A DNA stretch of 64,000 nucleotides from Tetradesmus obliquus (lineage: Eukaryota > Chlorophyta > Chlorophyceae > Sphaeropleales > Scenedesmaceae). The stretch is taken from the NCBI GenBank assembly GCA_030272155.1, contig CP126191.1:7710501-7774500 (forward strand). The letters are read 5' to 3'. Of the stretch, positions 1-64,000 are shown in pieces; the first letter of the stretch is position 1, and every line of letters begins with the position of its first letter. The notes beneath the pieces were generated by a model, which saw only the letters and a list, made by a program, of their open reading frames with translations, was not told the DNA's origin and searched no databases. Both the position numbers and the translations under genes were made by a program.

Positions 1-216
1 AATCAGGGTGCGAGCTGTGTGATGGTGTTTTGATGCACACGTGAAGGTGCCGCTTGTTGCGGCGCGTTGGGCATGGTGCAGCTATCTTCAGCATCGAACC
101 TCTGCAAGTCCGCATACTTTGAGCATTGCTGTGTACCCACTGGCAGTAGTGCTTTTGTCAAAGCTCATGTGTCACTGACTGCACTATCTTCCTCGTTGCT
201 CGCTGCGCTGCTGCAG
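1..216 (+). other. intron of ATG3 (3' part)
   Basis: This stretch precedes the first recognisable ATG3 exon. It ends in a pyrimidine-rich tract and a CTGCAG acceptor at 211-216. No reading frame in it resembles ATG3, so I read it as the 3' part of an intron whose 5' end lies outside the window. Confidence 0.6.
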
Positions 217-815
217 GTGCTGGAGGATGTGTCTGAGGAGCACGCGCGCAAGACCATCACGCTGGACCCGCACCCGCACCTGGCTGTATCCGCGGCCTCC
301 ATCCACCCCTGCAGGCACGCAGAGGTCATGAAGAAGCTGGCAGACGGCATCAGCGGCGGCGACGGAGCAGAGTTCCCGCTTGAGCAGTGAGTGGCGATGT
401 GCCGGTTTGCTGCAGTTGACGTGCTGGTGCACCGCTCAGGCACATCGTCAGCGGAATGTGACTGGTGTTGCGGCTGTTGTGCTAGGGGTGCACAGCTGCA
501 GTGCCACTGGATGCGGTGATGCCGTGTATTGTGAACTTCAGCTCTGCCTGACAGTGTTTTGCTGCGGGCAGTGCCATATGGCATTGCAAGTGTGGTAAGT
601 GTGTGGCCAAGTCAAGGTAGCTGCAGCCAATGCATTGCCTGGTTGGGCTGCTCACACAACAGTTGATGCAGTGCCTAATGCAACCATCAGCCCTACTGAT
701 GCCTGCTGCTGCTGCTGCTGCTGCTGCCAGGTACCTGGTGCTGTTCCTCAAGTTCATTGCGTCAGTGGTGCCCACCATACAGTACGACTACACCATGTCA
801 GTGGGAGGGCAGTAG
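217..815 (+). CDS. ATG3: ATG3, E2-like conjugating enzyme (C-terminal part, 2 exons)
   Basis: These are the last two exons (217-386 and 731-815) of autophagy-related protein 3, the E2-like enzyme that transfers ATG8 to phosphatidylethanolamine during autophagosome formation. The first exon carries the diagnostic catalytic segment HPCRHAEVMKK, whose Cys forms the thioester with ATG8. The second encodes YLVLFLKFIASVVPTIQYDY, the family's conserved C-terminal helix and strand. The intron runs from GTGAGT at 387 to a CTG-rich tract and CCAG at 730; the phases match (CA+G gives Gln) and the frame closes at TAG 813-815. The 5' exons, including the flexible region and N-terminal membrane-sensing helix, lie outside the window. 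Nothing suggests a pseudogene. Confidence 0.93.
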
Positions 816-2753
816 CCACGTGCGTGTGCCTGCGAGCCAACTGCACGGCCTGTCACAGCCGCCAAGCAGACACTGTGCAACGAGGGTCGTGCATGGCGCA
901 TTGTTGGCGAAGTGTGCTTTGGCAGAAAGGGGTGTGTGGTGGCCCAGCACGCTTTGCCAGCCATGCACACATGTACATTACTGCCAGTGCAAGAGGGAAT
1001 TATGTAACACTATGTCACCCGGAATTCATGTTACACTCTGCCGGGTGCTAACTAGCAGGGTATGGCCTGGCAGCAACCTTGTTTGTTGTAAGCTGGGCTT
1101 TTGTATCAGATCATGACTGCTTGCCTGAGCAGTCAGCAAGGGTTGCGGCTGTTGCAGCTTCACACTGCCGAACTGCACATTGTGGGTGCACTGCGCAGCT
1201 GCAAGCATTACACGTGCATGTGCGCAGTGGCCGTTCTCCCGTTGCAGCAGTGTGCACCGCTCTCAATTGTCTGCTACGTGTGGGTTTTGAAGTGTAACAA
1301 ATCTGAAAGCAGGACATTATGACGCCCCATCTTGCTATGCCACTGTCTTTTGAATCTCAAACGCCTGGCAGGTACACGCATATGCAAATACACTGGGGTT
1401 TACAGGCTTTCAGGCCTGCAGCTGAGACACAAATGTGCGAAATTTGTGAGCTGGGGGAGCATCCTTGGCTGTGTCAGCCAGCCCTTCAGCTGGCATGTGA
1501 AGCGACTCTGCGCTGGCATGCACAACGCTGCAGTCCCACTTCTCACACGTAAGCCGCCTGCAGTAGCGCCAGTACTGGCTGCATGTAGATGCTTACCGTG
1601 CACCAGACAACGTTGGAATGTGCAACTGGGCCTGACGATCAGCAGCACACAGTGGCCAGAATAGCATGCCATTCACAAACCTTTGCAGGTGCCAGTCTGA
1701 GCACGACTGTGCCGCATAGAAATCGAGATAGAGGAGTTGCACGGTGTGTTCATGCGGCATACGCCACCACAGACACCTGGTAAAATGGGAAGCTGCAAGC
1801 AGCTCAGCTCGGGCTGTCACTCAGAGGTTCCACGCAGGACAACCTCTGTGTCTAAGGCATGACATTGATTATGCTAGCATAACCGCCTTCCTTACGACAC
1901 ACAAATTGGCTGCAATATGTCATCATTGGGCATGCAGTATTCCAAGCAGTGCTGGTGACAGCAATCTCTACGTCTTTTAGTGTAGATATGTAGAACCAGG
2001 CTGAACGTGCTTCGCTGACTCAGCAGAATGCTGAATCAGACGCCAAAACCGCATTTCTGCAAATGTGAGGAGTGTACTGGCTGTTGAGAGCACGGCATGC
2101 CATCAGCATAAAGCAAACGTGCACCGATCTCACTACTCAATCAACAGCCGGGCAACGTCACTGCCTCAGGCTGGCGGAATGCAAAGCAAGCACGCGATCA
2201 GGCACACATGTGGATAGCAGGTCAAGCAATCCGAGTCAGCATATTACCATGCTGTACAAGCCCCTGTCCAACGTTGCCTATGCTGATGTCACTCCGCTGC
2301 TGCTCTCTCAAAAAGCAGCTGCTGCAGCAGCTGATGCTCATCCCGGCGCTCGCCACTCACTTTCCAGCTGTGCTATGTGCAGCTGCTGCAACTGCTGACA
2401 GCACCCTCAAAGCTCACAAGTGCCACTCAGGATGCTCACCAAACTGCATCATGTCATATCTTTCTGCATCATGTATGGTCTGCGACATCATATACACATC
2501 ATATTCACAAGTACATGCAGCCCTGGAGACTGCCTGTGTGCCTGTGCCCGCTAGCACACAATTGTGCATGGCATCATCTGCAAATCACCCGTAAGCCATC
2601 GCCTTGAAACATCGTGTGACAAGCAACAAATGGCTGACGTGTGAGCAGTTGGGTCCTGTACCGACAGGGTACTCTAGCTGCAGCAGCAAAATCTGCTAGT
2701 GCATCCCAAAAGGCACCGACTGCCGCATAGTGTATTACAGTGGCTGACGTCTT
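816..2753. other. ATG3 3' UTR and convergent intergenic region
   Basis: ATG3 (+) and the RNA-ligase fusion gene (-) converge here. The stretch holds the probable ATG3 3' UTR and anonymous sequence. Frames are short and none resembles a known protein. A TTACA (TGTAA on the minus strand) at 2735-2739, just past the ligase stop, may be the poly(A) signal of that gene. Confidence 0.5.
1003..1007 (+). terminator. candidate TGTAA poly(A) signal of ATG3
   Basis: TGTAA lies about 190 nt after the ATG3 stop. UGUAA is the usual poly(A) signal in chlorophycean algae. The assignment rests on motif and position only. Confidence 0.4.
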
Positions 2754-5700
2754 TCATGGGCTGCCGTACCCTCTGTAGCTGTGATGAGAGTCAGAGCAGC
2801 CACCGTACTCATAGCGCGGCTCTGCCCAACGCGAGCCCCCCCCAAAGCTCCCCCTGTCCCCCCATTCCCTGCTCGCTGCTGCCTGCTTCTCTGCGTTTTC
2901 CCTGAGCCCTGGCTGCCCCTGCACCAGCTCACACCAGGCCCTGCACACCGCCAGTGCCCTGCCCACATCTTTACCCTGCAGCTTGCTCAGCACGGCCAGC
3001 AGCGCCTGGTCAGTCAGCTGCTGCATTATCAGCGGATGGGCAGCCTCGCAAGACACCCTGCAGTCTCCCTGAGGGCCGCGCGCCCAGCCTTTTGCATACG
3101 TTTGAGCGAAGGCAGGTGAGGGCGTGTAGCCAGGCAGGCTGCCATCCGTGCCAGGCCGTATGCACTCCAGGATGCGGCCACGCAGGGCAGGGGCTGGGCT
3201 CCTGCTGCTGCTGCTGCTGATGGTGTTTGACATGGACCCAGGGATGCTTATGTACCTGCAGCTGCTGCCAGTGTCCCTGAACATGCGAGTGACAGCAGCA
3301 GTGCCCCTGTCCACTGCATACCGTAGCGCTTCAGCAAACTGGGCGGTGTCAGCGTCAGGGGAGCCGCTGCTGCTGTCAAAGAAGCCACCACCGCTTATGC
3401 TGCTGCTGCTACTACTGCTGCTGCTGCTGCCGCCAACAGTGTCCCCAGTCCCTTCCTCACCCTGTGCTGCTGCCTGCGCAGGGCTAGCTTCTGTCTCGCC
3501 TGCAGGCGCGCATGCTGCAGCACTGCTGGTTGATGCCACCACAGCAGCGTGGTTGCCGCTGCTGCTGCTGCTGCTGCAAGCAGCTGTAGCTTGGATGCCG
3601 CTTGCGCTGGTGCCACTGTCGCTGAAGTTAGCGCCCAGCCAGGACCTCTGCAGCTGCTGCTGCAGCTGCTGCTGCACAGCCCAGAACTTCGTTTCTAGTG
3701 CTGTTAGTATGGCATCAACCTCTGCCGCAAAGTGTGCTGGCAGGCCCTCTGCCACCTGAGCACGGCTCTTGCCCCTGAACACTGCGTCCCATACTATCAG
3801 CGGGTGCAGCTGGTGCGCAGCAGCCTGGCCAGCACGCATAAACTGCTGCTGCACCAGCTTGCAGCGCTGCTGCTGGCTCTGCACCACCCATCCCTCAAAG
3901 TTGGAGCTGCTGCCACTGTCATCTGCACCCTTGCAGCCGCCAGTTGTCTGGTTCATGCTGCACTGCAACTCCCTGCCAGTGTCAGAGGCCCCTGACATCT
4001 TCAACATAACCTCAAGCAGGCTGCTCTTATGCGACGCAGTATGATCTGCAATGCTGCAACCCCTGCTCAGCCTTTGCAGTAGCTCCGGCAGCGAGCCTTC
4101 AATGCCTGGCACTGCCATGACGCCTAGCTGTGCTGCCAGCTGCTGCCGTGCAGCAGCATCAGGCAGCTCCTGGCCCTCAGGTGACACAGCACCAAGCAAG
4201 ACCAGCCCCTCAAAAGGATAGCGCACCACGTGCGTGTTGTGCTGGTAGACTGCCTCAAACATGTAGGTCCAGCCTGGCTGCATTGCGGCAAGGTTGCCGT
4301 GGCTGCGCAGCCACTCACGCGCCCAGAGTGCCTGCAGGAGCAGCAGCGGCGGCAGCAGCGGCTGTTGGACCCCCGGTATGCGACGGAGTGTGCCTGCAAG
4401 GCCTTGCACCCAGCTCAGGGTTGCTGTCTAGATAACACACTCGGCACGGGCAGTGCACATTTAGCCATGCCCGTTCTGTGCTATAACTCATAGTTACAAG
4501 TTACAAGTCCTACGCATCAGAAGCAGGCAAGCCTGCTTGAGCCTATGCTCTTCTGTGCGTAAATTAGAGAAGGACAAGGACAGGCCTGGGCCTGAGAGCT
4601 CTATCGTAAGAACTCATTCCCATCCTACTACGCTATGACTCATAGCCTATGAGTGAGGTTTGTGCGATGCCCACCCCCTGGCAGTCATCGTCATCGGATC
4701 ACCGTCTGGCATCGGACTGCCTTCAAGCAGCCGTCCTCGTACACGCAACAGCGCTGCATGCCGGCCCCGCTCCCCACGCCCACCTGCTCAGAGTCCATCC
4801 TCCTCCTGGTGGCCACCTGCAGCTGGCCCTGCCACAGGAAGGCCAGAACAAAAGAGCCATCCACCTTGACACTGGCAGACGCAATCGGGGCCTGCCCCCA
4901 GTGCTGGTATAGCTGCAGGCTGCCAGGCCCAGGCTCACTGGCCGCAACCTTTGCTAGCTGTCTGGTTGAAGGACCAGCGCTGCAGTCCCTGATCAGCAAC
5001 TGACCCCTGCCGCCTTTGTTATTGGCCCTGGCACCTCTGTTGCCGCCTGTGCTGCTGCTGCCGCTGCTGCAGCTGCTGCCTCCGCCTCCAGCTGCTGCGG
5101 CTGCCAAAGCACGACTCACGGCCGGCATTGACTGTGGCCCTCCAAAGCGTGCGAAGGGCGTGGCAACTACGCTGCTGCTGGCTGGGTGCAGCACCATCCC
5201 CCTGCACATAACAGCTGTGCTGCTGCTGAGTGGGCCGGTGCTCAGGTCATAGCAGAACACTTCCAAGCCGCTGTCAGGGTCTGTGGTTCTGTGCACTGTG
5301 CCAGCTGCAACCTCTGCCTGCACTGCAGCATACAGCTGACTATACGGCATGCTCCTAGCTGGGTGGACTGCAGCTTCTGTGCTGCTAGCAGTGCTGCTGC
5401 TGCCATCCTGGACTGCAGCAGCTGTGGTGATGAAGCTCTCCGCTTCCCAAACTGCCTGCACCAGCTGCTCAAGCGCTAGGGGTGCCTTGTCAGTTCCAGG
5501 CAGCCCCTGCTGCTCCAGCTGGGTACGCACAGTAGGGCTGTTGCCAGCTGACTTGTCCCAGCGCACTGACAGTGGCCGCCACAGACGAGAGTTACTGTTG
5601 AACGCATGTGCATAGGCGCGTTCTCTGTGCAATCTTTTCTTTTTTGCTGCCGCCAACCTGCCTGCTTGCTGGCTCTGCTGCTGCTCTGAATCATGTTCAG

Positions 5701-8406
5701 CACTTGGCAGCAGCTGGGAGCACTCGTAAACAAGGTTGTATGGCAGCTGCAGCACCAGCTGCTGCACAGCTTTCATCCTGTCTCTATCTGCTGCGCTCCA
5801 GTGTTGGTAGTCTGCTGCACGGTACCTCCTGTCAAACAGCCGCGCGAGCTCTTCGCCTGTGATGTCTGCAGCTGCCTGCTGCTGCGGCTGCCACTTGAGC
5901 AGCAGCTGGCTCATGCCCAGCACATACGGCATGGCAGCTGGCGTGAAGACCAGCCCATCTGTTGGGAAGGGGTAGGCTGCCGTAGAATCCTGCAGCTGAT
6001 GTAGAGCAGCTGCAGACACACTGTGGTGAGGCTTGAATAGCAGCGTGATGGCGTCACTGCCGGTGGGTGCTGCCTGCTGCTTGTTGGCCAGGATGAGTGG
6101 AGGGGTGCTGCTGCCACTGCTCCAGGCATCAGTAGTGGCAGCTGTAGGCTTGCTGTTGCCAGAAGCAGCAACAGCAGGTGCAGCAGTGGGAGTGGGCTGA
6201 CTGCTGCCTGCGCTAACGCAGGGTGCTGTGGTGTCACCACTGGCACTGCTGTTACCAGCAGTGAAGCTGTCGCGTGCTGCTGCAGCCTCGGGCAGTGCCA
6301 GCTGCTGCTGCATTGCTGCCAGCCGCTGCTGCAGTGGCAGCTGCCATACCCGGCTGCCTGCCACAGACAGCACATCAAACACCACAAAGTAGCCGCGCTT
6401 GCCGCCACCTGCACCAGTGCTGAGCCACAGCAGCTCACCATCAAGCACAGTGCCAGGCGGCACTGCAGCAGCAGAAGTCGCCAATGCAGCATCAGCAGCT
6501 GCAGCTGCACCCTGCCGCGGCGGCGGCAGGCTGCTGCAGATGCTTATGCTGACGGTGGAGCTTGCTGCAGCTGGTGCTGTGTTGTCGGCGGGGTCATCTG
6601 ATAGGCTGCAATGCTGCATCATGGCAGTGACACCTGCTGCAGCCTCCTGGCTGATGTTGATGTTGTCATTGCTGCCACTGCTGCTGCTGCTGCTTGAGGT
6701 GCAACCTTCACACCTATGCTTGGTGGTTTTAGCTTCTCCCTGCCCTGCTGCAGCTGCTACTGGGTATTTGTACATCATGCCAGCCCTGTTGAGCAGGTAG
6801 CAGCCGCTGTCTATTGCCACCAGCAGGTGCCGCGTGCCATCCAGCTTCAGTGACACACAGTAGCGGCCAGGCACAGCCAGCCAGTGGGCATCAGCTGCTG
6901 AGGTCGCTGCTGCTGTGGGCACAGGCATCAGGCCTGCAAAGCTGCTGCTGCTGCTGCCGCCGCCGCCGCCGTTGCTGCCACAGAGCAGGCCAGTGTAACA
7001 CGTGGCAGAGTGCACAACAGCGTCTCGCTCTGCTCTGCTGGTGACCAGGCGGCGAGACACCACAGGCTCGATGAGGGTGGCTGCAATGTTGACTGCATCC
7101 GAGCTGCGGCTTGATGGACGGGCAGCAGGGAATGCTCGAAGCCTGCGGGTGCTGCTGCAACACCAGCCCGCCTGTTGCAGCCACGTGCTGCTGCTGTTGC
7201 TGCTGCCAGCAGCACCTGCAGCATAGCCAATGGCAGCAATGCTGGGGCGCTGTTCACTAGCAGTTGCGCCAATTGAGCTGGCTGCTATCTCCACCAGCAC
7301 CCCCAGTGACGAAAAGAACTCGATCAGCTGGGCTGCGTTGTGCTGCCACTTGCGCTTCCGCTGCTCAACCAGTCGCTGCTTGTCACGCTCCTGCCAGGAC
7401 CAATTTGCGGCCTCAGACTGAGAGCTGTTCATCAGGTGCTGGCGCAGCTGTTTGGTGGTTGCTGTGTCATCTGATACGTACAGCACCTGCAGTAGTGTGG
7501 CGCAGGATTGACAAAGTGGGCAGCAGGAAGTTCAGGGCTGTTGCTATGCACTGCGCTTAGCCAGGGTTATAATGTTCAAAAGGAACGTGTGCAAGCCATG
7601 CTGAGCTGATGCTTGCACAAGGGGCACATGCATGGCAACATGCTACGGTTGGGGCAGTAATGTGTGTATGCGGCAGCTGCCAGGTGGAAGCCACAGGCAA
7701 CATCGTCCACAGTCCGTATCTGTTGGACTGTGCAGTCAAGAAACCAACTGAACCGGGTTGACTGGCAATACCAGATGAGTGTATTCCCTTCCATAGCAGC
7801 CGAGCAGTACAGTTAGGCTGATAATCCCGCACCTGCAGCAGTGGCAGGCTGTGCTGCTGCAGCACCTCCATCAGGACAAAGGCATCCTCCAGCTCCTTTA
7901 CACACTCCAACAGCAGCACCTGGGGCCATGCAACCCTGCAGCAGGACATCAATTCACATCAACAAGTTTAAGCTGTAGGCTCTTTGGCGTTGAGTGCTTG
8001 CATCCACAGCCACTGTAGCACATGATATAACAGTGCAACCAGAACTCACAACCTGCCCTCACACGTACATGTAACACGGGCAGCTTGCACCTAGTCACTA
8101 GAACTACATCACCTGCATGATTGGGCATAGTTGTTGGTGTACTCACCCAGTTATAACAGCAGCATCGCCTGCCACTGCCAGCTCCTGGCATGCAGCAGAC
8201 AGCATGCTGCGCGCCAGCTGCTGCAGCTCTGCCTTGCCTGCAGCAGTTGGATTCCTCAGGTACTTGTCCACCTTGCCAGCATCCCGCAGCTGCTGACCCA
8301 CATTTAGAAAGCTGTGAATAGTGGCCGAGTGTGTGGCGCAAAGGGCATTGCCCAGCACACTTTTGCCAGCCCCTGGGGCCCCAAGAAGCAGCACTGCACC
8401 CTTCAT
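2754..8406 (-). CDS. Fusion: AK-like P-loop domain + mRNA-capping-type guanylyltransferase + T4 Rnl1-type RNA ligase + F-box-like tail
   Basis: Exons 8147-8406, 7833-7935, 4784-7486 and 2754-4331 join in frame into about 1,547 residues. Residues 1-190 form an adenylate-kinase-like domain: Walker A GAPGAGKS at 9-16 and an AK-like C-terminal helix ending FFSSLGVLVEI. Residues about 330-770 carry every hallmark of an mRNA guanylyltransferase: motif I KLDGT (Lys335), III LDGELL (about 470), IIIa YFVVFDVLSV, IV DGLVF (631), V LLKW (652) and OB-fold motif VI RWDKSAGN (763). Residues about 870-1250 are a T4 Rnl1-type ligase: an upstream RGMVLHP segment, KVDGSF (Lys995), an ATRRRMDSEQ-ALWAREWL block joined exactly across an intron, the YMFEAVY element and EGWVVQ. 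Residues 1461-1500 resemble an F-box. Start: the first in-frame ATG, 27 bases before the Walker A codons; a short uORF lies just upstream. I infer a cytoplasmic or nuclear enzyme acting on RNA 5' ends. Linkers are Ser/Gln/Ala-rich. Domain calls are firm; biological role is inferred. Confidence 0.85.
4505..4640 (+). repeat. dispersed short repeat, family 1, copy A
   Basis: This lies in the last intron of the ligase fusion gene. It matches, in opposite orientation and with small indels, the stretch at 28467-28597. Shared blocks include GCAGGCAAGCCTGC, CTTCTGTGCGTAA, GAAGGACA, CAGGCCTG and GGGCCTGAG. The length suggests a SINE or MITE; I see no clear terminal repeats or target-site duplication. 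Confidence 0.7.
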
Positions 8407-8416
8407 CGTGACGCGG

Positions 8417-8440
8417 TCACAATACGCCAACTTCAAACAT
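8417..8440 (-). promoter_or_regulatory. possible 7-codon uORF of the fusion gene
   Basis: On the minus strand an ATG at 8440 opens a seven-codon frame that stops at 8417, ten bases before the main ATG at 8406. If the transcript starts upstream of 8440, this uORF could reduce translation of the fusion protein. The transcription start is not known. Confidence 0.35.
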
Positions 8441-9042
8441 CACTAGTAAGGGAAAGGAAGGTTTACCTATAGCATCGAGCTTTCGCGTATCTGTGCCAAC
8501 ACCTTTCTCCGCCGAGCGTTGTGTTGCGACGTGCCGAGGCACTAACCGTGCTTGCCAGAACCAACCTTGGACACACAAACGAAGCCCTGAATATGTTCCT
8601 ATCAAGCTTAAACGCTTAAGACGTCCGCCAAGAGGTGAATGGAGGCACCAAACCTCTCTGCATGGGAGTGACAGTTGCAATGACCTGCTGCAGTACTGCT
8701 GGTGATCACTGCTCCATCACGACCAGGCTGCACAGCACGTGGCAGTCCATCCTGTGCCGAAATCATGTCAACAGGAGTAGACGACAACAACTCATAAAGG
8801 GAAATCACCATAGGCGTCATCACACCCGTCCACATAATGCTGCGATTGCAGCCAGCACGCATGTTCAACAAGTTTGTTTGCACCGCACAATCACATGGCC
8901 GATGCTGCGTACGGCAGGGATGCAGCATTGGGTTCGCTCCATCCCCAACAACATCGTGCACCACAAAACAGATTGAGTTTCTTGCTCTGTACAACTACCA
9001 TGTCACTATGGTGAGGGGGGCGGCTGCCATGACAAACACACC
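8441..9042. other. intergenic region between two minus-strand genes
   Basis: This holds the 3' flank of the secreted-protein gene and the promoter/5' leader of the ligase fusion gene. I see no convincing coding exon, TATA box or repeat. Confidence 0.4.
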
Positions 9043-12000
9043 CTACATGACGCCTGCTTGCCTGCTAACATGTAGCAACGCCAGTAGTGCTGGCACAAAC
9101 AGCATTGCCGTGCTGCTTGAAGCGCCAGCAGCATTTCCGCTCCTCCGTGTTGAGGTGCTGCTGAGCGGCACGCCCACGCCAACCATGTCAAACGTCTGGC
9201 CGCCTGTGAGGCTGTCACTATCGATGGCTGCCACTGTGGCCTTTGGGGCCTTGGTGATGGCGTAGCCCCAAGTGCTATAAGTCACCTCCACCGTGTAGTT
9301 CTTGCTGCACACGTCCTGCAAGTGGACAGCAACAGCAGCAGCACAGCAGTATTGAACAGTTGCAGTGGCAACAAAACAGCAGCTGTCACAGCAGACCATT
9401 CTAGGCAGGAAACATGCCAGCCACCGTCTAGCCCCATGCATGCACCGACTGCTGCGCCGCCAGGCGTAGCTGTGATGCAACATTGCACCACCAGCTGCAG
9501 AATCCTGTCCATCCGCCAGCTGCTTGCAGGGCGTCTCACCACCAGCAGGATGGTCAGGGTGTGGTTCTTGCTGTTGGGCAGCGTGAGGTCCAGCGGCTGC
9601 TTGCACATGAACTCGGCGTCGTTGTAGTAGCGCAGGCCGTCTACACGCACACAAGACGAAAGCTGGGGTCAAGACAGGCCTGGTTGCTGGTGCATCTTGT
9701 TCACATATCTCGACATGTTTCGGCTGCACAATTTGAGGCTGTCTGGATGACATAGCAGTCTGCAGCGCAGCAGGCAGCTGCACTGACAGAGCTGCCACAG
9801 CAGAAAAATTCTGGGCGTGTGCAGCATCGGCAACAGTGGGCCATGCTCATGGCTCTGGGCACAGCAATGTGTGCATGACAGCGCTTTAGAACAGCAGCAG
9901 ACGATGCGTGGCGTACCTATCCAGCAGTACTGCTTGCCGAAGCCGTCAAATCTCCAGTTGAAGGAGATCTCGGCGTTGACGGGGATGGCGCTCAGCTCCG
10001 GCCCGTCCAGCGAGATGAACGCCGTGAGCTCATTCTGGATGCCCAGCTGCAAGGCAGACAGAGCGCCAACCCACACATTCAGCACAGCAGCTCTAATTTC
10101 AATCGCAACACACATGCAGTTGGACCCTAGATTGCACATACTGCCACTTCTACAAGCCGCAACCGCGGCAAGAAGCACACACGCGAACAGCAGGTTGTCA
10201 GCCGCCTGTGTGCTTGCTTCGCATGCTTGTTCACGCTCCAGCACGAGCCGCGCCACTCACCACCTTGCCGCTGGGCCACTGCTTGTTGGGCAGCACCTTG
10301 AACAGCCCCGTCAGCGCCTCGGGCACGCTCTCCTCGTTGTACTTGTCGTAGCCGGCAGCCACGCCCAGCGACAGCAGGCTGGGGTACTGCGTGGCCAGGC
10401 TGGACTCCACCTGCGGTGCATGCGCACACACGAGCGTGAAGCAGGCAGCCACCAGCGCAAGCTCAGTCAACACCACGAGGACTGCAGGGATTTGGCCGGG
10501 CTGTTTCCCAGTATACTAGTCAAAATTGGCCCACACAATTTGCTAGCTGGCACCCACAACTAGCAGTAACAAGTCCTGCACCAACCAGCCACCCAGCTGC
10601 TCTCACCCTGATGTTGTAGAAGCCATCTGGGTACTGCCCCTCAGGCAGGTACGTGGCCGGCTTCAGTGCAGCAGCCGCAGAGTCCACCACCACCCACTGC
10701 TCCATCTTGGCTGGCGCGCCCCCAGCCGGCCAGCTGCCGTCCACGGTGCGGTTTAGGTCCGACTCGAAGCGGTACACAGGCATGAACAGCAGATCACTGC
10801 TGCCAGGGAACAGCGGCACTGGCGTGATGTTCTTAGCAGCGGTAATGTTGGCACTAACTGCAGCAGCAGCAGTAGCAGCGGCGGTGGCAGAGAGGGACGG
10901 GGGTGGGGCAGATGTATGCTGCCAGGTGGTGGATTTCACTGCCTCGCCAAGGTGCCACAGCAGAGTGTATGTGAAGCGCACTGGTACAGCTGCTTGCAGG
11001 ACAGACCCGCGCTACACAGCCCCTGCACTGACGGCACTGACAGGCTGCCCAGACGTCTGCTGATGCTCTGCAGCATGAATGCCAGTCACACAGCTGCAGC
11101 AGCTGCGTACGCTGCTCCAGCCGTCTCGTGTACTGCCGCTCACATGTATCACCGCATGTGTTGAAGCCGACTGTGGCCTCGGGCATCGTGTCCAGCTTGT
11201 AGAAGCACACCTGCAGGCAGCATGCGCATCGCAGGACATCCCAATGCAAGTCAACGATCCACCACCATTGCTGCATGCAGCCGCATGGGAGTAGGCTTGC
11301 TGCTGCGCAGCTTCCGGCCTTCAGGTTGACTGAGAGGGTAGACAATACTGAAAGGGTAGACAATGCATGCTGGAGCTGTCCTGGCCACCAATGACAGCTG
11401 CTGCGCCAGCTGCATATCTCTGTCAAGGTGCTGCCAGCCGCACCTGTGTGGTGCTGTGCAGGTCTGTGACCGGCACTGCCAGCGAGCCCACCAGGCCACT
11501 GCCAGCCACGATGGTCAGCTTGATGTTCATGCAGTAGTAGCCCTGCAAGCGCGCAGCACAATGGTGATGTCACAGACTGCTAAAACCACAAGTAGACGTG
11601 CATGCAACGCTTAGACAGCATCACACCCTGGCCTGCAGATGCTCCACACAGGTTGCTTATTCAAAAAGCAACCAGGCTGCAGGTTGGGGTACATGCGCAT
11701 CATGGGGTTTTGGCACATCCTTTCTGCCTGCAAGCACTGCACTCACATCCGTAAAGTTGCTCAGCATGTTGAGCGTGATTGCTGCAGGAACAGATGCGTT
11801 GAACTTGAACTCCCCAAGGCTCTTGCTGTAGTTCTTGCCGATTGAGAGGTCAACCCTGAACCTTGCAGGAACAGTGACAGCCCCTGCCTGCGCCAGCCTG
11901 CGGCCCGCTGCTGCTGCAGTATCCTCTGCATCTTCTCCTGCAGTGTCTGCTGCTGCTGCTGCATTGCTGCCAGCATCACTCAGGAGGTGACGTGATGCTA

Positions 12001-12605
12001 CTACTGTTGCTCCATACCCCATGCATGCGCGAGAAGGTGTAGCTCCAACAGTGAGCAAGTCGTGCTTCGGCAGCACATACAGCACAGGTGGCCCCTCAGC
12101 ATCAATCTCTGGAACATTCTTGTTGCTGGTGAGCACCACAGTGTACAGCTGGTCACTCAGCAGGTTTCCTGCTGCCTCTTGTGCTGTTTGTGTCCAGGCT
12201 GGGGGCAGGCTACTGTCTTCTTTGCCTGGTGGGAAGAAGTTGGGGGCTGGTGCACATGTGGTGCCGCTGATGGCTGCTGCTTGAGCCTTGCTGAGGACTG
12301 CACAGTACAAACCGGCAGGGCAAGCCCGTCAACAGCAGCGTCATGCACATGTCAGAGCTGATGTATTGGCTCACACATGTTGTGTACATTACTGGCACGT
12401 ATGCGGCAGAGCACAGCAGCACCTGACTGCACAGCATATATGCCACCTGGCACCGGTTGCTATGGGAGGCACAACTAAGCAGCACCACCATGCCCATGCT
12501 TTGTAAAACGCAGTTTATGTCGCGAGTTTGGTGCTGCCAGGTACCCCGCTCACCGGCAAAGCCCAAGACGACACTGCACAGCAGACAGTGCGCCCGGCCA
12601 GCCAT
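9043..12605 (-). CDS. Secreted, probably membrane- or GPI-anchored glycoprotein of unknown function (9 exons)
   Basis: Nine exons close in phase to about 598 residues: 12554-12605, 11747-12297, 11444-11542, 11144-11210, 10607-10980, 10261-10410, 9917-10046, 9540-9640 and 9043-9315. The protein starts with a short signal peptide (MAGRAHCLLCSVVLGFAG). It contains many Asn-X-Ser/Thr sites (for example NYSKS, NASVP, NFTD, NITAA, NRTVD) and paired cysteines (YYCMNIK, VCFYKL, FNTCGD, QYCWIG, FMCKQP, DVCSKN). It ends in a Ser-rich stretch plus a hydrophobic tail (AMLFVPALLALLHV), the layout of a GPI-attachment signal or a single membrane anchor. I do not recognise the family; several segments look like beta-sandwich domains of cell-surface proteins. 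It is not a pseudogene by reading frame. An in-frame upstream ATG exists at 12722; I preferred 12605 because it begins directly with the signal peptide. Confidence 0.75.
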
Positions 12606-13093
12606 TGCTGCGTGGATTGCCGGACGCCAACAATGGTCCAAGAGTTTGCTGAGGCAACTTTGGTTGTGCCTAGGCTTATCCTGTGCAGTCCCTCTACAGC
12701 TCCGCTGTTTGTTCGCGCTCAATTTTTCAGTGCCCCGCTCAATTTGGCAAGCTGCTCGAAAAGCACAAGCATGGCGTGACGTACTTTCAACAAGCTTTTG
12801 AAGCAGTTTAGTTGCTGCCAGCTGTCTATGTTGTCACTGGTCACTGCAAACCCTAGCATGACAGTTGATGAGCAGCTTCTGCAGTCAGTTCCGAAGCCGA
12901 GCTCGAGGAGCTCAGGGCAGCTGATCCGGTGACCACATGAAGTAATGAAGCAGCCGTGAAGTCTGGTTACATGTGCCTCGATCCCTGTAAACGCTACCTC
13001 AAGGGTGCTGGCGACAACAATTGAGTTGGCAGGCACCAGCGCTTGTGGGTTTGTCCAGGCTAAAACTGCCAAGGCGATGGTGTCAGCGCTCGA
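12606..13093. other. intergenic region between two minus-strand genes
   Basis: This is the 3' flank of the KsgA-like gene and the promoter region of the secreted-protein gene. Apart from the candidate poly(A) signal at 12967-12971, I see nothing recognisable. Confidence 0.4.
12967..12971 (-). terminator. candidate TGTAA poly(A) signal of the KsgA-like gene
   Basis: TTACA on the plus strand reads TGTAA on the minus strand, about 125 nt past the stop of the dimethyltransferase gene. This is motif and position only. Confidence 0.4.
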
Positions 13094-15871
13094 TCACTGC
13101 TGAACTGCTGAGACTGCCGCTCTCTGCTCTGCCTGCAGGTTGTTATACACCGCTGCAAACTGCTCCACGTCCAGGTCCTGTGCACGCGCGTCTGGCCGCA
13201 CCCCTGCCTTCTGCAAGGCAGCTTCGACCTGCACACAGGATACCACATCCCAAAGGACCAGCAGCATCAGCAGCGTAAATGACAGCGACAGCAGCAGCAG
13301 ACGACAAAGAGTACAGTACAAGATGGCTACCAGCAGGGGCTAGGCATCCATGGTGTCACAGCAGGACACACCAGAACACCAGCACTGGAGGTCAGGTGAC
13401 AGTGCTTTATAACCAGCGCACCTGCTGCGGTGTGTACAGCGGCTGCAGCGTGTTGCGCATCATCTTGCGGCGCTCGGAGAAAGCCTTGTTGATCTGCGGC
13501 AGCAGCAGCAAGCAGGGGCAGCAGCAGCAGCAGGGGCAGATGATCGGGTAAGAGGCGGCTACAGCTACAGCCGAGCCATGCAAGCCGTGTTCAGGATTAC
13601 TCAGACTGCCGCATCACCCGCCTACAAGGCTTCAAGCCATAGCAGCATGCTGCCCGATGCTGCCAGTAGAGCGTCTGCTGCTGTGACTGCAGTCAATCAG
13701 GACAGGCAACACAGTGCTGGCTGCCATGGCCAGCTCACCAGCGAGATGAAGCCGCGCTCTCCCGCCACCTGCACGCGCTTGCTGGGCGGCAGCAGCTTGA
13801 AAGTGACCAGGGCGCCGTCCACGCCTGGCACAGGGAAGTACTTCTCCTTGGGGATGCTGCGGCGGGACCGCACAGCAGCAGCAGCAGAACCCCTTACCCT
13901 ATGCAAAACTGTGTCGAGCCTGCAACAGTGTCGGGCAGTTCAGCTATGCACAGCAAGCAGAAGGTCGATGCTCTATCCCACAGCAATGGCCGGGCACCTG
14001 GCACACAGCAGCATGCCTGCAGCCGCCGCCACCACCCCCAGCACAGCAGCTGCTGCCACTCACAGGAACCTGTAGACAGGCTTGCTGTAGTAGTGTGTGA
14101 TGAGGCTCATGGCCCTGTAGTCAGGCCTGCCTGGCGTGGGGTCCACCAACCGCTGCGCCACCTCCTCCTGCAGGGAGGCAGGCACGCAGCACACCCAGTC
14201 AGCACAAGATTGTGCTACAGCATGCAACGCACGTGTGCTGTTGTCAGCAGCAAGGAAACAAGCAAGCAAGCAAGCAAGCAAGCAGGCGATGTGCAGCAGG
14301 GAGGCCTGCCAGGAAACTGGCAATAAAGCATGCACAGGCGGCCAGCTGCACCTGCTGCTCCTTGAAAGCCCTTGCTGGACTAACCGCTGGACTGTTTGCT
14401 GCCACCGCCAATGCTGCTGCTGCTGCTGTGTGGCTGCTGCCTACCTGTATCATGATGCTCAGCTCTGACACAACACCGCCTTGTGGCAGCATGGCTTGCA
14501 GGAACTCCTTGGTGATGTTGTACGGCAGGTTGGCCACAACCTTCACGCCTCGCCGCCGCTGCTTTGCTGGAGCCGCGCTGCTGCTGCTTCTGCTGCTACT
14601 AATACTGCTGCTGCTTTCATCTGCTGGCTGCTGCTGCTGCTCTGGTGGCGGAGGTTGTTGCAACTGCTGCTGCTGTTGCTGCTGCTCCTGCTGCGGTTCG
14701 CTGCTGCTGGGTTGGCTGTCGAGCTGTGCTGCTGCCGCTGCAGCTGCTGCCATCTGTGCCACCAGCGCTTTCAGGTCCAGCCGCATCACGTCACCATGCA
14801 CCAGCTGCAGGTTGGGCACCTGTGGCAGCAGCGCAACAGGTGCGGGTCACTGTCGGTTAGCTGTGCTTCATATGCAATTGGCTTGAAGTCAGCTGAGCCA
14901 CTACAGCTGCACAGTGCTGAGCTGCGAGCAGACAACAGCTGCAGCCAAAGCCCGTCCGCTGCCCGCTGTACCGTCCGCTGCCTGCTGTACAATGCATTGC
15001 TGTCTACCTCTGTCAAGAACCCCAGGGCTGCGTTGTAACAGTTCTGCTCCACTATCTGTTGCTGCAGCACATCACAGACACAACATCACTCAACAACGCA
15101 CAAAGGCGTGTGTAGCCAGGTGTACACGCAGCAGCCGCACCTGCTTGAACTCCTCCCTGAGCCGCTCAACAAGTGTGTCATCCTTCTCCACTGCCAGTAC
15201 GCGCGCCCGTGTGCCCAGCAGGTGGCGCGTGAGGTTGCCCGTGCCTGGGCCCACCTCAATGACCACGTCAGAGGGCGCCACGCGCGCTGCTGTGACAATG
15301 TCAGCCAGAATGTTGTCGTCTGTGCAGAAGTTCTGGCCCAAAGACCTGCAGTTGATGAAGTGATGTAAGTAATGTCATCAAGCAAGACAGTGAGTAGGTG
15401 CAGGTTTGTGTGGGCGCTGGCCAGAAACTAGGTCCTAGAAGCAGCCCTGCTTTGCCTTGGGTGCCTGTGTCACGACTACGCTTGAGCAGCACACACAATC
15501 AGCAGCATGTTGACATGGCAGTGACACTAAGCAAGATGATAGCCAGCATTGCAGCGTGCTCACTTCTTAGCCTTGATGTTGGCTGACTTCAGGCTGCTTT
15601 TCGTGGCTGCTGCTGTGTTGGGGTCCCACATCCAGCCAACAGCTGGCACTTCAAAGTCCTCCTTCAGCAACGGCTCCTCTGACCGCCTGCGTGGCTGTTC
15701 ATCTGTGCGCCTGCGTGGCTGTTCCTCCATCCGCCTGCGCTGCTGCTTGGCACTGCATGTTACCAACCTGCGCTGCTGGGCTGCTGCTGCTGCTGCTGCT
15801 GCTGCCACCGGTGCTGCTGGTTTTGCTATTCTAGGCCTGCTGTCACCCTGCAGCCTATGATTGTTCAACAT
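13094..15871 (-). CDS. KsgA/PFC1-type rRNA adenine N6,N6-dimethyltransferase, probably plastid-targeted (8 exons)
   Basis: The enzyme dimethylates two adjacent adenines near the 3' end of small-subunit rRNA using SAM. Exons are 15564-15871, 15141-15345, 15008-15061, 14445-14819, 14064-14167, 13739-13856, 13422-13493 and 13094-13228, giving about 456 residues. After a basic, Ala-rich N-terminus that could be a transit peptide come KKSLGQNF, SAM motif I EVGPGTGNLT, AVEKDD, HGDV and the catalytic NLPYNIT (motif IV). The C-terminal part (RLVDPTPG, HYYSKPVYRF, KEKYFPVPGVDGALVTFKL) fits plant plastid PFC1 better than nucleolar Dim1. Between the HGDV and NLPYNIT regions is an unusual low-complexity insertion of about 75 residues rich in Ala, Gln, Pro and Ser. 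The start is uncertain: a possible acceptor (CTGCAG) just after the chosen ATG allows an upstream first exon. Compartment is inferred from similarity, not shown. Confidence 0.9.
14259..14284. repeat. (AAGC)n microsatellite in an intron of the KsgA-like gene
   Basis: About six perfect AAGC units lie in the intron between the NLPYNIT exon and the next exon. No function is visible. Confidence 0.85.
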
Positions 15872-16302
15872 TATACGTGTTTGGATTGTAACAGTCAAAT
15901 GAAATGATTAGAAGCAATGGTCACACGGCCACAAGCCACCACCAGGTACGGCACACTGTCTATACCACCAACATGTCCGCCTGCCGTTCAAGCTAGTGAC
16001 TTTGATCACAGCTAGATACACTGATAACCTGTGCGAGGTGCCAGCAGACAAGTGTCGATGCTAGGGCTTTGAGTGTCACAGGCAGTCTGACTGACATTGT
16101 TCATTCGAATCGCCCGCCACCCTTAGATGGCAGCCACCACTTCTGGAGCCGCACCAGAAGTAAGTCTGTGGCAAAGGAGCTTGTATCAAGCACCTGATCA
16201 AGTGTCCAGAAAGCGCAAGCATACTGCAACATTATATCTGGTGCACGCAGCCAAAAGGTCGCAAGTCAGACCCTTTGAAAGAAGCGATATCACCATAGAA
16301 GC
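15872..16302. other. divergent promoter region between genes 4 and 5
   Basis: The KsgA-like gene reads leftward and the small-protein gene rightward from here, so both promoters should lie within about 430 bp. I see no clear TATA box. It may also contain an unseen first exon of the KsgA-like gene. Confidence 0.5.
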
Positions 16303-17036
16303 ATGTCTTACAACAAGGATCCTGCTCAGCACGGGTGGAACTACCAGGGCTCCAACGAAGCGAGCCGGGTGGCTTTCTACGAGAAGGATGGCGTCAAAAT
16401 GGACTACTACTATACTACTGGTAGGGTTGATCATATCAAGGCCCGTTGAGCGCAGGCTGCAGCAAATCATGCGCAGCACGCTGAGGTGGCAAGCACCTTG
16501 GCACCCATCCAACTCTGTGCACGACTCGCCTTCCTGCTTGGCCGCTAGTGGTTGAAACAGCCGACAAAATCACGTTGGGCAGTATACTCAGCAGGATCCG
16601 TGTTGGGTGTGCAAGCATAGCGCCTGTGCAGCAGCAGCGCTGATAGGGGTGCGCAAGCCTGCAGCCTGCCAGGCTGGGCTGATAACCAACAGCAGCAACC
16701 CAACATCACAGCTGGTCTGCCTTTCACTTGAGACACCATGCGTATATCTACTTGCCTTCCAGCACCCATAAGCAGTGCGCTTGATGGATCCACATCCATG
16801 TGACGGCAGTTGCATCCACACCAGCTGTAACTTGCTCCTGCCCGCTGCCCCCGCTGCTGCTGCCTCATGCAGGCACCGTGAAGACCAGCATGGACCACCC
16901 CAGCCAGGGCAAGACGCAGATGTTCCGGCGCGGCCTGGACGAGGCCCAGTTTGAGTCGGTGTGCAACAACCCGCGTGCCCACACGGGCCAGGGCTACCAG
17001 ACCAAGTCCAGCAAGTATTACTCCGGCAAGAAGTGA
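16303..17036 (+). CDS. Small 93-residue protein of unknown function (2 exons)
   Basis: Exons 16303-16420 and 16873-17036 join in phase (ACT G + GC) into 93 residues ending at TGA. The intron has a GTAGGG donor and an ATGCAG acceptor. The protein is hydrophilic, rich in Tyr, Gln, Gly and Lys. It starts MSYNKDPAQHGWNYQG, has FYEKDG followed by a Tyr run, then TGTVKTSMDHP, GKTQMFRRG and NNPRAHTGQGY, and ends with a basic KSSKYYSGKK tail. There is no signal peptide, membrane segment or known enzymatic motif. Clean splice phases and sensible composition make it a believable gene, but I do not recognise the family. It shares a divergent promoter region with the KsgA-like gene; nothing links the two functionally. 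Confidence 0.75.
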
Positions 17037-19278
17037 GGCAGGCAGGCAGCGAGTGCCCGAAGGCTGCTGTGTCGATGTATACACCGCAGGCCTACAAAGG
17101 TCGAGGCAGTCAATGCTGCTGGTTGCATTCGGCAGCATGCCTGCATGTTTGGTAAGACAGCCGCCGCCGCAGTGTTGTGTGTGGCAGTGTAGGGTCGCCA
17201 GCAGCTGTGAGGAGTGATGCTTGCGAGGCGCAGTGCAAGCCTGCCCTGCCTGTGCTGCAGACTACGCGTTCAAGTTGTACAATAGATGCCATGGTTGTGT
17301 TGAACAGCAAAGCGCTACCTCAAGTAGAGCCCACTCCTTTGTCCAGTCTGTACATTGCCTTGGTAGCAGAGGGAGCAGGGCTGCTGTTGTCTGCAACAAT
17401 TGTGCTGTATAAAAATGCCACCAGGACTGCCTACTGGCGTTTATGGCATTGATGCCTGCTGCAGTGCGTACACCTTCTGGCAGTGTGTTGATGTTGGTGT
17501 GTACAAAAGCAGCGTGGTCAACAGCACAAGCCCTGGCACGCCGTTGCGTGTACAGAGTCGTGTGCAGTCATGTGTGGGATCTCATCCCCTGTTGCCTGGC
17601 GTGAGCAGCGATGCTACATGCTGCTGTTTGTTTGCCGCTCCACTGGGGCGCGGGGCCGATGGTGTTGATGCTATGGCTTGATGAGTGACATGATGATGAT
17701 GATGGTGATGATGCTGTTTGCACTCTCCAGGCAGCGTACTGGCTCAAAGTTGATGTTAGCTGATTCATAGTTGCAAGCCCTTTTTGGTTGCAAGCCCTTA
17801 GCGACTTGCCGGAGCAATCTGCGCTTGCTATGTTGTTAACATGGAGTTTTCAGAGTTTTTAGCATGTGTGGTAGTTGAAGGGTGGCTAGCCAGTAGTTGA
17901 AGGGTAACAACAACAACAACAAAAAAAGGGTGGCTAGCCAGGCCTTGGAGTGAAGCCATAAGGTAGCGCTAACAGCAGGCTCTTGCAGCTGCAGCAGTTT
18001 GTTGGGGCAGGCGCGAGGGACGATTCCATAGCGCTGTCCCTCTAGGTGTTGTCGTTATGCCTGTTCCTTGTGTCGAGCCTCTGGCACTGTAAGCAAAGCA
18101 TGAATAATAATAATAATAGTTTTCTTGTAAGCCATACCTTGTCATCGGCATCGGCAACCGCGCCCCGTACGGAGCGGAAACTACGACTATTATTGCCTCT
18201 CTATGTTGGATTGGCCGCCGCCACAAGTTATAAAGCCACAAGTTATAAAACCCTTGGCTGTGATTCTACTTTTGCCAAGAGTGCCACTGTTAGTGACTTG
18301 TGATGGTCATAGTCTTTCTGAAGCATACCACAGCAGCAGCAGCAGCAATTGAGATAAATAGGAGGCTCCATTCACTTTAGAGATGGGCATGTCTGCCATA
18401 CATTAGTGCTCTGGACACTTCAGGTAAAAAGACCGCTAAAAGATCCCCGCTGAAAACATTGGCAGGATGCTGTACTGCACCATCAGCAACAGCTGCGCGC
18501 CTGCCACCGTGACGGAATGAAAGTGAACGACACTGCTGAAGGTCAGTCACGTGCATGCAATACAAGCAGGTCTGCCGGCGAGTACCTCGACGCCACCCAA
18601 GAGGACCCTCATGTCTCAATTCTGCTCCTACCAGGCAGCACGCAGTATGTGTTGGGTTGGCGAGCCCGCCTGCGTGCTGTTGTGCGCCAAGATGTGCTGT
18701 GAACACCTTTTGCGTTTTATTTACGCTTACATACGCATACCTTATGCGGTGGAGCCGGTGAAAGAGGGTTTCCAGTGTAGCAGCACTGCTGTCTCTGGTC
18801 GTTCTGTAGCTTCTGCACCGCTCAATCATCGTCAAATAGGTATCTGCGCATGTACCAAGCAGTATTCAAGGGCTATATGGGGTTGAGCGTCCTTGCAAGA
18901 GCCAAAACAGTACATCAGCACAGCCACAGGAGTAACACAGTGTTATGTCAGCACAGCCCGTGGATCTTACAAAGTCCAGTTTAGATTTACGCATACGTAT
19001 AGTTGACGCGTAATTTATCTATGCGGACCCCGATTATGGTGTGACTTTACACCCCTGGTAGTGGGTTCAGTCCAATCCTCCAATCGCTGCTGGCTGCAGC
19101 CCTATGAGCGGCGCCTGCAATTTTCAACTACTTAGATGTCTTGCGTGCAATCTGCGATGTGTCTTTCCTGTCGCGTGCACTGAGCAGCTGTACGACTTGG
19201 GCGCTGAACCACCCGAGCCGGGCAACACAGAGGCGTATACGACGCCATATCATGTAACGCTTGCTTAAAAGGGTGAAA
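17037..19278. other. 3' UTR and intergenic region with short microsatellites
   Basis: This follows the small-protein gene and precedes the secreted zincin gene. It holds short simple repeats: ATG/GATG units near 17690-17710, ACA units near 17908 between two copies of GGTGGCTAGCCAG, and AAT units near 18103. A TGTAA at 18126-18130 is a distant poly(A) candidate. A 152-codon minus-strand frame at 18377-18835 has no recognisable features and was not called. Confidence 0.45.
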
Positions 19279-21805
19279 ATGGCAGCAAAGAGTGATCCAA
19301 TGGCCCAGATCCGGCGCCGCTCGTTTAGTGTTGCGGTCCAGGCAGCACTTCTAGCACTGCTGGTCGCTGGTGAGTGGCTCGTAACTGTTCGGCTGGGACG
19401 TGCATGCTCGTTCGAAAACAGCAGAGCAGACCGTATGCAAGAGCCGCCTGCACACACCGGCAGCGATGTCATTGGTGCTGACAGTGTCAGCAGCTGTGCA
19501 CAGCTGTTGCGCAAGTTGGCGATCTACTGCAACAGGTTCATGGCTGCTGCACAATTTCCAGCAGATTATGGTTTTACAAGCCGGAAACAACACTGCAGGA
19601 AGCATCAAGCAAACGGATCTCGTGCACCAACCACCGGACCTACACCGTGTTGCGTAACGCACTTGTGCAGGCCGCTCTTGCCAGCCGGCTGCGGCTGCAG
19701 CAGTACAGCCTGAGCAGCAGCAGCAGCAGAGCCCCAAGGTTGTGTATCTCAACTGGCAGCCCCGCACCTCCTCCCAGGCTGCCTTCCCAGCCATCCGCCT
19801 GTGCGCGGCAGATGCTGTGCGGTTTGCGCTTCCAGCCGGCCATTCTGTGTGGCTCGCAAGCTCACGCACACGTAAGCAGCCAGCAGCAGCAATTCAGTTC
19901 TGCACACTGACGTGGTCGGATTTAGCAGCTCATGCTGCTGACAGAGTATCCGCGCCTGCATATATGCATATGCGCCTGCGTATATGTCTATATAGACAAC
20001 CACATGCAGTGCTTCTGTCTGCTTGCAGTGCACTGCTCCACAGTCACTTCACAAGACGAATAACCACATCAACACAGCTCACTCAGTGAGGCTCACTGTG
20101 TATGTCCATGTGCCTTTCACATTGCCTTTGCAACATCCAGGGCCCTGCAGCACACGTACCTCACGCCTGAGCACCCCTGGCAGCACCAGCTACCGTTTCA
20201 ATGCAGCAGGCAGACCCCCAGGGACATACACCCTTGCTTGCGGGTCCACACAGTGTTCCAGCGGCAGGATGTCTGTGACCGTTACTGTGTTACAGTCCGC
20301 CAGCTGTGTTATAACACCGTCACCATCACCACTGGTAGCTTCATCGTCGCCCTCGCCGTCGCCCTCGCCTGCAGTGGTGTCACCGGTTGCTTCACCGTCA
20401 CCTGGCGTTCCTGGTGGCAACAGCAGCTGGCCAGGGCTTGATTCTGATGAGTCCTGGCTGCCAGCGGATGGTGTGCTGGCACCTGATGGGCCAACAGTAT
20501 TCAGGAAGCCGCTGCTGCGGCAGGATGCTTACACAGTAGACTACAATGGGCGCTTGAGTATCTCTGGTGGGAGACACACTGCTGCTAGCAGCTGCAGCTG
20601 CGCCGGACAGGCATGCAAATCACGTGGTGCTCTGCTCAGAGCTCAAGTGTGGTTACGGAGCACGGCATTGGCATCGGCTGCCGCATGCTGTGTGACTGCT
20701 GTCTGCTGCCGTTTGCACCACTCTGCACACACAACACTGCAGCGTACGCATGCTACCCAGTACGTGTTTGTACATAGGCCTGACGTTGCACAACAGATTC
20801 CGTGCTTACGTGATGTTTCACCTCTACGACTCCGCTGCTTTGTGCCCGCAGGCGCACTTGGCCTCCTGTCAAATGACAACCTGGACCCGCTTTGTAACGT
20901 AACAGTGTTACTTGCGGGCGGGCCCTACCCAGTCCAGGACTTGTCACCGGGTGATGGCTTCGGATGGGAGGAGCTGTCCGTGGGCCCCGACGGCAGCTTT
21001 AATGTGTCAAAGTCTGCCTACTTTGGACAGAAAAGTTTTACTACTCTGTGGTGATGAGTGCAATACCGTACTCTTTGCCGTGCAGTTGTTGACGTCATTG
21101 TTTTACAAGTGCTGGAACATGCGTTCAACGTGCTGTTGCGTATTTGCCAACACAGCATTTCTGTACGCCTGCTGACCCCATCTTCCCTGACACAGCTGAT
21201 GATCGCTGAACTGCTTGGCTGCAGCAAACACCAACTTGCACATACGCAGTTAGTACATCCTGCGACTGTTTGCTGGCAATGCTTGCTTGCAGGATTGCGA
21301 GGGTAATGCAGGCATGGGTGCGGATGGCGACGCCTTCTTGTACCCCGAGTGGGGAACTGTTACAATAACATTCGTGACACCCCTGCCAGCCGTGGCGCCA
21401 GACTTTTTCAGCACCTCATATGGCACTGTGCTGCGGGTTGAAGGCCAGAACAGTCAACAGGTGGGCAGTTCTTCGATACATTACTCAGTGAAACAAAACA
21501 TTACTGTCCAAACTTGCCGGCTGTGCGTCAGCTGGATCAAATACAAGCGTGCCACCTGAACAGGCCGTGCAACGCGTGTACAGCATGGTGACGATCACCA
21601 GCTAGCTGCGGCAGCACCAAAAACCTGGGTCCTGCTAAGCTATGGCTCAGCCACTGCCAGTTGTCTTATCAAAAGTTGACTCTTGCTCTGCATAATGCAG
21701 ATGCTTACGTCCTGCTCCCATCAGCAACCACAGCCCTGGCTTTTCAAATTAGAACCTTCAAGCAGCAGCAAATGCGCATGCCAGCAACTTGAAGCTCTAT
21801 TCCCG

Positions 21806-21894
<89 letters not shown>
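21806..21894. repeat. (CTG)n microsatellite next to a 3' splice site
   Basis: Nearly 30 CTG units with one interruption lie directly upstream of the acceptor at 21911 in the secreted zincin gene. It is the longest such tract seen in the window and takes the place of a normal polypyrimidine tract. Confidence 0.95.
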
Positions 21895-21895
<1 letters not shown>

Positions 21896-22431
21896 CTTGC
21901 TGTCACTGCAGGGTGTGCTTGTGAATGACAAGCCACCCGCCAACTGCCCATTGGGCATCTACCAGGAGTTGGCCGTGCATGGCTTGGTCAACGGCACAAT
22001 TGCAAGAGGCTGGTGAGCCACCCCACACAGCAAAACTGTCACATTACAGCAAAGATAACCCAACTTGGCCACGTTCGTTATCTGTCTGCAGCGTCTCTGA
22101 TGCCCGGCATGTCGTGAGCCACAGCTTGATGCGGTTGACACATGTGCCGACACTGCAGTGCAGGCACTTGGCTAGTTGGCATCAGATCGACCATATACCT
22201 TAGGTATATAGGTGTATGACCAGGCTCTTTTTGATACGGCATTAGATTGACCCAGGACCTGCTGCAGCTTGCTGCGGAGTTGATGCATGCTTTGTCCAAG
22301 CATCAGCAATCTGTAATATGACTCACGGCTGCAACCGTCAATACTACATCAACTCGTGACCCCTGCACTACGTTGTAGTGTATAAATCGCAGTGTACACA
22401 TTGTGTGTGGTAGTCAAACACTGCACTGTGC

Positions 22432-22470
<39 letters not shown>

Positions 22471-25400
22471 ACTTTCAGGTATGAGGTCAAGATTGAAGGT
22501 GGTGTTGTGCAGATGTACTCCCATGGTGGATTCACCTTCATCCCAAGTGACCGCTTCTTTGGCACAACAAGCTTCAAGTACCTCGCTGTGGTGAGCACAG
22601 CAGCAACCAACATATTCTTCAGTTTCTTGTTGACGACCACACTACAATGACTCCTTCACATGGCAGGTCAAATGTTTAAACGTATGCATGTGCAAAACCA
22701 ATCAGTAGTCAGCTTGCTGCAACGTCGTGCTGCTGTGTGCTGTTGCCTGCGTGCAGTCAAACTGTGGCTTCTATCAGCTGTCAGAGCCTGGTACTGTCAC
22801 ACTCTCAGTGACAGCCCCGGTGGACTTTCTGGCGCTGATCAACCAGACAGATGACGGCCGGCCTCTCGACCCCAGCTCTGAGGCAGCTCAGCTGTGTGAT
22901 GGCAAACAAATGCTGCCCGGCAGCCAGCAGCCTGACGGTGCTGGATTGTACTGCAAGGTATGGACTTAAAAGCTAGGATTCATGATCTCTTTGCAGCCGG
23001 AACTCGAGCAGCCCTGCAAACTGGGTTATACTGCGGTGTGTTTGAAGCGCTTGTTGTGCGTGCAAGTCACAAGTTCTACAGCATCCCTGTTGTGCGTGCA
23101 TGCACTGCTGTTACTGTGCAGATACCGTGTTTGAACATCACAGATTACGATGTTACTTCGCTGGTGACTGGAGATGCTGAACAGTACAGGGCATTCAACC
23201 TGGCCGCAAATTGCAAGAAGTCTGCTCGCACTCATGTTCTTGTCCCTGCTTGCACTCTGTGTTCCCGCAAACGTTCGCAGATAACAGCAAACGGCACGAC
23301 CGTGCTAGAGTGGGGCAAGCCCGGCTTTGGCCTAACAGGCACTCAGATCTTGAAGCTGGCGTTCAAGTGCAGTGTATAAACAAACATGATAAAAGCTGTT
23401 CTGAACATGCTGGGCAACACGGACCTTGCAAGGAGCAACTACCGCTACTGGCTCGAGCTGTTGACGAGTGCCGTGAGTGCTGGCGCGAATTCGCCCGTGT
23501 GCTGTGTCGGCAGGTGAGCGCAGCCAAGCATAACATCAATTGTTTGCGTTGCTCGTCATCCCAGCTGATCCACTGAAAGCTGTTGCTTGTACGAGGACGC
23601 CATCAGACGGTCTGTGGTGACACTAGTGCCTGGCAGGCTGCATTGCAGCAGACCCCGCCTGTTCTGGCATTGCAGGGCAACTCGCTCACCCTGCATGTCT
23701 GCCTGCTTGCCTGCCTCTCTGCTTGCCTACATCTGTGCATGCAGCGTGCTGCCTACGCTGTTTGACACGCTCTTCATACAGTACTCGTACGCTGTGCGCG
23801 CCTACACGTCAATGACACGCAGCTTGGGCGATGCAGGCAACACCATGACTCTAATGTGAGCCCTGGGGCGCATACCATGACATGACAGGCAGAGTTTGAA
23901 GCAACTGATTCCTTGTTGCATGCATCTAGCCTTTGTGGAGTGCAGTTGCTGCAGTGTTGGGTGCTGAATGCAGTACGGCAATGGTCAGTTGCAAGTTACC
24001 AGCCGGCTGTGGCAGCTGTACTTACTACATGTTTGGTGTTGTTCCACACGAGTGCACAATTGCGAGAGCGATCGGTGCATAGTATGCTTACGACATGCAG
24101 TACACACACCTGCACCGTGCAGGCTGCAAAACTCCTTGCCCAGCTGCCCTGTGTATTGCATGTCATCTCACGCTGTGACAACATGCATCTGCTGCTGCAC
24201 GTGCAGGTACAAGCATACTCAGCTACATCCTGAGGACCTGAACAAAGTTGTTGTTCATTATGGACATGTCTTCCCTTTCCGCTTGGGAGAATTCGGCTGT
24301 ATGAATTTGGGCTACGACATCTACTGCCCTGATCAGATTGTGTTACCAGAGGAGCTCTTGCATGAGGTATGCTGGGATTTACATCCAACTGAAGGGGTGC
24401 AGGTTTTACACAAGCGTGCCACAACCAGTTCAGTTGCTGCGGTGGACAGTGTTCAGGCTCAGGTTTTCTTCAGCCTGCTGTATAACATGCTTGAGGGGCT
24501 GCCATGGCAGCTGCAACTGATTGAGTGCAACCAACAGATGCGACTTGCACACTGCTGAGTGAGTGAGTGAGTGACTACCCAGGCAGCTTTGCAGCTCCTG
24601 GGTAAGTTAAGGCTAAGAGGGTGTGTGTGGCCAGGGGCGGCGCCCCTGGGCTCCACACCCTCTACCCGTCCACTTGCGCCCCAGGGCACAAGCGGGCCGT
24701 ATCGCTTGCGTGCGCTCATCTAAAGCGTGGCTTTTTGCGGTGGTCTGGTTCGCCGGTTGCAAACTGCTTGCTAAAGAGAACACACGCTACTGCTTTGTTT
24801 TATTGGTGCTGCTGCTGCTTTCAGGTGATGCACGTGAAGCAGTTTGTGGAGCAGGCAGGCCGGAGCCTGTCCATGTATGGCCGCATGTATTTGCAGCAGT
24901 ACTGTGACACCGGCGCCTACTCCGCCATGCCTTGGGAAAAGGAGGCATACGCGATTGAGCGTGCTTTCTTCACGCCTATTACATGAAAGGCGAGGTATGG
25001 ACTGACAAGTACTGCTGGCAGGACCCGGGCGCGTGGTTTGAATTGCGGTCAAACTACAGTCGCTGCGTTGAGCATGCGTATATCAGTATGGCAGACGGTG
25101 CGTTCAAGTGCGCGTGTGCAGAACACGTCGTCCCTGGATCCCTGCCTCCACCCATCATCTGTGAGTGGTTGAAGCAGTTCGGCAGGGACTGCTTCAAATG
25201 CCCAGGAGCTGTCTCTGGTCGACGCCTTGCAGCTGCGTCTGCTGGCGATGGCAGCAGCAGCATTTCCAATCAAAATGAAGGCCACGGCATTGGCAGTGAG
25301 ACTGCAAACCTTGCCCTGCAGCAGGGGCAAGAGCAGCAGCAACGGCACAGGCGCCTATCAAGCCTGCTGTTTGTATCCCCCAGCTGCCAGAAGGCAGCAA

Positions 25401-25878
25401 GTGCAGGGACTACTCGCCAGAGCGGCTGTGCGCTGCACAGCCCGGGACGCAGAACAAGGAGCCTCTTTACATGGTGTACACAATGTGGAATGCCTGTAAG
25501 TCACAAGCTCAGCTGTCCAGTTGATAGCAACTCTGCTGAACTCCTAGCCTGAGGCTGTACGGCTGTGCACAACTGCCAAAATGAGCAGGCATGCTCGGTT
25601 GTGTAGCTTGGCATGCCTGCATTCAGGCGGGCAGGAATCTGTGTCCTGGCAAGGCCTAACTCCACATATAAACTGCTCTCTTTCAACTGCTGCGTCACAA
25701 TTCCCACGACCCCGCATCATCTCAGCAGCGCACGCCAGCTCAATGTTGCCAACTGCATTGTATGCACGCCAGGGCCTTGCACATTTCCCGGGGCCCAGCA
25801 CATCATCCAGCCCGCCTCGTTGAATCTCTATTGTCTTCACAACAGCTGGTGCTCTCGCCGGCCCAGCCACAACTCTGT

Positions 25879-27137
25879 TTAACCCTTTACCCGCTGGTGT
25901 ATTCATATGAATACACGGCCTGAAACGGACTTTTGGCTCTGGCAAAGCACACAGCAAGCCTCAGGCAGGCAGCCTGGGTGGGTGTAACCCCTACCCCATG
26001 GGCCCAGGGGCTTGTAGGGCCCAGTCAGGCTGGGTGCATAGATCACCCCATGCTGACTTCAGAGGCCTCCAGCTTTCTGAATACTGCTGTACCGAGTGGT
26101 ATACAGCCTTAAACGGTTGCTAGCGAGGCTCCGTCGCTGATCGGCAGTACTGTACTGATGTCTTGTGGTGTACTTGAGCTTGTAATGCTGCTCAAGAACG
26201 TCAAAGTACTGCCATGTAGCGTATAATGACCTACACATGGCCTGCCACTGCTCGACTGACTTCAACGTGCTTGGCGTGTGTCTAGCTGCTCCAAATGATC
26301 TCTTTAAGTACATCACTTGAGCATCACCGTGCATATAAACAAAGCAGTGAGGATTGGGCGAGCATGTGAGCGACAGCAACAGCTGATGTGGAGGAAAGAA
26401 GAAACAGGGCTCGATCCCCCGTTTTAACGCAAAACAAAGTTTTATGGTGTCTAAGAAATTGTCTTCAGTGTAAGCATTGGTCATAGCTTGCACCGCGGAA
26501 TCCATCGATAGCAGCAGCTACGAGGGGCACTGCTTGATTACCGCGATACCTTTGCAGCTGTAAAAGCACAGATATGTTTATACGTTTGTTATCTATTTGT
26601 TAATCGATTACCATGCATGTTGCAGTGTCTTTGCTGGTCTGTAGACTCCGCGTCCTGTTGGCACACACGACTGATGGCCCGAGCGAGCTTTACAGCACCT
26701 TTAAATAACTTATATTAAGGTTTGATAAAACTCACAAGTTACTGCGCATTCACTGCGGACTACAGGAAAAGTGCTGGCTGAACTACTGTCTGAACACCAA
26801 TGTTTGAGACAGTCATTTGCAGCACGCGGACTTCCACGCCCCCATATCATCGACACGTATCAACACATAAGTTGACTACACGATTTGAGCAGCGGCACCA
26901 GCAGTGCTGCTTGTCACATCCTAACTTCAGTGTCACAGTGTGAACCCTGCTGTTCTGTGGGGTTTAGCCACCAGAAGGAGGCTAAACCCTACCACACCAC
27001 GTCACATGGTCAATTAAGGTATGATGTACAACATCTCCAAGTTTGGTGGCTTTTGGCCTCTGGAGGGCTGAGAAGTTCCAGTTTGAGTGTTTTGGCACCC
27101 TTAAGTTAGTTTCCCTTGGCAGCGGGTAAAGGGTTAA
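25879..27137. mobile_element. piggyBac-type non-autonomous DNA transposon (TTAA target sites)
   Basis: A 1,251-bp element (25883-27133) is bounded by 14-bp perfect terminal inverted repeats (CCCTTTACCCGCTG at 25883-25896 and its complement at 27120-27133). TTAA target duplications flank it on both sides (25879-25882, 27134-27137). TTAA plus a CCC-starting repeat is the signature of the piggyBac superfamily. Next to the left repeat is a perfect 20-bp palindrome (25897-25916) with no counterpart on the right. No piggyBac transposase is visible inside, so it is non-autonomous. It lies within the last intron of the secreted zincin gene, whose splice sites are outside the element. Confidence 0.9.
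26059..26505 (-). CDS. 148-codon ORF inside the piggyBac-type element (doubtful)
   Basis: An ATG-initiated frame encodes 148 residues with a mixed, protein-like composition rich in Tyr, Trp, Leu and Arg (for example SVEQWQAMCRSLYATWQYFD). Its base composition is more AT-rich than the host genes. It lacks the Asp catalytic motifs expected of piggyBac transposases and I recognise no family. It may be a remnant, a captured fragment or chance. Confidence 0.3.
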   Translation of the reverse strand: MDSAVQAMTNAYTEDNFLDTIKLCFALKRGIEPCFFFPPHQLLLSLTCSPNPHCFVYMHGDAQVMYLKRSFGAARHTPSTLKSVEQWQAMCRSLYATWQYFDVLEQHYKLKYTTRHQYSTADQRRSLASNRLRLYTTRYSSIQKAGGL

Positions 27138-27347
27138 CTGCCTGCCTGTCTCACCTGTTGCTGGTTTTGCTTTTCTGCAGTCAAATGCCGCGAGCGCTGG
27201 CAGCAGACTGGCCGCAGCGGCACCTCCACCAGCATGTACGATGCAGTGTGCGGCTGCAACCCCAAAATCAAAGGTGCCCACCCATGGCCATAGCGCAGCA
27301 CTGCAGCACAGTTAACGCATTCCACTCCCCGTCGTGTTATCGAGACG

Positions 27348-27352
27348 TGTAA
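27348..27352 (+). terminator. candidate TGTAA poly(A) signal of the secreted zincin gene
   Basis: TGTAA lies 55 nt after the TAG at 27291-27293. This is motif and position only; it supports the chosen gene end. Confidence 0.4.
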
Positions 27353-27560
27353 CTATGTCCGGCTAGTATTGCCCACGGTGTTGTTGCGCCTGCTTCTGCG
27401 GGTGACAAGGTCACTAGGAAGGGAAATGCATGAGATGGTGACAGCAATTGCTTCAAAGCGTGGTGGGAATGTGGGCGGGCATTTGCGGCATGTCAACTCA
27501 CCCAGGGCATGATCTGACAAAAATGAGATGTATGGTTTCGGCGAGAGAGTGTGTTATGGA

Positions 27561-27876
27561 GTGGTCCAGAAGGATGCATTCAATGCCAATTTGTGATCTT
27601 GAGTGTGCTACATGGTGGGATCTGGGGGTCTACAAGTTGTCACTCTGCTTGCTACTATCACGGGCTGCTGTGCTGTTCTAGATCGCCTCACAGTCATGGC
27701 AGACATGTCCTCTACTTGCACGGTGGGGTCCAGAAGGATGCATTGTGATCGTGGGTGTGCTGATGGTGGGTGCTGGGATTCAACTAAATGTGGGTCTGCT
27801 TGCTACGAGCACTGGTTGCTGTGCTGTTTTAGATTGCCTCACAGTCATGGCACGCATGTCCTCTACTTGCACGGTG
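27561..27876. repeat. two-copy tandem repeat, unit about 150-165 bp
   Basis: Blocks GTCCAGAAGGATGCATT, CTCACAGTCATGGCA and ATGTCCTCTACTTGCACGG each occur twice in the same order. The copies are diverged by substitutions and small indels. It is intergenic. Confidence 0.85.
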
Positions 27877-28466
27877 CATTCTAGCCGCAGTTGCAATTGT
27901 TGCGCTTACTGTGGGCAGCAGCGACGGAAAACGTGCAGGGAGTTGATGGGCACATCATTTGCCCCACCTGAATCCACGAACATGGTGTCACAGCCAGTGC
28001 AGTATGAGCAGGACGTGTGGCACTTTGGCGTACTGTGTGCCAGCCTTTGTATGGAGTGGCCAAAGCATGAACGGCGAAGCTGCAGATACAGCAGCGCTGC
28101 TCGATAGATGGTGCGTGACATACGGCATGCTGGAAGCAGCTGCATGACTGACGTATGGCTACTGCATCCAGCCGCGTCAGCAACGGCATAGCGCTGGCAT
28201 TACTCTTGCTGCAGGTTTGTTTTACCAGGGGCTCTTGCTGCCAGTTTGCTTACCAGGTGTTCTTGTCAGACATGCAGTATACTGGTATTGAGTCAACCTT
28301 ATGTAACATATGCACCCGCTGCATATATCAGGATGCGGCATCCTGGCAGGCAGGAGGAAGCTGCCGGTAGCTGCTCATGGGGCAGCCTGCAAGCAAGTTG
28401 CTCACGGGCGGGCCTGGCGCCGGAGTCCATTTGCAGCTTAGGTTAGGTCTTCCTGTGTCAACGCGT

Positions 28467-28597
28467 ACTGCCAGTAGTAGCATAGGGAAGAGTTCAGACG
28501 ACAGAGCCCTCAGGCCCATACCAGGCCTGTCCTTCTTTGACTTACGCACAGAAGGGCATGGGCTTAGGCAGGCTTGCCTGCTTGTATGCGCAGGATT
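28467..28597 (-). repeat. dispersed short repeat, family 1, copy B
   Basis: This is the reverse-complement counterpart of 4505-4640, sharing GCAGGCAAGCCTGC, CTTCTGTGCGTAAG, GAAGGACAGGCCTG and GGGCCTGAG. It lies in the intergenic region. The divergence suggests an old interspersed family. Confidence 0.7.
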
Positions 28598-29559
28598 TGC
28601 AACCACTGAGGGTGTGACGTCTTCACGCATGTCTTCAACCTGCAGCTGAGTTTTAAAATGACAAATTCAGACAAACTTTGACAAACCTTGAAGCCAGTTG
28701 TGTTACAGATCATACGCATGGCTGTAGTAGCAGACTGTGGCGTAAAGACCGCACCTCAAGCATCCGCAGCAGGCTAAACATCGTCAAGCCAAACTCCCTG
28801 CTCAGGAAACCCGCCTCATGCATACATACTGCTTGCTGCACAGATCATTCCACATGGGTGGCCGTCAGGGCCGCGGCAGACATGATGCATGGTGTGTGAT
28901 GCATGTGTGACGTCAAGCTGCACCGCGCTGCCCTAGATACAGAGCGCAGAAGATCCTGGGGGCCAAGCAGCCACGCCTGGAGCGTGCCTGATGCATGCAG
29001 CCGGCACGCAATGCCACACATGCTCACCAAATGGCCACACCAGCCTGCGAGCCCGGGATCGCTGATGGCGCATACCCTTGCAAGGTGCTGCCCTTCATTG
29101 CTGCTGTGCGGGCGAATGCATGCTCATGCCGCAAATGCCGTGCGACACTGATGCCATCCTCGATGATGATGCGATGCTGCATGTAATGCCTGAAACAACA
29201 TAATAGTGCAACGGCTTGTGCCGACCCCTTCACTGCAGCTGTGCAACAGGTTGCATGCAGTTGCTGATGCGTCAATGAAAAGTGACGTCAACATGCGACT
29301 GAATGCATGTGCATGTGCAGATGTGCTTTGTATGTGCAATGCAAGTTGCAAAACCTCTGCAACCAGTTGGTAGCTGTAGCACCACGTGGTGCACAGAAAA
29401 CACAATGGTGACAGGTACGCATGCAAACTGACGAACACCATCAAAAGGCATACTCTACTGTAGAAGCAGCATTGCACGCCTGCTATCCCTGTCCGGATGC
29501 AAGGTCCCTCACCAATGACGCGAACAAGTGCTGCCAACTAGTCAACTTCTAGTCAAAAA

Positions 29560-29640
29560 TGCAATGCTGAACTGGCCAAAAGCCATGCTGAACTGGTCCA
29601 ATGCAATGCTGAGCTGGTCAAATCTAGTCAAATATGCAAT
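29560..29640. repeat. short tandem repeat, unit about 22 bp
   Basis: About three imperfect units containing ATGCTGAACTGGTC are followed by a weaker fourth. It is intergenic; no function is visible. Confidence 0.65.
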
Positions 29641-30188
29641 GCTGGGCGCAAGTGCCCTCAGCACAGCCCAATGTGCAAATGACAGCAATGCAAAGGCCTG
29701 GAGCCTTTGCAGTTCCTGATGCAACAATGGATGCATGTTGCTGATGTGTGCTTCAAATGCCAATGACAGCGATGCACGTGCTGTTATTGCTGTGCGTATG
29801 AGCACCCAGCATCTGGCATTGTCTTCCTATGATGCTGTGTATGCATCATGCTTGCCGCGAACATGCAGTCTTATGCCCCCACAATGGTCTCTCTAGTCAA
29901 CATGATGCACATACAAAAACAAGAAAGTAGATCGTGCATTGTGGGGCTGGCAAGCTGATGCGGTTTTCACTGCACACACCAGTACTCCCCACAACTGCGT
30001 GGTTTGAGTTTCATAGCTCTCCCTCCACAAGCAACAGCAGTGTTCAGCAGCAGCATTAGAAGTAATGCTCACTCCTGCTGCTGTCTTGCTGCTTATATAT
30101 GCAGCTGCCAGCCCCACCAGCTGAGCAGCAGCAGCTGCCATGCACGGGCAGTTTGCACGCGCAAACCCTCAACCACCGTACCCTTTTC

Positions 30189-31518
30189 TTACTGCCAGGT
30201 GATGCCTACCTCAGCAGAGCTCAGTGCCACAGTGCCCTTTGCACCCATGGCCTTTCCATCAGGGGTGACAGCAGACACAGTAGAGCTGCTGCCAGCCGCA
30301 CCAGCAGCCTCAACAGGCAGCACTGCCCGCGCAATGCCCTCACCATCTGTCACAGCCTGCACTGTGGCCGATCCATTGCCGGTGCTGTCAGCAACCACAA
30401 ACTCCACCACAGCACCACTAACAGGTGCACCCATACGTGTGAGGGATGCGGCCAGCTGCACCGGGCTGCCGGCAGGTGCAGCAGCAGGTGCAGAGACCTC
30501 AAGGAGGTCCACGCCTGGCACTGCAGGTTGGTCTGCAGCAGCAGCAGCGCCGCCTGCCAGGGGTGTGGCCGCGGGTGCTGCCAGGGTGCGCGTGCCTGGC
30601 GTGCACATCCAGAAGTACTCGCTCTGGCGCTTGCAGACGCTGCCGGACTTGCAGGAGAAGCCCTGCAGCAGCAGGCACAGCAGCGGGGGCAAGGAACAGT
30701 CAGCAAAGCTGTGGGCGGTGTGAAGGGGAATGCTGCATGCAGCCGAGACACACGGTGAACCCAGTCTGTGCTGTACTAGATAATAGGCCTGCTGCATTTA
30801 TCGCTATCCAGAGGTGTTAGCAGAAGCATTGCACAGCAGCAGGGATCTGCTGTGCATGGTCAAGCCTGTTAATCAGGCTCAGTGCCACTCACATTCCACT
30901 TGCCATCCCCGCATGATGATGCCGGGCAGTTGCTCTCAATGCCGCCACACTTCTGCCAGTCAGGGATGGTCTTGCCGCCACCTGCGGACACAGCAGCAAC
31001 AGCAGCAACAGCAGCAGGGCACTTCCAGTCAGGGTGTGTGTGTGTTGCTTCACGTTCCACCCACATCAGCGCAGCTATGCTTGTGCATGCGGCGTTGCTT
31101 CTCGTTCCACCCACATCAGCGCAGCTATGCTTGTGCATGCGGCGTTGCATTTAAGGAACCCAGCCAGCAGCCACACTCACCGTTACCGCCGCCGTTGTTG
31201 GGGGGTGGGGTGTTGGGCGGAGGGTTGCTGGGAGGGTTTGGGGCGCCGCCGCCGCCGCCGCCGCTGCCGCCGTGGCATCTGCCCAGCCCTCCGGAGCGCG
31301 CAAACTGCGCCAGGCCTGCGGCAGCACCTGTGAAGCCTGCGTTGTAGTCAAATGCCACCTCGCTGCGCTGGTAGTCCTCACGAATATCGGGATAGTTGTC
31401 GGACTGGTCTGGGCCTCCCACCAGTGCACCCGCCAGCACGATTTGGGCCGGGTGCGGGTTGCGGAAGTTGCTCTCATCGCAGCAGCCGCCCACGCCGACG
31501 CCTGCGGTGGGTTGAGAT

Positions 31519-31580
<62 letters not shown>

Positions 31581-32092
31581 GGTGTATGCTGAGAGGGTGA
31601 GTGGTGTGTGCTGGATCACCAAGGTGTTGGAATGGGTGCCAACTGCAGTAGACGAGTCGGCTCAGACAAGATGCTGCAAATTACTGCTGCTGTTTTCTGC
31701 TGCGCGAGTCCAGAACAACACACACAAAGTGACAGGCTGCTGCTGCAGGTGCTGCTGCTGGTGCTGCTGCTGCTGCTGCTGCTGCTGCCGCTGCTGCTGC
31801 TCACCGCTCTCTCCAGCGCAGCAAGTGCCGCCGTTGAAGGGGTTGCAGGGCTCGGTGTAGCGCGCTGAGCAGGCGGACTGCCTGTGGTGGGGCCGCTTGG
31901 GCTGGTCGGGACCGTAGCCAATCTGCACATAGCGCAATGACACAGGGCGGAGTGACAATCACTAGGTTGCGCAGTGCTCTGGCAATTGCATTAAATGATT
32001 CGCAGGTTCATTCCAGCAATTGACAGCGTATGTAAGTGAGACAACAGCACCATGTGTCCATGTGGGCATGCAGCAGGACGACAACCGCAGAG

Positions 32093-32160
<68 letters not shown>

Positions 32161-32320
32161 GCAGGCGGCGCCTCACCAGGTAGCTCTTGCCGGTGGCTGT
32201 GCCGGTGATGTAGCGCATCTGGCTGCGCGCCCAGCAGATGTGTGCCTGCTTGTTGTTGCCGTACTTGCCCATCAGCGCAGCCATGAACATCATGTTGCCC
32301 GTGTTGCGCAGCGTGCCCCT

Positions 32321-32358
<38 letters not shown>

Positions 32359-35018
32359 CAAAAGGGTTGGCAATAGCATCATGCTGCCCGTGCTGCGCAG
32401 CGTGCCCCTGCAAGCAAGCAATCCAGCCATCAGTCACTTGCACAGCCACCCAGCGTAACAAGGGGCCAGGTGTGGTGCAGCTGCGCACTGAGCAGAACGT
32501 CAGGCTTGTACTGCCCTTGAATGCTGATTGCCAAGCCACAGCTGGATGTTACATACAACAGAAGGTGCGTTCTGCAAGGCAGCCATGTCATGCTTCTCAC
32601 CAGTCACTGTAGTAGGCCAGGCACTTGAGCATGTAGCACACTCACCTACCAAGTAGTAACAAAGTAGCAACAAGTAACAAACAAACAAACAAACATCCCA
32701 TGTAACAAACCACTCACCAGTCGCTGTAGTAGGCCAGGCCCTTGGGCGTGTAGCACACTGTGGAGTAGCTGGGCTGCGGGCACTTGTTGCCGCTGTTCTC
32801 CCACTTGGTGAGCACGTAGTCCTCCAGGTACTGCTTGGCGGCCGAGGCAGACGGCTGGCTCATGCTGATCATCAGCGCGGCAGCGCCAGGCAGCGTGGAG
32901 TCCCTGCGGCAGGCATGAGCAGTCGCATATACACACAGCCTTGAGTAAGCACATCTGCTGTGGTAAATTTAGGTTTAGTGGGACTTTTGCTAGTCCTGTA
33001 GTGCATGCCAATAGCGGCAACGCCTGCAAGCAAACTGTCAAGATCACCCTGCAGCTGCACAGCAGTCCACTGCAGCAGTGCAGCAGCCTACTCATGGCCA
33101 TGGAATAGCAGCTGCTTCCTCAGCAGCAGTGTGGCCATGGCCCTGGCAAGTTCATGCAAAGGCCCACCAAACAAAACCCATACAGCAGCCAGATTCTAAC
33201 AATATGCGACACATGTGATGACCACGATTGGCCCCCTAGCCTCACCAGTCGTAGCCCAGACCGTAGCGCAGGTTGTTCACCGCCAGTGCGTTGTTGAACC
33301 ACTTGTTGGCAGTCGGGCACATGTCCGCGTCATACTTGCACATCCACGCTGAGGCCCAGGCCAGGTGCGCGATGTAGCCCTCAGGCCAGTAGCTGGCGTA
33401 GGCCTGGAACACACCAGGGGGCACCTTCCAGCTGCATGTTTGCATTCATTGACAGTGGTGCGGTGGCAGCACAACAGATGTCAGTCTCACTTACAGTCCT
33501 GTGTAAAGTGCTGCTGCTATATTGTCCCTTGACACGATGCCACATCATTGAGTCTGTGAGCATGCTGCTGCTTCTGCTGCTGCTGTGCTGCTGTGATGAT
33601 CCTGCTGCTGGCAACCACCACCCCAGCAGGACGTGTCAACCCACTCACGTGTTGGGGTGCGCCTCAGCGAACGCGAAAGCCTGCTGGGCGTGCTTGTACA
33701 GCACATTCGCATATGCCGCCTGGCCCTCAGCTTTGAACAGCACTGCGCCGGCAGCATACGCGGCAGCAAACTCGCCAACCAGGTCGGCGCCTCCTGTGGA
33801 TGAGTCGGCGACGTATATGGGGCGCTCGTTGTAGGCGTGCTCTGGGCGGCCAAAGTAGTGGTGGTCGTTCTTGCCAGACAACTGCGGACACAGTTACCAG
33901 CAGGGGCAGCAGGGTGAGAACGTCGCCTCCGCTATGCAGCATACAAAGCACATCAGTTGCTGTGTTGTCAACGAAGTGATGTGTAGAGTTCCACAATAGA
34001 GCTCAAGTATCATACAGTGTTTCTTTTGTGGGGCCGTTCAATGCACATGAGAAGCTGACTCAGCACTGTTGCTGGGTCAGCTGCAGGGTGCCTAGGCAGC
34101 AGCCGCCAGCTGCCACTGTCACCATCATGCTGCGCCTGCTGCCTCCTTCCCCACAGCGTCCGACATTCATTCTGCAATCACCCTTCCCTAATCCAAGCAC
34201 CCTTCAATCCTTCAATCATCCTGCAGCTGCCACGGAAATCACCTGCCCGATGAACACGTTGTCACGCGGGTTGTCTGAGGCCTTCACGTGTGCCTTGATG
34301 AGCCAGTCTGTGGCCCACTTCATGTTGCGCACAGCCGTCGCCCACACGTTGGCGTCATCATAGGCCTGCTTGAACTCCACCATGCTCAGGATGAGGTTGG
34401 ACACACCCCAGCCCAGAGGGTGGGAGATCTTCAGGTAGTCTGCGGCACAGCAGCAGCAAGCAGGGCGGAGGTGTGACGTGTCAGCTGGAGGCATTGAGTG
34501 TAAGCGTGGCATTCTGCTCTACAGCGTGCGATTGCTCAGCATGCTGTGCTGCTGCGCTGCTGCCAGCCACAAGCCACTGCAGTGGCTGCTGCTGTAGGGA
34601 AGTGCCAGCAGCGCAGCAGCAGCGCTTGGTGTATGATTAACTCACCTCCTGCATCGTAGAAGCCTCCCACCAGGTCGATGCCGTTGTAGTTGTCCTTCAG
34701 GTGCGCGCTCTTCCTCCAACCACCCTTGCTGTACAGGTGCTGGTTCCAGGGCGGCAGCTCTCCCGACATCTGACCCTCGTAAAACTTGTATGACATCGAC
34801 AGGATCTTCCCGTAGTCATCCTCCTTCTGCCGCCTAGCTGCAGCCTGCATGATCACGCCACGATGCATGCGTTTGAAGTTTTGGCGGGCGACAGTGCTGC
34901 AGCATTCCAACACTGAGCGTATGATGTAGCAACTGCTGTAGGTCAATTTTTACACTGACATACTCACCACTCCTATGAACAGAAGTGCAACGATCACGCA
35001 GGCACGCATCGTCCCCAT
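30189..35018 (-). CDS. GH9 endo-beta-1,4-glucanase, secreted, with CBM1-like and Ig-like C-terminal modules (11 exons)
   Basis: Exons 34968-35018, 34646-34844, 34243-34439, 33649-33881, 33246-33431, 32718-32903, 32177-32318, 31805-31922, 31181-31501, 30893-30981 and 30189-30662 close in phase to about 731 residues. A signal peptide ([12 protein letters not shown]) is followed by the GH9 (alpha/alpha)6-barrel: [22 protein letters not shown] (DAGD completed across an intron; catalytic base Asp), [18 protein letters not shown] and [19 protein letters not shown] with the acid Glu. A Gly/Pro linker then leads to a Cys-rich module ([31 protein letters not shown]) resembling a CBM1 cellulose-binding domain, and an Ig-like domain ([20 protein letters not shown] onward). 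It should hydrolyse cellulose outside the cell. All GH9 hallmarks are present. Introns carry CTG runs and copied exon ends. Confidence 0.93.
31044..31143. repeat. 50-bp unit tandem duplication in a GH9 intron
   Basis: Two nearly identical 50-bp units (31044-31093 and 31094-31143) start GTTGCTTC and end GCATGCGGC. They are intronic, between exons 31181-31501 and 30893-30981. Confidence 0.95.
31520..31579. repeat. (CAG)n microsatellite in a GH9 intron
   Basis: There are 20 CAG units on the plus strand, CTG in the gene's sense, just upstream of the acceptor of exon 31181-31501. Confidence 0.95.
32089..32164. repeat. interrupted (CAG)n/(CAA) microsatellite in a GH9 intron
   Basis: This is a run of CAG units with two CAA interruptions, immediately downstream (in the gene's sense) of the donor of exon 32177-32318. 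Confidence 0.95.
32377..32412 (-). repeat. intronic copy of the 5' end of GH9 exon 7 with its acceptor
   Basis: This 36-bp stretch is a near copy of 32288-32323, which holds the acceptor and first codons of exon 7 ([10 protein letters not shown] in the real exon, [10 protein letters not shown] in the copy). The copy keeps a CAG acceptor 86 bp upstream of the real one, separated by a (CTG)n run. Confidence 0.85.
32597..32646 (-). repeat. intronic copy of the 3' end of GH9 exon 6 with its donor
   Basis: This is a near copy of 32713-32762, the end of exon 6 (LAYYSDW) and its GTGAG donor, displaced 116 bp into the intron. The copied donor reads GTGAGA and could act as a cryptic site. Confidence 0.85.
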
Positions 35019-35832
35019 GGTGCTTGGCGCCTTCTGTGCGCAACCGCCTAGTGTGGTTAGATGGGCCTGAAATATACACAAATGTCGTCTACGTCTAGCT
35101 AGAGTATCACAGCGCCTGTGATCTGTGGGAACAACGGCTTTATGGATGCGAGGATCGCTGTTTGTTACCCGGCTCACCGACAGGGCTCAATGAAAGAGTG
35201 TTTGTTGTCGAGCCAGCATGCAGAAGTCGGGATATATATATATGTTGCCGGAGGAATCGTTGTGGAATGTTACCTGAGGTTTCGCTGTGCGAGGAAGGGA
35301 AGCTGTCACGGCAGCCTGGTCGAGATCCAGAGACGCCAGAACGCCAGTGGATCTGCAGCAGAAAACGTTGCTTGCATTTTAAATGTACCCATCGCCCTAA
35401 TCGTGCCGTACTCAAGGTGCTTGCTAAGGTCAGCATCGGTCACGGAGCAGAACTGTCGTCGCTGCTGCTGCTGCTGCTGCAGCAGCAGCTCAGAAGCCAC
35501 ATTATGCAGCTGCCAGCGCCCAGATTGCCCTGGCACCGCACGTGTTGCAACAAACAGTCGCCATAACAGGCCACTCTGCGTTGCTGCTAAAGCAACCCTG
35601 GATTATTGAAATTCAAGCTGAGCCTGCAGCATGAGCCAGCCAGGTATGCAAACTGACATAAGTTACAGCAATGGCAATATCACAAAGCAGCACGCCACAT
35701 AGCTTGCATGCCGTCTGCATGCCCAGCCCACTCCCTGACGTCTACCTGACCCCAATCCAGCCAAGACCGCAGTCACACACCCAACGCAACACCAATCACC
35801 AACATCACCTTGAAGATGCCAGCAGCTCTGCA
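35019..35832. other. MDN1 3' flank and GH9 promoter region
   Basis: This lies between two minus-strand genes: MDN1 ends at 35833 and GH9 starts at 35018. It contains a short TA run near 35233 and a CTG/CAG cluster near 35460. No coding exon was recognised. Confidence 0.5.
35663..35667 (-). terminator. candidate TGTAA poly(A) signal of MDN1
   Basis: TTACA on the plus strand is TGTAA on the minus strand, about 165 nt past the MDN1 stop. This is motif and position only. Confidence 0.45.
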
Positions 35833-38277
35833 CTAGCTGCTGCTGGCGTTCAGCTCAAACCACTGCCGCAGCAGGTCAGCCAGCGTGGCCGGCAGCGCGG
35901 CAATGTCCCGCAGCACGATGTAGTAGGGGAAGGGGAAGCTGTCCAGGTAGCGCTCAAACACAGGCTTGCCGCCCACAAACTTCACGCTCTGCATGTCCAG
36001 CAGCGACGAGCCCTTGCCAGCACCACCACCAGGCCTGCTGCTGCTGCTGCTGCTGCCGCCTGGCAAACCACTGCCTGGCTCACTGCTGCTGCCAGCTGCA
36101 CCACCAGCTGCAGCCGCATCACCAGCAGCAGCTGCAACAGTGTCCAGCGCAATGAACACCGGGCACACGCCCTGCACCTCCACCAGCCTCCGCACGGCTC
36201 CAAGCAGCGCCTCCTTTTCATGGAAGCGCCCATCCCCCAGCACCAGCAGCAGCTGCCGCAGATCACTGCTGCCGCCGCCCTGCGACCCCACCCGCTGCCG
36301 CGCCACCTCCAGCAGATGCGTCACCGCCTCCACCAGCTGCAACATCGGACGATCTGTGATCGTGTTATCCTGATCAAAGCGCAGCGCTGACATGATCCCA
36401 GGGCCAGCAGCATCAGAAAACGGCACCTCCAGCGGCTGCAGAGGCACCACGCCGCCGCTGCCGCCATAACTCACAACGCCTAACTCCCCAACTTCCAGCC
36501 TGCTCATCGCCTTGCACAGCAGCGCCAGCGCCTGCAGCGCAAAGGAGCCGGCGCCGTTCTCGCCCATACTGCGAGAGTCATCCACTGCCACCAGCACCTG
36601 GTAGCGCCGCTTGTCTGGCCTGCTCCGTCGCATCCAGATCTTGTCGCGACGGTACTGGCTGGCGATGTAGCCGATCACGCGCCGCATGCTGAGCCGCTTG
36701 CCGCTGCGGAACTCCCCGCCCAGCCGGCTGGCCAAGCTAGGCTCCAAAATCAGCCGCAGCTGCTCCGTGAGCTCGCCAGACAGGCCAGAGACGAGTGCAT
36801 CGCAATGCGACCAGATCTCGCGGCCGTAGCTTGCGGCAGAGTCGGAGCCGTCAGCAGCGGCAGCGGTGGCGGCTTGGCCGCCGGCGGCTGCGGCGGCTGC
36901 TGCGTCGCGGATGCGTGCATCGAGCTCGGCTCGCAGAGCTGCGGCCTGCTCGGGTGGCAGCTGAGTAGACAGCATGGCTGCCTGTTCGGCTTCCAGGCCT
37001 GCCCCTTGGTCTTCTGCTAGCTGCGTTGCTGCAAGCTTGGCAGCAACCAAGCTAGGCAGGCTGTCAGCATCCTCAGCAGCAGCAGGGCCGTCTGCAGCGC
37101 CGTCCAGCAGCTGCTGCCGCTGCTGTGCTGCTGCTTCTGCTGCTGCCTGCTCCTGCGCTGCCTGCTGCTGCTCGTCACTGGCGGCATCTCCAGCACCAGG
37201 CTTCTGCTGCTGCTGGTTGTCTTGCTGCTGCTGCTGCTGACCTGGCTTCTGCTGGCTGCCAGACCACACCTTGGGTGCTGCACCAGTCGCCACCTTCTCA
37301 TCTGGGCTGGCATCTGCCTCCTCTTCAGCTGCTGCTGCAGTCGCATCCATATCAGCAGCACCGGCATCCTCCTGGCCCTGCTGCTGCTCCTGCTGCTGCT
37401 GCTCGTCGCCCTTCCCCTGCTGCTGCTCCTGCATGGCTGCATCCTGCCCCTGCAGTGCTGCCTGCTCCTCAGTTGCAGGCGCCAGCGCCTGCGTAGTACC
37501 CTCCTGCTGCTGCTCATGCTGCCCTAGGAACTGATACTCATCCGCTGCTGGCGGCTGCTGCTGTGCAGCATCCGCATCTGCAGCAGCAGCAGCGTCGTCG
37601 GCCTGCTCCTGCTGTGCTGCCTCATGCTGCACTGCCAAGTCAGCCCTCCAGCGCTCCAAGGCATCCCCCAGGCTACGCAGCGGGTTCAAATCCGGCTGCT
37701 GCTGCTGCCGCTGCCGGCGCTGCTGCTGCCCAGCATCCTGCTGCTGCTGCTGCTGGGCGCCACCCTCTTGCTGCAGCGGCGCGATCTGGCCCTGCTCAGT
37801 TGCGCCTGCAGCACCCAGCTGCGCCTGCTGTGCTTGTTGTGAGGCATCCTGTGTGCGCTGATCCTCCCAGTCCATTGGCTGAGCAACCTCACCTTGCTGC
37901 TGCTGCTGCTGCTGCTCACCCTGCTGCTGCTCCTGCTGCTGCTGTGCATCAGCTGCGCCTTGCGCCTGGGCCTGGGGGGCAGCAGCAGCCGCTGCTACGC
38001 CCTGGGGGCCTGCCTCAGGGATCTGCTCAGGCTGCTGCTGCTCCTCATCACCTGCACCGTGTGCTGCAACTGCCTCTAGATCTTCATCCTCCTGAGGCTG
38101 ATCATCTTGCTGTTGTGGATCTTCCTGCTGCTCAGGTGGTGCTGCACGCTTCCTGCCATCAGCATCAGCATCAGCAGCATCCGCCTCATCCTGCTGCTGC
38201 TGCTGCTGGGCTGCTGCCGGTACATCAGGGCCGCCATCTTCACCATCTTCCTCCTGCTGCTCCTGCCCATCCTCACC

Positions 38278-38309
<32 letters not shown>

Positions 38310-38883
38310 CGGTGCCTTCCTGAGCAGCAGCATCCTCCCCATCCTCACCGCAGCCATCTGCAGCCTCCTGACCCTGCTGCTGCTGCTGCTGCTGCTCCTC
38401 ACCCTGCTGCTGCTGCTGCTGCTGGGCCTCATCAGCCTCAGGCCCCTGTGGCTCATCTTCCTCCATGCCATCCAGGTTCATGTCCTCAGGCAGAGCCAGC
38501 TCCTGATCGGCAGCCTCAGGAGCAAGCTTGTGCTGCTGCTGATAATCATCAGCCACATCAGGCGGCGGCTGGCCCTCCTCATCACCCTGCCCAGGCTGCT
38601 CCTGCTCCTCATCAGCATCAGAGTCATGCTGCTGCTGCTGCTGCTGCTGCTGTTGCTGCTGCTGGGACTTGTCGTCGGCGCCAGCCTGCGGCTTATCCTG
38701 CTGCTGCTGGTCGTCCTCGCCGCCGCCGGCATAGTCCAGGTTTGACTTGTCCTGCACTGACAGCTGCTGCTGCTGGTCCACGTCGTCCTGGCCCTGCTGC
38801 TGCTGCTGCTCCTGAGGGGGCTCCTCCTCGTCGTCACCCCACAGCCGCTCATCAACCCGCTCCTCATTCTCGCCAACCTGGAC

Positions 38884-38946
<63 letters not shown>

Positions 38947-41900
38947 AGCAGGGCAGCAGGGAGAGACAGGGGTTGTGAGATATACTGACAGAGATGCGTG
39001 GGCAGGATGGAATCATTGGGGTCAAGTGCACAAACTCAACAACAGCTGAAGGAAGAGCACAAGGAGTCACCAATACGTGTAGCTGATACATCTGTTGGAA
39101 AAAACGCTTGTCCCAAGTGGGTCTGCAACTACCCGCGTGCAAGCTACTGCACCTTTCACAAGCAGCTCTCTGTCAACAGCCCTGACACTCCCATACCCCT
39201 GGTCCCTGAGCCACATGGCCGCCTCACATCTCCCAAGCAACTGTAAGCATCCACTGCACCTCTCAAAAGCAACTCAAAGGCGCCGTGATTTCCACACCCC
39301 AAACCGCAACCAGACGCCTCACCTCGCCCATCTGCTGGTCGATCCTGTCATCATCTCCCTCCTCGTCTTCCTCCTCATCATCGCCCTGCTGCTGCTGCCG
39401 CCTGTCATCGACGTCATGCAGCGAGCCATCAAAGTCCCCATCCATCTCCACACCCTGCGCATCATCATCCTCAGGCTGCTGCGGCGGCTGCGGCTCCTCC
39501 TGCTGCTGCTGCTGGTCCTTCTGCTGCGCTCCCAGCAGCTGATCCTCATCATGGATCTGATCAGACACATCCTTCTTGCCTGTGCCTTCACCCATGCCTG
39601 TACCCCCTGCATCCTGCCACTGCAGCTCTCCCTCGCCTGTCCCCTCCTGGCCCTCACCCACAGCATCAGGCATGCAGTAGCCCTCAGCAGTGAGGCTGCA
39701 GAAGAGGCTGCTGCACACAAACGCCAGCTTCGCCAGCGACTTGTGCAGCAGCAGCAGCTGGCAGCTGCTGCGCTGCAGGCCGCCCAGCAGCAGCTGCAGC
39801 AGCGGCAGCAGCGCGGCCGCCTGCGACGCCATTGCTGCTGCTGCGGCTGCTGCTGTGCCTGGCGATGCATGGCTGGCATCGCTAGCCTGAGCCATCAGGG
39901 ACAGCAGAGTCCTGACAGATGCAGCGAGTTCTGCCAGCCTGGCTGGCTTGAAGGCTCCCAGCCATGCTGCAGCACCAACTGCTGCTGCTGCAGCCTCACC
40001 TGCAGGGCCCTGCTGGTCTGCATCTGCTGCTGCAGCTTGCTGCTGCTGTGAGCTGCTGCTGCTGCTGCTGTGCAGGGATTGTGCCGCCAGCAGCACCTGT
40101 GAGACCACCTCATCGAGGCAGCTGCTGAACTGCTGCTGGCACTGCTGCAGATCTGCCGCACCTGCTGCCTGCTGCTGCCTGCCAGCCTGCTGCTGCATGG
40201 ACGCTGCCTGCTCAGCAGCAGCAGCAAGGGCATCCAGCACACGGTCCCAGGCAGGCACCAGCCTGCACACCACAGCCCTGCTGCTGCTGCTGCTGCTGCT
40301 AACTTGCTCACCTCCTGCGGCTGCTGCAGCAGCGATAGCAGCTGTAGCTGCCTCTGCATCCCGCTGCAGCTGCTGCAGCTGCTCAAACGCAGCTGCTGCA
40401 ACTGCCAGCGCTGCATGGCTCACCACAGGGCATCCAGTCAAGCTCAGCCGGGCCAACTCAGCATCAACAGCAGCCCTATGGCAGTCAACAGCAGCAAGGT
40501 AGCTTGACAGCTTGCCTGCTGCTGCTGCACTCGCCTTCCACACATGCTGCGGCTGCCCGCTGCCTTGCTGCATGGGGAGTACGGCTGCAACCAGCTGCCG
40601 CGCAGCCGCCAGCTGGTACGACAAGCTGCAGAGCTGCTGCCGCGCAGCAGACAGCATGCTGCGAGCCGCCTCCTGTCGCGGCAGCAGCGCAGCCGCATCA
40701 CCGCAGTAGACTGCAGTTTCCTGCAGCCAGCGCACTGCCTGCAGCAGCTGCGTGTAGCTGCCTGCCACGTCACCTAGCAGCAGCCGCTGCTGCCGCAGCA
40801 GGTGCAGCTGGTGCTGGCTGTAGTGCAGCACAGCCGACACCTCGTGCCGTGCCAGGTCAGCATGTGGCGCCTTTGCTGCTGCCTGCAGGCGCTGCAGGCG
40901 CGCCAGGGACTTGAAGTAGTAGCTGTCTGCCTTGCCCCAACACACACCAGCCAGCTGCAGCAGCGCCGAATCCACTGCTGCTGCAGGGCCAGCTTGCTGC
41001 AGCGGCTGCAGCAGCGGAGAAGACGCCAAGCACGGCTGGCGTTGACCAAACCACGCGGCCGCATCCCTGTCTCCAGCTGGCACGTCAGAAGCACGCTTGG
41101 AGAAGCCGGCGTCACCTAGCGCATGCAGCAGGTCCGTGAGGGCCTTCTTCTTGCGCAGGCGGGCTCCCTTTGCAGTGTCAGTGGACAGCGCAAGCGCGCG
41201 AGATGCTGCTGTGGCTGCCAGGTCATCAAGCTGCAGCGCCGGCAGCGCTGCAATCAGCTGATCCTCAAGCTGCTGCTGCTGGGTGCTGCTTGTGCTGCCA
41301 TCTTCTGCTGCAGGAGTTGCTGCTGCTGCTGCTGGTGGTGGCGGCAGTGCAGGTGGTGCAAGCACACGCGCCATCCTTGCTGCAAGCTTTGGCAAGCGCC
41401 CTGCATAGCTGCTGCTGGTTGCAGGAATGCCGGCAGGATCGCTGCTGCTGTCGTGTGCTGCCTGCAGTACTGCTGCGCTGAAAGCGGCCCAAGCAGGCTG
41501 CTCCTGCGGCTGCAGCTGCTGCAGTGCCTCCAGCAGAGGTGCTGCCAGCACATCCACCTGAGCAGCTGCTGCTGCTGCTGCCTTCCTGCCTCGCTTGCCC
41601 CGGCCATGCTTGCCTGATGCTGCTGCTGCTGTGATGGCTGCAGCGCCTGCTGCTTGCCAGCCGCCTGCTGCTAGTGCAGCAGCAGCAAAGCAGTCCAGGC
41701 TGCTTGAGAAGGCAGCTGCATTGCCAGCAGCAGCAGCAGCCTGCGCCAGGTCAGATGCATCTAGCTCTGCCAGCAGTGCTGGGTCTACCTGCGCTGCAGC
41801 AGCTGCTGCTGCAGCAATCGCATCGCGCTCCTTCTGCTGCTTCTGATCCGGTGTCGCCTCAGCAGCAGCAGGACCACCAGCTGCAGCCTCACCACTCCCT

Positions 41901-42283
41901 GTCTCACCAGCTGCTGCTGCTGATGCTGCAGCTGCCTTTGCAGCCTTGCCAGCTGCCCTGCCTGCTGCTGCTGCAGCTGCCAGCGCTGCCTTGGGTGCTG
42001 TCACCTGCCCCAAGCCCATTGCCTGACTAGCACCTGCCAGCACACCCGCTGCAGGCTGTTTCAGGTAGTCTTCTGCTCTCCTTGATAGCCTGTGCAGCTG
42101 CCGCTGTGCCTTCTCTGTTGACACCTTCATGGCATAGTAGCCCCTGTCCTCCCATTTTGCCAGCTTGACAAAGTCTGCCAGCTCTTTAGAGAGAGGGCCT
42201 AGCCCGGCATCAATGGCAGCTGACACAGCTGGCAGGAACTGCGTGTAATACGACAGCACATTCCACAGCATGGACGCCACCTG

Positions 42284-42324
<41 letters not shown>

Positions 42325-42512
42325 CATTTGTGACTTCTGCCCCTGCTGCAGTAACTGTCAGCTGGCAGGCAAAGCTCTGCAGCAGCTGCAGCCGCGCAGC
42401 GTACTCGCCAACCGTAGACGTCTGCACAAACGCCTCCACAAGCGACGCAGTGCGCCGGTACGCAGCATCCGGCGCTGCTGCTGCATCCTCACCATCTGCT
42501 GCAGCCGCACCC

Positions 42513-42559
<47 letters not shown>

Positions 42560-43191
42560 ACCTTCCCCAGTGCCTAGCACCAGCACTTGATACAGGTGGT
42601 ACCAGCTCCTGCTGGCGCCCCCAGCATGCCGCGCCCTCACTCGCTCCAGCAGCCCCTTCCAGCTAGCAAGCTCCAGCTTCCTCCAGCGCGTAGCCAGGCC
42701 GGCCACTACTGCTAGCTGCTGCTTAAGACTCACATGCTTGGCTGCAGTCTCCTCCCAGACCTGTGCACGCGCCAGCAGCAGCTCTAGGCCTGTCAGGGCT
42801 TGCTTCAGAGGCACAGTTAGGGGCAGGCCTAGCAGCCGTTCCACAATTGCCAGCAGCTGCAGCAGCAGCGGGTGCTCCGGCCACTCCTCAAGCAGCTGGA
42901 TCAGCCGCTGTGACATGTCAGACAGCGGCTGCTGCATTAGGAAGGCCTCCTCTGGGAACGCCTGCTGCATGTCCAGCTGCTGCTGCTGCTGCTGGCCGGC
43001 GGCTGCTGCTGCAGTGGCTGCTGCGCTGGTGTTTAGTGCTGCGTGCTGCAGCGCCAGAGCCATGAGGCTTCCTGGTAGGGTGAGGCTGTCGACAGCAGCA
43101 GGCAGCAGCCCCTGCTGCGCTGCCAGCAGCTGCTGGCCCAAGCTGAAGCACATCTTGAAAGCCTTCTCCCGCGCTGCATCATCAACTGCCA

Positions 43192-43225
<34 letters not shown>

Positions 43226-46200
43226 GTCGGTGAGTACAGCTGGCCCATTCGCTGCTCCAGCTGCTGCTGCTGCCGGTGCTGCTGCCAGCTGGTGTGTGAG
43301 GCGGTGTGTTGCCAGTGCTCCAAACAGCTGGCCATGCAGCGACACCACATCAGACAGCAGCTGACCCTCTAGCAGCGACTTGGCAGCAGCAGACTTGGCC
43401 TGCGCTGCAGTGGCTGCTGCTGCTGCTGCATCGCCGTCCTCAGCCCCATCAGCTGCCAGCTGGTCCAGGTCCATGATGTCGTGCTGCTGCTGCTGCTGCT
43501 GCTGCTGCAGGTGGGCATCGGGGTCCTCTGCCAGCTCATCGGGTGGGGCCAGATCAGCAAAGGCAGCATAGTGGTCAGGGAAGGCAGCCTTGTAGTCAGC
43601 CTCCGCCTCCTCCTGCAATGGCAGCAATAGTTGCAGGCAGCAGCAGCGTGAGTCAGAAGCAGCCAAGTACAGCAGCACTGCAGCAATATGGTTCTGCATA
43701 GTGGTCCGGGAAGGCAGCCTTGTAGTCAGCCTCTGCCTCCTCCTGCAATGGCAGTGGCAGCAGGCGGCAGCAGGGAAATTAAGAAGCAGCCAAACACCAC
43801 AGCAATTGGTGCAACAATGCTGTGTGGTGGTCAGCGAAGGCAGCCTTGTAGTCAGCCTCCGCCTCCTCCTGCAATGACAGCAGCAGGCCGAGTCAGAAGC
43901 AGCCATCCTGCAGTACTGGAGCACTGTGGTACTGTACGGCGCGGTGTGGCGTGGTTCCTACAATATGAGTAGCTGAAGTTGGGCACGAACAAAAGATTGG
44001 ATGCTGGCTGTGGTCTGTCTCAGCTCCCTGATAGCAGCCGCAGACCGCGCACCCCCTCTCACAACAGCACCCCTGTTTCAGAGTAAACAAAAACCGGCAA
44101 TTGCAGTTGATCATACATATATAATCGAGTTCGCCTCACCTCCTCGTTCATGAAGGTGGAGCTGTGCGTCTTGTGCTTGAAGAGCTGCGCAGCCTCCTCA
44201 GCAGCAGCAGCCTCGTACGCACGCACCGCCTGCCACACAGACAGCACCTGCTGCAGCATGCTGTCAATGCCACCCAAACCTGCTGCACCACTGCTGTTGG
44301 ATGAAAGATCAGATGCAGCAGCAGCAGCAGCAGGGCCAGCAGCCAGCCGCTCCTGTACTGCCACCACAAGCGCAGCATGCACCGTGCGCAGCTGCCAGCC
44401 AAAGTCAGCCAGCTCAGCTGAGGATGCTGCTGCTGCTGCCGAGCGCGGCTGCAGCAGCTGCTGCTGCTGCGCCTGCTGCACTGCAGCACCTGTCAGCTTC
44501 TGCCAGCGTGGCTCAGCCAGCAAGCTGGCAGGCAGCACATTCACAGCCGCACCCCTGCTGCTGCTGCTGCTAATGCACAGCTGCCCCGCAGTGACGCCTG
44601 CCAGTGGAGGCGGGAAACACAGCAAGCCAGCAGTCAGTGCCATCAGCTGCCCAGCGCCGCTGCCGCTGCCATCTGCTGCTGCTGCTGCTGCCGCCTGCTG
44701 TGCTGCCTGGCTAGCAGCAGCCAGCAGGGAGAGGCCATGCCGGGCCTCCAGCAGCGACAGCAGCACCGGCTGCAGCACATCGATGTAATCAGGGAAGCTG
44801 CCGCGCATTCTGTTTGACCACGCTGCTGCACTGCCATCCCACATCTCCGCCTCCCGCACTGCCGAACTCCCTGCAGCTGCTGCTGCATTGCCGCCATCAG
44901 CTGCAGTGCAGCTCTGCAGCAGCGTCTTGCCGAGTGTGGTGAGCCTCTGGGGGTCAGCCAGGCCCCTGCTGAATCCAGCAACCTCCTGCTGCAGGTGCAG
45001 GTACTGCGGCGGAGTCGGCCGCGGCACACACCTAGCCCTCAGCTTCTGCAGCTGCGCAGTGAGTCCGTCGTGCTGCTGACTCAGCACTTGTAAGGATGCT
45101 GACTCATCAGGCCCGCCAGGCAGCTGCTGCATCATCGAATGCACTGCAATGGCCGGCTCTAGCTGTGTGCTGATCCAGGCCTGCATGGCAGCAGCCTTGA
45201 AGCCGTACCTGCCAGCTGGGTCCACCCCAGGGGGTGGGGCTACCAGCTGCAGCCTTGCACAGCCTAGCAGCAGCCAGGCCCAGCCCTGAAACCCCAGCAG
45301 CTGGTACCACTGCTGCTGCTGCTGCTGCTGTGTGCTGCTGTTACGCAGCAAGATGGCTTCTGCGCATGGCAGCAGCAGCGGTTGCGCTACAGCTGCGAGA
45401 GTGCTGTGGCTGCTGCGGCTGAGTAGGGCTGACAGCTGCTGCAGCCAGGGGCTGACTGCGTCATGCTGTAACACAGTGCTGCTGCTGCTGCACCACGCCA
45501 GTAGCTGCTGCACAAGCTGCTGTAAAGCAGCAGCATCTTCGCTGCTGCTGAAGCTGCTGACATGAGCTAGCAGCAGCTGCCCTAGCAGCAGACCCAGAAC
45601 CTGCTGCTGCTGCTGGCTGCTGCTGCTGTCCTGCGGCTGCTGCAGCAGCAGCTGCTGAGCTGCCAGGCTCAGCTGCTGCAGGCGCGCTGCCTTGCTGCTG
45701 CCGTCAGCAGCACCAGCAGCGCAGATCTGCAGCACAGCAGCAGTGCGCGACGCCAGATGCAGGCACAGCGGACTCCCTGTCACTCTAGCAGGCACCCCCA
45801 GCCCCCGCATGAACCCAAACAGTGCTGATGCGTCACTGCTGCTGAGACCTGAACCCTGCTGCTGTTGCAACTGGTCTGCTGAACCGCTGCCGCTGCCCCC
45901 TGCCCACAGCCCTGACTGCCAGCTGTACAAGGCATCATGCAGTAGGCCTGGCAGCACCTGCTGCAGCAGCTGCTGCTGCGGCAGGGCCTGTCGCTCATCA
46001 AGCATACTGCTGATCAGCCAAGACAGCTGCTGCAGCGGCACCAGCGCAGCAGCGCTGCGCTGGCAGCAGGCAGCGCCAGATGTAGCCAGGTACTGCTGCA
46101 GCTGGCCTTGCAGCTGCTGCAGCTGCTGCTTTGGCAGCACTGGCAGCACCAGCTGCTGCTGTGCTGCATCTCCAAGCTTGCTGGTGGTAGTAGCTTTGGC

Positions 46201-46562
46201 AGCAGCAGCAGCAGCAGACAGCAGCCATGTCAGCGCTGCTGCTGCCAGGCTACTTTCCTCTTCAAGAGCAGCAGTGTGCAGCAGCTGCTGCAGATCAACT
46301 TGCATCCGCCGCGCTGCTTCCGACACCATTGCCTTTGCTGGCAGCAGCTGCACACCACTGCTGCTGCTGCTGCTGCTGCCGGCTAGGCCGGCCTTGGCCT
46401 GCTGCTTCAGCGCTGCCACCAGCGCTGCTGCACCTGCTGCCTCATGCTGCTGCTGCTGCGGTGCTGACAGCAGCTGTATCAGCAGCGGCTGCAGCAGCGA
46501 GGCAACTTGCTGCTGCAGCACCTCTGGTACTGCTGCAAGCGACTCAGCAGCTGCCGCCACAC

Positions 46563-46597
<35 letters not shown>

Positions 46598-49500
46598 AAG
46601 AGCTGCATGTGTGGCAGGAAGCCCAGCATAGCCAGGCCCTGAGTCAAGCCCTGCCTGAGGCCCGCATCACAGCACAGCACAGCTGCTGCTGCAGCCGCCA
46701 GCCGCTCCCTCAACTCAGCGCCAGCGCCAGTGCCGAGCTCTAAACCCTCGAGCACTGCAGCAACATCGTTAAACCCTGCGGCGGATCCTTCACCATCTCC
46801 ATCCATCGCATGTGCATTGATGTGCTGCTGCTGCAGCCGGTACTGCTGTAGCTGATCCTGCACAGTCTGCACTGCCTGCTGCAGCAGCTGCTGCCAATCC
46901 ACTCCTGCAGCAATCAGCCCTGCCGGCTGGCCCCGCGCATCAACCCTAAAACCTGCACCGCCCTGAACCGCCAAGGCATCTGCAAGCGCAGCTGCCTGCT
47001 GCTGCGCTGCCAGCAGCTGCCTGTTTGGTGGCAGCTGCGGGTGTCCTGCAAGGCGCCACATCAGCGGCTTGGGTGCTGATGCATCCAACTGCAGAGCTGC
47101 TGCCATCTGCTGCTGCAGGAACTGCCAGCGGGATGCTGACTCAGCACCCCCTGCCAGCTCAGCACAGCAGCTGGTCAACAGCCGGTCAACGGCCTTTGCC
47201 AGCTGGGACCACGCCCAAGCCAGCTGCTCGGGCTGCACTGCTGTCACTACTGCTGCAGCAGATGGGGCCGCAGGATGCTGTGGGGTGCTGCTGTAGTGCA
47301 AATGCAGCGGGCCATGCACAGCATCCCACACGCTGCTGCGTGCCAGCTGCAGGCGGTGAATCTGCGCTGCTAGCTGCCCTGCCTGACCACTGCTGCTGCT
47401 GCTGCTGCTGCTGTGGCATATGTGCTGCAGCAGCTGCTGCAGAGCAGCGCCCTCAAATGCGGCCACTGATGCTAGGCAGGGCTGCAAGCCATCCACTGCT
47501 GGGTGTGAGGCTTCACTCCTTGCCCTCTCTGCTGGCCTGTTTGACCGCCAGACAGACTCCTGGTACGGGCTGGCAGCACCTGCAGCCACTGCTGCTGCTG
47601 AAACTGCACCAGCTGCTGCTGCAACTGCAGCATGGCACGATGCCTGCTGCAGCAGAGGCAGCAGCAGCGCCAGCTGCTGCTGTGGCTGGTGCTCCTGCTG
47701 CAGCAGCTGCTGCAGGTTGCTGCTCCAGGGCTGCTGAGCTACTGTTGGCAGCAGCTGCTGCAGCAGCTGTGACAGTGCTAAGCTGCGGCTGCACTTGCTG
47801 CCAGCAGCAGCCGCCGCTGCTGCAACCTGCAGTAGCTGCTGCTGCAGCCACTGCTGCCGCAGAGTGCTGCTGTGCTGTCCTGCTGTTGCAGTGAACAAGC
47901 AGGCTGTTGCGGCTGTGACGCTCATCTCCGGCAGCAGCAGCAGTGCGCTGCTGCTGCTGGTGCAGCTGTTGTGCTGCTGCTGCTGATGCTCGCCTAGCGC
48001 AGCTGCTAGCAGCTCCACAGGCAGCAGCGCCTGCTGCCCTGCAGGCAGCTGCTGCAGCAGCTGGCGAGCTGCAACAAGACCGGCGCTGCTGCTGCTGCTG
48101 CTGCTGTCGCCTGACCCTGCTGCTGCTGCCAGCTCGGCCGCCAAGGCTTGTGCCAGCAGCCACACCGGCAGCGACGCATCGCGTGCAACTGCTGCCATGG
48201 CCGACTGCTCTGCTAGGTCAGTCACACCAACCCACACAGGCCACTGGCAGGGCCTCAGCAGCTGGTTGGGCCACACTGCCAGGGTTTGGCCCCCCTGCTG
48301 CTGCTGCTTTCGGTCAAGCATGTCTGCATCACCATCGTCTGCAGGTACCGCATCTGCCGCAGCTCCTGGCAGTATAACGTCTTGCTGTACCGCCTCTGGT
48401 GGCGGCTGCAGCTGCAGCAGCTCACACAGCTCAACAAAAGCCGCCTGGCCCTCAGCCGCCAGCACAGGCGTTGCTGCAAACCCTCTTACATAGGCTTGGC
48501 TCCAACCCCTGCTCAATGCAGCAGCGCAGCACTGCCCCTGCTGTAGCAATACCGCAGCAGTGGCTGCCCAGCTGCGGGCCTCCCGCATACCGGGGGCCCT
48601 GCGGTGTGCTGCTGCGCATGCTGCTGCCATGCGGGTGTGTGCTGCTGCCATGGCTGCTAGTGTAGGGGAGCTGGCCACGCCGCTGCTGGCGAGTAGGGTC
48701 TCTAGGTCAGGCTGGCCTGATAGGGCCCAGCTGGGCAGTGAGGTGCAGGGCTGGGGGCCTGCAGGAAGCAGGAGAGAGCCCTGCAAGCAGACAAGTACCC
48801 AGCAGCAGCAGTATCAGCATTAGCAATTAGTCATTAATCAGACCAAGCAGCAACAAAAACGGGAGAAGTGGACGCGACAAGCTGCGCCAAAAAACAGGCA
48901 GTAAGTAGACGCATGTGCGCAGGCCTCAAAACAAACTTGCATGGACCGACACCAGCATGAATTGACAGCCGCAAATCCATCACAACACGGTGCCCTGGCA
49001 GTGGCTGCGCATCAGTATCAAAGTTTTTGGTATAAGTGTTTGCCCACATGGTGTGTTCGAGCAAAGGTGTTGAGCTCATCCTTTGCAGCAGCCGGCCAGG
49101 ACACCCCACACCCATCATACAACACAACACAGCCCCTGTTCAGCACACTCTCACACACAAACAACACACACCATACATATACAGCACCACCCATCCTGTT
49201 TACGCCATCATGCTCCTCACCTCTTGCTGCTCTTCTGTTGCACCCTTGCCTGCTCCAGCAAGCGCCCTGCTGCTGCTGCTGCCGGCAGCAGCAGGCAGCA
49301 GGTACAGTTCCACCCCTCTGTTCCTCATGGCCCTTGACACCTCACCATGCTTCGGATCATACGCCAGCATCAGCCGGAAGTTTTTGTGTGGCACCACCAC
49401 CCTCCCACCCCCTGAGCCGCCACCCCCTGCCTCATCTAACTGCAGCACCCCGTGTGGCTCTAGCAGCCCATTTAGCCTATCCAATACAGTGGGGTTGACC

Positions 49501-49937
49501 AGGTTTGCGTTGTCAAGCAGTACCCAGCTGCCCTGCTGTATGGCGCGAGTGAGGCTGCCATCAACCCACTCAAACCTGCCAGCTGTGCTGCTGCCTGCAG
49601 GACTGTCCAGCTGCTGCAAGAGTGTGCTGCTGCGCTCCAGCAGGCCAGCTGCCTGCTGCTGCACCTGCTGCAGCTGTCGCACATTGTCGGCATGCTGCTG
49701 CTGCTGCTGCTGCTGTAAGAGCTTAGCTGGCAGCTGCTGCAGCTGCTGCAGCAGGCCATGCAGCTGCCGCAGCTGCCGCACTGTGTCAGCCACACACTGC
49801 TGGCCGCTGCTGCCTGCAGCACCAGCGTCATCCTGCTGCTGCAGCAGCTGCTGCTGCGCTGCGCCTGCAGCTGCTGCTGCAGCCTGGCTGTAGCTGTCCC
49901 AGCCCTCTTGCAGCTCGCAAGCTGCCTGTACATACAC

Positions 49938-49974
<37 letters not shown>

Positions 49975-52900
49975 GATCCTTGGCCTGCTGCTGCACCCGA
50001 CAGCAGCAGGTGCTGTGTGGCTGCAGTCAGCAGCTGCTGCGCCTCCTGTGAGAGCTCCTGCACTTTCCGCGCCGGCTCAACCTGCAGCACAGACCAACAC
50101 ACATGAAATACACAGCGCAGCAGCTTTAGCGAACGCCGCCTGTGCACCAAAAATGTGCCAGGGCATAATCACACTTCAGCAGCTGCCAGCAGCTTCATGC
50201 AACATGTACTAGCATGACGTCTGCCTGCCACGCACTATACATTTACACACAGAACCCTGCAAACCCACACACCAACCCACGCACCTGCTCAAAGCTGCCC
50301 AGCAGGTCACTTGTGTCAGTGCCTTGTGTGAGGGCAAGCTCCTGCAGGCCCACCCCCACCAGGCCAGCAGCCAACCGCGCCAAGCTCGTCTTGCCACTGC
50401 CGCCAGGCCCCACCAGCAGCACCATCCAGCCTGCAGCCAGTGAGGCTACAGCAGACTCCAGCAGCGGAGCTTGCGCTGACGGCAGCAGCAGCTCCTGTTG
50501 CCGCTGAATGCTGCTGCTGCTGCTGCTGCTTGCAGGGAATTGGCTGCTGGCAGAAGCTGGTGCAGCGTCAGATGCAGCAGCAGCAGCAGCGCCGGCAGCG
50601 CGTGAAATGCGTGCCATGCCGACGCGCAGCTCCTGCGGGGTTACTACTACAGCAGGAGTGCTGACAAACTGCCCGTCTGCCTCACCTTGCTGCTCACTGC
50701 TGCTGCTGCTGCTGCTTGTAGGCGCTTGTGGTGTGACTGCCAAGCTGCTGGCAGCGCTGAGTGGCCTGCCCCACACCTGGTGGAACAGTGCCTGCAGGCG
50801 CTGCCTATCTGCTGCTGCGCGCAGCCGCTGCGTGAACAGCACCCCCACAAAGTGCTCTGCAGCAGCATCAAGCTGTGCTGCTGACAGCCCCGCACGTGCC
50901 AGCTGCTGCGGATGATTCTCATCTACGTCCATAGCATCTGCTGCCGGCTGCTGCTGCTGCTGCTGGCTGGCAAACATGCACACCAGCTCGCACCAGCGCA
51001 GCAGATCTCGCAAGTTGAACTCCCATGGGCCCCCAGCCACAGCAAACGGCGCCAGACCCCTGCCCTCATCTCCTGCACTACTAGCACTACTGCTGCTGCT
51101 GCTGCTGCTGGCATCCTGCATTGCTGACAGCAGCTGCACCATCTTGCCAATTAAAGCAGCAGGCAGCTCAGGGTGCAGCGCTGTAGCAATCGCAGCCAGA
51201 TCCTGTGGCTGCAGCAGCTCAACCGCAACCCTCGTAAACCGATTCAGAAACGACTTGGGCAGCCCTTTGCGGCCGCCGCCCTCCTGCAAGGGGTTTTGCG
51301 CCGCAAACAGCCTAAACCGCGGGTGTGCTTTGAAGCTCTGGCCTAGCTCAGGCACAAAGAGTGCTGCGCGGTGGTCCAGCAGGCCGTTGAGGCCCTCTAG
51401 CACTGATTGGCCGGCCAGGTTGAGCTCATCCAGCAGCACCCAGTGGCCCGCCTTCACAGCAGCCAGCAGCGGGCCGTCACACCTGCAAAATAAAAGCATG
51501 TATCAACAACATTGAGTCTGAGGAAGCAGATGTTGGTGCGTCACAATCATGCATGGCATGGGCTGAGCTGCCCATAGGTATGCAGGATGTGCAGATGAAA
51601 GGCAGCTGCGGCGAAGCATGCAGCAGCACACTCAAGCCTGCAGCAGAAACAACAACACAGCACATGGCGGCCAAACAGCGCCGTGCCTCACCATGCAAAC
51701 TGCCCCGCGGCGCCGCCCGGCGCGGGCAGGTCTGCTCCCAGCAGGTCGATCATGTCGGTGTGCTCGCTGCAGTTGATGCGCACCAGCCGCGCAGCAGCGG
51801 CGCGTGCCAGTGCCGCCACCAGGCTGGTCTTGCCCACCCCTGGGCTGCCCTCCAGCAGCACGGCCTTGCCCAGCTGCAGGCAGCAGTGCAGCAAGGAGAG
51901 ATGTGTGGTGTTGAGCAATGTGCTTGCTTGAATGAAAAGCTTACGGGACCAAATAGCATGGGATGGCTAGTGTCCACAGACAGCCAGCTGACCAGCACAG
52001 CAGCAACAACATTCCAGCATATTGCAGCGAAATCCCAAACCCTGTAAGGTAGGGATAACCGCACGGCTATTGTTGAGTGCGACCTATTATGACCTCTTGG
52101 ACCTCAAGTATGTGCCTGCCGCTGCCTCACCTGCATCGCCCTGAGCAGCCTGAAGGCGTTGCGGCACGTGGTTGGCGCCTGCCAGTTGAAACGAGGGCCA
52201 CTGCTACTGCTACTGTTGCCACTGCTGGCTACTGCTGCTGCTGCTGCTGCTGCTGCTGAGTCGTCTGCCGGGCCCCGCGCAACAAAAAACGGCGGGATAC
52301 CCCAGCGCCCATCATCAGTCGTCACATCCACAGGCGCACCAGGCTGCAGCTGCAGCTCCCCTGCAGCCTGAGCCACCACAGCTGCAGCCTCACTGCCTGC
52401 CAGCGCCAACTGCTGCTGCTGGCTTGCTGCACTGCTACTACTCCCACCCCCTGCTGCTGCTGCTGCTGCTGCTGCATTTCCTGCAAGCTGCTGCTCCAGT
52501 AGCCGCCTGCATTGCTGCCTCAACGGCGCCAGCGCTGCTGCAGGAATGCCCAGCCCCAGCCCCAGCCCATCAAGCAGCGTCAGGTACGCGCCATGCACAT
52601 ACGCCTGCAGGGGCCCCAGCTGCTGCGCTGTCGCATTCACAAAGCCCACCCAAGCCAGCAGATCACGCACAGACAGGCCGCCGCGTGCTGCAGGCGGGGC
52701 CTGTGAGACGAATGCATGCCAGAAGTGCAGCAGGTGGCGGCTGATGGTGGTGCGTGCTGCTGATGCTGCCAGGCGGGACTCCAGGATGGCGAGCAGCTCG
52801 GCCTCATCAGTGATGGCGGGCACCCAGATCTGCAGCAGCAGCAGCAGCAGCAGCAGTAGTGACCACAGGTAAGCAGAAGTCATAGCACAGAAAGGGGTGT

Positions 52901-53280
52901 TGCAGTGCTGGAAGGGAGCAACACCTCTCAACCGCCAGTAATGGTAGTTTGCGTGTGTAACTTTCCAACGCATACACATTACAGAGCCAGCCAACCAGCC
53001 AGCACCGTAGCCTGGCCGGCCACACAATGCCAGCAACAGCAGACCCCACGCCCAACAAACACGCTTGCTGCTTGTACCCGCACAAACACAGCCGCCCTGC
53101 CCCCTGGGCCCGCACCTGTGTGAACCTGTTGCTGAGTGCCGGGCTGAGCTCCTTCTTGCCAAAGTCGCCCCCGGGGTTCATGGTGCCCAGCACCTGGAAG
53201 CCCGCAGCGCCAACCACCAGCTCAGCGCCGCCGCCGCCCTTCTCAGCCAGCGTGAGGCTGCGGCCTGGCTCCAGCACACT

Positions 53281-53321
<41 letters not shown>

Positions 53322-56300
53322 CAAGAGCCAGAGGGTGAGACCCCAACAGCACGGGGCCGCACCTTGCATTGCAGGGTGTCCCTGCAAGACCCCAACATTC
53401 ACAATGCAGCATGGCAAGATGGGATGCAAAAGCTCACTCTGCAACAGAAGCAAATGAAGCAAACTACACCTGGTGCTAAATAGTCAGCAACAATTTACAA
53501 CGGATTTTGTTTTGTTTATTATTTTTTTCATTTATTTTGTTTTGGTTAAACCCACCTGTTGAGCCGCTCCAGCACAGCATCCTCAGCCAGGTTGAGCTCA
53601 TCAACCAGCAGCAGCTCGCCCCGCCGCATCGCCACCACCAGCGGGCCGTCCTCCCAGCCAAACGGCGCACGCGCAGCAGCAGCAGCGCCACGCAGCGCTG
53701 CCACGCCTGCAGCCAGCATCTGCAGCTGCTCCTGCAGCTGCTCAGGCCCCGCCGCTGCTGCTGCTGCTGCTGTGGAGGCATCCTCACTAGGCTGCTGTTG
53801 CTGCTGTTGCTGGTCGTCTTGTAGCAGCTGCAGGGCAGCTTTCAGAGTGGCTGTCAGTGCAGCAGCATGTGCCAGCAGAGCCTGCAGCACCTCTTCAACC
53901 TCCACAGGGCTGGCGGCTTCTGCTGCTGCTGCTGCCAGCTGCTGCGGGGGCGCCTGGCCGGCCAGCTGCCACGCTGCTGCTGCCAGCAGCTCCTGGGCCA
54001 CTGCCCTGAACTGCGCCAGGTCCCTGGCCGGCCCAACACACACGCAATGCACAGCAGGAATGCATGAGAGCTCGTAAAGTCAACAACACATACAGAAACC
54101 TGAATGGAGGAGTGCTACCATGCACTAACCGCACAACATTAGCAGCAGCAGACACATACGTGCAGGAGGTGTGTGCCACAACCGAACAGAACATCTACGC
54201 ATCAGCACAGCAGCCCCACAGTGCGGCTGGCACCCCCCTCACCTGTCCCTGCTGCGTGTGGGCCTGAACCCTCCCAGGAAGTCGCTGGTCTCCGTGTGCT
54301 GGTTGCAGTTGAGCACGTGCAGGCGCGTGGCGCGCATCAGCGCCAGCAGCTGCACCACGCTGGTCTTGCCTGTGCCTGTCTCGCCCACCAGCAGCACCGG
54401 CTCCTGGTGCCGCAGGCACCTGCAGGTGGTGAAGACATGCAGCACAAGACAGGCGGCAGATATGTGTGCAAGTGTGTTGTTGATGATACGTGTACGATGA
54501 TAATAGGCAGAGGAAGCAGCACAGGCTCCTGGTGGCGCAAGCATCTGCAGATGGTGCGAGCGGCACGAAACATGCGGCAGATGTGTGCAGTTTGTGTGGG
54601 CTTTGTCGAGGAAGTGATTGGCAGAGGGACAGCAGTGCAATGTATGCAAGAGGAGCTAGACATGGGCAGGCGCCTCATCATGTCACTTGCTAGCTGCAGC
54701 ACAATGCAGAAGAGTGAGGAGTGGGGTGGTTTTGACGGTGGGGTTGTGGGGAAGCTACTATCAGAAAACACCCATCGGGCGCCGGGCCCTAGTGCTGTCA
54801 GCGAATCTTCCCCTGGCATGTGCTGTGCGCCCCATCTGAAACTCCTGCCGCTGTGGTGGAATCAGGGCAGGAGGGATTAACAGGGGTGCGTGCGCATACC
54901 ACACTGCACCTGAGCAAACGCATCTAGCTTTGGCCAGCATCATGCTGCTTCACCAGGTGATGCATGAGCCAGGTCAGCAACACCAGCTGCACAAAATATT
55001 CTGCAACATAACAACATTGTGCTGTTGCTAGAGCCGCATACATGCTGTACAATCCAGCAGCAGCCCACCTGTCCACCAGTGTGTACAGCCGCTTCATGCT
55101 GCGCGTCCATACCATGCCACTCAGCGCAGCTGATATGGCCTCCGCCTCATCCCTGGCAGCAGCAGCGGCAGCAGCAGCAGCCTCAGCAGCAGCCACAGCA
55201 GCCAGCTGCTGCACAGGCCCCTTGTCACTGCCGCCGGCAGCAACATCCGCATCATGCGGCCCTGCGCCCGCTGCTGCTGCTGCTGCTGCCTCTGCGCGTG
55301 CTGTTTCTGCCTTGGCTGTGGCGGCCTGTGCTGCTGCCAGTGCCTCTGTCAGGCGCTGCTGCGGCTCAGAGCCGACCTGCTGGTACACCTGCGGCAGCAG
55401 CAGCGTCACAATCGAAGACACGTTAGAAGCCTGGCGGATGTTGCACAGCAGACTCGACAGACCTGACGGACACCTGCCCCTGGCAAACCAGCGGCCGTGC
55501 AGGTTAGCCAGCCACCTGAACCCTCCGTAATTCTCCACCCCTTGCAACATGCTGACGCATCATGCCCTTACACCCCAGACACCAGCCTCATCAGCTCCAG
55601 GTCCAGCAATCTGCTATACTGTATAGCTGATATTGTAACGAAACAAAGCAGTATCATGCTGCCCAGCCGCCTCACCTGCTCCAGGTCCAGCTGTACGCGC
55701 AGCACCTGCTGCAGCACCTCCACCACCACGCCGCGCTCCTCAGCGCCCCTCAGCCGCTCCCCCAGCACCATGAAGCCGTCCAGCGCCAGCGCCTCGTAGC
55801 CCACAGCACCGCGCTCAGCCCACCTGAGGGCAGCAGCAGCAGCAGCACGGCAGCAGCAGCAGCGGCAGCAGCAGAAGTGGTGCCGCGAGTGTGGAGAGGC
55901 ACGCATAGAGCAGTGTCAGCAGGGTGACAGACAGAGTGCTGACATAAAGCCGCAGCAGGAGGCGCCACATCATGAGATGCACAGCCATGCGCTGATACAA
56001 GCCTCCTTCCTCAAAACAGCGTGATAAACCACATCAACTATCCAGCAGCCAGCCACAGCGCCGGACCCTCACCTGAACAGGTCACGCGGCGTGATGAAAC
56101 CATGCCGGCCCGCAAACACGTTGCTGCGCTGCCGCCGCCGCTGCAGCTCGCGCATGACCGCCACCATCTTTGCCGCATAGCTCGGCGCCACGCCGCATCG
56201 CTGGTGCAAGATATCTGCCAGCTCACTGTCAGGCAGCTCTTCCACGTGAAGCTCCAAAAACCTGCCCCGGAAGGCGCGGCTTAGGGCTTTGCGGCCCGCG

Positions 56301-59300
56301 TACGCGCCGGGAGGGTTTTGTGTGGCGAAGAGCATAAAGTGCGGGTGGGGCCGCACGACTTCTTGCAGCTCTGGTACAAACAGCTCCCGGTTGTCATCCA
56401 GCAGCCTGCGGGGTGCAGCGGTGGATGCAGTGGTGGCGGATGGGAGGTGGCCAGCAGGGGCAGCAGAAAGAGGTGTCTTGGACATGACATATACTCACGA
56501 GGTGCACAACGGTAGATGACACACACTGCTGACACCTACTGTAATCGTCTGGATTGTATGCATGAAACATGCAGGGTGCTGCTGTGAAGGGTTGTGGGGA
56601 AGCTACTATCAGAAAACACCCATCGGGCGCCAGGCCCTAGTGCTGTCAGCGAATCTTCCCCTGGCATGTGCTGTGCGCCCCATCTGAAACTCCTGCCGCT
56701 GTAGACGCGTCAGGGCAGGAGGGATTAACAGGGGCGCATGGACAAACAACACACTCACACACATGTCTTGCCTCCAGCACTCCACACACCGAATGTGCCA
56801 ACCTGACAAGCCACCATTGATGACTGCAAATGCATGATCCCTGGAAGACTGATTTGGTTGCAACCAAGCAGCGTCACACGCCCGTCACTACTCCGCAGTG
56901 TCACCATAGCCTGCAGCGCCCCACCCACCTGTTGAGTGCCTCCAGCACCTCAGTGGGGGCCAGGTTGAGCTCATCCAGCACCACCCAGTGCCCACAGCGC
57001 AGCGCAGTCACCAGCGCACCCTCGCGGAACACCAGTCGACCTGCAGGCACACGCATGCATGTGTTGGTCTGGCTGTACTATGTGCTTTGTTGCTACCATG
57101 CATGCACGCTGTGTGTCTGAAACGCAGCCAATCAGTACTAACACCGGCGTTCAGGATGGAAACAACCAGCCACACGCACACGATACACAGCCTGCAGCAA
57201 GCTGACGACCCATGTACAGCTGACGCACAGCAAAGGTAACACAGACAATGCTGCGCATTGCATCTAGTGCATGTTTGCTGCTGCTGTGCTCACCCTGCTC
57301 ATCAGGCACCCAGCTGCCCAGGTACTCCTGCAGGTCTGTGTGCTGGTGGTTGTTGATGCGCACAAACTTGTGGCCGGTCTGCGCAGCCAGATACGCCACC
57401 AGGCTCGTCTTGCCGCTGCTGGTGGGGCCCTGCAGATATTGAAAACACAGCATCCGTCAGCAGCAAAAGACCTAGCAGCACAGGTGATCCACCGTCCTCA
57501 GCAGACTCCGCGACATGAACACAGCAAGTAAAATGTTGATCATAGCGGCGCAACAAAAATGCAGGCAACAGCAGTTGAATCCACGTCACAAAGCACACTG
57601 ATCTCAGCCGCAGCCCACCTGCAGCAGGATGGGGTGCTTGTGTGCCAGCACGCAGCGAGCCAGGTTGCACAGCTGCTGCCGCACGCTGGGCGTGAGCACA
57701 AAGCGGCGCGCCGAGCCGTCATCATCGCTGCCCAGGGCAGGCAGCGGCAGCGGCCCCCGCTCCAGCCAGAACTGCTCAAACAGCACGTGGCTGTCTCCTG
57801 GGCTGGCTGGTGCACGCATCAAGCCCTGCATAAATGGTTTCATCAACAGGAAGTGGGGTGCCAAACTGCATATCAGTTGAGATAGGGGAGGCCCTTACAG
57901 GCAGCTGCTTGATTGCTTTGTTTGCTAATGGCAGGTGCAGCAACGTGCGGTGCGGTTGTGAACAGCAATGAGGTAGGTCTGACACTCCTGCCAAGTCCCA
58001 TGTACGCTGGCTGCAGCAAAATACTAGCCATGCTCATCCTGCAAGCCTCTGCACCTCACATCAATAACACCACCTCCTGCCACACCAAAGCTAACCAATT
58101 CCCCAAACCCCAACCCGCCCCGCACAAACCTTGAGGTTCTTTGCGCCGCCAGGCAGCAGGTGCTGCGCCATGATGCCCGCCAGCCTGGCCCCAGCCTCGG
58201 GCGAGAGCTGCGTGAGGAAGCTCATGCTGAAGCCATCCCACAGCGCACGCTGCAGCCCGTACGCGGGCGCGGCGCGGCGCGCATAGTCCAGCGCGCGGCA
58301 CAGCGAGCGCAGTGAGTAGGCGGGGCGCTGGCCCGCGCCGTCTGTGAGGCGGCTCTCCTGCAAGCAGGCAGAAAAGGCAGGAACATCGTAAGCCGATGAT
58401 TGCAGAAAGACGTGCAGCACCGGCACATCCAGGCCACGGGCAAGGCAGCAGCTGCAGGCGTCCAGACTCGAGAGATGCATGCAGGCATGGCACGTCACTG
58501 CTCCAAAGGCATCACCAAATACATCCGACAGACCAGCACCACCAGCCGTCAACAAATTGCTTGCAATCTCTACTCACCGCCTCAGCCTTGGCAGCCAGGT
58601 ACAGGTCCACCACAGCGTCCACAGGCGGCGCAGGCGCGGCTCCTGCAAGGTAGCCGCCCACCAGTTGTCCCAGGTCCTGCCTGCTGCGCGGCTCCCCCAC
58701 CCAGAACTCACTAAACCTACTGCGCAGCTGCGGCGGCAGATCCCGCTTGCCCGCATCTGTCGCAGGGTTCATCGCTGCAACCAGCCTGAAGCCAGGATGC
58801 CTTGGCACCACACACACGTCACCACGCTCCACCAGCAGCAGCCCTGTTGAGGCATCAGCTGCTGCTGCAGGCTCTGCTTCTGACAAGGCTCCTGCGCTGC
58901 CAACACTACCACCAGGCGCAGCAGCAGCAGCAGCAGCAGCAGATCCGGCAGGCGCATGTGCTTCCAGTATGCCTGCAATCCTCTCAAGCACTTCCGGCGG
59001 AGCCAAATTAATCTCGTCCAGCAGCAGCCACCAGCCGTGCTTCAAAGCTTTGACTAGCGCACCCTCCACAAAGGCAAAGGCAAAGCCGCCTTCTGCTGCT
59101 GCTGACGCTCGCTCCGCTGCATCCACGTCAGCAGCAAAGCGGCGCCACTCCCGCACCAGCTGCGCCGACAGCGGCGCCATAGCGCTGCTGCTGCTGCTCG
59201 CTGCCTTACTGCCTGCACCTGCTGCTTCTGGGGCTGCTGCACTGCCAGCCTCATCTGCTGCTGCTGCTGCTGCTGCTGCAGCAGCGGATTTTGACACCTT

Positions 59301-59436
59301 GCGCTTCTTGGTAGGTTTGCTTCCTGCTGCAGCTGCTGCAGCCTTGCCCTTACTGCCTGCCTTGCCGCGCCCGCCCCCACCAGCTGCATCTGCAGGCACA
59401 ACATCAGCTGCGCCATCTGCCATGTGTGTGTCGCCG

Positions 59437-59469
<33 letters not shown>

Positions 59470-62400
59470 GGCTTGCTGCTGCTGGCACCTGCTGCTGCTG
59501 CTGCTGGCTGGTCCAGCTTGAGCTTTGCAATGGCTGTCTTGTAGGCTGCCAGCAGGTGGCTCCACTTCTTGCGCTGCGCGTACTTCACTGTGCGCGAAAG
59601 GAACTCCTCGTTGTTGCCCCTGCAGATGAAGCGCAAAGTCAGCAACAGCAAGGCCAGTTGCAACAGGTGGGCAACTCAGCAGCAAAGCAGCCTACTCTGA
59701 CTAAACACATTGCTACCTGTTGCGCACACTAGCTGTCTGGCCCTGCACTGCGCAAAAAACCCCTACGGTACATGCAGTGGCTTGTATGTAGCTGCTTCAC
59801 CATCTGCAGCACGGGTGTTCGCTGCATGCTGCCTGCTCACCCCCCAAACAGCATGCCCGCCACACACCATCAGCAAGCCACCAGCCACCAACTTCCGCTT
59901 GCTCCCAACCCCCGCACTCCCCTGCCTCTGACACCCGCAGCTGCGCAGTGCGGCTCCTACACCCTCTTGTGAACCCAAAACTCCCAAACCCCACTCACTT
60001 CTTCCAGGTGCGCCGCAGCAGCTCCCCAAACGGCTCCAGCAGCGGCAGCAGCGCCTCACCCACTCCCACAGGCTTGTAGCCACCCAGCAGGTCACTGCTG
60101 TCCGTCTGCTGGCTCATGTTGAAGGCCACCAGGTTAGCCCCCACCAGCCGTGCCAGCTGAGACTGTGTGGTGGTCTTGCCAGTGCCTGTCTCTCCCACCA
60201 GCAGCACAGCCTCACTGCGTGATAGGCACACGCCCACACGCTCCATGATGCGTAGCGCCAGGCCCGTTGCGCTGAAGCAACCGAGGCCGCTGGTGGCGGC
60301 AGCAGAGGTGGACGTGGCGGCAGCATGCAGCGGCAGGACAGCACGGCCGACCTGCAGGAGCAGCAGAGGTGGCATGATGCATTAAGGGTAGTCCCAGTTA
60401 ACAGTGGCCCAAGCAGACGCATGATCAAGCCCGGCGCAAAGGAGGCAACTCTCATTTGAAAAACACCCCGCTCAACAAGCACAAACCCCACCCGCCCACC
60501 TGCAGCTCATTGCTGCCCAGGTGCATGTGGGGCTTGGCGAGCTCCTCATACTGCTCAGCAGCAGCAGCAGGCCCAGCCAGGCCCCACAGCCCTGCCAGTG
60601 CCGCCAGCAGCCGCAGCTTGCTGTCATGCTTGGCCACCAGGCCAGCAAACAGGTCAGCAGCCTCATGGAAGGCAGCCAGCTTCAGCTGCTCATCCAGCCG
60701 CGCCAGGTCAGCAACTTGAACTGCATTTGCAGCTGCTGCTGCTGCTGCAGCGTCTGCGCTGTTACTGGCAGCAGCAGCTGCTGCTGCTGCTGCTTTCTTG
60801 CTGGCCTTGCTGCCCTTGACCTTCTTTCCTGCAGGTGTAGCAGCTGCAGCAGCTGCAGCAGCAGTGCTGCGCCGCAGCGTGCGCAGCAGCAGCGGGCCGT
60901 GGCAGGCAGCCATGCGGCCGCACCACTTGATCAGGTCCCTGCTGCTGAACTGCCGGCCCAGCGACAGGGACAGCTCCCCGGGCCGCACCCCTGCGCCCGC
61001 CAGCGCTGCTGCTGCAGCCTGCTGCGCCCATGATGCCACTGCAGAGCCAGGCCCTGCTGCTGATGATGCTGATGCTGATGCTGCATGGCCACCTGCCATT
61101 TGGACTAGGCGTACAGTTGCTTGTGCAATAGGCAGCAGCGGCCCAAGGTCAGGGAACAGCCCTTGCAGGATGCTCAGCTGCTCCGCCTCTGTCGGTGCTT
61201 GCAGGACAACTTTGGACCACATGCCACCCAGCACATCTGCTGCTGTGCTGCTGCTGACCGCCACAGCCCCAGCACCTGCTGCTGCGCTGCTGCTGGTGGT
61301 GGTGACTGTGCCCAGCACCTGAAAGCCTGGCGCTGCTGTCAGAACCTGCCCCCTGCTGGGTATGTGCAGTACGCCGCTCTCCAGCAGCGGCAGCAGTGCA
61401 GCCAGCACATCAGGCGGTGCAGTGTCAATGCCCTCAATGACAACCCAGCGGCCCTCTGCTACTGCACGAGCCAGCGGCCCCATCTGCCACACAAACTCGC
61501 CGGGTACTGAGCTGCAGGTGTAGCTGCCAAGCAAACTCTTTGCATCCTGCTGGTCGTCCAAGTGCAGCCACAGCGCGCTGCTGTCGTTGCCGGTAGCTGC
61601 TGCGAGCGCGCGTATCAGCGTGGTCTTGCCGCAGCCTGCGGGGCCCTCCACGACGACAGGCGAGTTCTGGCAAAGTGCCAGCGCTGCAGACTCTAGAGCT
61701 GCTGTCATGCCAGGGGTCTGCACCAGCCTGCCCCATGTTACTGCGCCGGCTGCTGCACTGCTGGAGCTGGCGCTGCTGCTGCTTTCGCTCTTTGCAGGCA
61801 CCTCCAAACCGCACACCCGTACAAAGCCCTTGGCAGGTGGCAGCTCCTGCTGCTGCTGCTGCTGTGATTCAGGCTGAGCAATGCTGCTGCTGCAGCAAGG
61901 AGCGCCTTGCTCGCATGGCTGCCAGCACTGCGCTAGCTGCAGTGCTACTGCGGTGCGTTCCTCGTCCCACCTGCAGCAGTTACAACAATAGGCCGCACCA
62001 TATGGTTGTGTTAACACACTGACCTAGCTAGCAAGCGCTCAAACAGCAGCCGAGTGCCAGGGGCCACCTACTCAAAGGACACAGGGAATGCAAGTGGTGT
62101 GCAACTGGCCAGTAACATTACAACACAGGCACAGACATAACGCAGACAATAGACATAGTGAAGCAGTGTTTGGCTCAGGGTCGTAAGCATGTTTGCGTTC
62201 AGTGGGGTGTCGAAGCAGCCCCTCGCACAAGAGGTGTCAGAAGGTGTGCTGTGTTCATCAGCGCCAAACACCGTGTCACAAACTTCAGTTTGTCCACACA
62301 TACCACAGGATATTACATAACACCGCCAACCAACCTGCCGTCTGCATTATCATGTAAGCTTGCTTGGCATGCAACCAGCACCACAAACCTTCATGAAGAG

Positions 62401-63470
62401 AGAATGGTGTTGAGACCAGGACAACTGCGGAAAACACGGAAATAACTACAGGGAACTTTCTCACCTCATCTGTGCTGCCACCAGCTGCTCCTCACTCAGC
62501 TGCTGCTGCATCAGCCGCTGCTGCAGTGCATCACTTAGCCCCAGCAGCAGCGCGATGCCGCGCACAGCCACCCAGCGCACCAGCGGCCGTGTGTGGTTCA
62601 GCAGCCTGAACCACAGCGCACCCCGCCAGGTCAGACCCAGCCTAGGGTTCAGCTGCAGGGCTCGCAACGCTGCCAGCGCCAGCAGCTCTTGCGCCTCTGC
62701 TGCTGCTTTATCTTGCTGCTGCTGCTGCTGGGCTGAGACAAGTGTTGCCAGGGGGCACTGGATGTGCCTGAACAGCTGTTGAAGCAGCCTGCAGGTAGGA
62801 GACACGATTGTGTCAGGATGATAGCAGCACACCATCTGCGATGCTGACAAACTGAGCTGGCCCACAACACAGTACAGGTTGCCTGGTGTTCGAAACACAC
62901 CGGCCTTGCACACAAGCCGACGCAGGCAGCAGCATGCTGATGCAAGGCAGGTGCAGGCATGGCCCCCCTGCCCTCACCTGCTGATGTTTGGGTTGAACTC
63001 CAGCAGCCGCAGCGCCGCAGTTGCAGCAGCTGTGTCACCCACCCCCATCCCACTGGCCTTGCCCGACTGCACTGCATCCACCAGCAAGCTCAGCATGCCC
63101 AGCAGCCTGCCCCTCAGGCTGCTGGCGGCAGCCAGGGTTGTGGCGGGATGCACCAGCAGCCGCTGCCACATGTCCAGCACCTGCGCATGGTCCTGCGTGG
63201 CATAGAATGATGAAAATGAAGTGAAACGTGCTGCTGACAAGGTGTATGCTGTGAGGCAGGAAGATGTGCATGTACAGTTGCTGCTGCTGCTGCTGCTGCT
63301 GCTGCCAGCATGTGTTCCGAGCGTGATGTGCCGGCATGACTCCCGAAGCGCCGGCTGCGCCAACTTTGACGACTTACCTTGGTTGAACAAGCCGCTTGCA
63401 CCGCCTGATCGGCCTGTAGTAAAGGCAGGCTCGCAGCCATGGCCTGCAAGCAGCCCTGCAAGTCCGCCAT
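35833..63470 (-). CDS. MDN1: Midasin (MDN1/Rea1), giant six-AAA+ ATPase of 60S ribosome assembly, complete, 23 exons
   Basis: Exon 5' ends (descending): 63470, 63192, 62788, 61970, 60351, 59619, 58357, 57825, 57429, 57040, 56405, 55823, 55388, 54419, 54023, 53278, 52829, 51873, 51482, 50081, 48780, 43612, 38877. All phases close to about 6,901 residues, longer than yeast or plant midasin (roughly 4,900-5,400) because of Ala/Gln/Ser insertions. Midasin strips assembly factors from pre-60S particles in the nucleolus and nucleoplasm. Walker A motifs of AAA1-6: GPAGCGKT (320), GETGTGKT (754), GPTSSGKT (1312), GETGTGKT (1673), GSPGVGKT (2172), GPGGSGKT (2582). Walker B is canonical in AAA2-5 (DEINL or DELNL), IEGID in AAA1 and LDNANL in AAA6, degenerate as usual. 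A long linker, then a Gln- and Asp/Glu-rich region (about 5750-6550), precede the C-terminal MIDAS domain with DDSRS near 6653. Start: first ATG of MADLQG; the frame upstream has no other ATG. Confidence 0.95.
38884..38946. repeat. (CAG)n microsatellite upstream of the last MDN1 exon
   Basis: About 20 CAG units on the plus strand (CTG in the gene's sense) end a few bases before the acceptor of the last MDN1 exon at 38877. Confidence 0.95.
43566..43905 (-). repeat. three tandem copies of an MDN1 exon start with acceptor, unit about 125-130 bp
   Basis: The start of exon 22 (EEAEADYKAAFPDHY, acceptor TTGCAG at 43612) is repeated twice more in the upstream intron, at about 43696-43754 and 43822-43877, each with its own CAG acceptor. 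Use of the middle copy would shift the frame and stop after about 29 codons. The copy nearest the exon body gives the open frame. Confidence 0.9.
54391..54590 (-). repeat. duplicated start of the MDN1 AAA4 exon, period 125 bp
   Basis: 54391-54470 (the real exon start CLRHQEPVLL plus upstream intron) is copied at 54516-54590. The copy keeps the CLRHQEPVLL codons and a CTGCAG acceptor but loses the Walker A codons. Confidence 0.85.
54742..54892. repeat. dispersed short repeat, family 2, copy 1 (MDN1 intron)
   Basis: A stretch of about 150 bp, nearly identical to 56590-56740, differs at only a handful of positions. It begins GGTTGTGGGGAAGCTACT and ends near GGATTAACAGGGG. It lies in the intron between MDN1 exons 55069-55388 and 54243-54419. 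Confidence 0.95.
56590..56740. repeat. dispersed short repeat, family 2, copy 2 (MDN1 intron)
   Basis: This is the same orientation and almost the same sequence as 54742-54892, in the intron between exons 56929-57040 and 56073-56405. High identity implies recent copying. Confidence 0.95.
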
Positions 63471-64000
63471 GTTCAGCACTGATGCGTGCCCAAGTTTACC
63501 AACACACTATTATAACGCTATACATGTTTGTGAAGACACTTTTGTCAGCAAAAAGTCACGCGCGCAGCCGATCGACAATGGTGTGCAGCGTATGGTACGT
63601 GCAGCTGCCCCTGCTCAGTCGAAACAAAGTGAAACGTACCACAGTCTGCCGAATGTTTGGCTGTCATACCGTGTGTTGTTCAGTGCAGCAGTTACAGTAA
63701 CAAGGTGTCACTTGTCATGTGTCACTTAACCCTGCCTCAAGCTGTGCGCTTGATTCTGCCTTTTCTTCCTGGGTACTTTCAAGGCACTTTTTGTTGATTT
63801 TCTGTCACTGCATGAGTGCCTCCATCTCTATCACCCGTACGTGCCAGGCACTGCTGTTTGCGGGAGACGTGACAAGTTGCTCATGCTAGCAGGCCTCTGC
63901 AAGTCCCAACACATCCAGCACGTGCTGTGAAGTGTTCAGCTTTTATCACCAGCTATATTATACCTAGTATCATCAAGGATGTCGACGTTTCCTGCATGTG
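63471..64000. other. MDN1 promoter and upstream region
   Basis: This is the 5' flank of MDN1 on the minus strand. No coding exon, TATA box or repeat was recognised; an unseen neighbouring gene may begin beyond the window. Confidence 0.4.

Follow-up and report, generated by a model that had tools for sequence, protein, structure and literature searches.

A Tetradesmus obliquus gene predicted to join kinase-like, mRNA capping and T4 Rnl1-type RNA ligase parts in one polypeptide

Main finding

Analysis of a 64,000-nucleotide stretch of Tetradesmus obliquus DNA (assembly GCA_030272155.1, contig CP126191.1, positions 7,710,501–7,774,500 of the forward strand, here called the window) supports, at the level of sequence, a single polypeptide that contains an adenylate-kinase-like part, an mRNA capping guanylyltransferase part and a T4 Rnl1-type RNA ligase part. 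Among the matches listed in the open-licence literature, judged by titles and abstract openings, we found no described protein combining all of these parts. The fusion is known from one genome, and the searches for relatives covered that genome together with viral contigs. Our tentative interpretation, which we hold at somewhat below an even chance, is that a recapping module resembling TbCe1 of Trypanosoma brucei may here be fused to a diverged Rnl1 module that seals or binds RNA ends.

The three modules share a single open exon

The gene lies on the minus strand in four exons (8406–8147, 7935–7833, 7486–4784 and 4331–2754), with GT..AG borders at all three introns, and has the following features.

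2754..8406, minus strand: whole gene, four exons, 1547 amino acids, stop included; the spliced translation has one terminal stop
4784..7486, minus strand: exon 3, 901 codons (residues 122–1022), an uninterrupted open frame
7265..8406, minus strand: adenylate-kinase-like P-loop kinase domain, residues 1–195, from exons 1, 2 and the start of exon 3
8382–8359, minus strand: P-loop GAPGAGKS inside the kinase domain
5480..7087, minus strand: mRNA capping guanylyltransferase domain, residues 255–790, with PF01331 and capping-enzyme chain matches
6847–6845, minus strand: predicted nucleophile K335 in the guanylyltransferase motif KLDGT
3630..5350, minus strand: T4 Rnl1-type RNA ligase domain, residues 834–1256, spanning intron 3, with nucleophile K995 and E1048, E1168 and K1180
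4867–4865, minus strand: predicted nucleophile K995 in the ligase motif KVDGSF
2913..3020, minus strand: F-box-like stretch, about residues 1460–1495 (PF12937 E 1.1e-4, PF00646 E 0.011)
2735..2739, minus strand: TGTAA, with 14 bases between the stop codon and this element

Spliced translation confirmed the coordinates, strand, motifs and positions of K335 and K995 given in an initial annotation of this DNA, with motifs beginning at residues 9 (GAPGAGKS), 335 (KLDGT), 469 (LDGEL), 631 (DGLVF), 649 (LLLKW), 763 (RWDKSAGN) and 995 (KVDGSF). The only stop in the coding frame of the spliced sequence is the last codon, compared with 30–62 stops in each of the other five frames, and the sequence has an open frame of 946 codons, whereas 200 mononucleotide shuffles of the region gave none longer than 327. 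Exon 3, which has a single genomic match at E ≤ 0.1 (16 candidates scored), encodes the C-terminal part of the kinase, the whole guanylyltransferase and the N-terminal half of the ligase with its motif I. Because all three modules reach into this one exon, the fusion is independent of the splice model. Homology also crosses the introns: that of the kinase spans introns 1 and 2, and that of the ligase runs without a gap through the exon 3/4 join (SEQ|ALW), in continuity with phage ligases (for example, SEQAIHA). The possibility that two or three adjoining genes were read as one, in a gene model drawn from genomic sequence alone and with a 452-base intron 3 that has the donor GTGGGC, is largely refuted by the open exon 3 into which every module extends and by the homology across introns; it was rejected as extremely improbable.

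The initial annotation had placed three modules in one spliced frame, and this was borne out when each module matched a family model of its own, with shuffles as controls for the kinase and the ligase; profiles found all three folds, the kinase match being remote. Pattern-matching stretches of viral contigs yielded no relatives of exon 3 (0 of 43) or of part of exon 4 (0 of 10). Downstream of the gene, the TGTAA element resembles the green-algal polyadenylation signal, which we count as weak evidence; a scan for sigma-70 type promoters, a model not meaningful for an alga, gave results near chance.

A remote adenylate-kinase-like domain at the N-terminus

The N-terminal domain matched the adk model TIGR01351 with an E-value of 7.8e-7 over residues 5–191, scoring 28.9 bits, far under the curated cut-off of 168, and matched PF00406 with an E-value of 0.007 over residues 7–182; its predicted relationship to adenylate kinases is a remote one. 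Shuffling the domain while keeping the P-loop gave an adk match at E ≤ 0.01 in none of nine cases. Three of the nine shuffles matched other families (a nucleotide kinase family, MobH and a proteasome ATPase) at E-values of 0.002–0.006; matches in that range carry little meaning here, and the adk match lies well beyond them. The best single-sequence match in the PDB had an E-value of 0.27, and a search of the genome for paralogues of the kinase gave, outside this gene, only weak places (E 0.43 or worse).

A capping guanylyltransferase beside an ordinary capping enzyme

The guanylyltransferase matched PF01331 with an E-value of 1e-15 and 58.5 bits across three stretches (cut-off 29.6), the match of this gene alone in an exon-by-exon genome search being 25.2 bits (E 6.9e-4), and it matched the capping enzyme chains 3kyh (E 3.8e-7) and 1p16 (E 1.5e-6). 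Guanylyltransferases share the motifs KxDGxR (I), DGE (III), FD.L (IIIa), DGL (IV) and RxDK...N (VI), to which KLDGTR, LDGEL, VFDVL, DGLVF and RWDKSAGN correspond in the algal protein. Motif V is KWQ (in LLLKWQ), in which the first lysine is kept and the second replaced, whereas both 3kyh and 1p16 have KWK; the full capping motif set claimed at the outset thus stands for motifs I, III, IIIa, IV and VI, and fails for the non-canonical motif V. Scans of the pieces of the gene at E ≤ 1 did not detect the C-terminal capping OB domain PF03919, although a diverged OB fold may be present. The guanylyltransferase exon also has weak matches to models of DNA ligases (PF01068, E 0.067; the NHEJ ligase model TIGR02779, E 0.0077), which are taken to reflect the shared nucleotidyltransferase fold. 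Long low-complexity inserts were seen in the translation of both nucleotidyl transferase domains.

Ordinary capping has its own enzyme in this genome, since another gene of this contig encodes a plant-type triphosphatase-guanylyltransferase with a cysteine-phosphatase motif (HCTHGFNRSG), KWK (LLKWKF) and a PF03919 match (E 5.4e-13). Both genes match PF01331, but the window gene is without the cysteine-phosphatase, KWK and PF03919 of the ordinary enzyme, carrying a kinase instead; Pfam scans of its pieces found no phosphatase domain. A fused phosphatase-guanylyltransferase capping enzyme has been reported in green algae (PMC2904801).

The kinase of TbCe1 is N-terminal and has a P-loop. TbCe1 is described as cytoplasmic, with RNA kinase and guanylyltransferase activities that convert pRNA to GpppRNA, and trypanosomes have a separate nuclear capping set beside it (PMC11417388). 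The comparison with TbCe1 made in the initial annotation fits both these activities and the presence of a second, ordinary capping enzyme in the algal genome. Like TbCe1 (and TbG5-IP), to which we liken it by domain content and described activities, the algal chain would combine a kinase (adk) and a guanylyltransferase (PF01331) in one polypeptide with no phosphatase family detected, and the catalytic lysine is similarly positioned, being K288 in TbCe1 (PMC11417388) and K335 in the alga. Unlike TbCe1, the algal chain continues into the Rnl1-type ligase and the F-box-like tail. The mRNA of a green alga, Selenastrum sp., is described as cap-0 (PMC11923408) and that of trypanosomes as cap 4 (PMC11417388).

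The F-box-like tail reported initially is present as a stretch of sequence, with both F-box models under their curated cut-offs (PF12937, 22.3 versus 24.3 bits; PF00646, 16.1 versus 20.5 bits).

A diverged Rnl1-type ligase

The ligase matched the T4 Rnl1 family PHROG (phrog_562) with an E-value of 4.8e-23. With a profile built from 85 Rnl1 relatives it scored 118.5 bits, compared with at most 3.1 bits for 2000 shuffles; the viral-contig proteins in this profile were translated from base 1501 of each locus up to the first stop, making their starts approximate, and at least one of them (L030, with a stop inside its match) may be shortened. In alignments, it was 18% identical to T4 RnlA and 23–28% identical to four actinophage ligases, and its best 20 blastp rows were a mix of viral-contig, bacterial and phage ligases with 22–43% identity over 82–260 residues. 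Among the best candidates scored in the genome, the ligase piece, phrog_562 and exon 3 matched this gene only. PF09511 did not match the spliced ligase piece at E ≤ 1, nor any place in a genome search whose control was silent too, which makes that genome search uninformative. The ligase as a single sequence matched no PDB chain at E ≤ 1; a profile of the algal piece with five phage ligases, including T4 (alignment A3), matched T4 Rnl1 and three tRNA ligase sequences (9qw7, E 1.1e-6; 6n0v, E 0.0057; 6n67, E 0.0067), a result that we attribute chiefly to the phage rows.

The profile match and a core of catalytic residues tie the algal ligase to the family of T4 Rnl1 (RnlA, gp63): K99, D101, G102, E159, E227, K240 and R54 of the T4 enzyme are kept as K995, D997, G998, E1048, E1168, K1180 and R883, and G228 is kept as well. 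It differs from T4 Rnl1 in belonging to a eukaryotic multidomain protein, in long inserts between motifs and in six substitutions, with R901, R, R, T1055, V1182 and F1186 at the positions of T4 K75, G120, S121, R166, K242 and Y246. Among 165 relatives the T4 residue is kept in 165, 165, 163, 163, 164 and 164, respectively; K75 belonged to the search pattern for the bacterial rows, and in the unselected 85 viral-contig and phage rows it is K in 85 of 85. The counterpart of T4 N78 (N944 or G904) depends on the alignment and was excluded, and F77 to G903 is likewise alignment-dependent. As aligned, the second motif V lysine (T4 K242, V1182 here) is absent. The Rnl1 landmarks claimed initially hold up for the family and the nucleophilic lysine, with the active site being kept only in part. 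The ligase is diverged, and may be slow, limited to some step or chiefly an end-binding module. In the baculovirus AcNPV, an Rnl1-type ligase is fused in one chain with an end-healing kinase/phosphatase, a protein that is not known to carry a capping domain and has a different kinase. A K103A mutant of AcNPV Rnl1 exists (PMC3514331).

Proposed function and alternatives

We propose that this nuclear gene may encode a single-chain RNA 5′-end-processing enzyme. Its kinase would make ppRNA from 5′-monophosphate RNA, as in TbCe1, and K335 would then transfer GMP to give GpppRNA, apart from the ordinary triphosphatase-guanylyltransferase. With less confidence, we suggest that the K995 ligase could take the same 5′-monophosphate ends and rejoin broken RNAs when a 3′-OH partner is present, so that pRNA would have two fates on one chain, a new cap or resealing. 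The interpretation in the initial annotation, in which the protein could choose whether RNA is recapped or rejoined, is partly supported as a whole; the idea of such a choice is weakened because near-invariant Rnl1 residues are substituted and PF03919 is undetected. A fuller version, in which one enzyme would set the fate of 5′-monophosphate ends, either recapping them or letting a rewired-site ligase seal them to a 3′-OH or accept pre-activated ends, while the F-box-like tail links the outcome to protein turnover, seems to us decidedly unlikely.

A different possibility is that the ligase has degenerated, perhaps along with the guanylyltransferase, leaving mainly a protein that binds or senses RNA 5′ ends, linked by its F-box-like tail to a ubiquitin ligase or other partners. 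The ligase substitutions at near-invariant sites, the KWQ of motif V with the undetected PF03919, the inserts in both nucleotidyl transferase domains and the F-box-like stretch itself would all suit such a protein. However, both nucleophilic lysines, E1048, E1168, LDGEL and RWDK..N are kept, which would be unexpected after long decay, and natural archaeal ligases described in PMC3514331 have T or V in place of the second motif V lysine. We regard degeneration as somewhat unlikely.

Repair in the style of T4 Pnkp/Rnl1 or Trl1, with the kinase phosphorylating 5′-OH ends that the ligase then seals, and with the guanylyltransferase capping those that cannot be sealed, is in our view unlikely. It has precedents in T4 Pnkp and Rnl1, which jointly repair cleaved tRNA (PMC3400036), in the phage Seahorse, whose ligase gene adjoins a polynucleotide kinase gene, and in the fungal tRNA ligase Trl1, a single LIG-KIN-CPD chain (PMC6592678) that, like the algal one, joins a nucleotidyltransferase-superfamily ligase with a kinase. 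The algal order, by contrast, is kinase-guanylyltransferase-ligase, with an N-terminal, adenylate-kinase-like kinase and a capping domain, and the kinase and CPD that follow the ligase in Trl1 were not found. Moreover, adenylate kinases transfer a phosphate onto an existing phosphate, the reaction expected of a pRNA-to-ppRNA kinase, and Pfam scans of the pieces gave no CPD or phosphatase domain at E ≤ 1, so that 2′,3′-cyclic phosphate ends would need another enzyme. RtcB was found on contig 3; the CPD search of the genome was uninformative, its control being silent.

Because the second motif V lysine, conserved in nearly all relatives, is lost, the ligase could also be a step-3 enzyme, sealing 5′ ends that have been adenylylated beforehand and using ATP poorly. 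Such behaviour is described for the MthRnl mutants K97A, K246A and K246Q (K97 being the motif I lysine and K246 the first motif V lysine), which seal pre-adenylated donors while their ATP-dependent steps fall, and for truncated T4 Rnl2 K227Q, used with pre-adenylated donors at reduced activity (PMC3514331). Yet this last, the closest second-lysine precedent in that source, is not an Rnl1, and MthRnl (T) and PAB1020 (V) naturally do without the second lysine, MthRnl self-adenylylating from ATP (PMC3514331). In the algal protein, K995 and K1180 are intact. We know of no source of AppRNA in the alga, and we consider this specialisation quite improbable.

Returning to the proposed fusion of TbCe1-like recapping with a diverged Rnl1 module, cytoplasmic recapping in mammals is described as involving a pRNA kinase that is part of a complex (PMC4138027), and in trypanosomes it has been enzymatically defined, with kinase and guanylyltransferase on one chain (PMC11417388). 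If an alga has these two modules in one protein, the one-chain solution to recapping would exist in a lineage distant from trypanosomes, and the ligase joined to them raises the question of whether recapping and resealing of broken mRNA are chosen between within one enzyme. The fuller version set out above, if true, would make the protein a first described enzyme of a ‘recap or rejoin’ kind, and recapping in the manner of TbCe1 would then reach into the green lineage.

Gene model

The gene under study, transcribed from the minus strand of the window, is predicted to consist of four exons:

8406–2754, minus strand: window gene, with exons 8406–8147, 7935–7833, 7486–4784 and 4331–2754

Three GT..AG introns join these exons into a spliced translation of 1547 codons plus a stop, and our model agrees with that of the initial annotation, since K335 and K995, proposed there as the nucleotidyl-transfer lysines, fall at the same places in both. 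The spliced frame contains its final stop only, against 30 to 62 stops when the spliced sequence is read in each of its other five frames, and the longest open stretch measures 946 codons versus a maximum of 327 among 200 mononucleotide shuffles of the region. The stop is followed by TGTAA, which resembles an algal signal and, together with the plant-type capping gene described below, suggests a green algal source. Exon 3 is one open exon (residues 122–1022). Within it lie the C-terminal end of the kinase homology, the guanylyltransferase in full and the N-terminal half of the ligase with KVDGSF. The kinase part within it, corresponding to positions 150–197 of the NCBIfam adk model (TIGR01351) at exon residues 23–70, reaches only E 0.17 alone; the complete kinase homology (residues 5–191, E 7.8e-7) spans introns 1 and 2, and the ligase homology crosses intron 3 exactly between SEQ and ALW. 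Because all three modules reach into the open exon 3 and the kinase and ligase homologies cross the introns, the modules are predicted to form one protein. In searches of the alga's own genome (104,662,953 bases, 17 contigs), exon 3 had a single place at E≤0.1 among 16 scored candidates, and thus no second copy was found at this threshold.

Kinase and guanylyltransferase modules

The adk match scores 28.9 bits, and since this is far under the curated cut-off of 168, the predicted kinase counts as a distant relative and does not qualify as an adenylate kinase under TIGR01351. Pfam ADK (residues 7–182, E 0.007) also falls below its cut-off, at 16.9 versus 26.8 bits. With the first 36 residues kept, none of nine shuffles matched an adk model at E≤0.01, and other models appeared at E 0.002–0.006 in three of nine kinase shuffles; a PDB sequence search with the kinase gave a best E of 0.27, followed by adenylate kinases at 0.29.

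The guanylyltransferase matches PF01331 in three stretches that together reach 58.5 bits, where the cut-off is 29.6. It also matches three fungal capping enzymes in the PDB, among them chains 3kyh and 1p16, at E 3.8e-7 to 9.8e-5. The full capping motif set initially described holds for motifs I, III, IIIa, IV and VI; motif V departs from it, reading LLLKWQP versus KWKP in 3kyh and 1p16. Between motifs V and VI, the expected place of the OB domain, a weak TCL1_MTCP1 match (window 5450–5932, minus strand, residues 35–63 of the translation; E 6.6e-4, below cut-off) is probably due to chance.

An exon-by-exon PF01331 search of the genome returned at least four exon matches, one at the window's place (25.2 bits, below cut-off) and three within 2 kb (contig 1, 1.787–1.789 Mb), in the following locus:

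contig 1, 1785500–1793500: putative plant-type capping enzyme gene, in which a triphosphatase, a guanylyltransferase and the C-terminal domain are matched (motifs and hmmscan of open frames)

This stretch contains HCTHGFNRSG, WKADGTRY, ESDGLI, LLKWKF and RDRPDKLTANH, and hmmscan of its separate short open frames gave two PF01331 matches (E 8.6e-11 and 2.4e-6), a DSPc match that stays under the cut-off of that family (E 4.9e-4) and, at E 5.4e-13, PF03919, the C-terminal domain for which the window pieces gave no match at E≤1. We read these open frames as a putative plant-type triphosphatase-guanylyltransferase, as reported for green algae in passages of PMC2904801. With this as the ordinary capping enzyme, the window protein becomes the predicted second capping-type enzyme of the genome, with a kinase present and no triphosphatase found.

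Ligase module

The ligase part of the window protein matches phrog_562 ('RNA ligase and tail fiber protein attachment catalyst') at E 4.8e-23, and tblastn against phages reached E 3e-6 at best, with 54 records at E≤0.01; all 20 of the records listed are annotated RNA ligase. Against a profile built from T4 RnlA, four actinophage ligases and 80 kept viral-contig loci it scored 118.5 bits, the top of 2000 shuffles reaching 3.1 bits; identity is 18% to T4 and 23–28% to the four actinophage proteins. Passages of PMC11258130, citing a review, describe RNA ligases as widely transferred among prokaryotes and microbial eukaryotes and linked to RNA damage in conflicts.

Besides the profile match, the algal ligase shares core residues with the T4 Rnl1 family (T4 K99, D101, G102, E159, E227, G228, K240, R54 and Y37), but it differs at K75, G120, S121, R166, K242 and Y246, where it has R, R, R, T, V and F, respectively. 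Among 165 sequences (the profile set plus 80 kept bacterial loci, no row dropped), the T4 residue is kept at K75 (165/165), G120 (165/165) and S121 (163/165), regions subject to selection bias from the search patterns (viral: motif I and G120–S121 regions; bacterial: K75–N78 and motif I regions), and at R166 (163/165), K242 (164/165) and Y246 (164/165), which lie outside all search patterns. The missing second lysine of motif V can be read in two ways from PMC3514331. On the one hand, that paper calls both lysines of KxK essential in most ligases and finds that MthRnl still seals pre-adenylated donors when the lysine of motif I or the first lysine of motif V is mutated. On the other hand, T or V occupies the second position in natural archaeal ligases, and MthRnl self-adenylylates. 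With such an active site the module could be a slow ligase, one that acts at step 3, or an end binder.

Elsewhere in the genome, an RtcB-type RNA ligase gene (contig 3, 2117634–2121371, six exon matches) is present, which gives the alga a further enzyme for joining RNA, of another type.

C-terminal tail and other window features

The F-box-like tail of the initial annotation is possible and not established: the stretch matches, at 22.3 bits, below the cut-off of 24.3. Other features of the window are:

50249–51502, 52110–53177, 58518–59675 and 60458–62023, minus strand: parts of a giant AAA protein resembling midasin (MDN1), matching AAA_5, AAA_lid_7 and MDN1_4th
35839–48813, minus strand: three long open frames (1058, 1563 and 1583 aa between stops) adjoining the midasin-like pieces, with no Pfam match at E≤0.001

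Proposed function

At the level of sequence, the chain holds the three modules and an F-box-like hint. Kinase-guanylyltransferase and kinase-ligase chains are already known kinds; the three-part chain, found in one genome, is not described among the matches listed in open-licence literature. In Trypanosoma brucei, TbCe1 converts decapped pRNA to GpppRNA through its RNA kinase and guanylyltransferase, acting in the cytoplasm beside a nuclear set (passages of PMC11417388); the algal chain has both as predicted modules, plus a ligase. By analogy, the predicted algal kinase and guanylyltransferase would act as TbCe1 does, taking decapped pRNA to GpppRNA, and, with less confidence, the ligase would use the same 5'-monophosphate ends.
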